From NCBI GenBank assembly GCA_003313425.1, contig NHZP01000005.1, positions 2,133,952-2,197,951 of the forward strand: a stretch of DNA of 64,000 nucleotides, read 5' to 3'. The notes beneath the pieces are model-generated. The model was given only the letters and a program-made list of their open reading frames with translations. It ran no database searches and was not told the origin of the DNA. The translations under genes and the position numbers were made by a program. Numbering within the stretch: position 1 is the stretch's first letter; every line of letters begins with the position of its first letter. Source of the stretch: Pseudopyrenochaeta lycopersici. Its lineage: Eukaryota > Ascomycota > Dothideomycetes > Pleosporales > Pseudopyrenochaetaceae. This document shows positions 1-64,000 of this stretch, piece after piece.

Positions 1-128
1 TGATTATTTATTTATTGTTGTTCTGTCTGTTCTTTTTTATAGCTCCTCTGCTTCCGGAGGTTCTGTAGATCGCAATAGTTATCGGTCCTACTATTTATCG
101 CTCTTTCCTTGTATTTAACAATCTGACA
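1..128 (-). repeat. 3' LTR of Copia-1
   Basis: Starts TGATTATT and ends CTGACA, matching 5067-5194 over 128 bases with one difference (T at 64 against C at 5130). It lies downstream of the minus-strand coding region, so it is the 3' LTR. Confidence 0.92.
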
Positions 129-139
129 CACCCCCTTAG
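129..139 (-). other. polypurine tract of Copia-1
   Basis: Directly inside the 3' LTR the minus strand reads CTAAGGGGGTG, a purine run in the right place to prime plus-strand DNA synthesis. Confidence 0.6.
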
Positions 140-3100
140 CTTGGAGTGATCTTCTAAGCTGTCAAAAACTTATATCTTATGCGATTGTCAGATCCTCTAT
201 TTGAGTCTGTATGTCTTTGAGTTTTAACTCTTTTGCTAAGGCCGGTTTCTTGTTTACTAGTCCTAATTAATTAAGAAAGTTCTCCTATTTGTTTGAGGGC
301 AGCGCTTTGGTAAGTCTATCTGCTATTATTTGCGAGGACTTTACGTATTTAACTTGAATTCGTCTAAGCAATACTTCCTGTCGTAGCTAGTGATTGTGGA
401 TGTCTACATGTCGAAGTTTGGTTTGGAGTTTTGCAATCTCTTCCGTCACAAGTTGAATTGTCTGTGTATTGTCGCATTAAATTGTAATAGTCGACTCCGG
501 CAATGATATTTAGAGCTCCTTGAGAAGTCGCGAGGTAAAGATAGCTTCCTTTGCTACTTAGGAGAGTGCGAGCAGTTCTGCTTCAGTCGTTGAGGTAGTA
601 ACCGTGTCCTGTTTACTTGCTCTCTAGGTAACAAGACCACCGAATAGCTTAATCACATAACCTTGCAAACTCTTTCTATCGACTGTATTATCGGCAAATG
701 ATGCGTCGCTGGCTACTTCAAGCTTGTCGCCTCCTCCCAATTGGAGTGCTCTTGATTTTGTCGCTGCAAGGTAGAGCAGGACTCTGTCAGCAGCCTCCTA
801 GTGCTCCGTGCCAGGGTTGACAAGGAAGCGTGTAAGGCGCGATATTACGAAGGCGATATCTGGTCGTGTTGTAACGGCGGCAAATAGTAAGGAACTAATC
901 TTACGCTGATATTTGTTGACTTCTGATAGTGATGCTAATCCCTTGCGTGGCTGGAGTTCAACGTTTGCTATTAGAGTATTATGTCGGACATCTTTCCTAT
1001 CTGCAAGTCTGCTAATTTTGTTGGCATAGGCTAACTAGGAGAGTTGAATTAATCGTTGTTCTCAGTCTCTAATAACTTCAACGCCGAGGAACCATTACAA
1101 GTCTTCTCCCCCTGTAAAGGTGTATCTTTCTCGAAGAGCCTTGATAGCTTATTAAGCTTCTACCTCCTTCTTCTAGTAATAGGCTAAGATAATGTCATCG
1201 ACGTAAAAGAAGATGATAATGCCATCCTTGATCATGCAGCAGGCTTCATGTGGCACTTATTTGAAGCCTAGTTTAGTGAGGGTTAAGACGAATTCTTTCT
1301 GCCATAGGAGCGGTGAAATTCGAAGACCGTAAAGTGCCTTTTCAAGCTTAAGGATCGTTCCAGGCTTCTAGTATCCTCGTAGCATTCTCATGTAGATTTC
1401 TCTATCTATTGTTGCATGCACGAATGCGTTAGTAACGTCGTACTGTTTGAGTTCAAGGTTGAACTTGGCAGCGATTGCCATGAGCATTCGAAAAGACCTG
1501 CTGGCTAAAGTGGCTGCGTATGTGTCCTGTGATGTGATGTTTCGTTGCTGATCGCCACGAACGACTAGTCGTGCTTTGCATTTAATAAGGCGATGGTGTT
1601 TGTCCAATTTGTAGGTATACACCCACATGCAGTCTAATATTTAGCGGCCTTTCCGTTTAATAGGAGTGATTGGCACTTCAGCCCAGGACTTCATTTGTTC
1701 ATGGCTCCTTAGGTGTTCTCGTTCTGCTTCCTTGAACATTTCGTGCAGAGGATGATCTTCAAGCTTTGAGTAAGTCGTCGGAAGAGGTGGCAATTGGTTT
1801 CGGTGAGGCTTCACCCCCTTTGCCAGCATTCTCTTCAGCTGTGCCTTGTCAATAGGCTTGCCTTCGTGTTCCCCTACGTGCCCTGCTTAAGTGCCGGCCA
1901 TAAATGCTGCTGCCCATGGTTCTGTTTTTGACGAGCCTTGTGTCGTCGTGCTATTAGCTTCAAGTTCGTCAGTCCACGCCTGGCTAAGGAGAGCTACAGG
2001 TGGCGGAGTGTCTGGCGGCGTTGGGTATAAGTCCATCACCTTTCTACTTTGGCAATTTCTTGACTTTTGACCTTGTGGGCTTGAACTCTTTCCCATTATT
2101 GTATCGTCTTCGTAGAACGACCTAGTCTCAGGCTGTTCCTGTCGCGGTGGCGTAGGCAGTTCAATTATTTTCACCCACGTTGCGATCTCCTGCAGGGTAT
2201 TGTGCATAAGGTTGTCCATGAGGTCTTCCGTTTTGCCGCTAAACACTACGCTTTCGTCGAAGACTACGTCTCTTATGCTGATAACTTTAGCTAGTAACGG
2301 GATCCAAACTCGGTAGATGTTTGTAGATTAATAGCCAATAAGATAGCTAATCCAGGCCTTTGGATCCAAGCGTTGCAGTCGCGACTTTCTTCGGTGGGTA
2401 TCGTCGGTCATTGCAAATGCCTTGCAGCCATATGCTTTAAGATGAGCTTGGTTTGGTTTCCGTGGTCCAGTGACGATACTATTCATAGCAGCGACCCTTG
2501 TAAAGAATACCTCGTATAGGCTTTTCCAGCGGTTTGAGTAGTTCGGCGTTCTATTGTATAGGTATACTGCCGCTCTTGTGATTTCTGGCCATAGTTCCCA
2601 GGGGAGATTAGCATCCAGTCGTATCGTGCGTGCCTTTTCTTTTATCACACCCCCTGAGCGTTCTCCTCCGCTATTCTGTGATTGGGTATTAGGAGCAGAA
2701 GGCTCGACCTTCATGCCTTTGGACGTGCACCATCTTTTAACTTCTGGCTTGACGGTCACTATCTCGTTGTCCGTCTTAATTACTTTTACAGAAATATTGA
2801 ACTGCGTATATAGGAAGCAAGTGAAATTATCCAGTAATCGAATAATAGATCGTGCTGGTCTGTTGTCAGTGAAGTAGAAATCCCAGTTATATGCCGAGAA
2901 TCGGTCAGTGATCAGCATTTGGCTCTTTTCCTTTGAGTAGCTCCCGACTTCGTAGTCGTGAAAGTCGATCGCGATTCGTTCTCCCGGCCCTTCTTCGCTT
3001 AGTCGAGGTTCTCTGCGGATCCTGCGCTTTGATTTGGCTCTCCTACATGCGTCGCACTCGACTGTAGTGACGCCTTTGATGCGCACCCCCTCAGATTGTT

Positions 3101-4994
3101 GGACGAGGTGTTCGATCGCTGCGGGCCCTGGATGCCCTAGGCGCTTATGCTATAGTATTGCGCTTGCTCTTTGTGGCGCCCGCTTGGTTCGAGAGTTGAA
3201 TCGGGTGTGAAAGGCACTGTCGTTTGCATCTGATTGCTCGAGTACCCATTGGTCGTGTGCTTCTGTTAGGTATGCGATGATTGAGTTGTCCTATCTCCGT
3301 AGTGTCGTTGGCTCTTGTTTATTATCCTACCAGATCCCCTGTCTTCTAAGTAGTCTGAATGACACTAGGTTACAGAGGAGGTCAGGACACCAAGCCACGT
3401 TATCAAGCCTTAGAGTATGCTTTCTTTCCACTCCTTGGGTTTTGACGTACACTGTCCTATAGCCTTTAATCCAGACTTGTGTATTGCCTGCCTAAATGCA
3501 GTCTCCCATTACCGGCTCGCGAAGGTGTTCGATTCGATTAATGTTATTGCAGATGTGTGCGGTCGAGCCGGAGTCAAGGATGAATGCATTCTTAAGTGGG
3601 TATTCTCGACCACTAGCATTGAACGTTGATGCGGCCATGACCGCTTCAGTAGTTGCTATAACACGACCTTCTAGTCAATCTGTTGATAGGTCTGGTGTTT
3701 GTGATGTTTTAATGCGCGGCGTAATCGATCGCGATGCGGAGGAAAGGCGCGGTTTCTTAGCCTCTGGGCTTGATTCCTGTATCGCCCTCTGTAAGTCATT
3801 ATCATTATCAATTTTGTACTGTACTAGTTTAGTGATACTTTGATTTGGCTTAAACCACTTAGGTGCCTTATCAGTATACACGTAGTAACAGTCTAATAAG
3901 TTGTGGCGCTGTCCACAAGCAGGACAATCATCTCCAGCTGCCGCTGTATTCCCAATCGGGAACTGCTTGGATTTGGTCATTTGACCATCACGTTTTCGTT
4001 TCTGCCTAGGTTTCCCCTGGCCGCCCTGTGAGGGGGCAGATAGCGCTCTTTCCAACACACTCAGGGCGTCCCCATTTTGTGTGCCCTGAACGGATGCACC
4101 GTTAGAGACGTATGATGCTTCTCCCGCAGCGAAAGCGCTCTTCTGCGTGCCCTTTAATGGGTGGGATAGGCTCATATGGTCGCGGAAGAGTTTCATCATC
4201 TTCTTCCTATTAATGGTTGTTCTGTCATATCCAGGACCAGAGAAGGTAGCTACCCATGTTGGGGCCACCTTCGAGACAGCGCCTAGGAAGTCATTTTTCA
4301 CATCTTCTGTTTGCAGCACCTCGCTAACCTTTAGGGTTTCAGCTCGGGTTGCTGCTCGATCGTACTCGGTCAGCCATGTTTCCCAATTGCTTAGGGTTCT
4401 CATTGGCCTGAGTGCAGCGTAGTACTTTTCTCGCGCTTTAGTTCGTTCTTCCTGTAGGTCAACACCTACCGTCTCCCGGAGGGAGGTTACCTATTCCCGG
4501 ACCGACTTACCCGACTCACAGCAGCTTAGTTGCAGATAAGGTGAGACAGTGGCTAGTATATGCTCGATCAGCTTCTCGTACTTCGTCCTTTCTTCTTGAT
4601 ATTCCTTATCTAAGAGCTTGTACGATTTAAGGTGTATCTTATAGTTATCGCGGTCCTCTTTATATGCTTCCTGTCCACTCTAGGAGAGTTCGGAGATCCT
4701 TGTTAGAATAGTAGCGGAAGGAATCTCCTCTTGTTGTGTTAGTTGCGTGTTTCCGCGCGTTCGAGAGCTTGACGTAGTGCTCCTCGCCAAAACTGTCGCT
4801 GCAGGTTGATAATCGGCAATGTTCAGTAATCGTGGAACTGTTAGCTTCCGTTTCAGTTCTTCAGTACCTTCCGGGTCGACGAGGGGCCAGTTCCTCAATG
4901 ATTCGCACTTCATCTTAAACTGGCGGTACCAGGCCGTCCAGCTGTTGTAATCGGTTAGGACGACGGTCGCGTCCCTTGTGCTTAGGGTTGCCAT
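140..4994 (-). pseudogene. Copia-1 gag-pol polyprotein, decayed
   Basis: Gag starts at an ATG at 4994 and ends in a zinc knuckle, CPACGQRHNLLDC, near 3900. The integrase (about 3086-2328) has a CxxC pair, the first acid in IAIDFHDYE, a second in KTDNE and the E in SGGERSGG. Reverse transcriptase begins near 1628 (WVYTYKLDKHHRLIKCKARL) and has a YVDD box near 1200. RNase H reads toward 600, ending in a TEAELLAL-type motif. The frame is interrupted many times, so no active polyprotein is expected. A typical autonomous copia element is about 5 kb, so size is normal and loss is by point mutation. Confidence 0.88.
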
Positions 4995-5066
4995 CGTTTC
5001 GGTGTGTAATCGAGGCAGTAAGACTCTTAATTGTTAGAATTTTAATGAATGTGTTAGTCAGAAAAT

Positions 5067-5194
5067 TGATTATTTATTTATTGTTGTTCTGTCTGTTCTT
5101 TTTTATAGCTCCTCTGCTTCCGGAGGTTCCGTAGATCGCAATAGTTATCGGTCCTACTATTTATCGCTCTTTCCTTGTATTTAACAATCTGACA
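5067..5194 (-). repeat. 5' LTR of Copia-1
   Basis: A 128-bp copy of the LTR at 1-128 with one mismatch, lying just upstream of the gag ATG on the minus strand. Confidence 0.92.
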
Positions 5195-5209
5195 GAAGCC
5201 TACTAATAA

Positions 5210-5337
5210 AACGGTGGCATTTGGGTCAGAAACAGTGGTATTTGGGCAATTTTCCGAGCTGATGTCACGTGTGTGGTACTGTACTAAAAACCAGTGGTAG
5301 ATGGGCAATTTTTACGCCAAGCAGTGGTATTTTGGCA
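5210..5337. repeat. four imperfect GTGGTATTTGGGCAATTT repeats
   Basis: Copies start near 5212, 5234, 5291 and 5318, sharing AGTGGTAxxTGGGCAATTT with irregular spacing. They lie between the copia LTR and a hAT right terminus at 5416 and may be subterminal repeats of that hAT. Confidence 0.55.
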
Positions 5338-5364
5338 ATTTGCCGTATTTTATTATCTTGCTCT

Positions 5365-5416
5365 GTTTAACATGTTAAGGGATTTCTTAACATGTTATAC
5401 AGGATGCCCATGTATG
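5365..5416. mobile_element. right end of a CATACATGGG-family hAT
   Basis: Two TTAACATGTTA palindromes are followed by ATGCCCATGTATG ending at 5416. This is the terminal inverted repeat shared with the hATs at 12816, 31555, 36142 and 43734. The partner end is not in the window; Copia-1 may have inserted inside this element and pushed the left end out of view. Confidence 0.55.
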
Positions 5417-5429
5417 TAGTGGGCCAGCC

Positions 5430-5979
5430 GAAAACACACTAAAAATCAGGCCCTTGCAATCTTAAGAACAACTTTAATAACTTCTATAAACTATGCCTAG
5501 CCTTCTATACTTATTCACAGGCTCTTATTAAATCCCTAGATTTATAAGTCTTACCGTTCTCTAGATACAAAGTTTTGGCCCCCTGTTACGGTAACCACCG
5601 TGGTTCCCGCAACACCTGAATTGGCTAGCCCTGTCGAGGCCTGAGCTCGAGCACAGGCCTAGCCCCTGAGTATTCTTCTGCACCTAAGTTTCTGTTCTCT
5701 TCTCTTCTTCACGCAACGTCTTGTATTACACCTGAGATTGTACGTAGTATAATAATCAAGCTATTAGTTAAGCGTTGAAATTCCCACTCGTAGCCTCTCG
5801 TGACACCCCCAATTCTATGCAAATTACTATATCTCAAGACCTACTGAATGGAAACTCTTAAAAACCTAAGACATAGCTTAGAGTATATATACAAGGCTGT
5901 TAACAGAACCTTAAGATATAATATTAAGTTCTTGTTGAGATTGCAAGGGCCTGTTTTTCTGATTTTTGGTGTGTTTTCG
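5430..5979. mobile_element. MITE-like element with imperfect terminal inverted repeats
   Basis: The left end CGAAAACACACTAAAAATC, followed by a GGCCCTTGCAATCT block, returns in inverse orientation ending at 5979, with an extra AGAAAA in the right copy. Similarity continues weakly inward for about 40 bases. No coding potential is seen and no convincing target duplication was found, so the class is unassigned. Confidence 0.5.
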
Positions 5980-5989
5980 ATTGACGTCG

Positions 5990-6700
5990 AGAAACAACAG
6001 CTGAGCGACCGGGTGTGGATCTGTTTCAGGCTATCAGTGCCTTGAGTCCGAGCTTCGGGTCACAGCGTTACGTACTTCGCATTTCGTATTTCGCTAACTT
6101 TGATTTGATCCACCCCACGATCTGGACTACAGTAGGAGCCTTGAATAGAGTTTCACCCGGGATAACCCATTTCCGTTCGTGTATGCCCATGAATTGGTCT
6201 ACCTCCGGGAATGGGGAAATCTAACTCATTACTTCTTAGCCTTGGTCAAAGCATCCTGCAGAGCAATGCAACGAAGCGCCAGTTGCATGAGGATTCACAA
6301 ACTCTGTTTACTAAGCTTGATTTGTGATTGCAAAGCGGTGAACACTATACGCTCTATACGTTCTTGGGGGATTCTCATTTCGTTTAGCCCATCAGCGTCA
6401 GCCTATCTGTGGATACTGTCGCAAATGCTGAAGATTTCCATCATGATTTCCCAGCAAACATAATGAAGCGATTCCTGGAGCCAATCGACTTCTCCAACGG
6501 GAAGCCTCCCTGACCTCCGCCCCCTTCGTCGATGCATACAAAGGTATCCTGACTCGCTATCACGCAGATTCCACACAGTACGCTTTGGCACCATTTGACG
6601 CCCTTTGACGCCCTTTGACAAGCACAGGTCATCTCGATGAATATGTCGAGCGTCGGCGGAAGCATACGTATTGGTTCAATCTATCAAGTAAGTATCAAAA
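5990..6700 (+). pseudogene. degenerate coding remnant, unrecognised
   Basis: Plus-strand frames here read like protein in patches: near 6415-6505 a stretch containing HHDFPANIMKRFLEP, then in another frame (6505-6600) APFVDAYKGILTRYHAD, then HLDEYVERRRKHTYWFNL. Frame changes and stops separate them. I do not recognise the family. It could be a RIP-damaged host gene or an old transposon. Confidence 0.3.
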
Positions 6701-7347
6701 TACCCAAAGTTCCCTCCAGCCGTCCACCTAAATCTTGACCGCGCCGTCAAAGAACAGCGCGGATTCCTCGTCCGTTTGCGTCGCCCTTGCAGTCGAAAAT
6801 CGATCGTTTGCTCCAGATGCGTGGTTATAGATCCAGGGAACAACAGCTCATCGTTGGGAAAAACTGCTCCGTAGCCTGATGTTGGGGCTAACATAGAAGC
6901 AACCATCGCATCAGGCGCAGTTTTCTCCACCGGTGCTTCCGTGACGACCATTTGGGAAACAACTGGAGTTGGCAAGGTCGGCTCACACTCTACAAGAAGG
7001 GACATTGGCGCGGGCGCTGGCAGAGCTCAAACCGTCAGGTTCTTGGACCTTGCACTCTCCGGCGTCTCCACGACCCTTTCACAACTCTCCATATACCTCT
7101 GCCTCGTCTCGTTCAATGAATACCCATTTCTTCCGCAATCCGCTGCTGGGTAGAAATCTGTTACCTGTGCTGGATGGATAACGTTAAACAGAATCATGAC
7201 GGCAAGCATTAACAGCGCGTCAAACATATACAGAAAAAGCTCGCGGCGTAGGAGGTACCCATTGCAAATATTCTACCACGCGGAAAACGCTTCTGAACAT
7301 GATCAAGGCTGATGCGACGTACAGCGTGTACATGTTGCGTTTCCACG

Positions 7348-7355
7348 GTAAGTGG
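7348..7355. repeat. hAT-E target-site duplication, left
   Basis: GTAAGTGG, repeated at 10255-10262, lies directly outside the hAT-E termini. An 8-bp duplication is diagnostic of hAT insertion. Confidence 0.92.
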
Positions 7356-10254
7356 CAGGCTTGTCGTCAACAGTTGGATTATTGCCAATACCAATATATA
7401 TTGCCAATACCAATACCAATACCAATCCAATAAGGTTCTAGCCTTATTGGCAGCTTATTGGCAAATACTATATAGTTTCTTCTGCATTTTCTGGCCTTAT
7501 AAGTGCTGCAAATCACGTATTGGCAGTAATTTAATTGTATATATAAGTAATGCTTGATATATTACTGCTCTTCAAGTGTAGTTGTAGATGCTCGGCAAAG
7601 CCTCGGCTACGGGTAGCTGACAGAACCCCTCAAATTTGAACACTCAGCACCCCCCAAGTTATTCTAGCCATTAACAACCAAACTTTATCAAATTCCATTC
7701 ACATACGGTCTGTTTCATTAAATATGGACCCTACAGAACAGGCAAATGATACAGCTTCTGTAGCTCATTACTCATCTCCAACGCCAGCGGCCAGCCGCAA
7801 ACGAACTGCTAGTCAGTCTACTTCTAGCGAGCATGCTGCAACAAGATCTTCCAAAAAGCGAGCTCTTAGAATATGGTCCTACGAGGCCGGGCCCTAGCGA
7901 ACCAACGCATGATAAGAACCGCAATCCAATCTGGTACTGTGCAGATCCAGGATGCAACACTCCTCATCTTGTGTATAGTGTCCAGTCAACAAACGCTGCT
8001 CGAAACCATATGAAATCAAAGCATAGTATAATTGTTAAAGAGGAGGAAGAGTCTCTAGTTAGGAAAGCAACAAATATGTCACTAGAGAAGTTATTTAAGA
8101 ATGCAGAAGAGCAGGTTAACGAAAAGAGAGAGAAAGTGCAGAGGGAGGTGTTTTTATCTGTTATTAAGAGAGAGGAAGTTTAAGAGGCTCTAGCTCGACT
8201 TATCGTAGCCCAGAACTTACCGTACAACGCTGTTAAATGGCCAGAATTACGCAGTCTTCTTATTTAACTTAATCCGGCAGTTAAACCCTTCCTTATCGAT
8301 TCTCACACAACTGTCCCTCGTGTTATCGAAACCTGCTTTAATTCACGCTGAGAGGAAGTCAAAGCTGAGATGCTTGATACAGAATATGAAATACACCTCG
8401 CTGCAGACGCCTGGAGTGGCCCTAATCGCAAACGGTTCCTTGCTATAACAGCCCACTTTGTTAACCGCGATAGTATCCTTCAGAAGTATACTCTTGGATT
8501 TATTAAGCTACTAGACTCTAAGAAGGGAATTTACTAGTTTAAAGCTCTTCTTCCCTACCTAGAGAAGTATAAGATATGGGCAAAGCTGGGCTACTTTATT
8601 GGCGATAATGACGGCACTAATAACGTCCTCTGCCGTTAACTTGAGGCCTGGCTTAGACTTAAAGGTATCCAGAATTAGAAGGCAGCCCACCGAAGAATCC
8701 GCTGCCAAGGGCACGTTCTCAATATCATCGCTTCAGCGTTCTTATTTGCTAAGGATAAAGAAGCTGTTAAAGCTGTGATAAAGCAGCTTACAGAGGATGA
8801 GACACTTAGTTTTGAGAAGGCACTAACAGAGAACTTTGAAGAAGCTACAGCTATCAAATGGCGTCAAATGGGCCCACTTGGAAAGCTTCATAACTTCGTT
8901 AAGTGGCTCCGATCTAATTATAATGAGTACCACAAGTTTAAGCAGATAGCTGGCCGGACAATACTGATGGACAACGACACCCGGTGGAATAGCTGGCTTT
9001 AAATGCTGGAGGTGGCTTGCGATAACGAAGATACCGTTAACAAGTTCCTACACTTAAACTACAGCTAACTTGAAAGGGACTATCTTACTCCTAGTGATTG
9101 GGAGCTCCTCTACTATACTCGCGACTTCCTTAAACCTCTCGAACAAGCTACTAAGTTCTGTGAGAGCCCTTTTGCTTACCTAGATCGAACACCATACACA
9201 ATAGACTTTATACTTGCTTATTTAAAGGAATCTGAGGTAGGTAATATTAATTTTTCCTAAAGTCTACTAAGATATGAACCTAGATTCTGAAGCTAATATT
9301 TTACAGGAGCAACACAAGAATAACCTTACCCTTCTTAGCAGTATTCGAACAGCGTGGTATTCCTTTGATAAATACTTTATTAAAGCTGACGAGGTCCCTG
9401 CCTACTGCGCAGCTACACTCCTTCACCCTTCCTGTTGAAAGAACTATCTAGAACGCAATTGGGAGCCTAAATGGGTAAAGGATATATCTCTAAAGGTGCA
9501 GAAGTACTGGGAGAACAACTTTAAGGGCAAACACCCTGCTATAGTGGATGATATCTCAATACATCCTATGGCAACAGATAAGTTCGCCCAGTGGCACTAG
9601 AAGCAGAGGCTTGCTGTACACGCTGCAGATGAGTTTATCTCCTTTACTGAGAATGATCCCTGTGAGCTCCCTCTTAACATGGAGCCTTATGAGTGGTGGC
9701 TACAGCCTTAGTAACAGAAGAGCTATCCGAACTTATTAAAAATGGCTGTTAATATTCTTTCTTGTCCCTCTATGTCTGCTGAGCCGGAACGTGTCTTTTC
9801 TAGGGCTCGTCGCACTATATCATAGTTAAGAATTAAGCTTGGATTAAAGAATATTGAGATGGGAGAGTGTTTGAAGTCATGGCAACGTATATATGTTCAG
9901 AGGGACGGTGAATATGTAGCAGAGCTGAGAGCACTTAACGAGCGTTGGATTCAAGACGACAACCCAGAAGTCCTTGGACGCGATGATGATAGTCATATGC
10001 CTTTAGATGATACGCAGAGTGAGTCACTGGAGTCTAGCATCTTATCTGGCCCTCGTACTATTAATTCCGAAAGTCTGTTTGTAGAGTAGAACTATTATAC
10101 TATGCCAAGACTGGCGATAGGCGTATTGGCAACCTTATTGGCACGTTATTGACACATTATTGGCACATTATTGGTATTGGCAAAACGGTTAACCAATATC
10201 TTGGTATTGGCAAAAAGTGCCAATAGCCTTATTGAATTGTTGACGACAAGCCTG
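7356..10254 (+). mobile_element. hAT-E DNA transposon
   Basis: A 2899-bp element with termini CAGGCTTGTCGTCAACA and its reverse complement and the 8-bp duplication GTAAGTGG. Both ends carry clusters of a private subterminal word, TTGGTATTGGCAA and variants (about 7378-7470 and 10115-10235). It carries one decayed hAT transposase gene and lies inside an exon of the RTA1-like gene. Confidence 0.92.
7724..10087 (+). pseudogene. hAT-E transposase, RIP-damaged
   Basis: The ATG at 7724 opens an N-terminal region followed (after a frame change near 7850) by a BED-type zinc finger: WYCADPGC with HMKSKH. The RNase H-like core has the first acid in HLAADAWSGPN and the second in GYFIGDNDGTNN. The C-terminal hAT dimerisation domain reads LSCPSMSAEPERVFSRARR near 9750-9820. 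More than ten in-frame stops, many TAG where Trp is expected, make it inactive. A short intron may lie near 9237-9305. Confidence 0.85.
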
Positions 10255-10262
10255 GTAAGTGG
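10255..10262. repeat. hAT-E target-site duplication, right
   Basis: GTAAGTGG, identical to 7348-7355. Confidence 0.92.
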
Positions 10263-11047
10263 TGTATGCTGAGGTTTGGTGAAGACATAGGGCCAGAAGA
10301 GGCAGTGGAGCGGCGTCTTGAATGACGGCGAGCGGAAGATTCGTGTCAGAATTTAATGAATCTTTTGGTCTTGATCGTGTTCATTGTTTTTTTTTCTTTT
10401 GTTTGTTGGTTCTGTTCTCTCTCCTTTTTAAACACAGACCTGATACATCGGTGATACATGGGTGATACCGTCCACGATGCAGTATTCGTGTACTTCAGTT
10501 TTTATGCCTCTTATCTAACAATTCGAGGTTATTAGAACAGGATGTCGGGTTTTCTTTTATGAGCCGGTAGTGAAACAGGCCCGCCACGACGATAAAGAAG
10601 CCAAAGAAGGCAAGCTGGAGGAACAAGCCGACGATGATAACTTTCTCGCCTGTGTGGAGGAGATCGAGGGTTCCGGCTGCTTGAATGCCGCCACCACCCA
10701 TTTGTACAACGAAGCTGATGACGTCGCCCGTTACAAAGATTTAAGTGAGCCATCTTTGGCGTATGAGGGAGTGTTTTTCGCCGTCAACGAGGAGGATGAT
10801 GCGACTGAGGATTATGTAGATAGATGCGGCGCAAAGGGCGGGTGCGACGAGCAGCAGTAGTGATTGCATGATATATGAGCCTAGTGCCCAAAGGTCATTC
10901 GTGGATAGGATGCGCCCAACAAATCCGACTGTTTCAACTGTTAAGTGAAATGCCTCAGCACTTAGTCCGTTCAGAAAGGCTGTCAGTATTGTAGAGGGCA
11001 CATACATATGCCGCCAACGACTAGGGGTATAAAATACCATGCCTTCC

Positions 11048-11745
11048 TCCTGAACAGTGCCAGACTTCTCAACAGTCAAACAGTCAGTCTGGGAGGCCCA
11101 TAGCCTGTTTGACTGCATCTTTCGACCCGATTGGACTGATTGGACTGACTGCCAAGCCTTCTGGCGTGAATCGAGACTGTTTGACTGTTTGATAACGTAA
11201 GCGTTCTTTGGACTGATTGACTGCCTGATTGATTGACTAATTGGCTTTATGTGTACTCAAACTGCTCTAATTGGGCGGCAATTTTGTTTAACTCATTTTG
11301 AGAGAGCTCCGCAGTAGGACGTGTAGTAGTAGAAGGCACTCGTTTGATGCCAATCCTCTTCCAACTCTTAAGGGACTGTAGGGCGGCAATCAACTCAGGC
11401 TTCATACGCAGCCTCCGGGTGCCAATCAAGTCTCCAAGCTCACTAAAGGTCCTCTCACAGTCGGCGGAGGAAGCTGGGATGGAGTAGATGTCAAGCGCAA
11501 GCTTAGCTAGAGTAGAAACTGTTTCTCATGAAGAAGCCAGTACCGTATAGGATTAAGAGAGAGCGGGTCGTCTTCTGCCAAGGGCGGTTGGCGCTTCCAG
11601 ACTTCGTACTCGTCGTCAAGTGCCTCCTCCACTTGGCGGAGGGCTGCCTTCATGGAGTTCTCCAGGAAAGTTGATCGACTAGATGATGACGATACACGTG
11701 GCTTTTTGGCCGGACGTTGATCGCTAGGTGAGCTTCTGCCAAGGA
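11048..11745 (-). pseudogene. hAT-F fragment with transposase C-terminus
   Basis: On the minus strand 11700-11240 encodes a hAT dimerisation domain: LALDIYSIPASSADCERTFS, then GDLIGTRRLRMKPELI. A frame change lies upstream near 11530. The left end, CAGTGCCAGACTTC, is followed by a cluster of GACTG-containing words (11065-11240) that look like subterminal repeats. The N-terminal half and the right terminus are missing. It cuts the 5' end of the RTA1-like gene. Confidence 0.7.
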
Positions 11746-11855
11746 TATCAGGATATCAGAAATGATATACTAGTATACTAATATAAGGATTTCGGTAATA
11801 CTAGTATATCAGGATAAGCATTTTGGAACTGATATACTAGTATTACCATGTCTGC
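11745..11855. repeat. ACTAGTAT-rich repeat cluster
   Basis: GATATACTAGTAT and its variants occur several times in both orientations. This resembles the subterminal repeats of the nearby hATs but no terminus is recognisable. The following 130 bases hold nothing I can identify. Confidence 0.4.
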
Positions 11856-11999
11856 CTAGACTTGGTTATTCCTTGACATCTCTCATTTAGCACAATTCTT
11901 TTCAATCTGCTCGTTTCTTCTCCGATCAAATACGCAAACTCTTGTAACCACCGTTTCCAAATTAAATTGCGGGTCGCAATGGGATATACCTTTATGACC

Positions 12000-12478
12000 C
12001 CAGGCTGGCTTGCGCGCGATCAGGCATATTCGGAATCAGCGCTGCCTACCATCTGTTCCAGATGATTCGAAAGAAGGCATGGTTTTATAGCTCCCTTACA
12101 GTGGGCTCCTTTAGTAAGAGCTCAGAGGCCTTTGGGGTCCACTATCCATTAACATATCTCTGTGATGACGGCTGGCTACGTCTTCCGCTATGTCTCGGCA
12201 AAGTCGCCAGCAGACCTAGGCCCTTACATTGGTCAATCGCTCTTTATTATTCTTCCTCCCTCTCTTTACGCGGCGACAATCTACATGATCTACGGCCGCC
12301 TTGTCCTTTTCGTCAACGCTCCAGAAGCCTCTATCATCCGTCCTACGCGCGTGACAAAGATATTCGTCTGTGGCGATGTACTTGCCTTCTTCCTGCAAGC
12401 GGGTGGCGGTGGTATAATGGTGCAAGCAAGCATGGCTAAGACGGGCCAAATCATTATGCTTATCGGTCTCTCTTAGTG
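12000..12478 (+). pseudogene. second RTA1-like fragment
   Basis: The plus strand reads GISAAYHLFQMIRKKAWFYS (12030-12090) and then, in another frame from 12162, TAGYVFRYVSAKSPADLG, a SLYAATIYMIYGRLVLFV helix and FVCGDVLAFFLQAGGGGI, ending IIMLIGLS at a TAG. These match central RTA1 helices. GTAAGA at about 12112 could open an intron but no clear acceptor is seen. The C-terminal helices are missing: the sequence switches at about 12478 to minus-strand glycosyltransferase sequence. It is a paralogue of, not a copy of, the gene at 7027-11040. Confidence 0.7.
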
Positions 12479-12807
12479 AACGGAGATTCTGGCTGTAACT
12501 TACCACTTCCGGATTTTACGAACATGTTCATGGAACCATTGCCCATACCTTTTAAGAATCCCGCAAACCTTCTTCCTTTGCGCCTTTGTAAGGTTTCGTC
12601 ACAATGTCCGTGATGCCCTCATAGAATCCGGTGCCGAAATTCTGGTAACGTTAGAAACCAACAACGTAACAGTAAATGGACGCAAAGATACGAACTATTC
12701 CCGCAACGACACCTCCACTCTTCCAATCCGTGACTTGTTGGTGCTTTTTAACCTCCTCACATACAGCTTCGGTGTATTCCGAAGGCCTTCTGCAAGCGCC
12801 AACGGCA

Positions 12808-12815
12808 CACCTACA
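12808..12815. repeat. hAT-C target-site duplication, left
   Basis: CACCTACA, repeated at 15597-15604. Confidence 0.9.
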
Positions 12816-12999
12816 CATACATGGGCATTGTAGAGCGCTCTACACACACTCTACAGCACTCTACACGATAGAGTAGAATAACCGTTATTCTACTCTGCTC
12901 TATTCTACAAATTTCTATCCTGTAGAGGAGTAGAGCACTCTACCACTCTACTCGCTTTCTGATTGGTCAATTTCATCTTATCTTTTGATTACAGTCACA

Positions 13000-14337
13000 G
13001 GACAAAAGTCTGTTCGCCAAGGAGGTTAGCGTCCCCATCACCACTTAAACCCTCAACTTCAAAGCACTATAACATCACGTAGGATCGACTAAACTAGACA
13101 ATTTTTAGCGCAAATTAATCGCAATATACTTAATATTTAGTCTGGTAGCCCTGTGCAAGTCTTACAGCGTTAAGGCGGTGTGGCATGCTAGTGATCAGCT
13201 TGCGGATCAGTGAGTCGGGGATGGCTGCCCACGCCTCCAATAACCCCATTTCAAAGCGATCCCAGTCATCTTCAGACTCTCCCATATAATCAAACTCAGG
13301 GTGGAGCTCATGAACCTTCTGTTTGAGTGCCCACTAGATGTGTTCAATTGGGTTGAGGTCTGGAGAATATGGTGGGAAGTCAACTGTCCTACGCCGTGAA
13401 CCTCCAACCACTCCTTTGAGAGAGCAGCAGTATGGATACGTGAGTTATCCTGCATAAACCTCTCGCCAGCTCTATATTAAGGTAATAGGCCTTCCTCAAG
13501 GGCCTGAGTATAACTCCACGCGCTATAGCCTTTACGTCGTGCTGATGGATCGCGGGTCATAATTACTAGAGGACTACGCCCAACACGACCCCCTGCAGTC
13601 ATCCATATTGACGCCCACACCATGCGAGCAGATTGGCGAGCAGTGGTAACCTCATCTATCATCTTATGCCTCCATTTCTCATCAGGTAATCGCTATACCC
13701 ATGGTGTGTTGTGGCCAGAGCCTCGGGCGATTGAGTACTCGTCGCTGAACCTGAAGACTGTCCTCTGCCAATTGAAGCTATGCCAATCCGCAGCAAACTT
13801 AAGACGTAAAAGTGCTGTAGCTCTATTGATTTTGGTCTGCGCTTTACTCTGAACTTATGTAATCTAGCTTTAAGGAGGGTACGTTGAATAGTCTTCTTTG
13901 ATACATGGGGGGTAGCTTCATCAGCTACCTACATCCCAGCCTCTTTAAGGAGCTTGCGGTACTCAATTTTTGGGAACTTTCTAGCAAGGCGAAGCAGCTT
14001 GCGATGATCGCGCCTAGTTAAAATAGGTGGACGGCCTATCCGAGGGCGCGAGGTGTTGCTGGTGGTGGCCTCCCATCGTTGTATTGTCTTCTGAACGCGG
14101 CGTTGCGAACAGCCAAGAGTCTCTGCGATTTCCTTAGTCCGCACACCCGCCTCTTTCTGGGCTAGAACATAATTGCGCTGGCTTTCTGATAGTTCACCTC
14201 CTTGCATTCGATTACCACTAATTTCTGTGCCAAAAGCTCTCATTTTAATGTAGTTATCTTGAGTTGGAGAAGCAGTGGTTCTGCGCGTTCGCGTGTTGTT
14301 GTTCTGGCACGTGCGCGACGCGAACAAACTTTTGTCC
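13000..14337 (-). mobile_element. Tc1/mariner element inside hAT-C
   Basis: A 1338-bp element with inverted termini GGACAAAAGTCTGTTCGC (left) and one mismatch on the right. The right flank is TA; the left flank is CA, a probable decayed TA. It abuts the MITE at 14340, sharing that TA. Confidence 0.82.
13130..14243 (-). pseudogene. Tc1/mariner transposase, damaged
   Basis: DDE-type cut-and-paste transposase. From the ATG at 14243 come two helix-turn-helix units (LSESQRNYVLAQKEAGV, then RVQKTIQRWE) and a GRPPILT linker. The catalytic core shows the first acid in FRFSDEYSI, the second in FMQDNSRIH and the third in YSPDLNPIEH. In-frame TAG codons fall where Trp is expected (near 13700 and 13334), as RIP would produce. 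The C-terminus ends YQTKY at 13130. About 340 codons is the normal length. Confidence 0.85.
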
Positions 14338-14339
14338 TA

Positions 14340-14757
14340 GCACGCGGGTGCCAAAAAAGGCCGCACCGCAAATACTATGCCCCTATAGAAAATTGCTGGC
14401 AACTACCTAAGCAGTACATCAAGAAATTTCTATCTTAGTATAAGAAAGATACATAAGAGCGCTCTCTTAATAGATAAGAGAGAATAAGACAAGGCTTTAC
14501 AGATAAGCGTATTAATTCTATGCTAAATAGGCTATCAAATAACGAGTTAGTAACCTCGCGAGACAGCGCTGTTTTAACAGTTGCAACACCAAAATTAGGA
14601 GCTATATAGCCCAATCTGTAACTTTACCTTACAAGTATCCTAGGTTATTAATATTCCCTTTAAAAAATGCGTAATTGTCCTCCTCTCCATAGCAATTTGT
14701 ATGTGTTGGGGGACGCCAAGGCATTTGCGGTGCGGCCTTTTTTGGCACCCGCGTGCC
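14340..14757. mobile_element. MITE with Tc1/mariner-type TA duplication
   Basis: A 418-bp element with 34-bp inverted termini: GCACGCGGGTGCC, an A-run and GGCCGCACCGCAAAT, with one indel between ends. TA flanks both sides (14338-14339, 14758-14759). There is no open frame, so it is non-autonomous. Confidence 0.8.
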
Positions 14758-15065
14758 TAGTACTGTAGGTTTCTGCAAATTCTGCAGGCTTTCATACTAG
14801 TATCTGTTGACCTATCACGTGACCTTGGATATCGCTGAGCTTTTTATGGAGCTGGCTCCATGACTGCTGGCATCGTGTGAGTAATGGTGTTATGGAGTAT
14901 TTGCTTTTTGTACATGAAACTGGACTTTCCATGCACCTGAGACATGCCCTGGTCGACAGCGCAACTACAAGAACTGGTCCGCGACCATCTATAGCAATCA
15001 ACCCAGTTCTCATCCCTTCTTCTCCACCTCTTTAGAGTATCCAGCTCTGTATCAATATCATCACT

Positions 15066-15437
15066 TTGCTAATCAACATGTCTGTATCCCAAGCCTCGTC
15101 ATCGCTTTTAGATACTCTTTCTACTCCCTCTATACCCAGTATCTCACAATCCGGCCCTTCTACCGTCATCCTTCCATCCTCTAGCCCTCCTTCCCTTAGC
15201 AGCGTGCCCACAGAGTCCTCTATACCCCACACAGCCCAGAAATCGATATGGGTATACTTTCGGCTTGCAAGGGGTAGAGAGGCACAGACAAGAGAGGTTG
15301 TACAAAATGGGAAGCGTCGACAAAAGACGCTCCATTACTGTATTTCCTGTTCGAATGAACCAAAGCCTAAAGTATGGCATACTGTCTATACTTCGGCCGC
15401 TCAGCATCACGTCAAAACAAAACATAAGGCTCAATAG
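15066..15437 (+). pseudogene. BED zinc-finger remnant of hAT-C transposase
   Basis: The ATG (15066 or 15078) opens a Ser/Pro-rich leader followed by a BED-type finger: WVYFRLARG, then CISCSNEPKPKVWHT and HHVKTKH, giving the CxxC and HxxxxH ligands. Nothing of the catalytic or dimerisation domains follows before the right terminus, so this is a deletion derivative. The 300 bases before it (14760-15060) hold no other feature. Confidence 0.7.
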
Positions 15438-15596
15438 AAGGAACTTAAGCAATCGACTAAAGAAGAGTGCTCTTCTTTAGGCCACGATCCCCACCAGAAT
15501 TGGCGAGATTACTAATCGGATAGAGCGTTCTACATACTCTACAGGGTAGAATAGAATTAGGGTCTATTCTACTCTACTCTACAATGCCCATGTATG

Positions 15597-15604
15597 CACC
15601 TACA
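15597..15604. repeat. hAT-C target-site duplication, right
   Basis: CACCTACA, identical to 12808-12815. Confidence 0.9.
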
Positions 15605-18001
15605 AGAGTGCCTTTCGTCAGGCTCGTGCCCATGGACGCAAATCCCTTGCCTACTGACTCTGTGGCTGCTAACCTGGCGGAACCGCTGCCGCTGCCGGCG
15701 TTGCGGGCGCGCTTGTACTCCTTGAATGGGTCAATGAACGTGCCGCCCACGGCTGATGTAAAATCGGTCATCACTCCTAAAGTAGCGAACGCACCTGCTG
15801 ACAGAGGATCCCACGACTTCTCATCAAGGCGATAATTTCTGGAATGATAACTAAGAGGCAAACGTCAGCGCATTAAGTGAAGTCAAGGATCGATTGGACA
15901 TTGGATTACTCACGGTTCTACATCCGCCATCTTCAGCTTGTTCTCCTTGATGAGAACCTTCAGTGCCATGTTGGATAACTTGATAACCGTCTTTGACCGT
16001 TTTGGACGATATTTCCACTGTGCAGCGAGGTGCGGTAGGATATCACAAGGCAGATTGAGCGACAGGATGTGTTTATGGAAGGAGTCCACGGCTGTGGCGA
16101 CGCCGTGCTCGTGATGCATTTGATCCGCAATGCTGCGAGCAGCTTGCTGTGCTTCGGGGGTGAGACAGTATTGGATTGCATCGGCCAGGCTCTGACTGTT
16201 GAGAGCTTTATGCGGTATAGGTCTTGGTCCGGCACCTTTGCCAGCGACAATCCCGCCCCAAAAAAGTTGACTCGGGTTCTCCATAGTTCTGCTTTAAACT
16301 TCTTCCCCCATGTGCAGGATGCAACTTACACGCCAAAGAAAGGAACGATGACAGTTGGTCTGGCATTGAAGAGACCGCAAGCCGTCATTCCCGCACCACC
16401 ATGATGAACAACAGCAGCAATACGTTTGAAGAGCCATTCTTGTAACCGTGTTAGTAAAAACTCGTTGCAAAAGCAGTAGACGCACATACCATGGGGACAA
16501 TCGTCCAAATAGAATACGTCGTTTGTATTCGGGTCGTTTCCGCCCAATTTATTCCAACCCCTTGAGATGATGACTCTGACTCCAGCAGTTTGGCATGCTT
16601 GGACAAGGATTTCCGTCATCCTCCGTGCGTCTTCGAGGACTATGCTACCAAATCCAATGTACACAGGCATAGTCCCTGCAGCTAGGAACTGGCCGAGGTC
16701 CTCGGGTGGCGTATATGCAGGCTCCTCGCGCATGAAGAAACCACAGATATCTGGCGAATTATCAATACAAGACCTCAATCCATATAGAGACAGAACCTGA
16801 TCATACCAATGTTAGCACCCCAGTCTCGCGGTTTTGCGACCATTGCAGGAGACCAACAATACGTGTGCGGAATCTCCAAGTAGGTTACGATATCCGGACT
16901 GACAAAGGCGGGCACAGGACCGAGATCTAAGTACTTTTTACGCCAATGATTGATAACGTCGCCTAATCTGATTGTTGTCAGCCGGTTTATACTTGCATGT
17001 CGAGTTCTTCTTCACCAGGCTCGCATCTAGACGGTGATTAGCTCACCCTTGCCAAGTCATCATATCTACGATACCATAACTGAGGTAGTTAGCCGTCGAA
17101 TCGCCAACACCATGGGCTACGATATTTGCTAATGGGTGTGGGAATGCGCGAGTTGCGCTCCAAGGCATCGTGAACATTATATGCACCGGGACACCGAGCA
17201 CCTGACCAAGGTGAACATGAGCAAACGATGGAGGATTGGCAATGATGGCATCAGCGACATAGGGTTGGTGTGAAACACGATCCGGCTCCACGCACGAGGC
17301 CCAGAAGCCTCTTAACATCTCTGCGATCATACGTCATTTACGTGGGATATCACCTCCTTTCAGCGAATCAAGCGACGGGAGTAGGCCTGGGTTGCGAACC
17401 ATGTACTGCGCAGAGTGTCAGAGTGGCAGACGGTGGGTGCAGAAATAAGTGAGGCCATACAGACATCAAGTCCTCTGGATCACCGTCTATGGGGAAGAAC
17501 TCCAAGCCGGACGTTCGTACGAACTTTTCGAAGACATCGTGTGTAGCTAGGCGTATACGATGCCCATATTGCTGGAGGGCAATGCCCAAGACGATGAATG
17601 GCTGCACATCTCCCCTGCTTCCGACAACATGAATCACAATGTTTAATGGCGGGCATCTCGCGCCGGGAGAAAGAGGAGATGCTTCTTGAATTGGAGGTAG
17701 CGGAGGCAGTAGCTCATCGACCTTTCCAGAAACAGAAGAACAAGTCGGCATTGATGGTTCCATCCCCTGGAACGTCGGGTCAACCAGATCGTCGACGACG
17801 TTGAGAAGGGAAGAATGGTGAGTACGTACTGTTGATAGCGGCAGATGTGGCAAGCAGCTCGCCAGAAGAGTGCAGCTCATATGGAGGAGGCGATGCATCA
17901 GTCGCCGGGTCGGACTCGTTCTCCAGGCAGCTAGACTCATTCTTAAAAGATGTGGAAGAATACGCCATGGTAGGGTAACCCGCCTTGGAGGAAGATGCCA
18001 T

Positions 18002-18660
18002 GCTATTAGGTGCGTGTGGTGACCAAAGTTTATTCTATAGGTTGCGGAGCAGAGATGGACGTTAAAAGAGTGAACAGGCGGAACATTTTCCAACTTCCTG
18101 CTGTTTGCGTCTGCCCCCTGACCGACACTCGGCTCTGTTGCACGTCATTGAAAACCTTTTAAGCATTATACGAAATACGCCAGCTTGCGGAACAAGCCGT
18201 TTTATGCGAACACCGCCGATACGAGGACGCTACTGTAGGGTGATCCATGTGACGATCGTTGGCCCGCATTAATCAACACAATATTTAAACAAGACCTGCA
18301 TCTTCAGGGCTAGCAGCGAATCAGATAACTAGAATTGAGGATACGCGTCATGGCCTAAACGTGACATGGTGCACGAAGTTCCTATCATTCATGATTGTTT
18401 CGGATACCTCTTCACGCTGGCTTTGCGAACGCACGGATGGTATACAAACTACAAAGACATTTTCAATGCTATTTACAAGTAACAATACATAAAATGGAAT
18501 GCCATCCATAGATTCAGCTAGCTACTATGTATCCACGTACCATGGGTACGAAAGCGAACAAAAGAAAACCCTCGCAACATGACAAATCAAGCTGCGTTCA
18601 GCGGAAGCAACACATTCTCTCCCCCATTAACAGCGAAAGCGCCATTTGCGCCGTCACACC
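18002..18660. other. upstream region of the glycosyltransferase gene
   Basis: No convincing open frame or repeat. It presumably holds the minus-strand promoter of the glycosyltransferase gene. I see nothing else. Confidence 0.3.
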
Positions 18661-18714
18661 ACGTGAACTGCGATCCAACTAAACCTTGGGGACAAATCTC
18701 ACCAGCCCCTCTAT

Positions 18715-18751
18715 AGCATACCATACCAGACCATTCCGATCACTGCTCAGT
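18715..18751. mobile_element. solo right end of a hAT-G-family element
   Basis: CCATACCAGACCATTCCGAT followed by CACTG is the right terminus of hAT-G at 39535-39560. Here it lies alone; no left terminus is found nearby. A 14-base GGGGACAAATCTCA word lies just before it (18688-18701). Confidence 0.55.
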
Positions 18752-18988
18752 ACGTATAGAGGGATCTGAGATAACTGCTGAAAGCTCGTCGTGGTTAGTA
18801 TCGTTAAGATCAAACCTTTGCTGAACAGGAGAGTCCTCGTCCTGGATAATAAGTTGCGAAAATCGTTTACTACGACGTTGTTGCGGTCCAGTATCGTCAA
18901 GATGAGTAGCTAATCGCTTTCGATGATTCTTTAAGCTCGTGCTGGCGGCCAATAAAGGAGTAACAAGAGAAATGGAACGAATTTGCAA
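18740..18988 (-). pseudogene. short ORF remnant, unknown
   Basis: An 82-codon minus-strand frame rich in Arg and Ser, with no recognisable domain, ending inside the hAT-G-like terminus. Both it and the region to 19110 may belong to a broken transposon. I would not call it a gene. Confidence 0.2.
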
Positions 18989-19111
18989 TAAAACTGTATT
19001 AGCACGTTCATGATCTCATCTATTGACTTCTCCGCTTCCCCGCTTTCGCGACGCGTCTGCAAACAAGAACAACAACAAAGCTAACGATAGTCGAACGATC
19101 GATCATCGTTA

Positions 19112-21216
19112 ACATGTTCCACCACCACGCGCACGTCCCTACGGCTCGCACGCGAACGCGATTTTCCATCCAATCTTCAACACACGATAACTCCACCGAA
19201 ATGGCGAATATTGAGGCTGCAGTTAATGCTCTAAATTCCTTAAAGATAGGCGAATTTATCCGTTATTCAGATTATGCAAAAGAATTTGGTTACGATCGGT
19301 CAACGCTGTCGAAGAGGCACAGAGGTGTAGAGCACCCGCGTAAGCAGTATATTAAGAATGGCAGATTACTCAGCACCACGCAAGAAAGAGAGCTTGTACA
19401 GTATATCCATAAGCTTTGCGCACGAGGACTACCTCCTTCTAAGCCTATGATACAAAATTTTGCAGCCCAGATAGCTCAAAGACCTGTAGGCAAGAACTGG
19501 GCTGATCGTTTCGTCGAGCGTCACAACATCGAGCTCCTCTCACATTGGGCATCTGGCCTCGATCGCAACCGCTTCAAAGCTGACTCGGCCTTTAAGTACG
19601 CACTCTACTTTGAGCTTCACAAGCAAAAAATCGAAGAATATAAGATTGATGCGCGTCAAATGTACAATATGGATGAGAAAGGCTTCCTTATTGGAATGCT
19701 ATCTAAGGTCAAGCGCGTCTTCTCAAGGACAATATACAAGGCAGGAAAGTTGAGGCATATACTCCAGGATAGCAACCGTGAGTGGGTAACTACTATAGCT
19801 TGCATCTGTGCTGATGGTACTGCCCTCACGCCTGCTCTTATCTACCAAGCTCAATCAGGTCAGATCCAAGATACGTGGTTACAAGACTTTGAGCCTCAGC
19901 ATCATAAAGCCTTCTTTACCTCCTCACCAAATAGATGGACGAGCAACCAGCTAGGCCTAGCGTGACTCAAACAGGTGTTTGATTGCGAGACAAGAGTGAA
20001 GGCGAGGCAATATTGGAGGCTGCTCATCCTTGACGGCCATGAATCTCATGTATCCGTGGAATTTATAAACTACTGCGACAAAAACAAGATCCTCCTCGCT
20101 ATCTATCCTCCTCACTCAACCCACACGCTTCAGCCGCTTAATGTCTGCATGTTCGCGCCTCTCGCAGCTGCTTACTGTCATAAGCTATCTAGCTTCATAG
20201 AGCAGGCCCAGGGCATTAGCTCAGTCACTAAGCGAGATTTCTTTCAACTCTTCTATCAAGCCTAGAGCTCATCTTTCAATAAGCAAGCTATCCTCAAAGC
20301 GTTTGAAGCTACAGGACTCTCGCCTTTCCACCCTAACGCCATCCTCTCACGATTCAAAGCAACACCGAGCAGCAATCCTAGACCCTTATCAAGTGAGAGC
20401 TCCTCCTCTGTACTCAGTGCGAGCGACTGAGAAAGATAGAGAGGCTGCTAAGGCAAGCTGTGGATGATATCTATGATGACAAGTCAAAGAAGCTCAGCCG
20501 ATCTCTCCACGCCATCTCAGTTCAAAATACTCTACTTCAACATGAGAATTTGCAGCTTAAAGAAACTCTTAGTAATGAGCAGAAGCGTAGGAAGCGTGGT
20601 AAGGCCTTGCCCCTCGAGTTTCCTCAGGATTATGATGGTGGTGCTATGTTCTAGTCACCCTTAAAAGCTGAGGCTGCTCGCGAGCGCCAGAGGCAAAAGG
20701 ACGCCGCAGAGCTGCAGCTGCAGAGGCTGTGAGGCTTCGCGAGCAGGCGAAGCTTGCTAAAGCTGAACTGCTTGAACAGAGGCAAAGGATGAAGATTGAA
20801 GCTAAGGAGAAGCGAGATGGTGAGAAGGCCTTGAAGGCAGCTCAGCGAGAGGAGGCAAAAGTTGCCAAGGAGATCAAGAAACAACTCCGGCAAGATATAA
20901 AGATATCTAAAATAGGCAAGAAACAAATCTTTCAGCTAGGTAAAGCTAAAGAAGCAGTGGTGGTTGAGGAGGAGCCTGTTGTTGTGCAAGACGCTGTGCT
21001 AGCTACTTCTCGTCGAGGGCGACCAATCAAGCCACCACAGAGGCTGCTTATATAATCTAGCACTGCGAAACTGTTCTATATAGTACTATAAGCTTACTAC
21101 TAAAAGATCTCGCGATATAATATTTTGTACGTGGCTGCAGAGCCTCATTCAGTTTGGTGGTTGCATTGGTTTTCGCGTGCGAGCCGTAGGGATGTGCGCG
21201 TGGTGGTGGAACACGT
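19112..21216 (+). mobile_element. Pogo-1, pogo/Fot1-type Tc1-mariner element
   Basis: A 2105-bp element with about 45-bp inverted termini (ACATGTTCCACCACCACGCG at the left; two mismatches to the right end) flanked by TA on both sides. It carries one transposase gene plus a long charged C-terminal extension. Confidence 0.88.
19201..21055 (+). pseudogene. Pogo-1 transposase, RIP-damaged
   Basis: ATG at 19201. An N-terminal helix-turn-helix (SDYAKEFGYDRSTLSKR) and CENP-B-type domain (KNWADRFVERH) precede the DDE_1 core: first acid in YNMDEKGF, second in LILDGHESH. The third position reads LQPLNVC where LQPLDVG is usual, an Asp to Asn change consistent with G to A mutation. Stops at 19963 (TGA) and 20263 (TAG) replace expected Trp. 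A one-base loss near 20425 breaks the frame before a Lys/Glu/Arg-rich coiled-coil-like tail (20460-21055) ending RRGRPIKPPQRLLI. Confidence 0.85.
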
Positions 21217-21219
21217 TAC

Positions 21220-21484
21220 TGATCGTTGACACGAACGATGTCCAGGTCTGCAGAGGGCTGATCTAGCTGCTCGCATGGTTGCAGAACGACTCAAACAAGC
21301 TCTCAAATTGTCCCAAATAGGAAAGAAGAAGAGAAGACACAAAGCTGCCGCAACCGCTACTACTAAAAAGAGAGCATCTGCAAGGCCTAGTAGTGATAGG
21401 AAGCTCTTATTAGCTCAATCAAGCTTGCCAGCTACTCAGTCACGCAGCGGCCGCAACATTAGATTTCCAGTCAAATATGAGTAG
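21220..21484 (+). pseudogene. C-terminal tail of another pogo-like transposase
   Basis: Directly outside Pogo-1 a plus-strand frame reads KLSQIGKKKRRHKAAATA and ends SRSGRNIRFPVKYE at a TAG, a basic tail like those of fungal pogo transposases. Pogo-1 probably inserted into this older element, whose 5' part is not recognisable to the left. Confidence 0.45.
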
Positions 21485-21701
21485 CTATAGATAGTTCAAT
21501 GGCTTATAAACGTATCCACCAAAAAGATCACGATAAAAGCTATTTGGTGAGGCTCTACAGCCTCAAGTTGCTTGTTGATTTTGGTGTTCAGAGCGTGCGC
21601 CGTCGCGCAACCGTGCTTCGCACCGTCAGCCTCGGTAAGTTAGTGGGGTGCGCACAGGCCAGGACTCCAAAAAAAAGGAGCTCCTTCGTACGAAGGCTAA
21701 C

Positions 21702-21903
21702 GTACATGGCAAGCGAGCGGCGCACCCCACCAACTTTGCAACTGTCTTAGTCTGAAATTGATCGCGATTAAGAGCTAAGATTACGATAGTAATATCAGCT
21801 TTAGAAGAACCTTGTTAAGCTTGAATAGGTGGTGCTATACTTGATAGAAGTTTACGCATTGCGCAAATTTGGTGGGGTGCGCCGCTCGCTTGCCATGTGC
21901 ATT
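21702..21903. mobile_element. short MITE
   Basis: About 200 bases bounded by inverted repeats ACATGGCAAGCGAGCGGCGC plus ACCCCACCAA and the matching inverse at 21870-21901. TA precedes the left end; the right flank is TG. There is no coding capacity. The surrounding 21485-21700 and 21904-22190 hold no gene I can support. Confidence 0.6.
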
Positions 21904-22191
21904 ACGTCAAACGGGGATGGAACGACTAGGGCTGCCTTAATCCCGTAAGAGAAAGCATGAATTAGTTCAGCAAATCTTGAAGAAGCAGTCCGAGGGCTTA
22001 CGACGATATTTTCTCGCAACTCTCAAGGCCCACGTTCCATTCTTATGGAGATAGAGACAATTTTTTGTCAAAACTATGAGATAGAGATATAGCCAAGCCC
22101 AGTTTACACGCAATTTATTGTTCCTCGCCAACCCATCAGCGCTGCTCCTACAACGCGTGTCTTGAGAAGCTGTGTTTCCGGTTCTGACCAA

Positions 22192-23002
22192 TCACCTTGG
22201 CTCGGAGCGACGCCCAAACAGCGTTCGAAGCGATTTGAGAAGACGGCCCATGCCAAGGCCATCAAACGTCTCGAATCTCCGATGCCTCGCCAAAGCCTTG
22301 TTAAACTCATCGAGCGCATTGAAATCGACCGGGGTTCACGTGCGCTCCCCTGGCTGCTTGGGAGCTGTAGTCCAGGGATTGATCGGCGAAGAGTCTGCGA
22401 TCAGCCCACGACGAAGTACATTATCAGCCAAGACGACCCCTCCTGCTCTGAGAAGCCAGACATTGCCAGATGCTGGATCAGAGAGTGAGTCGATGAGAGA
22501 GAGGTACTTGGGGTAAGATGGCTTATCCGCGTCGATGAGTATCATGTCGAAAGGCGCTTTCAAAAAATTGAGCCAGCTTCTTCATGGATTCCCCGGCGTC
22601 TCCATCAATGACTTCCGCATTCGTAATTTCCTCTCTCTCCAAAGTTTCTTGTGCGATTCTGGCGTACTCTGGCTCAAATTCTAAAGAAGTGGCATGGCTT
22701 GACGGGCCTACTGCGTCGGCCCAATGCCAAAGTCGAGACCCCGATGTACGTTCCAATCTCCAGGACTAGTACGATTAGGCATGATCGGTCTAAGGAGACT
22801 TGCTTCACTTACTGCGCTTGACTTCCATGGCTTTGGTCAACCAGATGTGAAACTGTGCCTGCAACGGCGAGATCATAAAGAAGGATTTCTCTTGGGTCTT
22901 CATTCCCCAGTCATGGAAAGTCGCGATTTTGGAGGGCAAGTTGGAAGAACGATTGAATGCATAGTTTCCACCTGCTATGTCGAGTTGCTCATTTGGGAAC
23001 AA
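22192..23002 (-). pseudogene. class I SAM-dependent O-methyltransferase, frame-broken
   Basis: CCoAOMT-like enzymes methylate catechol-type oxygens of phenolics or polyketides. ATG at 23002 begins MFPNEQLDIAGGNYAF; an intron (about 22808-22748) follows MEVKR. Exon 2 gives the SAM-binding LEIGTYIGVSTLAL motif, LEFEPEYARIA and IDGDAG; then FDMILIDADKP and GGVVLADNVLRRG with the expected metal-binding acids; it ends DGLGMGRLL. Two one-base additions in homopolymers (GGG near 22724, T6 near 22566) and a TGA near 22341 break the frame. These could be true lesions or base-calling errors. It is divergent from the regulator at 23492. Confidence 0.78.
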
Positions 23003-23491
23003 TGGACACGAGAATGGTGTTTAAGGTTGACAGCTTGGCTGTCGCTCCCCCACTGGTCATGCAGAGTAACGATGGGCGGCCGTGTAGGGATTACGGGCGG
23101 CCCTGCTTCGGAGCGCTACCGGTACGTACTAGACCCCACAGAGCCAAGAGGAAACCTGACGCAGGAAAGCAAAACCTGCTATTTCCGAATTGGTAGCGGT
23201 GAATAGGACCGATGTACACAGGAGATCTGATGCCCGAAATCTTGTCATGTTTCACGGAACGCAATTCAGCAATCATAGAACAGGCCTGCTTAATTGTGAC
23301 GGAGGATCCGCATTGGCGTGAACCATGCCAGACCCGCTTCTAAGCTCCGGGTCTGAAAGCTTTCTCGCCCACCAGCATGCTAAGATAAATATAGAGCAAA
23401 GCTCGCCCTCATACCCACATCGCTTGGTACAAGTTCCTGGACAACAGAACTTCTCTGACAGGCCCCCACATCCAGGACTACTGCTGCTGAG
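23003..23491. promoter_or_regulatory. shared divergent promoter region
   Basis: 489 bases separate the ATG of the O-methyltransferase (minus) from that of the Zn2Cys6 regulator (plus). An 11-base GGGCGGCCGTG / ATTACGGGCGGCC pair occurs near 23076-23102, and ACCGGTACGT near 23118. No CGG-spaced site was convincing enough to name. Confidence 0.4.
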
Positions 23492-25938
23492 ATGCGCTCA
23501 CGAACTGGATGGTAAGTGAACCTCCCCTCCCATACTACCAGTCCCTGACGCCACCATAGCCTTACCTGCCGTCAGCGGAAGCTGAAGTGTGATGAAAAGA
23601 AGCCTGTGTGCGGGAAATGCACAAAGGCCTCCCGAGATTGCGTTCCCAGCTCGGGCATTGTCTTTCGACACCAGCATAATGCCTCCATGAATGGCGAGGA
23701 CTCGGGAAACGAGAAGTCGCTCAAGGGCTTATATGCTTACAAAAATACATTCGAAGATGACACCATATGGATAGACGTTCCAAAGAATGGTGAGCTTCTT
23801 CCAAACGTCGACTACCGTCACTTTCCTAACCCCAACCGTAGTAACCTTTATCAACACCACAAATCCTTATCTTGACCCTGACACACCAGATTTCGACACC
23901 ATGCCGACTACTTCAATGGAATCTCCACCACCTTTTGAGCCTCGCTCACTCGTCTCATGGCGGACACACAGCAGTTACCGCTCAGACGCTAGTACCCCAT
24001 CAAGTATGGGAGTAGATCTCCCTCCTACTAGCGTTCCCATATGCTGCACTCCTGAGCTCGAAGCTCTACCGCCACTAATGCAGTCATCTCCAACATCTGC
24101 AGTGGGGATGCCCATTTCATCACCAGCTGCCCCCTGCAATTGCCGCATATATCCCATAATCGACTACTCAGCTTCTTCAGCACCGCCACCCATTGACCCA
24201 CGCCTCAATTCACCTTTTGGACATTCCTCAGAATACATGCCTCGAGCGAGTTCAACTACCTGCTCACGAAGATCACCACCTCGCTTGGACGGAGATTCGT
24301 TAACGGAGAAAGACCACGAGATTGCCTACCTCTTGAGGTGGTTTTCGGAAGGTCCTGGGTACTGGATGGATCTCTTCGACCTAGGTACATATTTCGCTTC
24401 TTACGTTCCCGTTAAGGCGCGAGAAAATCCATTACTCAAATATGCAGCAGTCGCTTGTGCTGCGAAGGCCCTTGCACGTGTTCAAGGACGCAAACCTGTC
24501 ATGGGAGGTAGTGTGACGCGTCAAGCTCGGATGGAATTGTACCCTGACGCGCCACTAGTTGACTGGAAACACAAAGCTGCCGTATTTTATGACACGGCTG
24601 TGTCACTGCTGCTGCAAGCTTTGAAAGCGGACGCGATCAGTACCCCCGACGATCCCAATTGCGAACTCGGACAACACAATGGCGACCCAGCATATGGGCA
24701 CGATGGTCCAGCGCCTAAGAGGCGCAGAACCACAAGCAATACCTCCTTCTTTTCCAGTACCGACGAGTTGCTAGCAGCTTCAGCCATACTCTGCGTCTAT
24801 GAGTTCTTGGACACTTCCGTCTCAGAATGGGCGAATCACCTGAAAGGAGCCAAATCCCTCCTTCTTCTTACACAAGATCGTGTTATGCCGTTACAGATGC
24901 CAACCCCGAGTTTGGCGATGTCATCAGCCAGCTTTAATTTTATCTCCAAGGCTCGACGGGCCACTTTTTGGAATATTGCCAGGCAGGATATGCTCGCCGC
25001 TTGTAAGTGTTTTCAGTGTGAGCCTCTAGATACCTCACTAACGCAGCTTACCAGTCATAAACAAGACGCAGACCCGACTCGATACGGAAGATCTCTCGTT
25101 ATGGAAAGAAGCTAGTCTTTTGATTAACGACCAAGGATTCATCGTTCCCAGCAACACGACCGAGAGCGGGTACCCAGACGAAGGCGAGCTTATGATGAAG
25201 GAAGAGCTCATCTGCAATACGCTGGTCTGGCTCATGGCCAAGCTTGTTAATTTCATGGCTGCTAGTGATGAGATCTCCGACAACACGGTAACTTCTTGGG
25301 CCGGCGTGCCTCAACGGACGCTTCTGGACTACTGGTGCAACCTGCGAAAGCAATTCCAGGCTTGGCACGATGGCTTGCCGGTGACCTTCCAGCCGTCCGC
25401 CAGGGTGAATCCTGCGCATACCACAGGTCATCTTCAGAAGAGCGACAATGAGTCAATGTTCACCGAGGTCTGGTATAGCATCCCGATGTGCGCCTCGACC
25501 ATGCAGACCTACCACATGAGCCAAGTCCTCTTGTTCATAAACAAGCCACACGAATCTACTCAAGGATGCAACAATGTGTGTGCACGCCTTAACTCATACC
25601 AGTCGGTCCTCGTCGCTTGCCAAAAGCATAGTCGAGAGATTGTTGGCATTTCACTCGCTCGTTCGGACGAAGCGTTCCGTATCCACTCGGTCCAGCCTTT
25701 GTTCACTGCTGGACAGTGCCTCAGCGATCCTCAGGAGCGTCAGGTGGTCGTCAACCTCCTCCGCGATGTCGAGTCAGATATTGGCTGGGCTACGGACTAT
25801 CGTGTACGGCAGCTAGCTGAGCAGTGGGAAGACAAGAGGCTCTTGTTCCCTGAAACGCCCACCCCAGCACAATCCAGCAGTCACGAAAACGTCCAAGCCA
25901 TCGCCCCCACTGATGTCCACTTATCAAGCGAATACTGA
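23492..25938 (+). CDS. Zn2Cys6 fungal transcription factor
   Basis: Four exons (23492-23511, 23560-23789, 23842-25002, 25055-25938) with 48-52-base introns (GTAAGT or GTGAGC donors, TAG or CAG acceptors) give a 764-residue protein with no internal stop. Residues 1-34 hold the binuclear zinc cluster: MRSRTGCLTC, then RKLKC, KPVCGKC and SRDC, with six Cys in the Cx2Cx6C...Cx2Cx6C pattern. A Ser/Pro-rich linker follows, then a fungal-specific regulatory domain from about residue 190 (RWFSEGPGYWMDLFDLGTYF). It likely acts in the nucleus, possibly on the divergent O-methyltransferase. It is one of the few undamaged genes here. Confidence 0.9.
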
Positions 25939-26049
25939 GTCAGGACATTAGCCCTGGCCCCAACTCTTGGCACAGGCGTCCCGCCCGTCAGACCCTCAAT
26001 CCGACGTACCGCAACACCTTTCAATTTGAAACCTCGCATCGAATGCGGG

Positions 26050-26060
26050 AACAAAAGAGG

Positions 26061-26123
<63 letters not shown>
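26050..26123. repeat. (GT)n microsatellite
   Basis: An uninterrupted GT run of more than 30 units. The rest of 25939-26440 has no recognisable gene. Confidence 0.97.
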
Positions 26124-26125
<2 letters not shown>

Positions 26126-26447
26126 CTATTATGGCCATGCACCCTATGGGTATGGGCCGTTACGATGCGCCCGCTATGTACATTCTGTTATCAACATACC
26201 TGCTCCAATTCAGAAGCCAACTATGAGACCTGCTGATCGCATATCTAACGCCATGCTCAACATAGGAAAAAAAAGGAAAAGTGATACGCTACTGTATGCT
26301 GTATGTAGTTGGAAGTCGATAGTGAGCCAGGTGGTTTTCTGGGGTCCCCCATCCGCAGGGCAATTCCGGCGTCGTGCGCTTCTTAATCGGCAGCGCGCTG
26401 GCGGAGGCTCGTGCGTTGCGGCTCGCTGCCAACTTAATTATAGTCAG

Positions 26448-26800
26448 TTAGAAAGTGGGCGTAGGAATTCGTAGGCGTTGTCGCTCGTTGTTATCTTCTT
26501 CGTTGCTCGCTGTGTCTTGGCTGACGGTCTGTAGACGTCCTGTGTCCATCGCGAACTGGATCGTGGCTCGCACCACCTCAATGTCTGGCTTCCATCGCTC
26601 TATCGGTCCATAGATGCTCTCGCCCCCTTCTTTCCGGCTCGAAAAGCCTCCAAGCGCGTACGAAAGGTCCCCGAATCGCTCTCCGTGTTGAAGCCGTAGC
26701 TTGCGTCTCTGTGCTACCCACTTCCTGCAGCAGAAGAGAAAGTGCGGGATGGATTCAATCAGGCCGCACCAGGGTGACCGATAATCAATCAAGAAGCAAG
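26448..26800 (-). pseudogene. C-terminal fragment of a non-LTR retrotransposon ORF2
   Basis: The minus strand reads WCGLIESIPHFLFCCRKW, a zinc-knuckle-like tail (C, H, C), then GDLSYALGG and EVVRATIQFAMDTGRLQ, typical of the end of fungal non-LTR ORF2 proteins. It belongs to a different family from LINE-1, 2 and 3. The 5' side is cut by hAT-H near 26800. Confidence 0.55.
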
Positions 26801-28146
26801 CAGCAGAATAGAATAGCCAAGCAAGCAGCAAGCAAGCAGGGTAAGCTGCTTGTTTACTGCTTGATTGCTTGGCTGCTTAACAAGCAGTAGTACTTGTATA
26901 TTCGCCACCTAATCTTGGCACGGTGATGAGGCTTTGGGTATCTAGAATTGACTCATTTGATTGTTATATTCACCAGCCAACCCTTTAAGTTGTCTCTATT
27001 CTTTATAGTAACCTTCCTCCTATTTTGCAACGCTACTAGCATCGCTAATATCGTCCTCATTAGTCGTCTCTTCGTTAATTTCCTCATCAACACCCATCAA
27101 CAGCTTCTCCCCGATCTCAGGTGTGATAATACCGCTCTTGATCCATGATGCGATAAGCAGCTGAGCCTCTCCCATCTCTGCAGAGAGCCATGGCCGCTGG
27201 GTATTAAGAACATTGCCAGCTTTACTGAAGGCTCTCTCGCATTCTGATGACATTGCCGGGCAACCGAAGAGATCAAACGCCATTTGGCTTAATATAGGGT
27301 ATTTCAGGTGGTTTTCTCTCCACCATTGCAGAGGGTTTTTGATATATCGATCATCTTTCTCTCGCTTTGAGCCGAAAAATCGGTCCCATTCGGTAGGCTC
27401 ATTGTAGGCGTCGTCATCGTCGGAAGAGGAGAAGTAGAGGTTCTGGTCAATTCGTGAGGCTGCATTTTGCTTGTTTATGCTCTGCGGATGTGGCTCCGGG
27501 CGTGGTAGAGCTGCCTTCTTGCAATAGTCTAGGTAGGCATCTTTGACGGTTTTCTCAGCGTTGGTAACCCAATCTTCGCGATCTTTCCAATGATGCCTTA
27601 TCCAGTTTAATTTGAGGCATGGATTGAGAGTGATAGCAGTAACGTAGGCATAGCTATCATCCGTCAACGTGTAGTACTGATCTAGCTTCTTCCAGGCAAG
27701 GTAAACCATCGCCTTGAAATGAGAGGCAGTAGCATTATTTAACTGCTCCTTCGCTACCTCCAGATCATTAAGAAGAGACTCCATCGTAGGTAGCACTTCC
27801 CACAAGGCTCCAAATACACCATTTACCGCATTTCCCTGAAGCCTTATAGTAGCCTCCTTCATCGGCTTCAGTAGCCGATGAATCTCTTCTAATTGTGCCC
27901 AATCTTCTGATGTCAACGAATCTTCCGAGATATCATGAGGGTCGTCTGGAGATCGTTTCTGACCGATGGTTTCGACGCAATAAAGGTATATGGCATCTCT
28001 GAGCTTTAGGGCTATAAATGGTTAGTAGTTAAGAAATGATTGTATCGTTATACATGGCCTACCACGGTCAATCATATCAAAAGTAGAGTTCCACCGAATA
28101 CCTCCGTCAACTACCAGCTGGTAAATCTTTGTAAAGCACTTTGTTC
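26800..28146 (-). mobile_element. hAT-H, truncated
   Basis: The left end has a cluster of GCAAGCAG and CTGCTTG words (26800-26890), in the style of hAT subterminal repeats, with a possible terminus CAGGGTAAGCTGCTTG at 26837. It contains the C-terminal half of a hAT transposase and is cut at 28146 by hAT-I. Confidence 0.65.
27020..28146 (-). pseudogene. hAT-H transposase, C-terminal half
   Basis: From the truncation at 28146 the protein reads LVVDGGIRWNSTFDMIDR, then (from 27916) a long open frame: HFKAMVYLAWKKLDQYY, DSYAYVTAITLNP and LKLNWIRHHW, ending in the dimerisation domain LFGCPAMSSECERAFSKAG and an acidic tail. The catalytic N-terminal half is absent. A short intron or frame change lies near 28020. 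The remaining part is less damaged than hAT-E. Confidence 0.75.
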
Positions 28147-31100
28147 CAGTGATGTTATTGGATTGGATTGGAGCTGGATCCGAGGTTCGATCCAATCCAG
28201 TCCAGAAGGTAAGGCCTATAGGCTCCTGGTTCTCCAATATGGATCCAATAGCATTATTTCCCTTTTCGGCGATTAGTAAGCAGATTCAAGTGTAAGAGAT
28301 GCATGCTGTATATTTAAATTCTATAGGGAAAACCTATCAAATTCACCAGTAGTACTTTTCTCTTCCATTATACAGGGCTCCTCCTCACTGCTACCCGCCT
28401 CGCTGCCACCCTCCTCAACGCCCTCTCCCCTTTCTGCACCCTGGCCACCAGACGTCACCTCACCACCTGTCTCGCCTTCCATCGAACCTATCTCAGAGTT
28501 ATCGAAAGCGTGGCGCTCAGGGCGTCCATACCAAGCCCGCAGGCATTCGCTCGCCTTAATTATATCCATCTGGAGTCGTGAACGACGATCCGTAAGGAGG
28601 AGCTTAGCACTGCTGAATAGGCGTTCGCAATCATCTGACATGGGAGGCACGGCCAATATGTCAAGGGCCATACGGGCTAAGTCCGTTTGCGAGTGATAAC
28701 GCTCGTTCCAGTACTGAATAAGGTCGAATTCTTCGTCGTCGTTGAGGCGTATAACATCAGTACTGATAAACTCGTTGTAGTGGTTAATTGCAGGTACATC
28801 AAGATCGGATTCCAGTTCTAGGTGACATAGTTTTAGACGCTTGTGATTCCTAATAGAACTGAACGATTTCTCCTTCAAAACTGGGGCCTTGGATACGTGG
28901 TTAGGAGTAGGGACGTCTCCAGCGAACTTGCCTCTATATTCGTCAACCCAGAACTCCCTGACAGCATCAACGGCTGTTTGAATCCAGGGCTGCTTATCGT
29001 TGTTCCCATTCCAGACTTGATGGTACCATTGGTTCTTGAGAGTTGGATTTAACGAAATAGCGGCGTAGTAAGCCGGTGATTCGTCGGCCTTGTTGTAGTA
29101 CTGCTCGCATTTCTGCCATGCAACTTCAGCAGCAGCGGCAAGCCAATTGTAGTCGTCAGCTTCGTTCAGCTTATCCTGACTATGGCCACGCTTTCGAAGG
29201 GCGTCTTTGGCAAGCTGTTCGAATTTCTGTCGGGCAATTTGGATTTCATCAATTAGCCAGTGCAACGACTGAAAATGATCCGCAAGAGTCCACTGCTTCC
29301 CTTCATTCATTAGGGTAGCCTCGTAGAACGTCTCAAGTTGGTCATGGAGGTGGCCGAGTTCGTCCCATTGCCGTGGGGTTAGGCGGTCGTCTAGGACATC
29401 TTTTGTGCCTGACGGAGGCTCGTATTGATCACAAAAGAGCTGAATACGTTCTTTAACGTTAAGGGCGCGTCCGATAGACAGAAAGTATGAGTTCCAACGC
29501 GTGGACTGGCTCTGAATAACCTATAAAGAAAGTAGCATTAGTACCTTACTAACATCCTTAACTGCGGGTTGTGGCCGAAGGAACTCACCTCTAATCCATC
29601 AAATGCAGCTAGATCACCGCCAATCTCAATTGATCTAAAGAACTGACGACGTTGAGGACTGGCCCGAATATATCATACGACATTGTGGAGCCTTCCTATG
29701 GCACCGCGCTTCCTCCAGAGCTCACCAATTCGCTTCAAATCCCCTTCGCGATATGCAGCTTCAAGGTCCCTGCAAATCTTCTCTGCGTCCTTTCCGATGA
29801 TAAAAGCCTGCGCGCAGAGGTTGGCAATATGGCCAAAACACCGAAGACGTCGTCGTAGGCGCTGCTTTTTACTCATATTTGGATAAAGAGCTTGAAGGAC
29901 CAGGTCAACGCAGGTATCATTTGAACTCGCGTTATCTGCCATAAAGTACCCAATTCGGCCACTAATCTTATAGTCGTCGAATATATGGAGGAGGACATCC
30001 GCCATATTCTCGCCTGAATGTTCGCCAGCGAGTTCACGAAGCGCAAGAACAGCTGTTCGTCGCTTGCCCTTTTTGTCGATGAAGTGAGCGACACAACCGA
30101 GTATGGCCAGATAATTAGGTGACGTCCATAAGTCAAACGAAATCGACACATTGCTGTGGGCCTCTTCCATGTCCAGACGCAGCCTCTCCTTCCGTGCGTC
30201 AAACGCCTCTTTAATCCACCTGCGAATTACCAGCCTGGCCTTTAGGAGGAGCTTTGTTAGGCCAGGAAAGATGTAAAAGAGGAGTTCGCGGAAGTAGGCA
30301 TTCTTAATCTGAAAGAAGGCGATATGGCAATAGACGATCCACTGAATGAGAAGTTCCTTAAATTCGTCAAACCGGCGTCTGAATACAAGGGTGGATATAT
30401 TATTGAAGTCAATGATTGATGGCTGTGACGAACCCTTCTTTCTCGGGTTGAATTCACCAGTCTTCCTATCAATTTGGTGTTTTGATTCGAGGTGGTCTAG
30501 GGCAGTAGTATTACCGTTTCCGGATGTTGGAAGCTCCTGCTGGTGATGTTTTTGTTCGCATAAGTAACAGTACCAGAACCTCTTCGTCGGATCCTGCTTG
30601 AACTGGATATCCTCGCCATACATCCAAACAATGGACGTCCTCTTCCTATTATGCTTCTGGGGCTTCGCCAAAACGCGGCAGCGGACATACTGCTTCCCAT
30701 TCAGTTTAAACTCGTCGGGCTCGATCAACGTGTTATCGGCGACGTCATTTCGGCGAGGGCTGATAGATGATGGGGCAAGAATAATTCTGTCGGTATCTGT
30801 GGCCTTAGAGCAGCCGCTGAAGTAGCTTTTGATCGTCATGGTGTTACTGATAAGTGGACCGTATGGGCATGTCTGCCATATCGAGAGTACTTCAATAGAT
30901 GTGCGTGACGCGTTTTCCCAAAGAATTTTATTAGGAAACATCGTCCTTGTAGCATTACGCGGTATGACAGACGCGTGTATTGGTGCTTGGTGCTGCTACA
31001 ACAAATTCGCTTGAGTCGCTACCTGTCTAATCGAGTTTAGCCTTTGCCCAGTTGGGTTAAGTCATTGGAGCTCCAGGAGCCTACAGCGAATCGATCCAAT

Positions 31101-31193
31101 CCAATCCAAATATTTGAGGCACCGGATCCACCCCATCCAAATACGATCCACGCCAGTCCAATCCAAATGCCCTCCAATCCAATAACATCACTG
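28147..31193 (-). mobile_element. hAT-I, near-intact DNA transposon
   Basis: A 3047-bp element with termini CAGTGATGTTATTGGATTGG and its inverse and subterminal GGATTGG words (28155-28205, 31085-31185). The transposase is almost complete. The 8-bp flanks (CTTTGTTC and AGTTGATT) do not match, and the left flank is hAT-H while the right flank is a different relic, so the present neighbourhood is not a simple insertion. Confidence 0.85.
28321..30840 (-). pseudogene. hAT-I transposase, one internal stop
   Basis: ATG at 30840 (TIKSYFSGC). Exon 1 (30840-29589) has a BED-type finger, FWYCYLCEQK with HLESKH, then the core: SFDLWTSPNYLAILG with the first acid and GYFMADNASSNDTCVD with the second. A TGA near 29671 replaces an expected Arg in VVxYIRASPQRR, a CGA to TGA change. 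Intron 29588-29521 (GTGAGT...TATAG). Exon 2 (29520-28321) ends with ILAVPPMSDDCERLFSSAK, the dimerisation domain, and an acidic Glu/Gly tail. About 820 residues, the full hAT length. Confidence 0.88.
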
Positions 31194-31554
31194 AGTTGAT
31201 TGTGGGCGAATGCTGCCGACAGACAGTAGTCCTACATTAAGGCTCCTCTGGCCTGTGGCGGCTCGCCTTGGTCTCTTTTCTCTGCCAGTAGTAGAGGAGG
31301 ATGCATAGGAGGCAGTAGTTGTAAGAGGTGTAGCCCTGCTATCTCCTTCTTGCCTCTGGGCAGAAGGGCGGGAAGGCACTGTCTCTAATACATCCATAGG
31401 AGGAGCCTCAGGCTGAAGTGTCGCCTGTTCGAGGGCCACTTCAACTGTCCTGTAGAGATGTTGCTGTGCTATTCTGCCTGCGCGACGGATAGCCTTCAGC
31501 TCGGTCTTCGTAGGCTTAGTGATATGTCCGTTAACCCGGCGAGGGGCTGCCGGG
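31194..31554 (-). pseudogene. relic ORF wedged between hAT-I and hAT-A
   Basis: A minus-strand frame runs the full width of this gap: RRVNGHITKPTKTELKAIRR, then a Ser/Thr/Pro-rich stretch and a basic GREKRPRRAATGQRS tail. It resembles the C-terminal tail of a transposase but I cannot assign a family. Both ends are cut by transposons. Confidence 0.35.
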
Positions 31555-34390
31555 CATACATGGGCACCCTAACGCGTTTGCGTAAAACGTTACAATGTTT
31601 AACGCGTTAAGGATCCTTATATTGTTTATATTGTTATATCGTTTTGGTGTTGTTAAAACGTTTTAACGATATAAGAACGATACAAGCTAGGCCAAGCATC
31701 TAGACGCGCGAACCTGGCCAATCACATTGCACTAGGTCGACCTAGTGTAATGTGATTGGCTCGTTTGCTCCATCACTCCTCAGCTGAGCCCCACGCCGTT
31801 TTTTTTTCTAAAAGTCTCTTTCAAACAGCTTCGAACTTTCAAATCTAACCTCATACAACATCAGTTGCTTTGTCCACTTACCCTACTACCATCAATATGT
31901 CATCAGATATCTCGTCTTTAACCGGTTCGTCCAACCCGACATGTAGACCTTTAACGCTGCCCCATTTCAACGCGGTAATACGCACAGAAAGCGTAACATC
32001 AGAAACTCAGAAGCGCAAGCGGTATAAGACCCAGTACACATGCAGATCCTGCGATGCATGGGTCAGTTTTCATCGGGTCAACACCATCAACCATGTCATC
32101 TCACGACACCCGTTTCCGGCAGCCTCATCTCAAGCGTCCCAATCAACGCAGCCAGAGATTACGACTATGTTAACGTCTATGTTAACGTCTATGACATCCT
32201 ATAGTGCTCTCCGCAACAGTTTCAATAAGCAGAAGTATCGCGAGGCTCTCATCGGACTGCTTACTCGACGTCAATTGCCCTTTTCTGCAGTAGAATAGAG
32301 TGAGCTGAAGGATATAATGCTCGCTGGCAACCATGCGATTAAGGACCTACTTATTACATCTCGGCGTACAGCAGTGCGACATATCGCTTTGAATTACATA
32401 CTCTATCGCGAGCAGCTTAAGGCTAATCTCTTATCAGCGAGAGGGCCTATCCATATCTCCTCTGACCTGTGGACATCGCCACATCGATCAGCTCTCCTCG
32501 CAGTATACGCACAGTGGGTCGCCAGCGACTACACCCTCCAGAAGGCTCTTTTAGCACTACCAGAATGTCGATATTCCCACTCTGGAGAGAAGCAGGCGCA
32601 GCTTATCCTTAAGACTCTCGAAACCTTTAACATCCAGAGCCGAATCGGCTATCATACCAGCGACAATGCGTCCTCGAACGACACCTGCCTAGAGTGTCTC
32701 AAATCCCTACTGTAGGATAAGTATGCAGTTAGTTTGCAGCTTTTTAAGCTTAAATTTGGACTTAATTTAAGCTCAAACTCCGTGCTAACTTTAGGTAGGT
32801 TGAATTCAGCGCTAAACGACGCCGTATACGCTGCATCGCACATATTATCAATCTCTCCCTTCAAGCCTTCTTACTTGCGTCCTCAAAGGAGGCTCTTATT
32901 GCTGCTCTCGCCGCCACCGCTGATGCGTTTAGAGAAGAGCTCGCACAGTTTTCTAAAGTCCTTAACTCTTAACAACGGAGGCTCTAAGAAGAGCGCCAGG
33001 ATTCATCCGAAGCACGCCAGAACCAGCCCATGCAACGCCCTACCTAGAGAAGAGGCAGTCAGTGCAGCCAAATCTTAGTTAACGATGAATTCTCTGGTAT
33101 CCAGAATATACCTACATTGCGTAAAATCCATCGGTTATGCGTCTGGTTATATAGCTCAACCCTGCACGCTAATGCCTGGGAGGATGCAGTAGGTCTACAG
33201 TTAGGTATTGACAACAAAACCAGATGGTCATCTTGGTATCAGGTCATCGATCGAGTCCTTAAGAAGGTTAACAATATCAAGCTCTTTATGCTTAAGTACG
33301 CAGACGAGCTTGGCGACATTTGTCTTAACAATGACGATTGGGATATACTTGAGAAATCACATACATTCTTACAACCGTTTGCTTCAGCTACCCTCTATGA
33401 AGAAGGCGAAAAAGCCTCTATCTCAGCGTCGCTCCTCCTAATGGATTCCCTTCTTGTTCATTATGAGCAAAACAAGGTAGGCTCGGCACTCTGCTGGAGT
33501 CCGTTACTAACAGTTCGCTAGACGCACTACTCTCAACCTGAATATAACGACCCCCGCATGCTCCGAGCCATTGAGATGGGATGGTTCGTACTGGACAAAT
33601 ACTACAACATGACTGATGAAACTCCTGTGTATGCGGCCGCTCTCCTCCTTAATCCTAACTGCCGAGTCGCCTATCTTCAGAAGAACTGGCTAAAGAAATG
33701 GCATAAGCCCGCAATTACGGCTGCCCGTAGTATTTGGGAGGCAGAATTTAAGGATAGACTCTCTTCAGATCGTCCTACTAGTTCTGACGCTACGCCGCCT
33801 CCCTCTAAGCGCCGTGGTGTTGTCCTTGATCAGCTTTTGAGGTCAATGGAGGCTATAACGAGCGATTCTCATATTAACGATGATTTTATGACCTTTATTA
33901 AGCAGCCTACCTTTCGTATTGATTGCACACCTCTCGAATGGTGGTGCAAGGAGGACCAGAGACGACGCTATCCCCGACTTAGCCATATGGCAATAACGAT
34001 ACTCTCTATCCTACCAGAGTCATCAGAACCAGAGCGTACCTTCTCCGGTACGAGAAGGACATGTTCATGGGATCGATCTTGTCTTAAATGCCAAAACATC
34101 TAGAGAATCGAGTGCATCGGTAGCTGGCTACGAGAGGGTCATATCCTGCCTATTTCTGCTAATGGAATGGGTATGCCCATGGGGCCAGTACCAGAGAACG
34201 AACTAGAGGAGATTGACGACGATACTGCGGATCAAATTGAGTGGGTGTAAAGTGTATATAGCTGTTTGATGTTATATCGTTTTTATATCGTTTATATCGT
34301 TTAACGATTAAACGTTTTAAGTTAGAGCGTTTTCCCTTAAAACGTTTTAGCTTTCAGGAAAAACGATATAAAACGATATGCCCATGTATG
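31555..34390 (+). mobile_element. hAT-A, CATACATGGG family
   Basis: A 2836-bp element with termini CATACATGGGCA and its inverse. Its private subterminal words are AACGCGTT, AAAACGTTTTAACGATAT and close variants (31570-31690, 34260-34380). The flanking 8-mers (CTGCCGGG and CTCAGGCT) do not match. The right flank is LINE-1. Confidence 0.85.
31870..34250 (+). pseudogene. hAT-A transposase, RIP-damaged
   Basis: ATG at 31870 or 31897. A CxxC...HxxxxH finger (YTCRSCDAW, HVISRH), a conserved region ALIGLLTRRQLPFSAVE, core motif ISSDLWTSPHRSALL with the first acid and GYHTSDNASSNDTC with the second, DETPVYAAALLLNPNCR, and a C-terminal dimerisation domain ILPESSEPERTFSGTRR. TAG codons at 32296 (expected Trp), 32713, 33519 and 34099 interrupt it. 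The end is IEWV at 34250. Confidence 0.85.
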
Positions 34391-35825
34391 CTCAGGCTGG
34401 GGAACTCATACGAAGGATCTTCCAGCGATGCCTCGAGCTCAACCACTTCCCAGCACAATGGAAGCTTGCAGAAGTAGCAATGATACCTAAGACGGGGAAG
34501 ATAGACCGATCTTCGCCCCGCTCTTGGAGACCTATAGCGCTCCTCTCTTGCATTGGAAAGGGGCTAGAACGAACAGTAGCCAGAAGAATCGCGTGGACCG
34601 CTATGACCCACAAGATCCTTAGCCCCCAGCATGGTGGCGCCCTTCCAAAGCGCTCTGCAACTGACCTTACTGCAGCGTTCACCCACGACACTGAAGCAGC
34701 ATGGGTGCTCGGAAAGCATGTCACCATGGTTACCCTAGATGTGCAAGGCGCGTTTGATGCGCTCCTTAAGAACCGCCTGCTACACCGGATGGCCCGACAG
34801 GGCTGGCCACAAAGGACTTTGCTCTTTGTAGACTCATTCCTCACTGACCGGAGGGTTCGAGTCCGCCTTGGACAGGTCACTACCCCTAGCTACCCTGTCG
34901 CCTGTGGCACGCCTCAAGGCTCGCCTCTCTCGCCTGTCCTATACACATTATACCTAGCAGAGCTACTATCTATGGACACAGAACGGAGGTTTGGATATGC
35001 AGACGACATATGTCTATACCGGGCCTCGCACTCCATGGACGACAACGTCGAGCTCCTAGCATCAGATCTAAGGCAGATCAGAGCATGGGGCGAGGCCAAC
35101 AAGGTCACCTTTGCGCCAGAAAAGCAGGAAATGATACACCTAACTAGACAGCGGAGCAGCTACGCACCACCATGTGTAGTAGATGAGCAGCTCACGATCC
35201 ACCCTATCCACCCAGGTGGAGAGCACAGCCAGCCAGCCCTGCGTTGGTTAGGAGTGTGGTTTGACCGCAGACTTACCTTTAGACGACACGTAGCTACACG
35301 CACTGCAAAAGCTGCTAGGGTAGCCCATCATATTCGCAGTCTAGCCAGGACCACCTATGGACCACCAGCTAGCTCCCTCCGCAAGGCTACTATTGCCTGT
35401 GTGTACCCGTCGCTTCTGTATGGGACTGAATGCTGGTACCGAGGCCGCACTAAACAACCACATTCACTTAAACCAGGCAGGCCACAAGAGGTCAGCGCTT
35501 ACATTGGATGGCATATAGCTGCTATAGACAAGACACTGGCTATAGCAGCAAGGGGCATTCTACCAGCGTGGAGAACAACCCCTACAGCTACACTCTTCCG
35601 AGACGCCGGACTACTGCCTGCAGCAGTAGCACTAGAGGAAGCTAAACTCAGATTCGCAACCCACCTGCGCACTATAGATGCAGACCACCCCCTCACTAGG
35701 CGTACATTAGTACATACAGTAAACAGAGGCGTAAAAACAGGACAACCCCAGCGAGTTAAGACGAAAGTCCAACAGATGGCATCTCTTCTACCAGAGATCC
35801 TTAGGACTACACTCACAGCACCTCA

Positions 35826-35833
35826 CTACTCAA
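35826..35833. repeat. hAT-G target-site duplication, left
   Basis: CTACTCAA, repeated at 39561-39568; in the uninterrupted LINE reading frame it encodes part of HYST. Confidence 0.92.
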
Positions 35834-36133
35834 CAGTGATCGGAATGGTCTGGTATGGTATGGTATGGAGGTCAGACCATACCATACCAGCTGCTTATAT
35901 AATAACCGGTATGGTCTTACCGGTAAGACCAGTAAGACCGCCAAGACCGCCAAGGATGAGGCTGAAGTTGTGGGAAAGACGAACGGAAAATGTATTATAC
36001 TACTAGACATTAAGCATATCGTTGTCATTCTCATTATCCTCGCTACTATTGTCATCTTTAAATTGGGGCCTTCTATACTAGGCCTAGAGACCCTCATACG
36101 CCTCTATAATATCTGTAACGAGATTACATGATA

Positions 36134-36141
36134 CCTAAATG
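36134..36141. repeat. hAT-B target-site duplication, left
   Basis: CCTAAATG, repeated at 38976-38983. Confidence 0.92.
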
Positions 36142-38975
36142 CATACATGGGCAAACCGATATCGATATTTTTTTTAGGGTTTTATATCGATATCGATATA
36201 AGGCAAACTGAAAATATCGATATCGATATTATCATCGATATCGATATAAGCTTTATACATTAATTAGCTAGCTAACGGTCCTTAAACCACCTTATCTCCT
36301 CAATTATCTCATCAGTAAAGCCCTGGATAGCTTCATCGTCGTCTGGTTCAAGCGGAAAACCCATTCCAGACTCAGATGACGGCGTAATTAATCCCTGATG
36401 AAGCCAACTACCTATACACTCAATTTTCTCGATATTAGCACACGACAGCCTGAGTCGATCCCATGTACAGGTCCTTCTCGCACCTGAAAACACCCTCTCT
36501 GCCTCTGCAGATTCCGCAGGGATTGAGAGTATCGCAATAGCCATACAATAGAGCCTCGGATATCGACGTCTCTGATCCTCATGACACCACCATTCTAGAG
36601 GCGTACAGGGTATTTGTATAGGCGAAGCCTCAATAAAGACTTTAAAATCATCGTCGTCTGCAGTCTCTGCTATCACAGCTAACTCGCGGCGTAGGCGATC
36701 GAGCGCATTTAAGTCACGCCGTTGACGCTTTGGCAGTAGAGCTTCCTCTGAAATAGGGATTGAGATTATTTTATAATCCTCCTCCTAAATTGTATTAGCT
36801 TGCGCAATTGCTGGATCCACCCACTCTTGTAACCAGTTCTTCTTAATGTAGGTGGACCGCTTTGAGGGATCGAGAAGGAGGGCCGCAGCGTATACAGGCG
36901 CGTCGTCTGTGAGGGCGTAATACTTATTAAGGATAAACCAACCCATCTCGATGGCGTGGAGCATCCGATTATCATAAGTATCTGGTGCTTCGTACAGCTT
37001 CTAGTTATTTATTAGTAAAGATATGTAATAAGATATCTACTTTACCTTCTGTTGTTCGTAGTGATGGAGGAGAACGTCCATTAATTCAAGACTCTGTCCG
37101 ATAGATGACTTGTCCGTCTGTGCATACAGAGTCGCACCTGCGAACGGTTGTAAAAACTTGCGTATTTTACTAAGAATATCCCAATCCTCAGTAGTGAGCT
37201 TAATACCATCAAGCTCGTGATCGTGATCAACCATAAAGACCTTAATAGCACTCTGTTTCCGCAGTGCTTTATCAATAAACATATACCACGATGACCACCG
37301 TGTCATGTTGTCGATTCCTAGCTGTAGACCTACAGCAATCATCCAGTCCTTATCGCGTTGTGATGAACGATGTAGCCAGATACCCAGATCATGAAGCTGT
37401 TCGAGTGCAGGTAATCGGCCTATACCAGAAAATTCTTGACGTTAAGTGCCAGTTTTCAGTGTTGCTCTCCAGGTCTTTCGGCCGCCAGCCTCGTCTATCG
37501 ATCCATTAGAACTTAACGTTAGGGAAAACTTAGTAAAAAGTTCTTCCCCATCGACCTCCTCCACTATCTGTAGCGCAGCGATAAGAGCTTGTTTGGAAGA
37601 CGCGAGAAGGAAGGCTTGAAGCGAAAGATTGATGATATGGGCAAGGCATCGTACGCGGCGTCGTTTAGGATCAAATTTTACCTATATGGGATTAGCTAGG
37701 TTACTAGAAAACGTGGTAAATTAACCTGGTGCTCTTCAAGTAATCGGGATGCTAAAGATTCCAGGCAAGTATCGTTCGACGTCGCGTTATCGCCTGTGTG
37801 CCAGCCAACGTTTGACGTGATGTCGTACTGTTTGAGAACCCCATAAAGTAGGTCTGCTTGAGATGCCCCAGAGTGATCTCCGGGTAACTCAATTAGACTT
37901 AATAAGGCCTTTTAAAGCTTATAGTCATGATTGATCCATTGTGCACAGATAGCAAGTAATCCCTTGCGATGTGGTAATGTCCAGATATCTGTTTGTAGGT
38001 GTATCGGGCTATTAGCTAGCTTAAGGATATCTCGAAGCTGATCTCGGTATAGAACATAGTTAGCGGCCATGAGGCGTACGAGAGATCGTCGGGACTTAAT
38101 GAGATAATCGCTACACTCAGGATTCGCGGCCAGAAGTAGAGCTTGCATCTCTGGCCACTCAACACAGGTAAATGCTACCCGGCGTCTAGTAATTAGGCCA
38201 ATCAGTGCTTCCTTGTAGGCATCCCGATTGAATGTACGGCGTAGGGACGAGATGGAGGGCAGAAGATGTTGTGATAACGATGTATTTGAGTCGTTTAAAC
38301 GCTGTTGAGATAGCATAGATAACTTAGATTAATAGTGATTGCGATAGTAAGTTATGGCGTTACTTTTAGGGATCTGTGGTCCCCATGCTGCGTAAAATCG
38401 ACATCTAAATACTAAGGGACCTGAGGTTTTTCGCTTCTGACTAGGTTTGGGGGATAGATCCTCATTGCGGCCGCGGGTCATGATATCCCAGAAGCCGGGA
38501 GGGTATTCGAGATCTATACGGCTAGCAGAGCTAGATGGAGCGATATTGGATGAGATAGAGGACGACATGATGTAATAGTAATGGTAATATATTGGAGTGC
38601 AAGAGATGGCACATGTAGATGATAGATGTGAGGACTGAGTTAATTGAGTAACGAAGGTATCTAGCTATCTCTATATACTACGGAGTAGACTAGGCAGTGA
38701 TGCACTAGTGTAGGCAGTAATACACTAGTGTAGCAGTGATATACTAGTGTAGGCAGTCGTAGGCTGTGATAATATACCGTGATATAATAGTACTAGAAAA
38801 CAGGTGTTTGCAGAGAATTTCTGGGTGTGGGAATGCCAAGCTTTTAAAACTGATATCGATCGATATCGGTTTAAGGGAACCATCGATATCGATATCGGTT
38901 TAAGCCAAAAAACCTATATCGATATCGATAATATCGATATAAGGCGAAATATCGATATCAGTTTGCCCATGTATG
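36142..38975 (-). mobile_element. hAT-B, CATACATGGG family
   Basis: A 2834-bp element with termini CATACATGGGCAAAC and its inverse and 8-bp duplication CCTAAATG. Private subterminal words are ATCGATATCGATAT and variants (36155-36245, 38855-38960). It is nested in hAT-G, which is nested in LINE-1. Confidence 0.92.
36272..38568 (-). pseudogene. hAT-B transposase, RIP-damaged
   Basis: ATG at 38568. Conserved blocks are EALIGLITRRRVAFTCVEW (38220-38160), IHLQTDIWTLPHRKGLLAIC with the first acid, GWHTGDNATSNDTCLESL with the second (37800), RWSSWYMFIDKAL (37290), LDPSKRSTYIKK-like (36870) and the dimerisation domain ILSIPAESAEAERVFSGARR (36540-36480). Stops and frame changes separate these blocks; at 37911 a TAG follows INHDYKL, where hAT-D has the same TAG, so that codon may be an ancestral lesion or a shared hotspot. 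Confidence 0.85.
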
Positions 38976-38983
38976 CCTAAATG
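38976..38983. repeat. hAT-B target-site duplication, right
   Basis: CCTAAATG, identical to 36134-36141. Confidence 0.92.
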
Positions 38984-39560
38984 TGGTTAGCTGAGCCTAG
39001 AATGAGGTATATAAGCCATAGGCATAGGCCTGGACAAACGATACAGTTTTTCATAAAATATTGATGATCGATCGCCCTACTATTTACGCCCGCTTACAGA
39101 GACCATACTTCCAAACATGTAATGAGCCTAGACGAGTCGCCTTCTTTGTGGTCTTCGCGATTTAGGTATCTGACGCGGTCCTATGCATACTCATCCGGAA
39201 GATTAGGACATTGAATAGGAGCAGGTGGTGACGTAAGAGTCTTGAGGGATATCGACGTTGAACGTGTCGTCAATGAGGACGTCGAGGTTGGACTGGAGAT
39301 TCCATGATAATGGTATAAGAGGCTATCGTGACTACAATTATTAGTTCCGGGTAAGGATTTCTTCGGATGCACTAGCCAGTTTAGTCGGAAATCCAGCCGC
39401 CTGCTGCCCCGAGCTTCTTAACCTCGGCCCATTTTTAGCCTTACCGGTATGACCTGATATACCGGTAATACCATGGTATTAAGATCTCCTCAAACCATAC
39501 CAGGTCTTGGCGGTATATACCATACCAATACCAACTCATACCAGACCATTCCGATCACTG

Positions 39561-39568
39561 CTACTCAA
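39561..39568. repeat. hAT-G target-site duplication, right
   Basis: CTACTCAA, identical to 35826-35833. Confidence 0.92.
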
Positions 39569-40649
39569 CTGGCTGTCGAACTGACCCAACGCTCGGCATA
39601 GACAAGAAGACTGCAGCGAAGGCTTTCAATACATGGTGGGCCCATCTCCCACCACTAGACGTGACTATCTTCTCAGATGGCTCTGAACAGTACACAAAGG
39701 AAGGAGAAAAGCGGGTCACCTACGGCTTCGCAGTGTATCAGAACGGAAAGCAACTGCAGACCGGACGCGGGTCACTCAACTCTACCTCGCACGTCTTTGA
39801 CGCTGAGGCAGTAGGAGCATGGAGAGGCCTCCAGCACACTATAAGACAGCCAGAGTTCAATACCCGTCGAATCTGGATGTGCATAGACAGCACCTCAGTC
39901 ATATGGTGCCTGAGGGGCGACGCACCCCCTACCTCACAATGGGCCTTCCTGGAGTGCCATGGCGCTATGGAGACTCACGACATCTCTATTAAATGGGCCC
40001 CTGGACACCTAGACATTAAAGGAAATGAGGCAGCAGACAGATTAGCCAACCTAGAAGCCCAACACCCATCACCCCCAACGGGTAAAGCTGCTCTGCCTAC
40101 ACTCTCAGGCATCAAGACAATTGCCCGCAAGACATTACAACATACACAACAGATCTGGTGGTCTGAAAAGAAGAACAAACTCTCTAGATGGTACAAAAGC
40201 TGGCACCTAGACTATGCACCACGCGGCAGTCTAAAGGAACTAGACCTACCAAGAGTTATTCTAGCCAGACTGCTTTCTATCCGGTCTAGACATGGGGACT
40301 TTGCTTGGTACCACCGAAAGTACAACCACGAGGACGCAAACCTCACCTGCTCGTGCGGACAGGACAAGACACCTGAGCACCTTGCGCTTTGTCGCAAGAC
40401 CCTAGGGACGTTTAGCAGATGGCCACTTAGACCGCCTATACCACCATCTAGTCAGGCTGAGGGCCTAGCGTATACTGCGGTGCTGACGGGGGATCCAGAG
40501 GCCTTTGAAGCCTTCACCAAACTCACACAGTACTACACCAAGGTTTGTCCCCGGTAGCTTTTCCTGCCCTGCAACAGCAACAGGCAATGCAACACCTAGC
40601 AGAACTAGGTCCAGCACAATAGCTGCAATACTCCCCACCCCTGTTCCTC

Positions 40650-40722
40650 TCTTCCCCCCCCTCCCCCCCCCCCCCCCCTTAAAAACACGCACACACACAC
40701 AGTCTCTCTCTCTCTCTCTTGG
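40650..40722. repeat. poly-C, (CA)n and (CT)n simple repeats in LINE-1 3' UTR
   Basis: A run of about 30 bases that is nearly all C, then ACACACAC and TCTCTCTC tracts. Such tracts are hard to sequence, so the length is uncertain. Confidence 0.9.
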
Positions 40723-40972
40723 CGCATAGATGCCTCAAAATGCAAGGAAATCACCCTAATGCACATACATCGCTCAGTCTCCCCAACTGGAAGGGGAGCT
40801 GTATCTCTAAAATGGTAGCAATACCCGCGCAGGCAAGAAATGCTTTCTAAGGTAGTGTAGCAGCACTGTAATTCCATAGCTTAGCACGTCGTATATGCCC
40901 TTCGGGAGGCGAGATGGTGGACTTAATCCCCATTAACAGACGAAAAATGAATACCAACCAACCAACCAACCA

Positions 40973-41881
40973 GCCTTTCAACCCTGACGCTATCCTCGCA
41001 CGATTCAAAGTAGCACCAAGCAGCGATCCTAGGCCCTCATCAAGTGAGAGCTCCTCCTCTATACTTAGTGCAAGCGACTAGAGAAAGATAGAGAGGCTGC
41101 TAAGGCAAGCTGTAGATGATATCTATAATGACAAGTCAAAGAAGCTTAGCCGATCTCTCCACGCCATCTCAGTCCAAAATACTCTACTTCAACACGAGAA
41201 TTTGCAGCTTAAAGAAGCTCTTAGCAATAAGCAGAAGCGTAGGAAGCGGGGCAAGGCCTTGCCCCTCAAGTTTCCCCAGGATTATGATGGTGGTGCAATA
41301 TTCTGGTCACCCTCAAAAGTTAAGGCTGCTCGCGAGCGCCAGAGGCAAAAGGACGCTGCAGTGCAGCAGCTGCAATATTAAAAAAGTAAGGCTATAAGGC
41401 TTCGCGAGCAACAGAAGCTTGCTAAGGCTGAACTGCTTAAACAGAGGCAAAGGATGAAGATTGCAGCTAAAGAGAAGCGAGATAGCAAGAAGGCCTTAAA
41501 GGCAGCTCAGCAAGAGGAGGCAAAAGTTACTAGGGAGATTCAGAAACAACTCCAGCAAGATATAAAGACATCTAAAAAAGGCAAGAAGCAAATCTTTAAG
41601 CTAGGTAGAGCTAAAGAGGCAGTGGTGGTTGAGGAGGAGCCTGTTGTTGTGCAAGACGCTGTGGTGGCTACTTCTCGTCGAGGGCGACCAATTAAGCCAC
41701 CACAGAGGCTGCTTATATAATCTAGCACTGCGAAACTATTGTATATAGTACTATAAGCTCACTACTAAAAAATCTCGCTGTAATATATTTATTACGTGGC
41801 TGTAGAGCCTCATTTAGTTTGGTGGTTGCATTGGTTTTTGCGTGCGAGCCGTAGGGACGTGCGCGTGGTGGTGGAACACGT
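40973..41881 (+). mobile_element. Pogo-2, 5'-truncated copy of Pogo-1
   Basis: Begins within the transposase C-terminal region (FNPDAILARFK) directly after the LINE-1 tail and runs through the charged tail (PQRLLI at 41720) to the right terminal repeat ending GGAACACGT at 41881, with TA after it. It matches 20320-21216 closely. LINE-1 insertion and loss of the 5' part explain the truncation. A TAG at 41079 stands where Pogo-1 has its frame break. Confidence 0.82.
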
Positions 41882-41888
41882 TAGCACT

Positions 41889-41941
41889 GGGGACAAATCT
41901 CAAATTGGGGACAAATCTCAAAAACGTGGGGACAAATCTCA
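41889..41941. repeat. three GGGGACAAATCTCA repeats
   Basis: Exact 14-base copies start at 41889, 41907 and 41928, just outside the Pogo-2 terminus. A fourth is at 18688-18701 with a similar CAGCCC sequence after it. Function is unknown. Confidence 0.8.
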
Positions 41942-42120
41942 GCAGCCCTCAGATCTACATACAATACACACACAGTTACAATGCATTCTCCTCATTTTCT
42001 TCGCCCATTTTCACTGTTCGTTTTAACACACACGTACAGTGCGATAGTTATATATTATATACGCTTATATATAAGAATTGGTTGTCTTAATCGTTTTTGG
42101 TATTATTTGCGTCGTTGCAA

Positions 42121-42586
42121 TCACGAGAAACATTCGGGGAAGAACTCGGAGCTAACTACGCCAGATCCATCCTGGCAGCTGCCTCCGCCATCACAAAATC
42201 CTCCACCGTTGGCACAGGGTGCGTTTTGATTAACAGTCTTACCACCTGCGTTGCCCGCATTGCCTGCATTTTTGCCTGCCTTCTTGCCCTTGGCTTTTCC
42301 ACGACCTGCGCCTTGTTGTGCATTGCCTTGCTGTGCGTTGCCTTGCTGTGCGTTGCCTTGCTGTGCGTTGCCGCCACCTGCAGCGCATTCAGGGAAATTT
42401 TCGGAAGAGATCGCCCCAGACGCATCGCTGCATTTACCGTTGCCAACACAGAAGCCTGCACCGCCGGCACATGATTGTGCAGTCACTGCCACAACGTTAG
42501 TGGGAGAATGCAAAGTCACCGGAGCAGGGTGTAGAATACATACCAAGGCTAGCGAAGGCGGCAATGGCAAAGATTGTGAGCTTCAT
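42121..42586 (-). CDS. small secreted two-module cysteine-rich protein
   Basis: Two exons (42586-42544, 42485-42121) around a 58-base intron (GTATGT...CACTAAC...GCAG) give a 135-residue protein. MKLTIFAIAAFASLVTA is a clear signal peptide, cleaved probably before QSC. Two modules follow with identical spacing, C-x6-C-x5-C-x14-C: the first ends SSENFPEC, the second SSEFFPEC. Between them lie four NAQQG repeats and a basic GRGKAKGKKAGK linker with NAG repeats. Secretion, eight cysteines, small size and a transposon-rich setting fit an effector-like or surface protein; I know no named family. The frame is intact. The 42590-43733 region upstream is presumably its promoter. Confidence 0.8.
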
Positions 42587-42589
42587 GAT

Positions 42590-43725
42590 GAGAGAGCTCG
42601 GTATTGGCTAAGATTTCCTGGTAGGTAGAGAGATAGAAACGTAAGGAGCGTAGTTGATATGTTGGACGAGTGAATGTAGTTGGTGTGATCAACTTAAGTG
42701 GGAGAGTAGGAAGCGAAAGCGAAGTAGCCGTGCCGGACGGGTTGAGAAGTGCAAGCGATGAGGTTGTAGTGCCTTGGAGACACGATGACTTGCTATTTAT
42801 CTTGAGATGATGGAAGGTATGGTTGCTCGTGGAGAACAGGGGTACCTGGGCTTGTCAGCCAAAAATGTTACAACCGGGTATAATGAGACGAATTCTTGGC
42901 ATATCTGAGGCGCATTCTGAAACCCAACCTCAGGTTTCGACTCGATCACTGCATAATGATCTACACGCGATGCCATATTCACCTATTGGTCAGTTGCAGG
43001 TGGTTCTGAAGGCCTTCGACACTGTAGATCTAGGATACCTTGTATAGTGTAGTTGGATTGGGTCGCATGCATACCTCCGCACTACGGTAAATCGGACCAT
43101 GTACCACAATAGAGGGCGCTCGCATTCGTTCACATTCCTTCCCTAAGATAAGCGTCGTCTCAACCTTACCCAAGGTCTCGGTTTTTTACCTAAATGCCTT
43201 GGAGCCTGAGACTTTCATGTCTACGTTCTGCAGGACAGTGAAGCGGTTGCACTTGGCGAATGAAGTACTGATAAATGGGCGAATATAGTACTTGGGTACC
43301 ATGTATATCTCTACAATATTCTGTATGGTATGGCGCATTGTGGTTGCATGTAGGCGCTTTGGTGAGGGCTGAGCGTGTATAGCATCATTATCCGCAAGAC
43401 AAATGTGCGACATTGCTTCATGAGCGACGTTCTACCTACACCTCATGAGAAACAGAGCGTGAGGCTGGGAGATCAGGGTGACATGCTTCCCTGACTACCC
43501 ATAAACATTGAGACACTAGAATAGGCAAGGTACCTTTCAGCTTGTTAAGTTCGCACTTGAGTATTAAATCATGTGCAACAGCGATGGAGACGAAGTCAAG
43601 GCGTTATCGACCCGTTCATCCATATCCAACTCGAAGCTGTTAACATTTAGCTCGAATTTTGGCTATCTATCCACAGCGGCGGTCGTGCCCAACTGTTCTT
43701 TTCAGCGCATTCCACTTTCGAAACA
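42590..43725. other. non-coding region upstream of the secreted protein gene
   Basis: Only short overlapping frames; the longest (43413-43186, minus) has no recognisable domain. No repeat or terminal inverted repeat stands out. Confidence 0.35.
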
Positions 43726-43733
43726 AGAAAGTT
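43726..43733. repeat. hAT-D target-site duplication, left
   Basis: AGAAAGTT, repeated at 48730-48737. Confidence 0.92.
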
Positions 43734-43745
43734 CATACATGGCTA

Positions 43746-45595
43746 ACGTAAACACGTAGCGAGTCGGCCAACTAAGCGAGTCGGCCACCCCATCAACTTT
43801 CTCGACGTGTGCTCTCCAAACTCTAATGGCTCCACGACGTATTACTCAATTAAGTTACAATGAATCAGATATTAATTTGGCTATCTTTGCGCTTAATTGG
43901 AAGCAATTGCAAAGCTCCCGGACTGCTGCTTCTACGTACCACGTCCCCAAATCAACGCTGAACGACCGACGCGCCGGAACGCGCGCCCGACGCGATTGCA
44001 CTCCCAATTCGAAGAAGCTTACTGAGCTAGAGGAGGATGCTGTTGTTAGATATATATTAGATTTGGATTCACGTGGATTTCCACCTAACCTAGCTGCTGT
44101 ACGTGATATGGCCGATACTTTACTGGGTCTGCGTGGGGCTGGACGAGTTGGACGAGACTGGCCAAAGAACTTTGTCAAGCGTACAGACAGTCTTAAGACA
44201 CGTTTCAATCGGCCATACGACCGGCAAAGAGCCTTATGTGAGGATCCAGAGGTGATTAAGACCTGGTTTACGCGGGTAGAGGAGACAAAGGCTAAGTACG
44301 GCATCCTAGATGAGGACGTGTACAATTTTGACGAAGCTGGTTTTATGATGGGCAAGATCATGACTCAACTTGTTGTAACTAGGTCTGAGAGGAGGGGTAG
44401 AGCAAAGACAATCCAGCCAGGCAACCGTGAATAGGTTACGTTAATCCAGGGAATCAACGCAGCTGGATAGGCAATCCCGCCGTTCCTAATCTACGCAGCC
44501 AAGTATCACTTGTCTGCCTGGTACGAGGAAGATGATCTCCCACTTAACTGGGCAGTTGGAGTTAGTAATAATGGCTGGACAAACAATAACTTAGGGGTTC
44601 AGTGGCTAGAGCACTTCAACCGGCATACAAAGACGCGCGTGGTTGGCGCACGTAGGCTGCTTATCTTTGATGGCCATGAGAGCCACCACTCAGCCCAATT
44701 TGAAGAGATGTGTCAAAAGAACAACATTTACACTCTCTGTATGCCAGCCCATTCGTCTCACTTACTCCAGCCTCTTGACGTTGGCTGCTTCTCTCCATTA
44801 AAGAAGGCGTACAGCCGTCAGGTTGAAGACCTGATCCGAAACCACATCAACCACATCACCAAACTTGAGTTTCTGCCAGCCTTTCGGGCGGCCTTTGCGC
44901 AAGCGTTTACTCCAGCCAACATTCGCTCAGCTTTCCGAGGCGCTGGGCTTGTTCCATTGAATCCAGCTGTTGTATTAGAGAGACTGGATGTACGTCTCCG
45001 TACGCCAACACCTGCTGCCTTGGAAGAAGCCCTCTGGCAAGCCAGAACTCCAAGTAACGTCCGTGAATTTGAAGCTCAATCCACGTTAATACGTAATCGC
45101 GTACGCCAGCACAAGAGTTCATCTCCAGCGTCAATTATTAAAGCTGTTAATCAACTCAAGAAGGGGGCTGCAATTATGGCGTATGAGCATGAGTTGATGC
45201 GCAACCGGATCACTAGCCTTGAACGCGCCAATGAGGCAGCCAACAAGCGTAAACAACGTAAGAAGAAGCGGATCCAGAAGGGAGGAGTCTTAACGAGAGG
45301 AGAGGCAGAGGATTTAATAGCCCAGCGTGAGGCTGATCAGCAGATTGCTCGTGAGGAGCGTCGAGGTAGATGTCAATTAGGAGGTAGTCGCCCAACTCCA
45401 GGGCGCTGCAGCAAGTGTAGACAGGCTGGGCACAACGCGCGTACATGTAAAAATAATACTCTAGGTATAGCTTAATCTTTAACTATAATTTAAATTAATA
45501 CCCTACTATGTTGTTGTGTTGCACGCTGATCTTGGTGCAAGGTGTTAGTAGGGTGGCCGACTCGCTTAGTTGGCCGACTCGCTACGTGTTTACGT
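43746..45595 (+). mobile_element. Pogo-3 element inside hAT-D
   Basis: An 1850-bp element with identical 45-bp inverted termini (ACGTAAACACGTAGCGAGTC at the start) that contain GCGAGTCGGCCA twice each, flanked by TA (43744-43745, 45596-45597). It sits ten bases inside the hAT-D left end. Confidence 0.93.
43826..45475 (+). pseudogene. Pogo-3 transposase with C-terminal zinc knuckle
   Basis: ATG at 43826. Helix-turn-helix (RTAASTYHVPKSTLNDRR) and CENP-B-like domain (GRDWPKNFVKRT) precede a DDE_1 core with all three acids: YNFDEAGF, LIFDGHESHH and LQPLDVGCFSPLK. Two TAG codons (44432 and 44468) stand where Trp is expected. The C-terminus has a basic KRKQRKKKRIQK stretch and a CCHC zinc knuckle, CSKCRQAGHNARTC. 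Apart from two stops the protein is complete at about 550 residues. Confidence 0.88.
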
Positions 45596-46087
45596 TATAT
45601 GAATATTCAAATAACGTCTTATATGCATATGCATGAATATATTCATATTCATATTCATATAACATATGAATATAATATGTACTGACGTATCTATATTCAT
45701 GCATATTCATATAATCTATGCATATAATATGTACTTACGTCTCTATATTCATGCATATTCGTATAAGAGGGGTGGTTCTAATTGGCTCATATAACATCTG
45801 ATCTCTTAGTTAGATTATAAAGAAAACTCGTTAATTAGAGCATCTAACCCATGAACTATTGACCTCTTACGTGAGTTCAGATGTTACCGAACATGCTGCC
45901 TGCTACTGCCTGCGCTAGCTCGGCTACTGCCTACCTGCAGCCTACTTGGCACTACGTTGGATAGTTCACTCCTTTGTATATACATGTAGCTAGAAACCTG
46001 TTACAAGAAAAACTCAGTCCTTATCTCCTTCCCTGCCTACTACTACCGGCATCTGCTCTGGGATTAACATACTGCTTATTAGCATCT

Positions 46088-48516
46088 ATGGCTTCTCAGG
46101 CTTCTGAGATATTAACCTTATGGACTAATAACCCTTCTATTGGCTCGTTTGTATCGAAACTTTTATGGAATTTTAACGCTTTTTTCTATGTAGATTATCC
46201 CGACGAACACTTCTAAGTTGAACCTGGCCTAAAGCGCAGAAGGACGAAGGGACATCGTGCTTACGTTTGTCTTTACTGTTAGAATCCTCTATGGTTGAAC
46301 TGAGTGCCTGGCAACGCTATACACTATGCAGAAACGGCCTACCGAGCCCTTATACGAGCGAGCGAGGCTGCAAATGATACTCTATCTGGTATATCTACCT
46401 CGGGCGTTTTGTCTGGCGCTATCGATTCGTATATCATCTCTCGTCCTTCTCAGGCTGCTCTCCGCAACTGTTTTAATAAGCAAGTCTACATTGAGGCAGT
46501 TGTGGGGCTTCTAACAAGGCGCAGACTGCTGTTTTCGGCAGTTGAGTACTCTGAGCTACGAGACCTAGCTCTGGCATGCAATCCAGCTATTGGAGACCTT
46601 CTCATCAGCGACCGAAAGCAGGCTATGGGCTATATTAACTCGAACTACTCGTTATATAGCTCACAGCTTGCTGAGAGCCTTCAAACAGCGCAGTCGAAGA
46701 TACACATGTCTTCTGATCTCTGGACATCACCACATCGACATGGCGTACTCGCTATATGCGCTCAATGGGTTAATGAGGACTTTAAGCTTTAGAAAGCACT
46801 ACTAGGACTTCTAGAGTGTAAATACAGCCATTCTGGCGCTGTGCAGGCTAGGTTGATTGCCAGTACGCTACAGAAGTTCAATATCACTGCTCAAAACCTT
46901 GGTTATTATACAGGCGATAATGCTACATCAAACGACACCTGCTTAGAGGAGCTAGCAAAGATTTTAGAGGCGGAATTAGGTGTAAGTCTAACTCATACTA
47001 AGCTGCTAATGCTGCTGTACACTATGCTAAATTATTATATAGGTCGAGTACCCTCACAAATGCCGCAGAATCCGCTGCATCGGCCATATTATTAATCTCG
47101 CCTTACAAGCCTTCCTTCTCGCTCGCTCAAAAGAAGCACTTAGAGCTGCACTCGAAGCTACTGCTGATGAACCTGGTTTAACTATGCTAGAGGAGTTCTC
47201 ACAGCAATTACATGAGCTGGATCCGGCGGAGATTGCGGCACGTTTGGATACCATAATACAGTAGGAAGAGCGGAGGGAGCAGCCTACGAGAAGATCTGCA
47301 AAGGTGAGGGGCAAGCGAGCCGCAATTACGCAGCAGCAAGCCAGCAACAGCGACGAGCGCTTCGCTGGCTGGCAAGGCATTCCAGCGCTAGCAAAGCTTC
47401 ATATACTTGCAGTCTACGTACGTAGCTCAGCTCTACATAACGATTAATGGTACGATACTGTAGGTAAGCAGCTAGGTGTCGACAATATCACGAGATGGTC
47501 CTCATGGTACAGGGTTATCGCTATTGCGTTAAAGGAGAAGACACAGATCATCTAGTTTACTGCTGAGCATGATAAGGATCTTGAGGGTAATACTCTTACT
47601 AGTAGGGATTGGGAGATGCTAGGCAGAACGCTAGAATTCCTCCAACCTTTCCATGAGGCTACGTTGGAAGCTGAAGGCGATATGGCATCAATCTCACAGT
47701 CCCTTGAGCTGCTGGACCTTCTCCTAGGACACTGCGAGAAGTGGAAGGTATACGGCTAATTTCACATCTTCCTACTTATCCGTAGCTTATATGGCATGCT
47801 AATTAGCTAATTAGGCCCACTACTCGCAGCCGAGCACTCGCGATGATCGCATAGTTCACTCTATCGATATGTGCTGGTTTATACTCGATAAGTATTATAC
47901 TATGACTGAGGATGTCCCTGTATACGCCGCTGCTCTCCTTCTCGATCCTTCTAAACGCAAGAGCTACATCGAAGAATGCTGGCCCGAGGAATGGCACGAG
48001 AGCGCGATTGCCGCCGCCCGTGGACTTTGGGAGAACGAGTATAATCGCGATGTCGAGACACAGCTATCGGAGCAATCCTTAGCTGTACCTGCTTCATTAA
48101 AGTGAAAGAAGGACACGATGCTCTCAAAGATGCGCTTAGAGGTGCGGAATAAGACTATGGCGAATACACGTGGCAAGGACGGTTTGGATAACTTTATCTC
48201 AGAGGCTCCTATCGCGCTTGCTGAGGGCACTACGCCTCTTCAATGGTGGTGTAGTGAGGACGTTCGTATAGCTTACCCACGGCTTAGCCGCATGGCTATC
48301 GATATCCTCTCTATACCAGCAGAGTCAGCGGAGCCAGAGCGGACCTTTTCAGGAGCTATGCGCACAGCTAGGTGGGATAGGCTACGATTACGGATTGAGA
48401 GCATTGAGAAGATTGAGTGTATCGGCAACTGGCTGCGAGAGGGTCATATTAGGCCCTCAGCCGAGGGCGGAATAGGCCTCCCGTGTGATCCAGAGGCTAT
48501 AGAGGGTGATATCTAA
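46088..48516 (+). pseudogene. hAT-D transposase, RIP-damaged
   Basis: ATG at 46088 (MASQASEI). A decayed zinc finger (YVCLYC) is followed by VVGLLTRRRLLFSAVEY, SSDLWTSPHRHGVLAICAQW with the first acid, GYYTGDNATSNDTCLEEL with the second, WSSWYRVIAIALK-like, DVPVYAAALLLDPSKRKSY and the dimerisation domain ILSIPAESAEPERTFSGAMR. Stops occur after DFKL, in the middle third and near 48102. It is closest in wording to hAT-A and hAT-B. Confidence 0.85.
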
Positions 48517-48729
48517 TAGCATACGGGTCAGATAGGAGTAATTGAGGTAATTTTTTGGGCTATACAGGTACATCAATTGACTTCCTTACTTCACTGCAGT
48601 GGCTTGGCATCACGTGAGCCCTTATATGAATATGCATGAATATGTTATATGAATATGTGTTTTGCTAGATAAGTTGAATATAATATTAATATAAGAAAAT
48701 CAGCGTGAATATTCATATAGCCATGTATG

Positions 48730-48737
48730 AGAAAGTT
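48730..48737. repeat. hAT-D target-site duplication, right
   Basis: AGAAAGTT, identical to 43726-43733. Confidence 0.92.
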
Positions 48738-48829
48738 GGGCGCCGGGCGCACAAGCCCTCACCGCATCGGAAACGGCTTCAAACACTATACCAGAATACC
48801 TTCGCTATACTGTGCCTCAGTTGAAGAAG

Positions 48830-48965
48830 TAACTTCAAACGTTTGAAGCAGATTGGCTAGGCATACCTTCGAGTCGTGCGTCGCGGACCGACCTCTTGAT
48901 GAAATGCGCAGACTCGGCAAACCAACCCGACCGCAGAGATGTCCACACTTCTTCGTCCAGAGCCA
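48830..48965 (-). CDS. possible 5' exon or small ORF
   Basis: A minus-strand frame of 44 codons, MALDEEVWTSLRSGWFAES to a TGA, in otherwise gene-free sequence between hAT-D and the Copia-2 LTR. The amino-acid composition looks protein-like but no family is recognised. The mirror copy is at 59320-59455. It may be the first exon of a gene interrupted by transposons. Confidence 0.25.
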
Positions 48966-49019
48966 TTCTTGTGCTAAGTAGCAAGTTGGACGAGTAGTAA
49001 TACCACGACTAGCACAAAA

Positions 49020-49150
49020 TGTAACACTACTCAGGTAGTACCCGCTAGAAGCCGGTCATGTGATCAGGCGACTGGGAACTATATAAGTCAGTCCGGCTCC
49101 CTGAGTCGGACCTCAATCAATCAATCACTTACTCCCTACTACTGATAACA
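49020..49150 (+). repeat. putative 5' LTR of Copia-2
   Basis: Starts TGTAACACTAC and ends CTGATAACA, has a CTATATAAG TATA box at about 49079 and is followed by the primer-binding site. At 131 bp it is close in size to the Copia-1 LTR. No second copy exists to confirm the boundaries. Confidence 0.5.
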
Positions 49151-49172
49151 GGTTATGAGCCCGGGCTCGCGC
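49151..49172 (+). other. primer-binding site, half-tRNA type
   Basis: GGTTATGAGCCCGGGCTCGC is complementary to an initiator-tRNA-Met anticodon arm (GGGCTCATAACC). Ty1/copia elements of the copia type are known to prime from a cleaved initiator-tRNA half rather than its CCA end. Confidence 0.6.
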
Positions 49173-49521
49173 TGAAACAAGGAGCTAAGTGTCCCAAATC
49201 AACTCGAAAGGATTTGTAGTGAATAAACTCGAACTCTAGCGACCCGATACAATCTTGAAATCCGACCGTTATTCGAAGACTAATGACGGACAATGCACCC
49301 ACCTGTCCATCATGCCTGGCAGAGCGTAGGTGCAGAGCTCCATGACGAGCACCTCGCTTAGCACAAACCCTCGGCTAGCGAATAATGCTTCTGCCAGTGT
49401 AAGGGGCTGCGCAAAGGTTGCCGATGCCTGGTAACAGGAATTGTATTCAATGAAGAAGAAAGTTATCTCAGGAGTAAGGCAGCATTTATATCTGCCTAAC
49501 TCCTCGCGACTCAATGATCGA

Positions 49522-49539
49522 GAAACTTCTAGAAGTTTC
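49522..49539. promoter_or_regulatory. perfect four-unit heat-shock element
   Basis: GAAacTTCtaGAAgtTTC: four alternating nGAAn units with exact 5-bp spacing, the HSF binding consensus. It lies in the Copia-2 leader, 308 bases upstream of a TATTTAAA box (about 49847) and 435 bases upstream of the gag ATG. Confidence 0.7.
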
Positions 49540-49639
49540 TAGTACTCCGAAGGTTCCACCGAGGAACATTACAACTAGGCTTTAGCCTCTTACAGCCAGG
49601 TCGACCTGGCAATTTGAAGTATGCTGGCAGAAGGAGTCA

Positions 49640-49825
49640 ACACATGAGACACCGTACGAAGAGGCTTGCACGAACTGCCGCACGAAGAAGCATACATGAG
49701 ACGCCGTACGAAGAAGCTTGCACGAACTGCCGTACGAAGAAACACATATGAGGCACTGTGTGAAGAAGAGTGTCGCACGAAGTACCACACGAAGAAGCAC
49801 ACACAGGGTGCTGCATGAAGAACTT
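49640..49825 (+). repeat. degenerate tandem repeat in Copia-2 leader
   Basis: About five imperfect units built from GTACGAAGAAGC and TTGCACGAACTGC, with a larger period near 56 bases. It may form structure in the leader RNA or act as an enhancer. Confidence 0.7.
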
Positions 49826-49973
49826 GCAGAAGAGCCTGTTGCAACCTATTTAAAGCTCAAAGTTACTACGTAAAGAAAACCTACGAAGTTACAACCTCCC
49901 GCTAAATACCTGACACCGAAAACGAGAGTCTAAGAAGCGAACACCACTACAAGTCTCATCTAGCTGAATCAAA

Positions 49974-51305
49974 ATGGCTGATAGAGGAGCATCTAGCCAA
50001 TTGGAGCAGATCCCACTCCTGGAGGGGCCATGTGGGTACATGAAATGGAACCAAAAGATGGAGGACTGGTTGGGCCTCTACGGTTACGGAAAGCTACTCA
50101 GCGAGCAAACTGTGCAACCAACCAGGCGCGAACACGAGAGCAACAACGAGTACCTAACCAGGATCGATACCTGGGAAGAGAAGCAAGAGCGAGGCTATGC
50201 GGCGATCCGCAGCCGATGTGGATTAAATGCCCGAGAAGAACTAAAGGGTGTGAACCAAGTGGACGCAGCATTAGCCAAACTCAAAAGTCGTTTTCAGCCA
50301 AAGGGAAGCGCAATATTTCAGCAGCTTGATCAAAACTACGCCAGACTTACCCTCGAACATTGCAAGAGCGTGTCAGAGTTCGCTGAAAAGCTTCGTACCG
50401 CCCGAAACGAAATCCACCTACTTGATGAAACCTGCAAAATAAGTGAGCCTCATTCTGTGAATAGATTCCTGACCGGACTTGGCGACAATTATAACGTCTT
50501 CCTGACCTCGTTCTATCAAAACAATCGACTAATACCAGAACGAGACGCTCAGAATGTTATCACGAAAGATGCCGTAACCTTTGATGAGGCAGTAATTGCA
50601 GCTGAAAAGGAAGAACAACGACAGCGGTTCGGCGAGAAGAGTAAGGAAGAAACAGCACTTGTCGCGCAACGGCGCCCACAGCTGCACTGCTCTGAGTGCG
50701 GAAGGAACGGCCATACGCGTAATCAGTGCTGGGAGCTGTACCCAGAACTTAAAGCACAAGTCTTAGCCGAGAGAGCCTTGCGAAGACGGAAGCGGGAAGA
50801 GCAAAAATCAAAGAAGATTGAAAAAGAAGGTGCAGGCAACACGGCCGCACTGCCAGTGTCGAATCTTGCCTTCCAAGACGAATGGGCGCCGGCGATTGAG
50901 CAGGCTCTGAGCTTTGCCTTCCCAGCCGTATCACTGTCGACTGCCTCACCAGGAGTGTCGCGGCTCCTAGAAGAGAACTGGGTGTTCGACTCGGGATGCA
51001 CAAACCACTCTTCGTGCCAGAAGAGCGTGTTTCTCCCCAGTTCACTCCGGACATACAATGGACCACCAATCAATGGCTTCGAAGGCTCGAGACAGCAACC
51101 CACAATGATCGGCACTGCAGTGGTGGCCTGCGATTCAGCCAACAAACGCGAACTACTCACACTGTCCGACACATTGTATCACCCTAACGCTGGCTGCAAC
51201 CTTGTGTCCATCTCCCAGCTAAGAAAGAAGGGGGCAAAGCTTGCCTTCTCGAATGAAAGAATCACCATTGAACGCTCTGGCAAGGTGCTTAGTGCTTACA
51301 GCTGA
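49974..51305 (+). CDS. Copia-2 gag with protease
   Basis: A 443-residue open frame from ATG at 49974. Residues 1-200 are a UBN2/gag-type capsid region (MKWNQKMEDWL, then FLTGLGDNYNVF). A CCHC zinc knuckle CSECGRNGHTRNQC is near residue 240. The aspartic protease motif WVFDSGCTNHSS is near residue 337, followed by CNLVSISQLRKKGAKL. A frame change near 51295 separates it from the integrase. It is undamaged by stops, unlike Copia-1. Confidence 0.88.
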   Translation: MADRGASSQLEQIPLLEGPCGYMKWNQKMEDWLGLYGYGKLLSEQTVQPTRREHESNNEYLTRIDTWEEKQERGYAAIRSRCGLNAREELKGVNQVDAALAKLKSRFQPKGSAIFQQLDQNYARLTLEHCKSVSEFAEKLRTARNEIHLLDETCKISEPHSVNRFLTGLGDNYNVFLTSFYQNNRLIPERDAQNVITKDAVTFDEAVIAAEKEEQRQRFGEKSKEETALVAQRRPQLHCSECGRNGHTRNQCWELYPELKAQVLAERALRRRKREEQKSKKIEKEGAGNTAALPVSNLAFQDEWAPAIEQALSFAFPAVSLSTASPGVSRLLEENWVFDSGCTNHSSCQKSVFLPSSLRTYNGPPINGFEGSRQQPTMIGTAVVACDSANKRELLTLSDTLYHPNAGCNLVSISQLRKKGAKLAFSNERITIERSGKVLSAYS

Positions 51306-51957
51306 CGAGAGGCACGGACTCTACTTCCTCCGACCCTGGCAAAGAAATGCCGTATCCCTTCCTGCTTATTCATTCAGTAAAGATTGACTAGCTCCGTGGC
51401 ACGTACGGCTGTCCCATTTGGGAGAGCAGGGCCTTAAAAGGCTGGTAGATATGGTAAATGGGATGCGGCATCTACCGCCATCTTGTACCTGTGTTTCCTG
51501 TGTCAACAGCAAATTCACCCAGCGCCCACACAAAAAGCCGTTCCGTAGGGGCGAATACCCTATGGAGTTCATCCACATTGATATCAAGGGACCGTTGCCA
51601 CCAGGAGTGAACGGTGAACGATACTGGATTACGATAGTTGACGATTCGACCGCTTATGTAGAGTGTGACCCTCTCAAGAGTAGAGACGAGGCTCCATTTG
51701 CCATCGAGCGATTCCTTCGAAAGAACGAACGCCCCGAGCGAAAGACGCACCGTGCTCGCCTTGACCAAGCTGGAGAGTTCACCTCAGAAGAGCTCGTGAA
51801 CTTTCTTAAAGATATGGGCATTGCAGTGGAACTTACTGGAACGAACCAGCACCAAGCTAACGGTGTAGCTGAGATCACCAACCGGATTATGCATGAGCGG
51901 CTCATGGCCAGGGTGGTCGTCGATATAGTCGATAATCGATATCGATATATCGACTAA
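51300..51957 (+). pseudogene. Copia-2 GAG-pre-integrase and integrase, truncated
   Basis: After the frame change the protein continues ERHGLYFLRPW, passes a TAG near 51388, then WHVRLSHLGEQGLKRL with the H and CxxC ligands of the zinc-binding domain. The catalytic core has FIHIDIKGPL (first acid), ARLDQAGEFTSEE (second) and QANGVAEITNR (Glu). Copia-like sequence ends at HERLMA (about 51906); what follows is an AT-rich palindromic segment and a LINE tail. Confidence 0.82.
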
Positions 51958-51984
51958 CTGAAAGTACCCCAATCGTTACGATTT
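51907..51984. other. ATCGATATCGAT-rich segment between Copia-2 and LINE-3
   Basis: Contains an imperfect palindrome, AGTCGATAATCGATATCGAT then ATATCGACT (51928-51956). The words match the subterminal repeats of hAT-B. Possibly a small hAT fragment at the break. Confidence 0.35.
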
Positions 51985-52829
51985 GGTTGGTTGGTTGGTT
52001 GGTTGGTATTCATTTTACGTCTAGTTGATGGGGATTAAGTCCACCATCTCGCCTCCCGAAGGGCATATACGACGTGCTAAGCTATGGGATTACAGTGCTG
52101 ACACACTACCTTAGAAAGCATTTCTTGCCTGCGCGGGTATTGCTACCATTTCAGAACTACAGCTCCCCGTCCAGTTGGGGAGACTGAGCAGTGTGTGTAC
52201 ATTAGGGTTGTTCCCCTTGTGTGCGTTCAGAGGCAGTTGAGTGCCGTGAGAGAGAGTAGGGAAAAAGTAGGTGGGTGTAGAGAGCCGGTGCTCTGTCGAA
52301 TCGAAGCCGTGGCTCTGCGCGAGGAGAGCCTTTGTACCAGGCTTGGCCATGCCTGTGTCGAAGGAGACAGGTGTAGTAGGAAGGCAAAGCCAGGCCTGTC
52401 CTTCTTCTTTATCCCCGAGAGTTGTTAAATGTAAGGCCATGCTGGCTGCCTTGTTTGCGAGTTAAGAGCCGGTGCTCTGCCGAATCGTGCCGTAGCTCTT
52501 CGCGTGGAGAGCCTTGCGTCAGGCCTGGCAATGCCCTTATATTGCAAGAACAAGGAGTGTCAAGGCTGTCTCCTTGTCTTGATGGTGGTTGTGGCCTTCG
52601 ACCGAACGTGAAAATCTGAGTAGCGCACGGGCCATTTTGGAAAGATTTCAGCTCAGCGAAGAGCTGAAAGACAAAAGAGGCCAGCGCGCCTGCCACAACG
52701 CCTGCAGCGGAGAGAGGACGTTGGGAAACAGATTTAAGAAGGCATTTGAGTCGTGTTTTAACGAAAAATCGATGGATATCGACCTTTCGCTGACCTGGAA
52801 AAGTTGATGTTCGGGGCGCAGGATTGAGA
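51983..52829 (-). mobile_element. LINE-3, 5'-truncated non-LTR copy
   Basis: On the minus strand it ends with the same 3' region as LINE-1 and LINE-2 (the GCCTCCCGAAGGGCATATAC block at 52050-52070) and a tetranucleotide tail (GGTT repeats on plus, 51983-52008). The body has no reverse transcriptase; it is 3' UTR-like with two AGAGCCGGTGCTCTG hairpin-type modules at about 52280 and 52466. Mirror copy at 55456-56302. Confidence 0.7.
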
Positions 52830-53261
52830 GGTTGGTTGGTTGGTTGGTTGGTTGGTTGGTATTCATTTTACGTCTGTTTGATGAGGATTAAGTCCACCAT
52901 CTCGCCTCCCGAAGGGCATATACGACGTGCTAAGCTATGGAATTATAGTACAGGCGCACTACCTTAGAAAGCATTTCTTGCCTACGCAGGTATTGCTACC
53001 ATGTCAAGCTGCAGCTCCCCTTCCAGTCAGGGAGACTGAGCCGTGTGGGTACATTAGGGAAGAACCCCTTATACTCTATGGCATAATGTGCCGTTACGGT
53101 AGAAAGAGAAACAAGAGTGTATGAGGAGATTGTAAGGAAGGAGGTAGAAGGGTGAGAAGTGTCGCAGCCGTTGTGCTGCTGGTGCTGGTGTCGCTGGGTG
53201 CTACACTGGAGCCTGGCGCAGTAGCGTCTTTTACTACTGTGCCATTGCACGGCAGGACGAG

Positions 53262-54724
53262 CTACCGTGGACAAATCTTACTATAGTACTGTGTGAGCTG
53301 GGTGAATGCCTCAAAGGCCTCTGGATCATCTATCAGCACTGCAGTATACGCGAGGCCGTTGGCCCGGCTAGAGGGTGGCATAGGTGGTCGAAGTGGCCAT
53401 CGGCTGAAGGCTGCCAGGGTCTTGCGGCATAGCACGAGGTGCTCTGGCGTCTTGTCGCGTTGGCATGAGCAGGTGAGTTTCGCGTCGTCGTGGTGGAACT
53501 TTCTATGGTACCAGGCAAAGTCCCCATGCATAGATCGAATAGAAAGGAGTCTAGCCAATGTGGCTCTTGAGAGGTCTAGCTCTCTTGGTCCGCGGCGTGG
53601 CGCGTAGTCCAAGTCCCAGCTTTTATACCACCTTGAGAGTTTCGTCTTCTTGTCTAACCACCAGATCTGTTGTGTGCTGCGCAGTGCCTTGCGGGCAACT
53701 GATCTGATGCCTGAGAGTGTGGGCATAGCGGCTTTCCCGGTTGGAGGCGATGGGTGCTGGGCTTCTAGGTTGGCTAGTCTGTCTGCCGCCTCGTTTCCTT
53801 CAATACCTAGGTGGCCAGGGGCCCACTTAATAGAGATATCGTGTGTCTCCATGGCACCGTGGCACTCCAGGAAGGCCCATTGCGATGTAGGCGGTGCGTC
53901 GCCTCTAAGGCACCAGATAACCGAGGTGCTGTCAATGCACAGCCAGATGCGGCGGCTGCTAAGATCTGGCTGCCGCACAGTGTACTGGAGGCCTCTCCAC
54001 GCCCCTACTGCCTCTGCGTCAAAGACGTGTGAGGTTGGGTGAAGTGACCCACGACCACTCTGTAGCTGCTTTCCATCCTGATACACTGCAAAGCCATACG
54101 TGACCCGCTTTTCTCCTGCTTTTGTATATTGTTCAGAGCCGTCTGAAAAGATAGTCACGTCTAACGGTGGGAGCTGGGTCCACCATGCCTGAAAGGCCTT
54201 AGCTGCCGTCTTCTTATCTATGCCGAGTGTTGGGTCCATTCGGCAGCTAGGCGAGTAGTGGGGGGCTGTTAGTGTTGTCCTAGGAATCTCTGGCAGGAGA
54301 GATCCTATATGTTGGACTCTCGTCTGGACTCGCTGTGGTCGTCCCGCTCCCTTGCCTCTATTTACCTTAGGGATGGCAGTACGGCTGGTCAGAGGGTGGT
54401 CCGCATCCATGGTACGTAAATGGGCTGCAAATCGGAGCTTGGCTTCCTCTAGCGCCACTACTGCAGATGGGAGTCCAGCGTCTCGAAAGAGCGTGGCTGT
54501 GGGGGTCGTTCTCCACACCGGTAGGATGCCCCTTGCGGCTATGGCGAGTATCTTGTCCATGGCAGCTATGTGCCATCCAACATAGGCGCTGACCTCTGGC
54601 GGCCTGCCAGGTTTAAGTGATCGGGGCGGCTTGGTGCGGCCTCTGTACCAGCATTCAGCCCCATGCAGAAGGGATGGGTACACGCAGGTAATAGTAGCAT
54701 TACGCAGGGAGCTGGCTGGTGGTC
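53262..54724 (-). pseudogene. LINE-2 ORF2 C-terminal part
   Basis: Reads from GPPASSLRNATITCVYPSLL through GILPVWRTTPTATLFRDAG, then an RNase H domain with FSDGSEQYT, DAEAVGAWRGLQ, LCIDSTSVIW and GNEAADRLANLE (all four acids), and a CSCQRDKTPEHLVLC knuckle before CPR and the stop. No internal stop. It is very like LINE-1. The polymerase palm domain is missing, so the protein cannot be active. Confidence 0.88.
53561..54724. other. spacer of the giant inverted repeat
   Basis: 1164 bases of LINE-2 ORF2, not duplicated. The centre of symmetry is at 54142.5. Confidence 0.95.
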
Positions 54725-55455
54725 CATTGGCTAGACTCCTTTCTATTCGATCTATGCATGGGGACTTTGCCTGGTACCATAGAAAGTTCCACCACGACGA
54801 CGCGAAACTCACCTGCTCATGCCAACGCGACAAGACGCCAGAGCACCTCGTGCTATGCCGCAAGACCCTGGCAGCCTTCAGCCGATGGCCACTTCGACCA
54901 CCTATGCCACCCTCTAGCCGGGCCAACGGCCTCGCGTATACTGCAGTGCTGATAGATGATCCAGAGGCCTTTGAGGCATTCACCCAGCTCACACAGTACT
55001 ATAGTAAGATTTGTCCACGGTAGCTCGTCCTGCCGTGCAATGGCACAGTAGTAAAAGACGCTACTGCGCCAGGCTCCAGTGTAGCACCCAGCGACACCAG
55101 CACCAGCAGCACAACGGCTGCGACACTTCTCACCCTTCTACCTCCTTCCTTACAATCTCCTCATACACTCTTGTTTCTCTTTCTACCGTAACGGCACATT
55201 ATGCCATAGAGTATAAGGGGTTCTTCCCTAATGTACCCACACGGCTCAGTCTCCCTGACTGGAAGGGGAGCTGCAGCTTGACATGGTAGCAATACCTGCG
55301 TAGGCAAGAAATGCTTTCTAAGGTAGTGCGCCTGTACTATAATTCCATAGCTTAGCACGTCGTATATGCCCTTCGGGAGGCGAGATGGTGGACTTAATCC
55401 TCATCAAACAGACGTAAAATGAATACCAACCAACCAACCAACCAACCAACCAACC
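54725..55455 (+). mobile_element. mirror copy of LINE-2 3' part
   Basis: Plus-strand RNase H end (ARLLSIRSMHGDFAWYHRKF to CPR at 55023), 3' UTR and ACCA-type tail at 55425-55455. It begins abruptly at 54725, where the sequence leaves the reverse transcriptase reading. Confidence 0.92.
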
Positions 55456-56302
55456 TCTCAATCCTGCGCCCCGAACATCAACTTTTCCAGGTCAGCGAAA
55501 GGTCGATATCCATCGATTTTTCGTTAAAACACGACTCAAATGCCTTCTTAAATCTGTTTCCCAACGTCCTCTCTCCGCTGCAGGCGTTGTGGCAGGCGCG
55601 CTGGCCTCTTTTGTCTTTCAGCTCTTCGCTGAGCTGAAATCTTTCCAAAATGGCCCGTGCGCTACTCAGATTTTCACGTTCGGTCGAAGGCCACAACCAC
55701 CATCAAGACAAGGAGACAGCCTTGACACTCCTTGTTCTTGCAATATAAGGGCATTGCCAGGCCTGACGCAAGGCTCTCCACGCGAAGAGCTACGGCACGA
55801 TTCGGCAGAGCACCGGCTCTTAACTCGCAAACAAGGCAGCCAGCATGGCCTTACATTTAACAACTCTCGGGGATAAAGAAGAAGGACAGGCCTGGCTTTG
55901 CCTTCCTACTACACCTGTCTCCTTCGACACAGGCATGGCCAAGCCTGGTACAAAGGCTCTCCTCGCGCAGAGCCACGGCTTCGATTCGACAGAGCACCGG
56001 CTCTCTACACCCACCTACTTTTTCCCTACTCTCTCTCACGGCACTCAACTGCCTCTGAACGCACACAAGGGGAACAACCCTAATGTACACACACTGCTCA
56101 GTCTCCCCAACTGGACGGGGAGCTGTAGTTCTGAAATGGTAGCAATACCCGCGCAGGCAAGAAATGCTTTCTAAGGTAGTGTGTCAGCACTGTAATCCCA
56201 TAGCTTAGCACGTCGTATATGCCCTTCGGGAGGCGAGATGGTGGACTTAATCCCCATCAACTAGACGTAAAATGAATACCAACCAACCAACCAACCAACC
56301 AA
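55456..56302 (+). mobile_element. mirror copy of LINE-3
   Basis: Reverse complement of 51983-52829 with the same tetranucleotide tail and the two AGAGCCGGTGCTCTG modules. Confidence 0.9.
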
Positions 56303-59265
56303 ATCGTAACGATTGGGGTACTTTCAGTTAGTCGATATATCGATATCGATTATCGACTATATCGACGACCACCCTGGCCATGAGCCGCTCATGCATAATC
56401 CGGTTGGTGATCTCAGCTACACCGTTAGCTTGGTGCTGGTTCGTTCCAGTAAGTTCCACTGCAATGCCCATATCTTTAAGAAAGTTCACGAGCTCTTCTG
56501 AGGTGAACTCTCCAGCTTGGTCAAGGCGAGCACGGTGCGTCTTTCGCTCGGGGCGTTCGTTCTTTCGAAGGAATCGCTCGATGGCAAATGGAGCCTCGTC
56601 TCTACTCTTGAGAGGGTCACACTCTACATAAGCGGTCGAATCGTCAACTATCGTAATCCAGTATCGTTCACCGTTCACTCCTGGTGGCAACGGTCCCTTG
56701 ATATCAATGTGGATGAACTCCATAGGGTATTCGCCCCTACGGAACGGCTTTTTGTGTGGGCGCTGGGTGAATTTGCTGTTGACACAGGAAACACAGGTAC
56801 AAGATGGCGGTAGATGCCGCATCCCATTTACCATATCTACCAGCCTTTTAAGGCCCTGCTCTCCCAAATGGGACAGCCGTACGTGCCACGGAGCTAGTCA
56901 ATCTTTACTGAATGAATAAGCAGGAAGGGATACGGCATTTCTTTGCCAGGGTCGGAGGAAGTAGAGTCCGTGCCTCTCGTCAGCTGTAAGCACTAAGCAC
57001 CTTGCCAGAGCGTTCAATGGTGATTCTTTCATTCGAGAAGGCAAGCTTTGCCCCCTTCTTTCTTAGCTGGGAGATGGACACAAGGTTGCAGCCAGCGTTA
57101 GGGTGATACAATGTGTCGGACAGTGTGAGTAGTTCGCGTTTGTTGGCTGAATCGCAGGCCACCACTGCAGTGCCGATCATTGTGGGTTGCTGTCTCGAGC
57201 CTTCGAAGCCATTGATTGGTGGTCCATTGTATGTCCGGAGTGAACTGGGGAGAAACACGCTCTTCTGGCACGAAGAGTGGTTTGTGCATCCCGAGTCGAA
57301 CACCCAGTTCTCTTCTAGGAGCCGCGACACTCCTGGTGAGGCAGTCGACAGTGATACGGCTGGGAAGGCAAAGCTCAGAGCCTGCTCAATCGCCGGCGCC
57401 CATTCGTCTTGGAAGGCAAGATTCGACACTGGCAGTGCGGCCGTGTTGCCTGCACCTTCTTTTTCAATCTTCTTTGATTTTTGCTCTTCCCGCTTCCGTC
57501 TTCGCAAGGCTCTCTCGGCTAAGACTTGTGCTTTAAGTTCTGGGTACAGCTCCCAGCACTGATTACGCGTATGGCCGTTCCTTCCGCACTCAGAGCAGTG
57601 CAGCTGTGGGCGCCGTTGCGCGACAAGTGCTGTTTCTTCCTTACTCTTCTCGCCGAACCGCTGTCGTTGTTCTTCCTTTTCAGCTGCAATTACTGCCTCA
57701 TCAAAGGTTACGGCATCTTTCGTGATAACATTCTGAGCGTCTCGTTCTGGTATTAGTCGATTGTTTTGATAGAACGAGGTCAGGAAGACGTTATAATTGT
57801 CGCCAAGTCCGGTCAGGAATCTATTCACAGAATGAGGCTCACTTATTTTGCAGGTTTCATCAAGTAGGTGGATTTCGTTTCGGGCGGTACGAAGCTTTTC
57901 AGCGAACTCTGACACGCTCTTGCAATGTTCGAGGGTAAGTCTGGCGTAGTTTTGATCAAGCTGCTGAAATATTGCGCTTCCCTTTGGCTGAAAACGACTT
58001 TTGAGTTTGGCTAATGCTGCGTCCACTTGGTTCACACCCTTTAGTTCTTCTCGGGCATTTAATCCACATCGGCTGCGGATCGCCGCATAGCCTCGCTCTT
58101 GCTTCTCTTCCCAGGTATCGATCCTGGTTAGGTACTCGTTGTTGCTCTCGTGTTCGCGCCTGGTTGGTTGCACAGTTTGCTCGCTGAGTAGCTTTCCGTA
58201 ACCGTAGAGGCCCAACCAGTCCTCCATCTTTTGGTTCCATTTCATGTACCCACATGGCCCCTCCAGGAGTGGGATCTGCTCCAATTGGCTAGATGCTCCT
58301 CTATCAGCCATTTTGATTCAGCTAGATGAGACTTGTAGTGGTGTTCGCTTCTTAGACTCTCGTTTTCGGTGTCAGGTATTTAGCGGGAGGTTGTAACTTC
58401 GTAGGTTTTCTTTACGTAGTAACTTTGAGCTTTAAATAGGTTGCAACAGGCTCTTCTGCAAGTTCTTCATGCAGCACCCTGTGTGTGCTTCTTCGTGTGG
58501 TACTTCGTGCGACACTCTTCTTCACACAGTGCCTCATATGTGTTTCTTCGTACGGCAGTTCGTGCAAGCTTCTTCGTACGGCGTCTCATGTATGCTTCTT
58601 CGTGCGGCAGTTCGTGCAAGCCTCTTCGTACGGTGTCTCATGTGTTGACTCCTTCTGCCAGCATACTTCAAATTGCCAGGTCGACCTGGCTGTAAGAGGC
58701 TAAAGCCTAGTTGTAATGTTCCTCGGTGGAACCTTCGGAGTACTAGAAACTTCTAGAAGTTTCTCGATCATTGAGTCGCGAGGAGTTAGGCAGATATAAA
58801 TGCTGCCTTACTCCTGAGATAACTTTCTTCTTCATTGAATACAATTCCTGTTACCAGGCATCGGCAACCTTTGCGCAGCCCCTTACACTGGCAGAAGCAT
58901 TATTCGCTAGCCGAGGGTTTGTGCTAAGCGAGGTGCTCGTCATGGAGCTCTGCACCTACGCTCTGCCAGGCATGATGGACAGGTGGGTGCATTGTCCGTC
59001 ATTAGTCTTCGAATAACGGTCGGATTTCAAGATTGTATCGGGTCGCTAGAGTTCGAGTTTATTCACTACAAATCCTTTCGAGTTGATTTGGGACACTTAG
59101 CTCCTTGTTTCAGCGCGAGCCCGGGCTCATAACCTGTTATCAGTAGTAGGGAGTAAGTGATTGATTGATTGAGGTCCGACTCAGGGAGCCGGACTGACTT
59201 ATATAGTTCCCAGTCGCCTGATCACATGACCGGCTTCTAGCGGGTACTACCTGAGTAGTGTTACA
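56301..59265 (-). mobile_element. mirror copy of Copia-2
   Basis: Integrase part 56985-56328 and gag-protease 58311-56980 on the minus strand, leader with the heat-shock element at 58746-58763, primer-binding site at 59113-59134 and LTR at 59135-59265. All identical in translation to the left copy. Confidence 0.93.
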
Positions 59266-59555
59266 TTTTGTGCTAGTCGTGGTATTACTACTCGTCCAAC
59301 TTGCTACTTAGCACAAGAATGGCTCTGGACGAAGAAGTGTGGACATCTCTGCGGTCGGGTTGGTTTGCCGAGTCTGCGCATTTCATCAAGAGGTCGGTCC
59401 GCGACGCACGACTCGAAGGTATGCCTAGCCAATCTGCTTCAAACGTTTGAAGTTACTTCTTCAACTGAGGCACAGTATAGCGAAGGTATTCTGGTATAGT
59501 GTTTGAAGCCGTTTCCGATGCGGTGAGGGCTTGTGCGCCCGGCGCCCAACTTTCT

Positions 59556-62500
59556 CATACATGGCTATATGAATATTCACGCTGATTTTCTTATATTAAT
59601 ATTATATTCAACTTATCTAGCAAAACACATATTCATATAACATATTCATGCATATTCATATAAGGGCTCACGTGATGCCAAGCCACTGCAGTGAAGTAAG
59701 GAAGTCAATTGATGTACCTGTATAGCCCAAAAAATTACCTCAATTACTCCTATCTGACCCGTATGCTATTAGATATCACCCTCTATAGCCTCTGGATCAC
59801 ACGGGAGGCCTATTCCGCCCTCGGCTGAGGGCCTAATATGACCCTCTCGCAGCCAGTTGCCGATACACTCAATCTTCTCAATGCTCTCAATCCGTAATCG
59901 TAGCCTATCCCACCTAGCTGTGCGCATAGCTCCTGAAAAGGTCCGCTCTGGCTCCGCTGACTCTGCTGGTATAGAGAGGATATCGATAGCCATGCGGCTA
60001 AGCCGTGGGTAAGCTATACGAACGTCCTCACTACACCACCATTGAAGAGGCGTAGTGCCCTCAGCAAGCGCGATAGGAGCCTCTGAGATAAAGTTATCCA
60101 AACCGTCCTTGCCACGTGTATTCGCCATAGTCTTATTCCGCACCTCTAAGCGCATCTTTGAGAGCATCGTGTCCTTCTTTCACTTTAATGAAGCAGGTAC
60201 AGCTAAGGATTGCTCCGATAGCTGTGTCTCGACATCGCGATTATACTCGTTCTCCCAAAGTCCACGGGCGGCGGCAATCGCGCTCTCGTGCCATTCCTCG
60301 GGCCAGCATTCTTCGATGTAGCTCTTGCGTTTAGAAGGATCGAGAAGGAGAGCAGCGGCGTATACAGGGACATCCTCAGTCATAGTATAATACTTATCGA
60401 GTATAAACCAGCACATATCGATAGAGTGAACTATGCGATCATCGCGAGTGCTCGGCTGCGAGTAGTGGGCCTAATTAGCTAATTAGCATGCCATATAAGC
60501 TACGGATAAGTAGGAAGATGTGAAATTAGCCGTATACCTTCCACTTCTCGCAGTGTCCTAGGAGAAGGTCCAGCAGCTCAAGGGACTGTGAGATTGATGC
60601 CATATCGCCTTCAGCTTCCAACGTAGCCTCATGGAAAGGTTGGAGGAATTCTAGCGTTCTGCCTAGCATCTCCCAATCCCTACTAGTAAGAGTATTACCC
60701 TCAAGATCCTTATCATGCTCAGCAGTAAACTAGATGATCTGTGTCTTCTCCTTTAACGCAATAGCGATAACCCTGTACCATGAGGACCATCTCGTGATAT
60801 TGTCGACACCTAGCTGCTTACCTACAGTATCGTACCATTAATCGTTATGTAGAGCTGAGCTACGTACGTAGACTGCAAGTATATGAAGCTTTGCTAGCGC
60901 TGGAATGCCTTGCCAGCCAGCGAAGCGCTCGTCGCTGTTGCTGGCTTGCTGCTGCGTAATTGCGGCTCGCTTGCCCCTCACCTTTGCAGATCTTCTCGTA
61001 GGCTGCTCCCTCCGCTCTTCCTACTGTATTATGGTATCCAAACGTGCCGCAATCTCCGCCGGATCCAGCTCATGTAATTGCTGTGAGAACTCCTCTAGCA
61101 TAGTTAAACCAGGTTCATCAGCAGTAGCTTCGAGTGCAGCTCTAAGTGCTTCTTTTGAGCGAGCGAGAAGGAAGGCTTGTAAGGCGAGATTAATAATATG
61201 GCCGATGCAGCGGATTCTGCGGCATTTGTGAGGGTACTCGACCTATATAATAATTTAGCATAGTGTACAGCAGCATTAGCAGCTTAGTATGAGTTAGACT
61301 TACACCTAATTCCGCCTCTAAAATCTTTGCTAGCTCCTCTAAGCAGGTGTCGTTTGATGTAGCATTATCGCCTGTATAATAACCAAGGTTTTGAGCAGTG
61401 ATATTGAACTTCTGTAGCGTACTGGCAATCAACCTAGCCTGCACAGCGCCAGAATGGCTGTATTTACACTCTAGAAGTCCTAGTAGTGCTTTCTAAAGCT
61501 TAAAGTCCTCATTAACCCATTGAGCGCATATAGCGAGTACGCCATGTCGATGTGGTGATGTCCAGAGATCAGAAGACATGTGTATCTTCGACTGCGCTGT
61601 TTGAAGGCTCTCAGCAAGCTGTGAGCTATATAACGAGTAGTTCGAGTTAATATAGCCCATAGCCTGCTTTCGGGTCGCTGATGAGAAGGTCTCCAATAGC
61701 TGGATTGCATGCCAGAGCTAGGTCTCGTAGCTCAGAGTACTCAACTGCCGAAAACAGCAGTCTGCGCCTTGTTAGAAGCCCCACAACTGCCTCAATGTAG
61801 ACTTGCTTTATTAAAACAGTTGCGGAGAGCAGCCTGAGAAGGACGAGAGATGATATACGAATCGATAGGCGCCAGACAAAACGCCGAGGTAGATATACCA
61901 GATAGAGTATCATTTGCAGCCTCGCTCGCTCGTATAAGGGCTCGGTAGGCCGTTTCTGCATAGTGTATAGCGTCTGCCAGGCACTCAGTTCAAACCATAG
62001 AGGATTCTAACAGTAAAGACAAACGTAAGCACGATGTCCCTTCGTCCTTCTGCGCCTTTAGGCCAGGTTCAACTTAGAAGTGTCGTCGGGATAATCTACA
62101 TAGAAAAAACGGTTAAAATTCCATAAAAGTTTCGCATACAAACGAGCCAATAGAAGGGTTATTAGTCCATAAGGTTAATATCTCAGAAGCCTGAGAAGCC
62201 ATAGATGCTAATAAGCAGTATGTGTTTAATCCCAGAGCAGATGCCGGTAGTAGTAGGCAGGGAAGGAGATAAGGACTGAGTTTTTCTTGTAACAGGTTTC
62301 TAGCTACATGTATATACAAAGGAGTGAACTATCCAACGTAGTGCCAAGTAGGCTGCAGGTAGGCAGTAGCCGAGCTAGCGCAGGCAGTAGCAGGCAGCAT
62401 GTTCGGTAACATCTGAACTCACGTAAAGAGGTCAATAGTTCATGGGTTAGATGCTCTAATTAACGAGTTTTCTTTATAATCTAACTAAGAGATCAGATGT

Positions 62501-64000
62501 TATATGAGCCAATTAGAACCACCCTCTTATACCGAATATGGCATGAATATAGAGACGTAAGTACATATTATATGCATAGATTATATGAATATGCATGAAT
62601 ATAGGATACGTCAGTACATATTATATTCATATGTTATATGAATATGAATATGAATATATTCATGCATATGCATATAAGACGTTATTTGAATATTTCATAT
62701 AACGTAAACACGTAGCGAGTCGGCCACTAGCGAGTCGGCCACCCTACTAACACCTTGCACCAAGATCAGCGTGCAACACAACAACATAGTAGGGGTATTA
62801 ATTTAATTATAGTTAAAGATTAAGCTATACCTAGAGTATTATTTTTACATGTACGCGCGTTGTGCCCAGCCTGTCTACACTTGCTGCAGCGCCCTGGAGT
62901 TGGGCGACTACTCCTAATTGAACATCTACCTCGACGCTCCTCACGAGCAATCTGCTGATCAGCCTCACGCTGGGCTATTAAATCCTCTGCCTCTCCCTCT
63001 CGTTAAGACTCCTCCTTCTGGATCCGCTTCTTCTTACGTTGTTTACGCTTGTTGGCTGCCTCATTGGCGCGTTCAAGGCTAGTGATCCGGTTGCGCATCA
63101 ACTCATGCTCATACGCCATAATTGCAGCCCCCTTCTTGAGTTGATTAACAGCTTTAATAATTGACGCTGGAGATGAACTCTTGTGCTGGCGTACGCGATT
63201 ACGTATTAACGTGGATTGAGCTTCAAATTCACGGACGTTACTTGGAGTTCTGGCTTGCCAGAGGGCTTCTTCCAAGGCAGCAGGTGTTGGCGTACGGAGA
63301 CGTACATCCAGTCTCTCTAATACAACAGCTGGATTCAATGGAACAAGCCCAGCGCCTCGGAAAGCTGAGCGAATGTTGGCTGGAGTAAACGCTTGCGCAA
63401 AGGCCGCCCGAAAGGCTGGCAGAAACTCAAGTTTGGTGATGTGGTTGATGTGGTTTCGGATCAGGTCTTCAACCTGACGGCTGTACGCCTTCTTTAATGG
63501 AGAGAAGCAGCCAACGTCAAGAGGCTGGAGTAAGTGAGACGAATGGGCTGGCATACAGAGAGTGTAAATGTTGTTCTTTTGACACATCTCTTCAAATTGG
63601 GCTGAGTGGTGGCTCTCATGGCCATCAAAGATAAGCAGCCTACGTGGCCAACCACGCGTCTTTGTATGCCGGTTGAAGTGCTCTAGCCACTGAACCCCTA
63701 AGTTATTGTTTGTCCAGCCATTATTACTAACTCCAACTGCCCAGTTAAGTGGGAGATCATCTTCCTCGTACCAGGCAGACAAGTGATACTTGGCTGCGTA
63801 GATTAGGAACGGCGGGATTGCCTATCCAGCTGCGTTGATTCCCTGGATTAACGTAACCTATTCACGGTTGCCTGGCTGGATTGTCTTTGCTCTACCCCTC
63901 CTCTCAGACCTAGTTACAACAAGTTGAGTCATGATCTTGCCCATCATAAAACCAGCTTCGTCAAAATTGTACACGTCCTCATCTAGGATGCCGTACTTAG
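59556..64000 (-). mobile_element. mirror copy of hAT-D, cut by the window end
   Basis: Begins CATACATGGCTATATGAATA at 59556 with the inverse target duplication AACTTTCT at 59548-59555. The transposase frames at 59769-61961 match hAT-D but carry extra frame changes from indels beyond about 61660. Confidence 0.92.
62702..64000 (-). mobile_element. mirror copy of Pogo-3, cut by the window end
   Basis: The terminal repeat ACGTAAACACGTAGCGAGTC starts at 62702 but lacks two bases in its second half compared with 45551-45595. The minus-strand transposase runs from about 62826 to the window end; its zinc-knuckle tail is separated by an indel near 63005. Confidence 0.9.

Follow-up and report, generated by a model that had tools for sequence, protein, structure and literature searches.

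The 64,000-nucleotide stretch of DNA analysed here (the window) ends in a large inverted repeat, in which two arms of about 9.3 kb surround a single spacer. As assembled, this palindrome most likely does not exist in the genome itself. It very probably represents a chimeric fold-back read or library molecule that was used to extend the fungal contig C5, and its right arm is probably uninformative regarding the living chromosome. Based on its position, its junction and the differences between its arms, we infer that the fold-back most likely arose while the library was prepared or sequenced, and not in the organism.

Structure of the palindrome and its position on contig C5

The inverted repeat was confirmed in the assembled sequence by a k-mer comparison and by global alignment. 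Of the 9,246 31-mers from the right arm, 8,621 are found inverted in the left arm, whereas this is the case for 71 of the 88,553 31-mers drawn from both strands of the remaining window, and the palindrome is thus far above the chance expectation. In the alignment of the two arms, 9,257 of the 9,288 columns are identical. The different parts of this structure are as follows:

44292-53560, plus strand, 9,269 bp: left arm, taken as the original copy (from the alignment and from agreement with contig C56 and with copies on contigs C28 and C86)
53561-54724, plus strand, 1,164 bp: spacer, present once in the palindrome; lies inside a LINE (RNase H, minus strand) and joins the left arm without a break
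54724-54726, no strand assigned: fold-back junction, where 2 bp (CA) are common to both strands; unique in the assembly
54725-64000, minus strand, 9,276 bp: right arm, an inverted copy of the left arm, ending at the final base of C5
61674-64000, minus strand: noisy tail of the right arm, holding all 28 indels (relative to the left arm, 17 insertions and 11 deletions)

These results bear out the near-perfect inverted repeat, with arms of about 9.3 kb and a spacer of about 1.16 kb, that was reported in the first-pass annotation. It was also stated there that the positions of paired features (x and y) add up to 108285 throughout. This relation is exact for the inner part of the left arm (46612-53560), but farther out the indels shift the sum, which is 108292 at the outermost end, and due to this the left arm starts at 44292 in the alignment and not at 44285 as proposed earlier.

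The window corresponds to C5:2133952-2197951 and, as C5 is 2,197,951 bases long, base 64000 of the window is the last base of the contig. The length of the arms therefore only marks where the contig stops, and the outer limit of the left arm, which is fixed by the opposite contig end, is not a biological boundary. An inverted part that reaches the contig end is a characteristic of fold-back chimera artefacts. Further, no outer end, cap, flank or second breakpoint of the palindrome is seen before C5 stops at 64000. Telomere repeats of the TTAGGG type are present at the start of C5, and the 64-kb window, inclusive of the palindrome end of this contig, contains no telomere motif. The suggestion that the palindrome may lie at a chromosome end is thus unsupported, and a chromosome end was rejected for this end of C5.

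Elements carried in the arms

The palindrome encompasses parts of several transposable elements, which in the left arm and the spacer are:

43744-45597, plus strand: transposon of the Tc1/mariner superfamily, with 47-bp terminal inverted repeats and the domains HTH_Tnp_Tc5 and DDE_1
45596-48729, plus strand: remnant of a hAT-type transposon, with C-to-T changes of the RIP type
48106-48516: hAT C-terminal domain (profile match)
49968-51957, plus strand: remnant of copia-type gag/pol, in which Pol_BBD is clear and gag and rve are weak
49968-51305: Pol_BBD (copia-type) with a weak gag match (profile match)
51388-51957: rve integrase, weak profile match
52830-54726, minus strand: LINE fragment (3' part, with RNase H) that is truncated at the junction, based on comparison with other LINE copies and on the RNase_H profile

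The gag, integrase, LINE and hAT features named previously are therefore all recovered by profile matches, of which those for rve, gag and gag_pre-integrase have scores under Pfam's own cut-offs. No Rfam match was found in the whole window at gathering scores. The right arm stops inside its copy of the Tc1/mariner-superfamily transposon. In several of the genome searches the best 40 of 372, 40 of 60, 40 of 165 and 40 of 168 matches were scored, and the copy numbers obtained in these searches are lower bounds. For the region 50453-51983, the only matches outside the arms among those listed (the best 40 of 168 scored) are of 77 and 75 bp, and this region would suit depth tests.

The symmetry crosses several elements as well as their flanks, and due to this the possibility of two independent inverted insertions was rejected. 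An ordinary pair of this kind is seen at C28:616488-626369, where two inverted hAT-type copies differ by one mismatch in 3,144 aligned bp and their identity ends at the terminal repeats; in that case the identity is confined to the elements, whereas the palindrome in the window spans several elements and flanks.

Over 3,133 bp, the left-arm hAT remnant shows 31-35 differences of the C-to-T or G-to-A type from three sister copies, and 22-24 of these are in the TpA context. Judged from this sequence context, the changes appear to be the mark of RIP.

The transposon island is adjoined by an open frame at 23775-25115 containing Fungal_trans_2. Among the matches listed for a protein of the window (120 of 275) are sequences from Paraphoma, Setomelanomma and Pyrenophora with 79%, 75% and 75% identity, respectively, and in this the genome resembles that of a member of the Pleosporales. 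The Paraphoma protein (740 aa), which is 79% identical to the product of this frame, additionally contains a Zn2Cys6 domain.

Differences between the arms

The arms differ by 28 events in the alignment, all of which are indels, and 0 substitutions are seen in 9.27 kb. All of these events map to left-arm positions 44634-46611, viz. the outer quarter nearest to the contig end, and in 23 of the 28 cases an identical base adjoins the indel. Alignment with C56, two copies from C28 and one from C86 places all 28 differences in the right arm alone: C56, which covers every site, agrees with the left arm at 28 of 28 (with an extra base of its own at one of them), and the C28/C86 copies, which cover only the 18 sites from 45597 on, agree with it at all of these. 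The open frame of the DDE_1 transposase, 334 aa long in the left arm, is shifted by the indels in the right arm (272 aa). At the level of substitutions, the right arm reproduces, in the aligned 2.4 kb, every change that distinguishes the left arm from the C28/C86 copies, and it also contains the substitutions at 53258 and 53360 that are specific for this LINE copy. An inverted copy with 28 private indels and no substitutions of its own is as expected for a fold-back chimera artefact. The sequence comparisons thus show that the differences between the arms represent sequencing noise rather than divergence, and that the right arm, copied from the left one by folding back, is without any history of its own. 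Dating of the palindrome by arm divergence was dropped, as all 28 differences are noise of the right arm. It will also be misleading to interpret the arms as unmutated by RIP and to use this as a signal of age, as was suggested earlier, since the left-arm hAT remnant already shows RIP-type changes and the right arm repeats the substitutions of the left arm, which is the behaviour of a second copy of one locus.

However, the end of contig C56 also has a tail containing only indels, which inside the multi-copy alignment are likewise private to C56, and there is no fold-back at that end. Indel noise thus characterises the tails of contigs here (the right arm and the start of C56). Due to this, although the noise in the tail shows that the differences between the arms are noise, it should not be interpreted alone as proof that the fold-back is false.

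The overlap of the window with C56 extends beyond the palindrome, and C56:1-16422 matches window 47971-31555 in inverted orientation. The two contigs differ by 31 substitutions (30 of them transitions) and 1 indel in window 31596-32714, show zero differences in 32715-40678, and beyond 40678, towards the end of C56 (its first 7.3 kb), differ by 10 indel sites and one swap of 2 adjacent bases. This repeat either reflects a very recent duplication or is a single locus that entered the assembly two times, in which case the transposon at 31555-34390 contains a wrong joint. The element at 31555-34390 is hAT-like, and the same terminal repeat (CATACATGGGC) is present in elements at C56:153312 and C56:222303. 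Matching 8-bp target-site duplications surround other copies (window 12816-15596 and 36142-38975, C28:699306 and C67:24602), and they are lacking for the copy at 31555, both in C5 and in C56. The copies at C56:153312 and C56:222303 have one flank motif (GTCTGGAA) in common in a crosswise manner, which in sequence looks as it would after recombination or misassembly between copies. Further, the LINE pieces at 31194-31556 and 34390-35834 match one LINE on C57, each in the reverse orientation of the other, and about 1.5 kb of that LINE is absent between the two; an inversion between two inverted insertions could yield a C57-type LINE that is split around 31555-34390 in this manner.

If the transposon island had been duplicated in the strain as a heritable palindrome, which is maintained like other large palindromes and was left unfinished by the assembler, then its occurrence in a transposon-rich region with other odd joints (such as the element at 31555-34390 without matching target-site duplications), and with a long near-identical stretch in common with C56, would be understandable. 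However, the left-arm hAT is RIP-marked in comparison to its sister copies, yet not one substitution in 9.27 kb is peculiar to the right arm, and no outer boundary, telomere or flank of such a duplication is in view, making this explanation very improbable.

The fold-back junction within the LINE

Five other LINE copies match the window from 52838 or 52859 to 54726 without a break (99.3-99.7% identity), and the left arm and the spacer therefore form one continuous stretch of LINE. In comparison to these five near-identical copies, the LINE in the window has 4 particular substitutions (at 53258, 53360, 54126 and 54699), and the part at 52830-54726 is a distinct copy. At 54724-54726 the window departs from the LINE, whereas all 7 of the 7 copies examined carry on with a common sequence, and nine copies, inclusive of the source of the query, run on for nearly 4 kb. 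A probe of 251 bp across the junction has 30 matches in the assembly, of which only C5 itself spans the junction. Thus, as in fold-back chimera artefacts, the junction is found nowhere else and the normal copies read through it. A 578-aa open frame on the minus strand (window 53262-54998) crosses the junction by chance; as a chimera of inverted sequence with the RNase H frame of the LINE, it is unfit for annotation.

As the turn lies inside a LINE, it has some resemblance to twin priming (LINE 5' inversion), which inverts LINE sequence only. However, in this case about 8.5 kb of flanking elements were also copied, and the flanks are duplicated down to 44292 instead of being unduplicated. Twin priming was rejected on this basis.

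A purely computational strand misjoin, which would involve no chimeric molecule, is the least probable of the explanations considered, and its likelihood is minimal. Although C5 has another questionable joint nearby (32715-47971 recurs at the start of C56), the 2 bp that are common at the turn are far too little for an overlap-based join, and therefore at least one read containing the fold-back junction probably existed.

A search of free contig ends for the 5' half of this LINE copy, missing from the window, did not locate it (all 19 of the 19 candidates were scored, and none begins at the first base of a contig), and the near-identical LINE matches on C43, C73, C66, C79, C41 and C25 are all internal to their contigs. 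The absence of the 5' half is predicted by a terminal deletion, and to this extent it favours a true fold-back. However, it is also explained by an assembly gap, which the artefact requires at this place.

Origin of the fold-back

In the explanation that we favour, viz. a chimeric fold-back artefact, a molecule or read would pass along the left arm, enter the LINE and reach about 54726, and it would then turn onto the opposite strand at 53560 by means of self-priming on the 2-bp match or a similar chimera. With this chimeric sequence, the assembler would have extended C5 into a repeat that was otherwise impassable, C5 would stop where the supporting sequence runs out, and the right arm would not be chromosomal.

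Artefact reads of this kind are described for long-read libraries (PMC12870357, PMC6218980), and the palindrome resembles them: a locus is joined to its own near-perfect inverted copy, the junction is unique, the inverted copy lies at a contig end and real divergence is lacking. According to the data given in PMC12870357, fold-back reads constitute about 0.55-0.6% of ONT genomic reads and are virtually absent in PacBio HiFi. In the account in PMC6218980, 0.5% fold-backs were present in a non-amplified PacBio control, which its authors regarded as false positives and missed adaptors, and fold-back reads led to false inverted duplications in an assembly of amplified DNA. These rates are for ONT and PacBio libraries, and the platform of the present assembly may differ. 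Further, the definition of fold-back reads in PMC12870357 requires a return within 200 bp, and the 1,164 bp skipped in this palindrome exceed that limit; the sequence between the segments is described there as unmapped and not genomic, whereas the spacer here is genomic LINE sequence. However, the 200-bp limit concerns the definition of reads by the tool in PMC12870357 and not the palindromes of amplified DNA in PMC6218980.

True fold-back duplications also fit this anatomy. If the chromosome broke in or beyond the LINE and was resected, then its 3' end could pair with itself at the 2-bp match 1.16 kb back, and synthesis from this end would duplicate the arm in inverted form around a loop that is present once. 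The strain, or a fraction of the culture, would carry this palindrome, and the assembler would have stopped inside it. In the material presented in PMC3907307, the spacers of human fold-backs range from 766 to 70,466 bp in 21 sequenced junctions, with microhomology of 2-8 bp in 13 junctions, and PMC7467729 describes yeast fold-backs with loops of up to thousands of nucleotides. The single-copy spacer of about 1 kb (1,164 bp) and the 2-bp inverted microhomology seen here are similar to those of such double-strand-break fold-backs and within the range of the human cases, and the zero substitutions between the arms would suit a very recent event. However, as at least 2 bp were common in 134 of 1,000 simulated junctions in the analysis in PMC3907307, the 2-bp match should not be interpreted as a signal. 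The yeast cases described in PMC7467729 all had secondary rearrangements, whereas in this case no telomere, translocation partner, second breakpoint or other stabilised end is seen before the contig stops inside the arm. Further, in a contig of 2.2 Mb with a telomere at its far end, such a palindrome would be expected to produce an unstable dicentric.

Both fold-back artefacts and true fold-back duplications are already known, and their anatomy is alike, so that the choice between them is a judgement of odds. The position at the contig end, the lack of a cap or second breakpoint and the zero substitutions favour the artefact, which we regard as highly probable, over a true fold-back, which is unlikely. 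Of the two readings offered in the first-pass annotation, the artefact at a contig end is thus the one favoured (based on the contig end, the indel-only noise and the unique junction inside the LINE), and a very recent fold-back duplication is less favoured.

Implications

If the palindrome is an artefact, then the last 9.3 kb of C5 would need to be trimmed off at 54724, and any count of transposons or any RIP age in which the right arm is included would be void. There is only a small chance that the strain instead carries a real and very recent fold-back of a chromosome that broke inside a LINE, in a RIP-marked island, with the two copies as yet not mutated by RIP. If this were true, the fold-back pathway described in yeast and in human cells would gain a natural example from a filamentous fungus, and the palindrome would be a natural snapshot of this type of repair.
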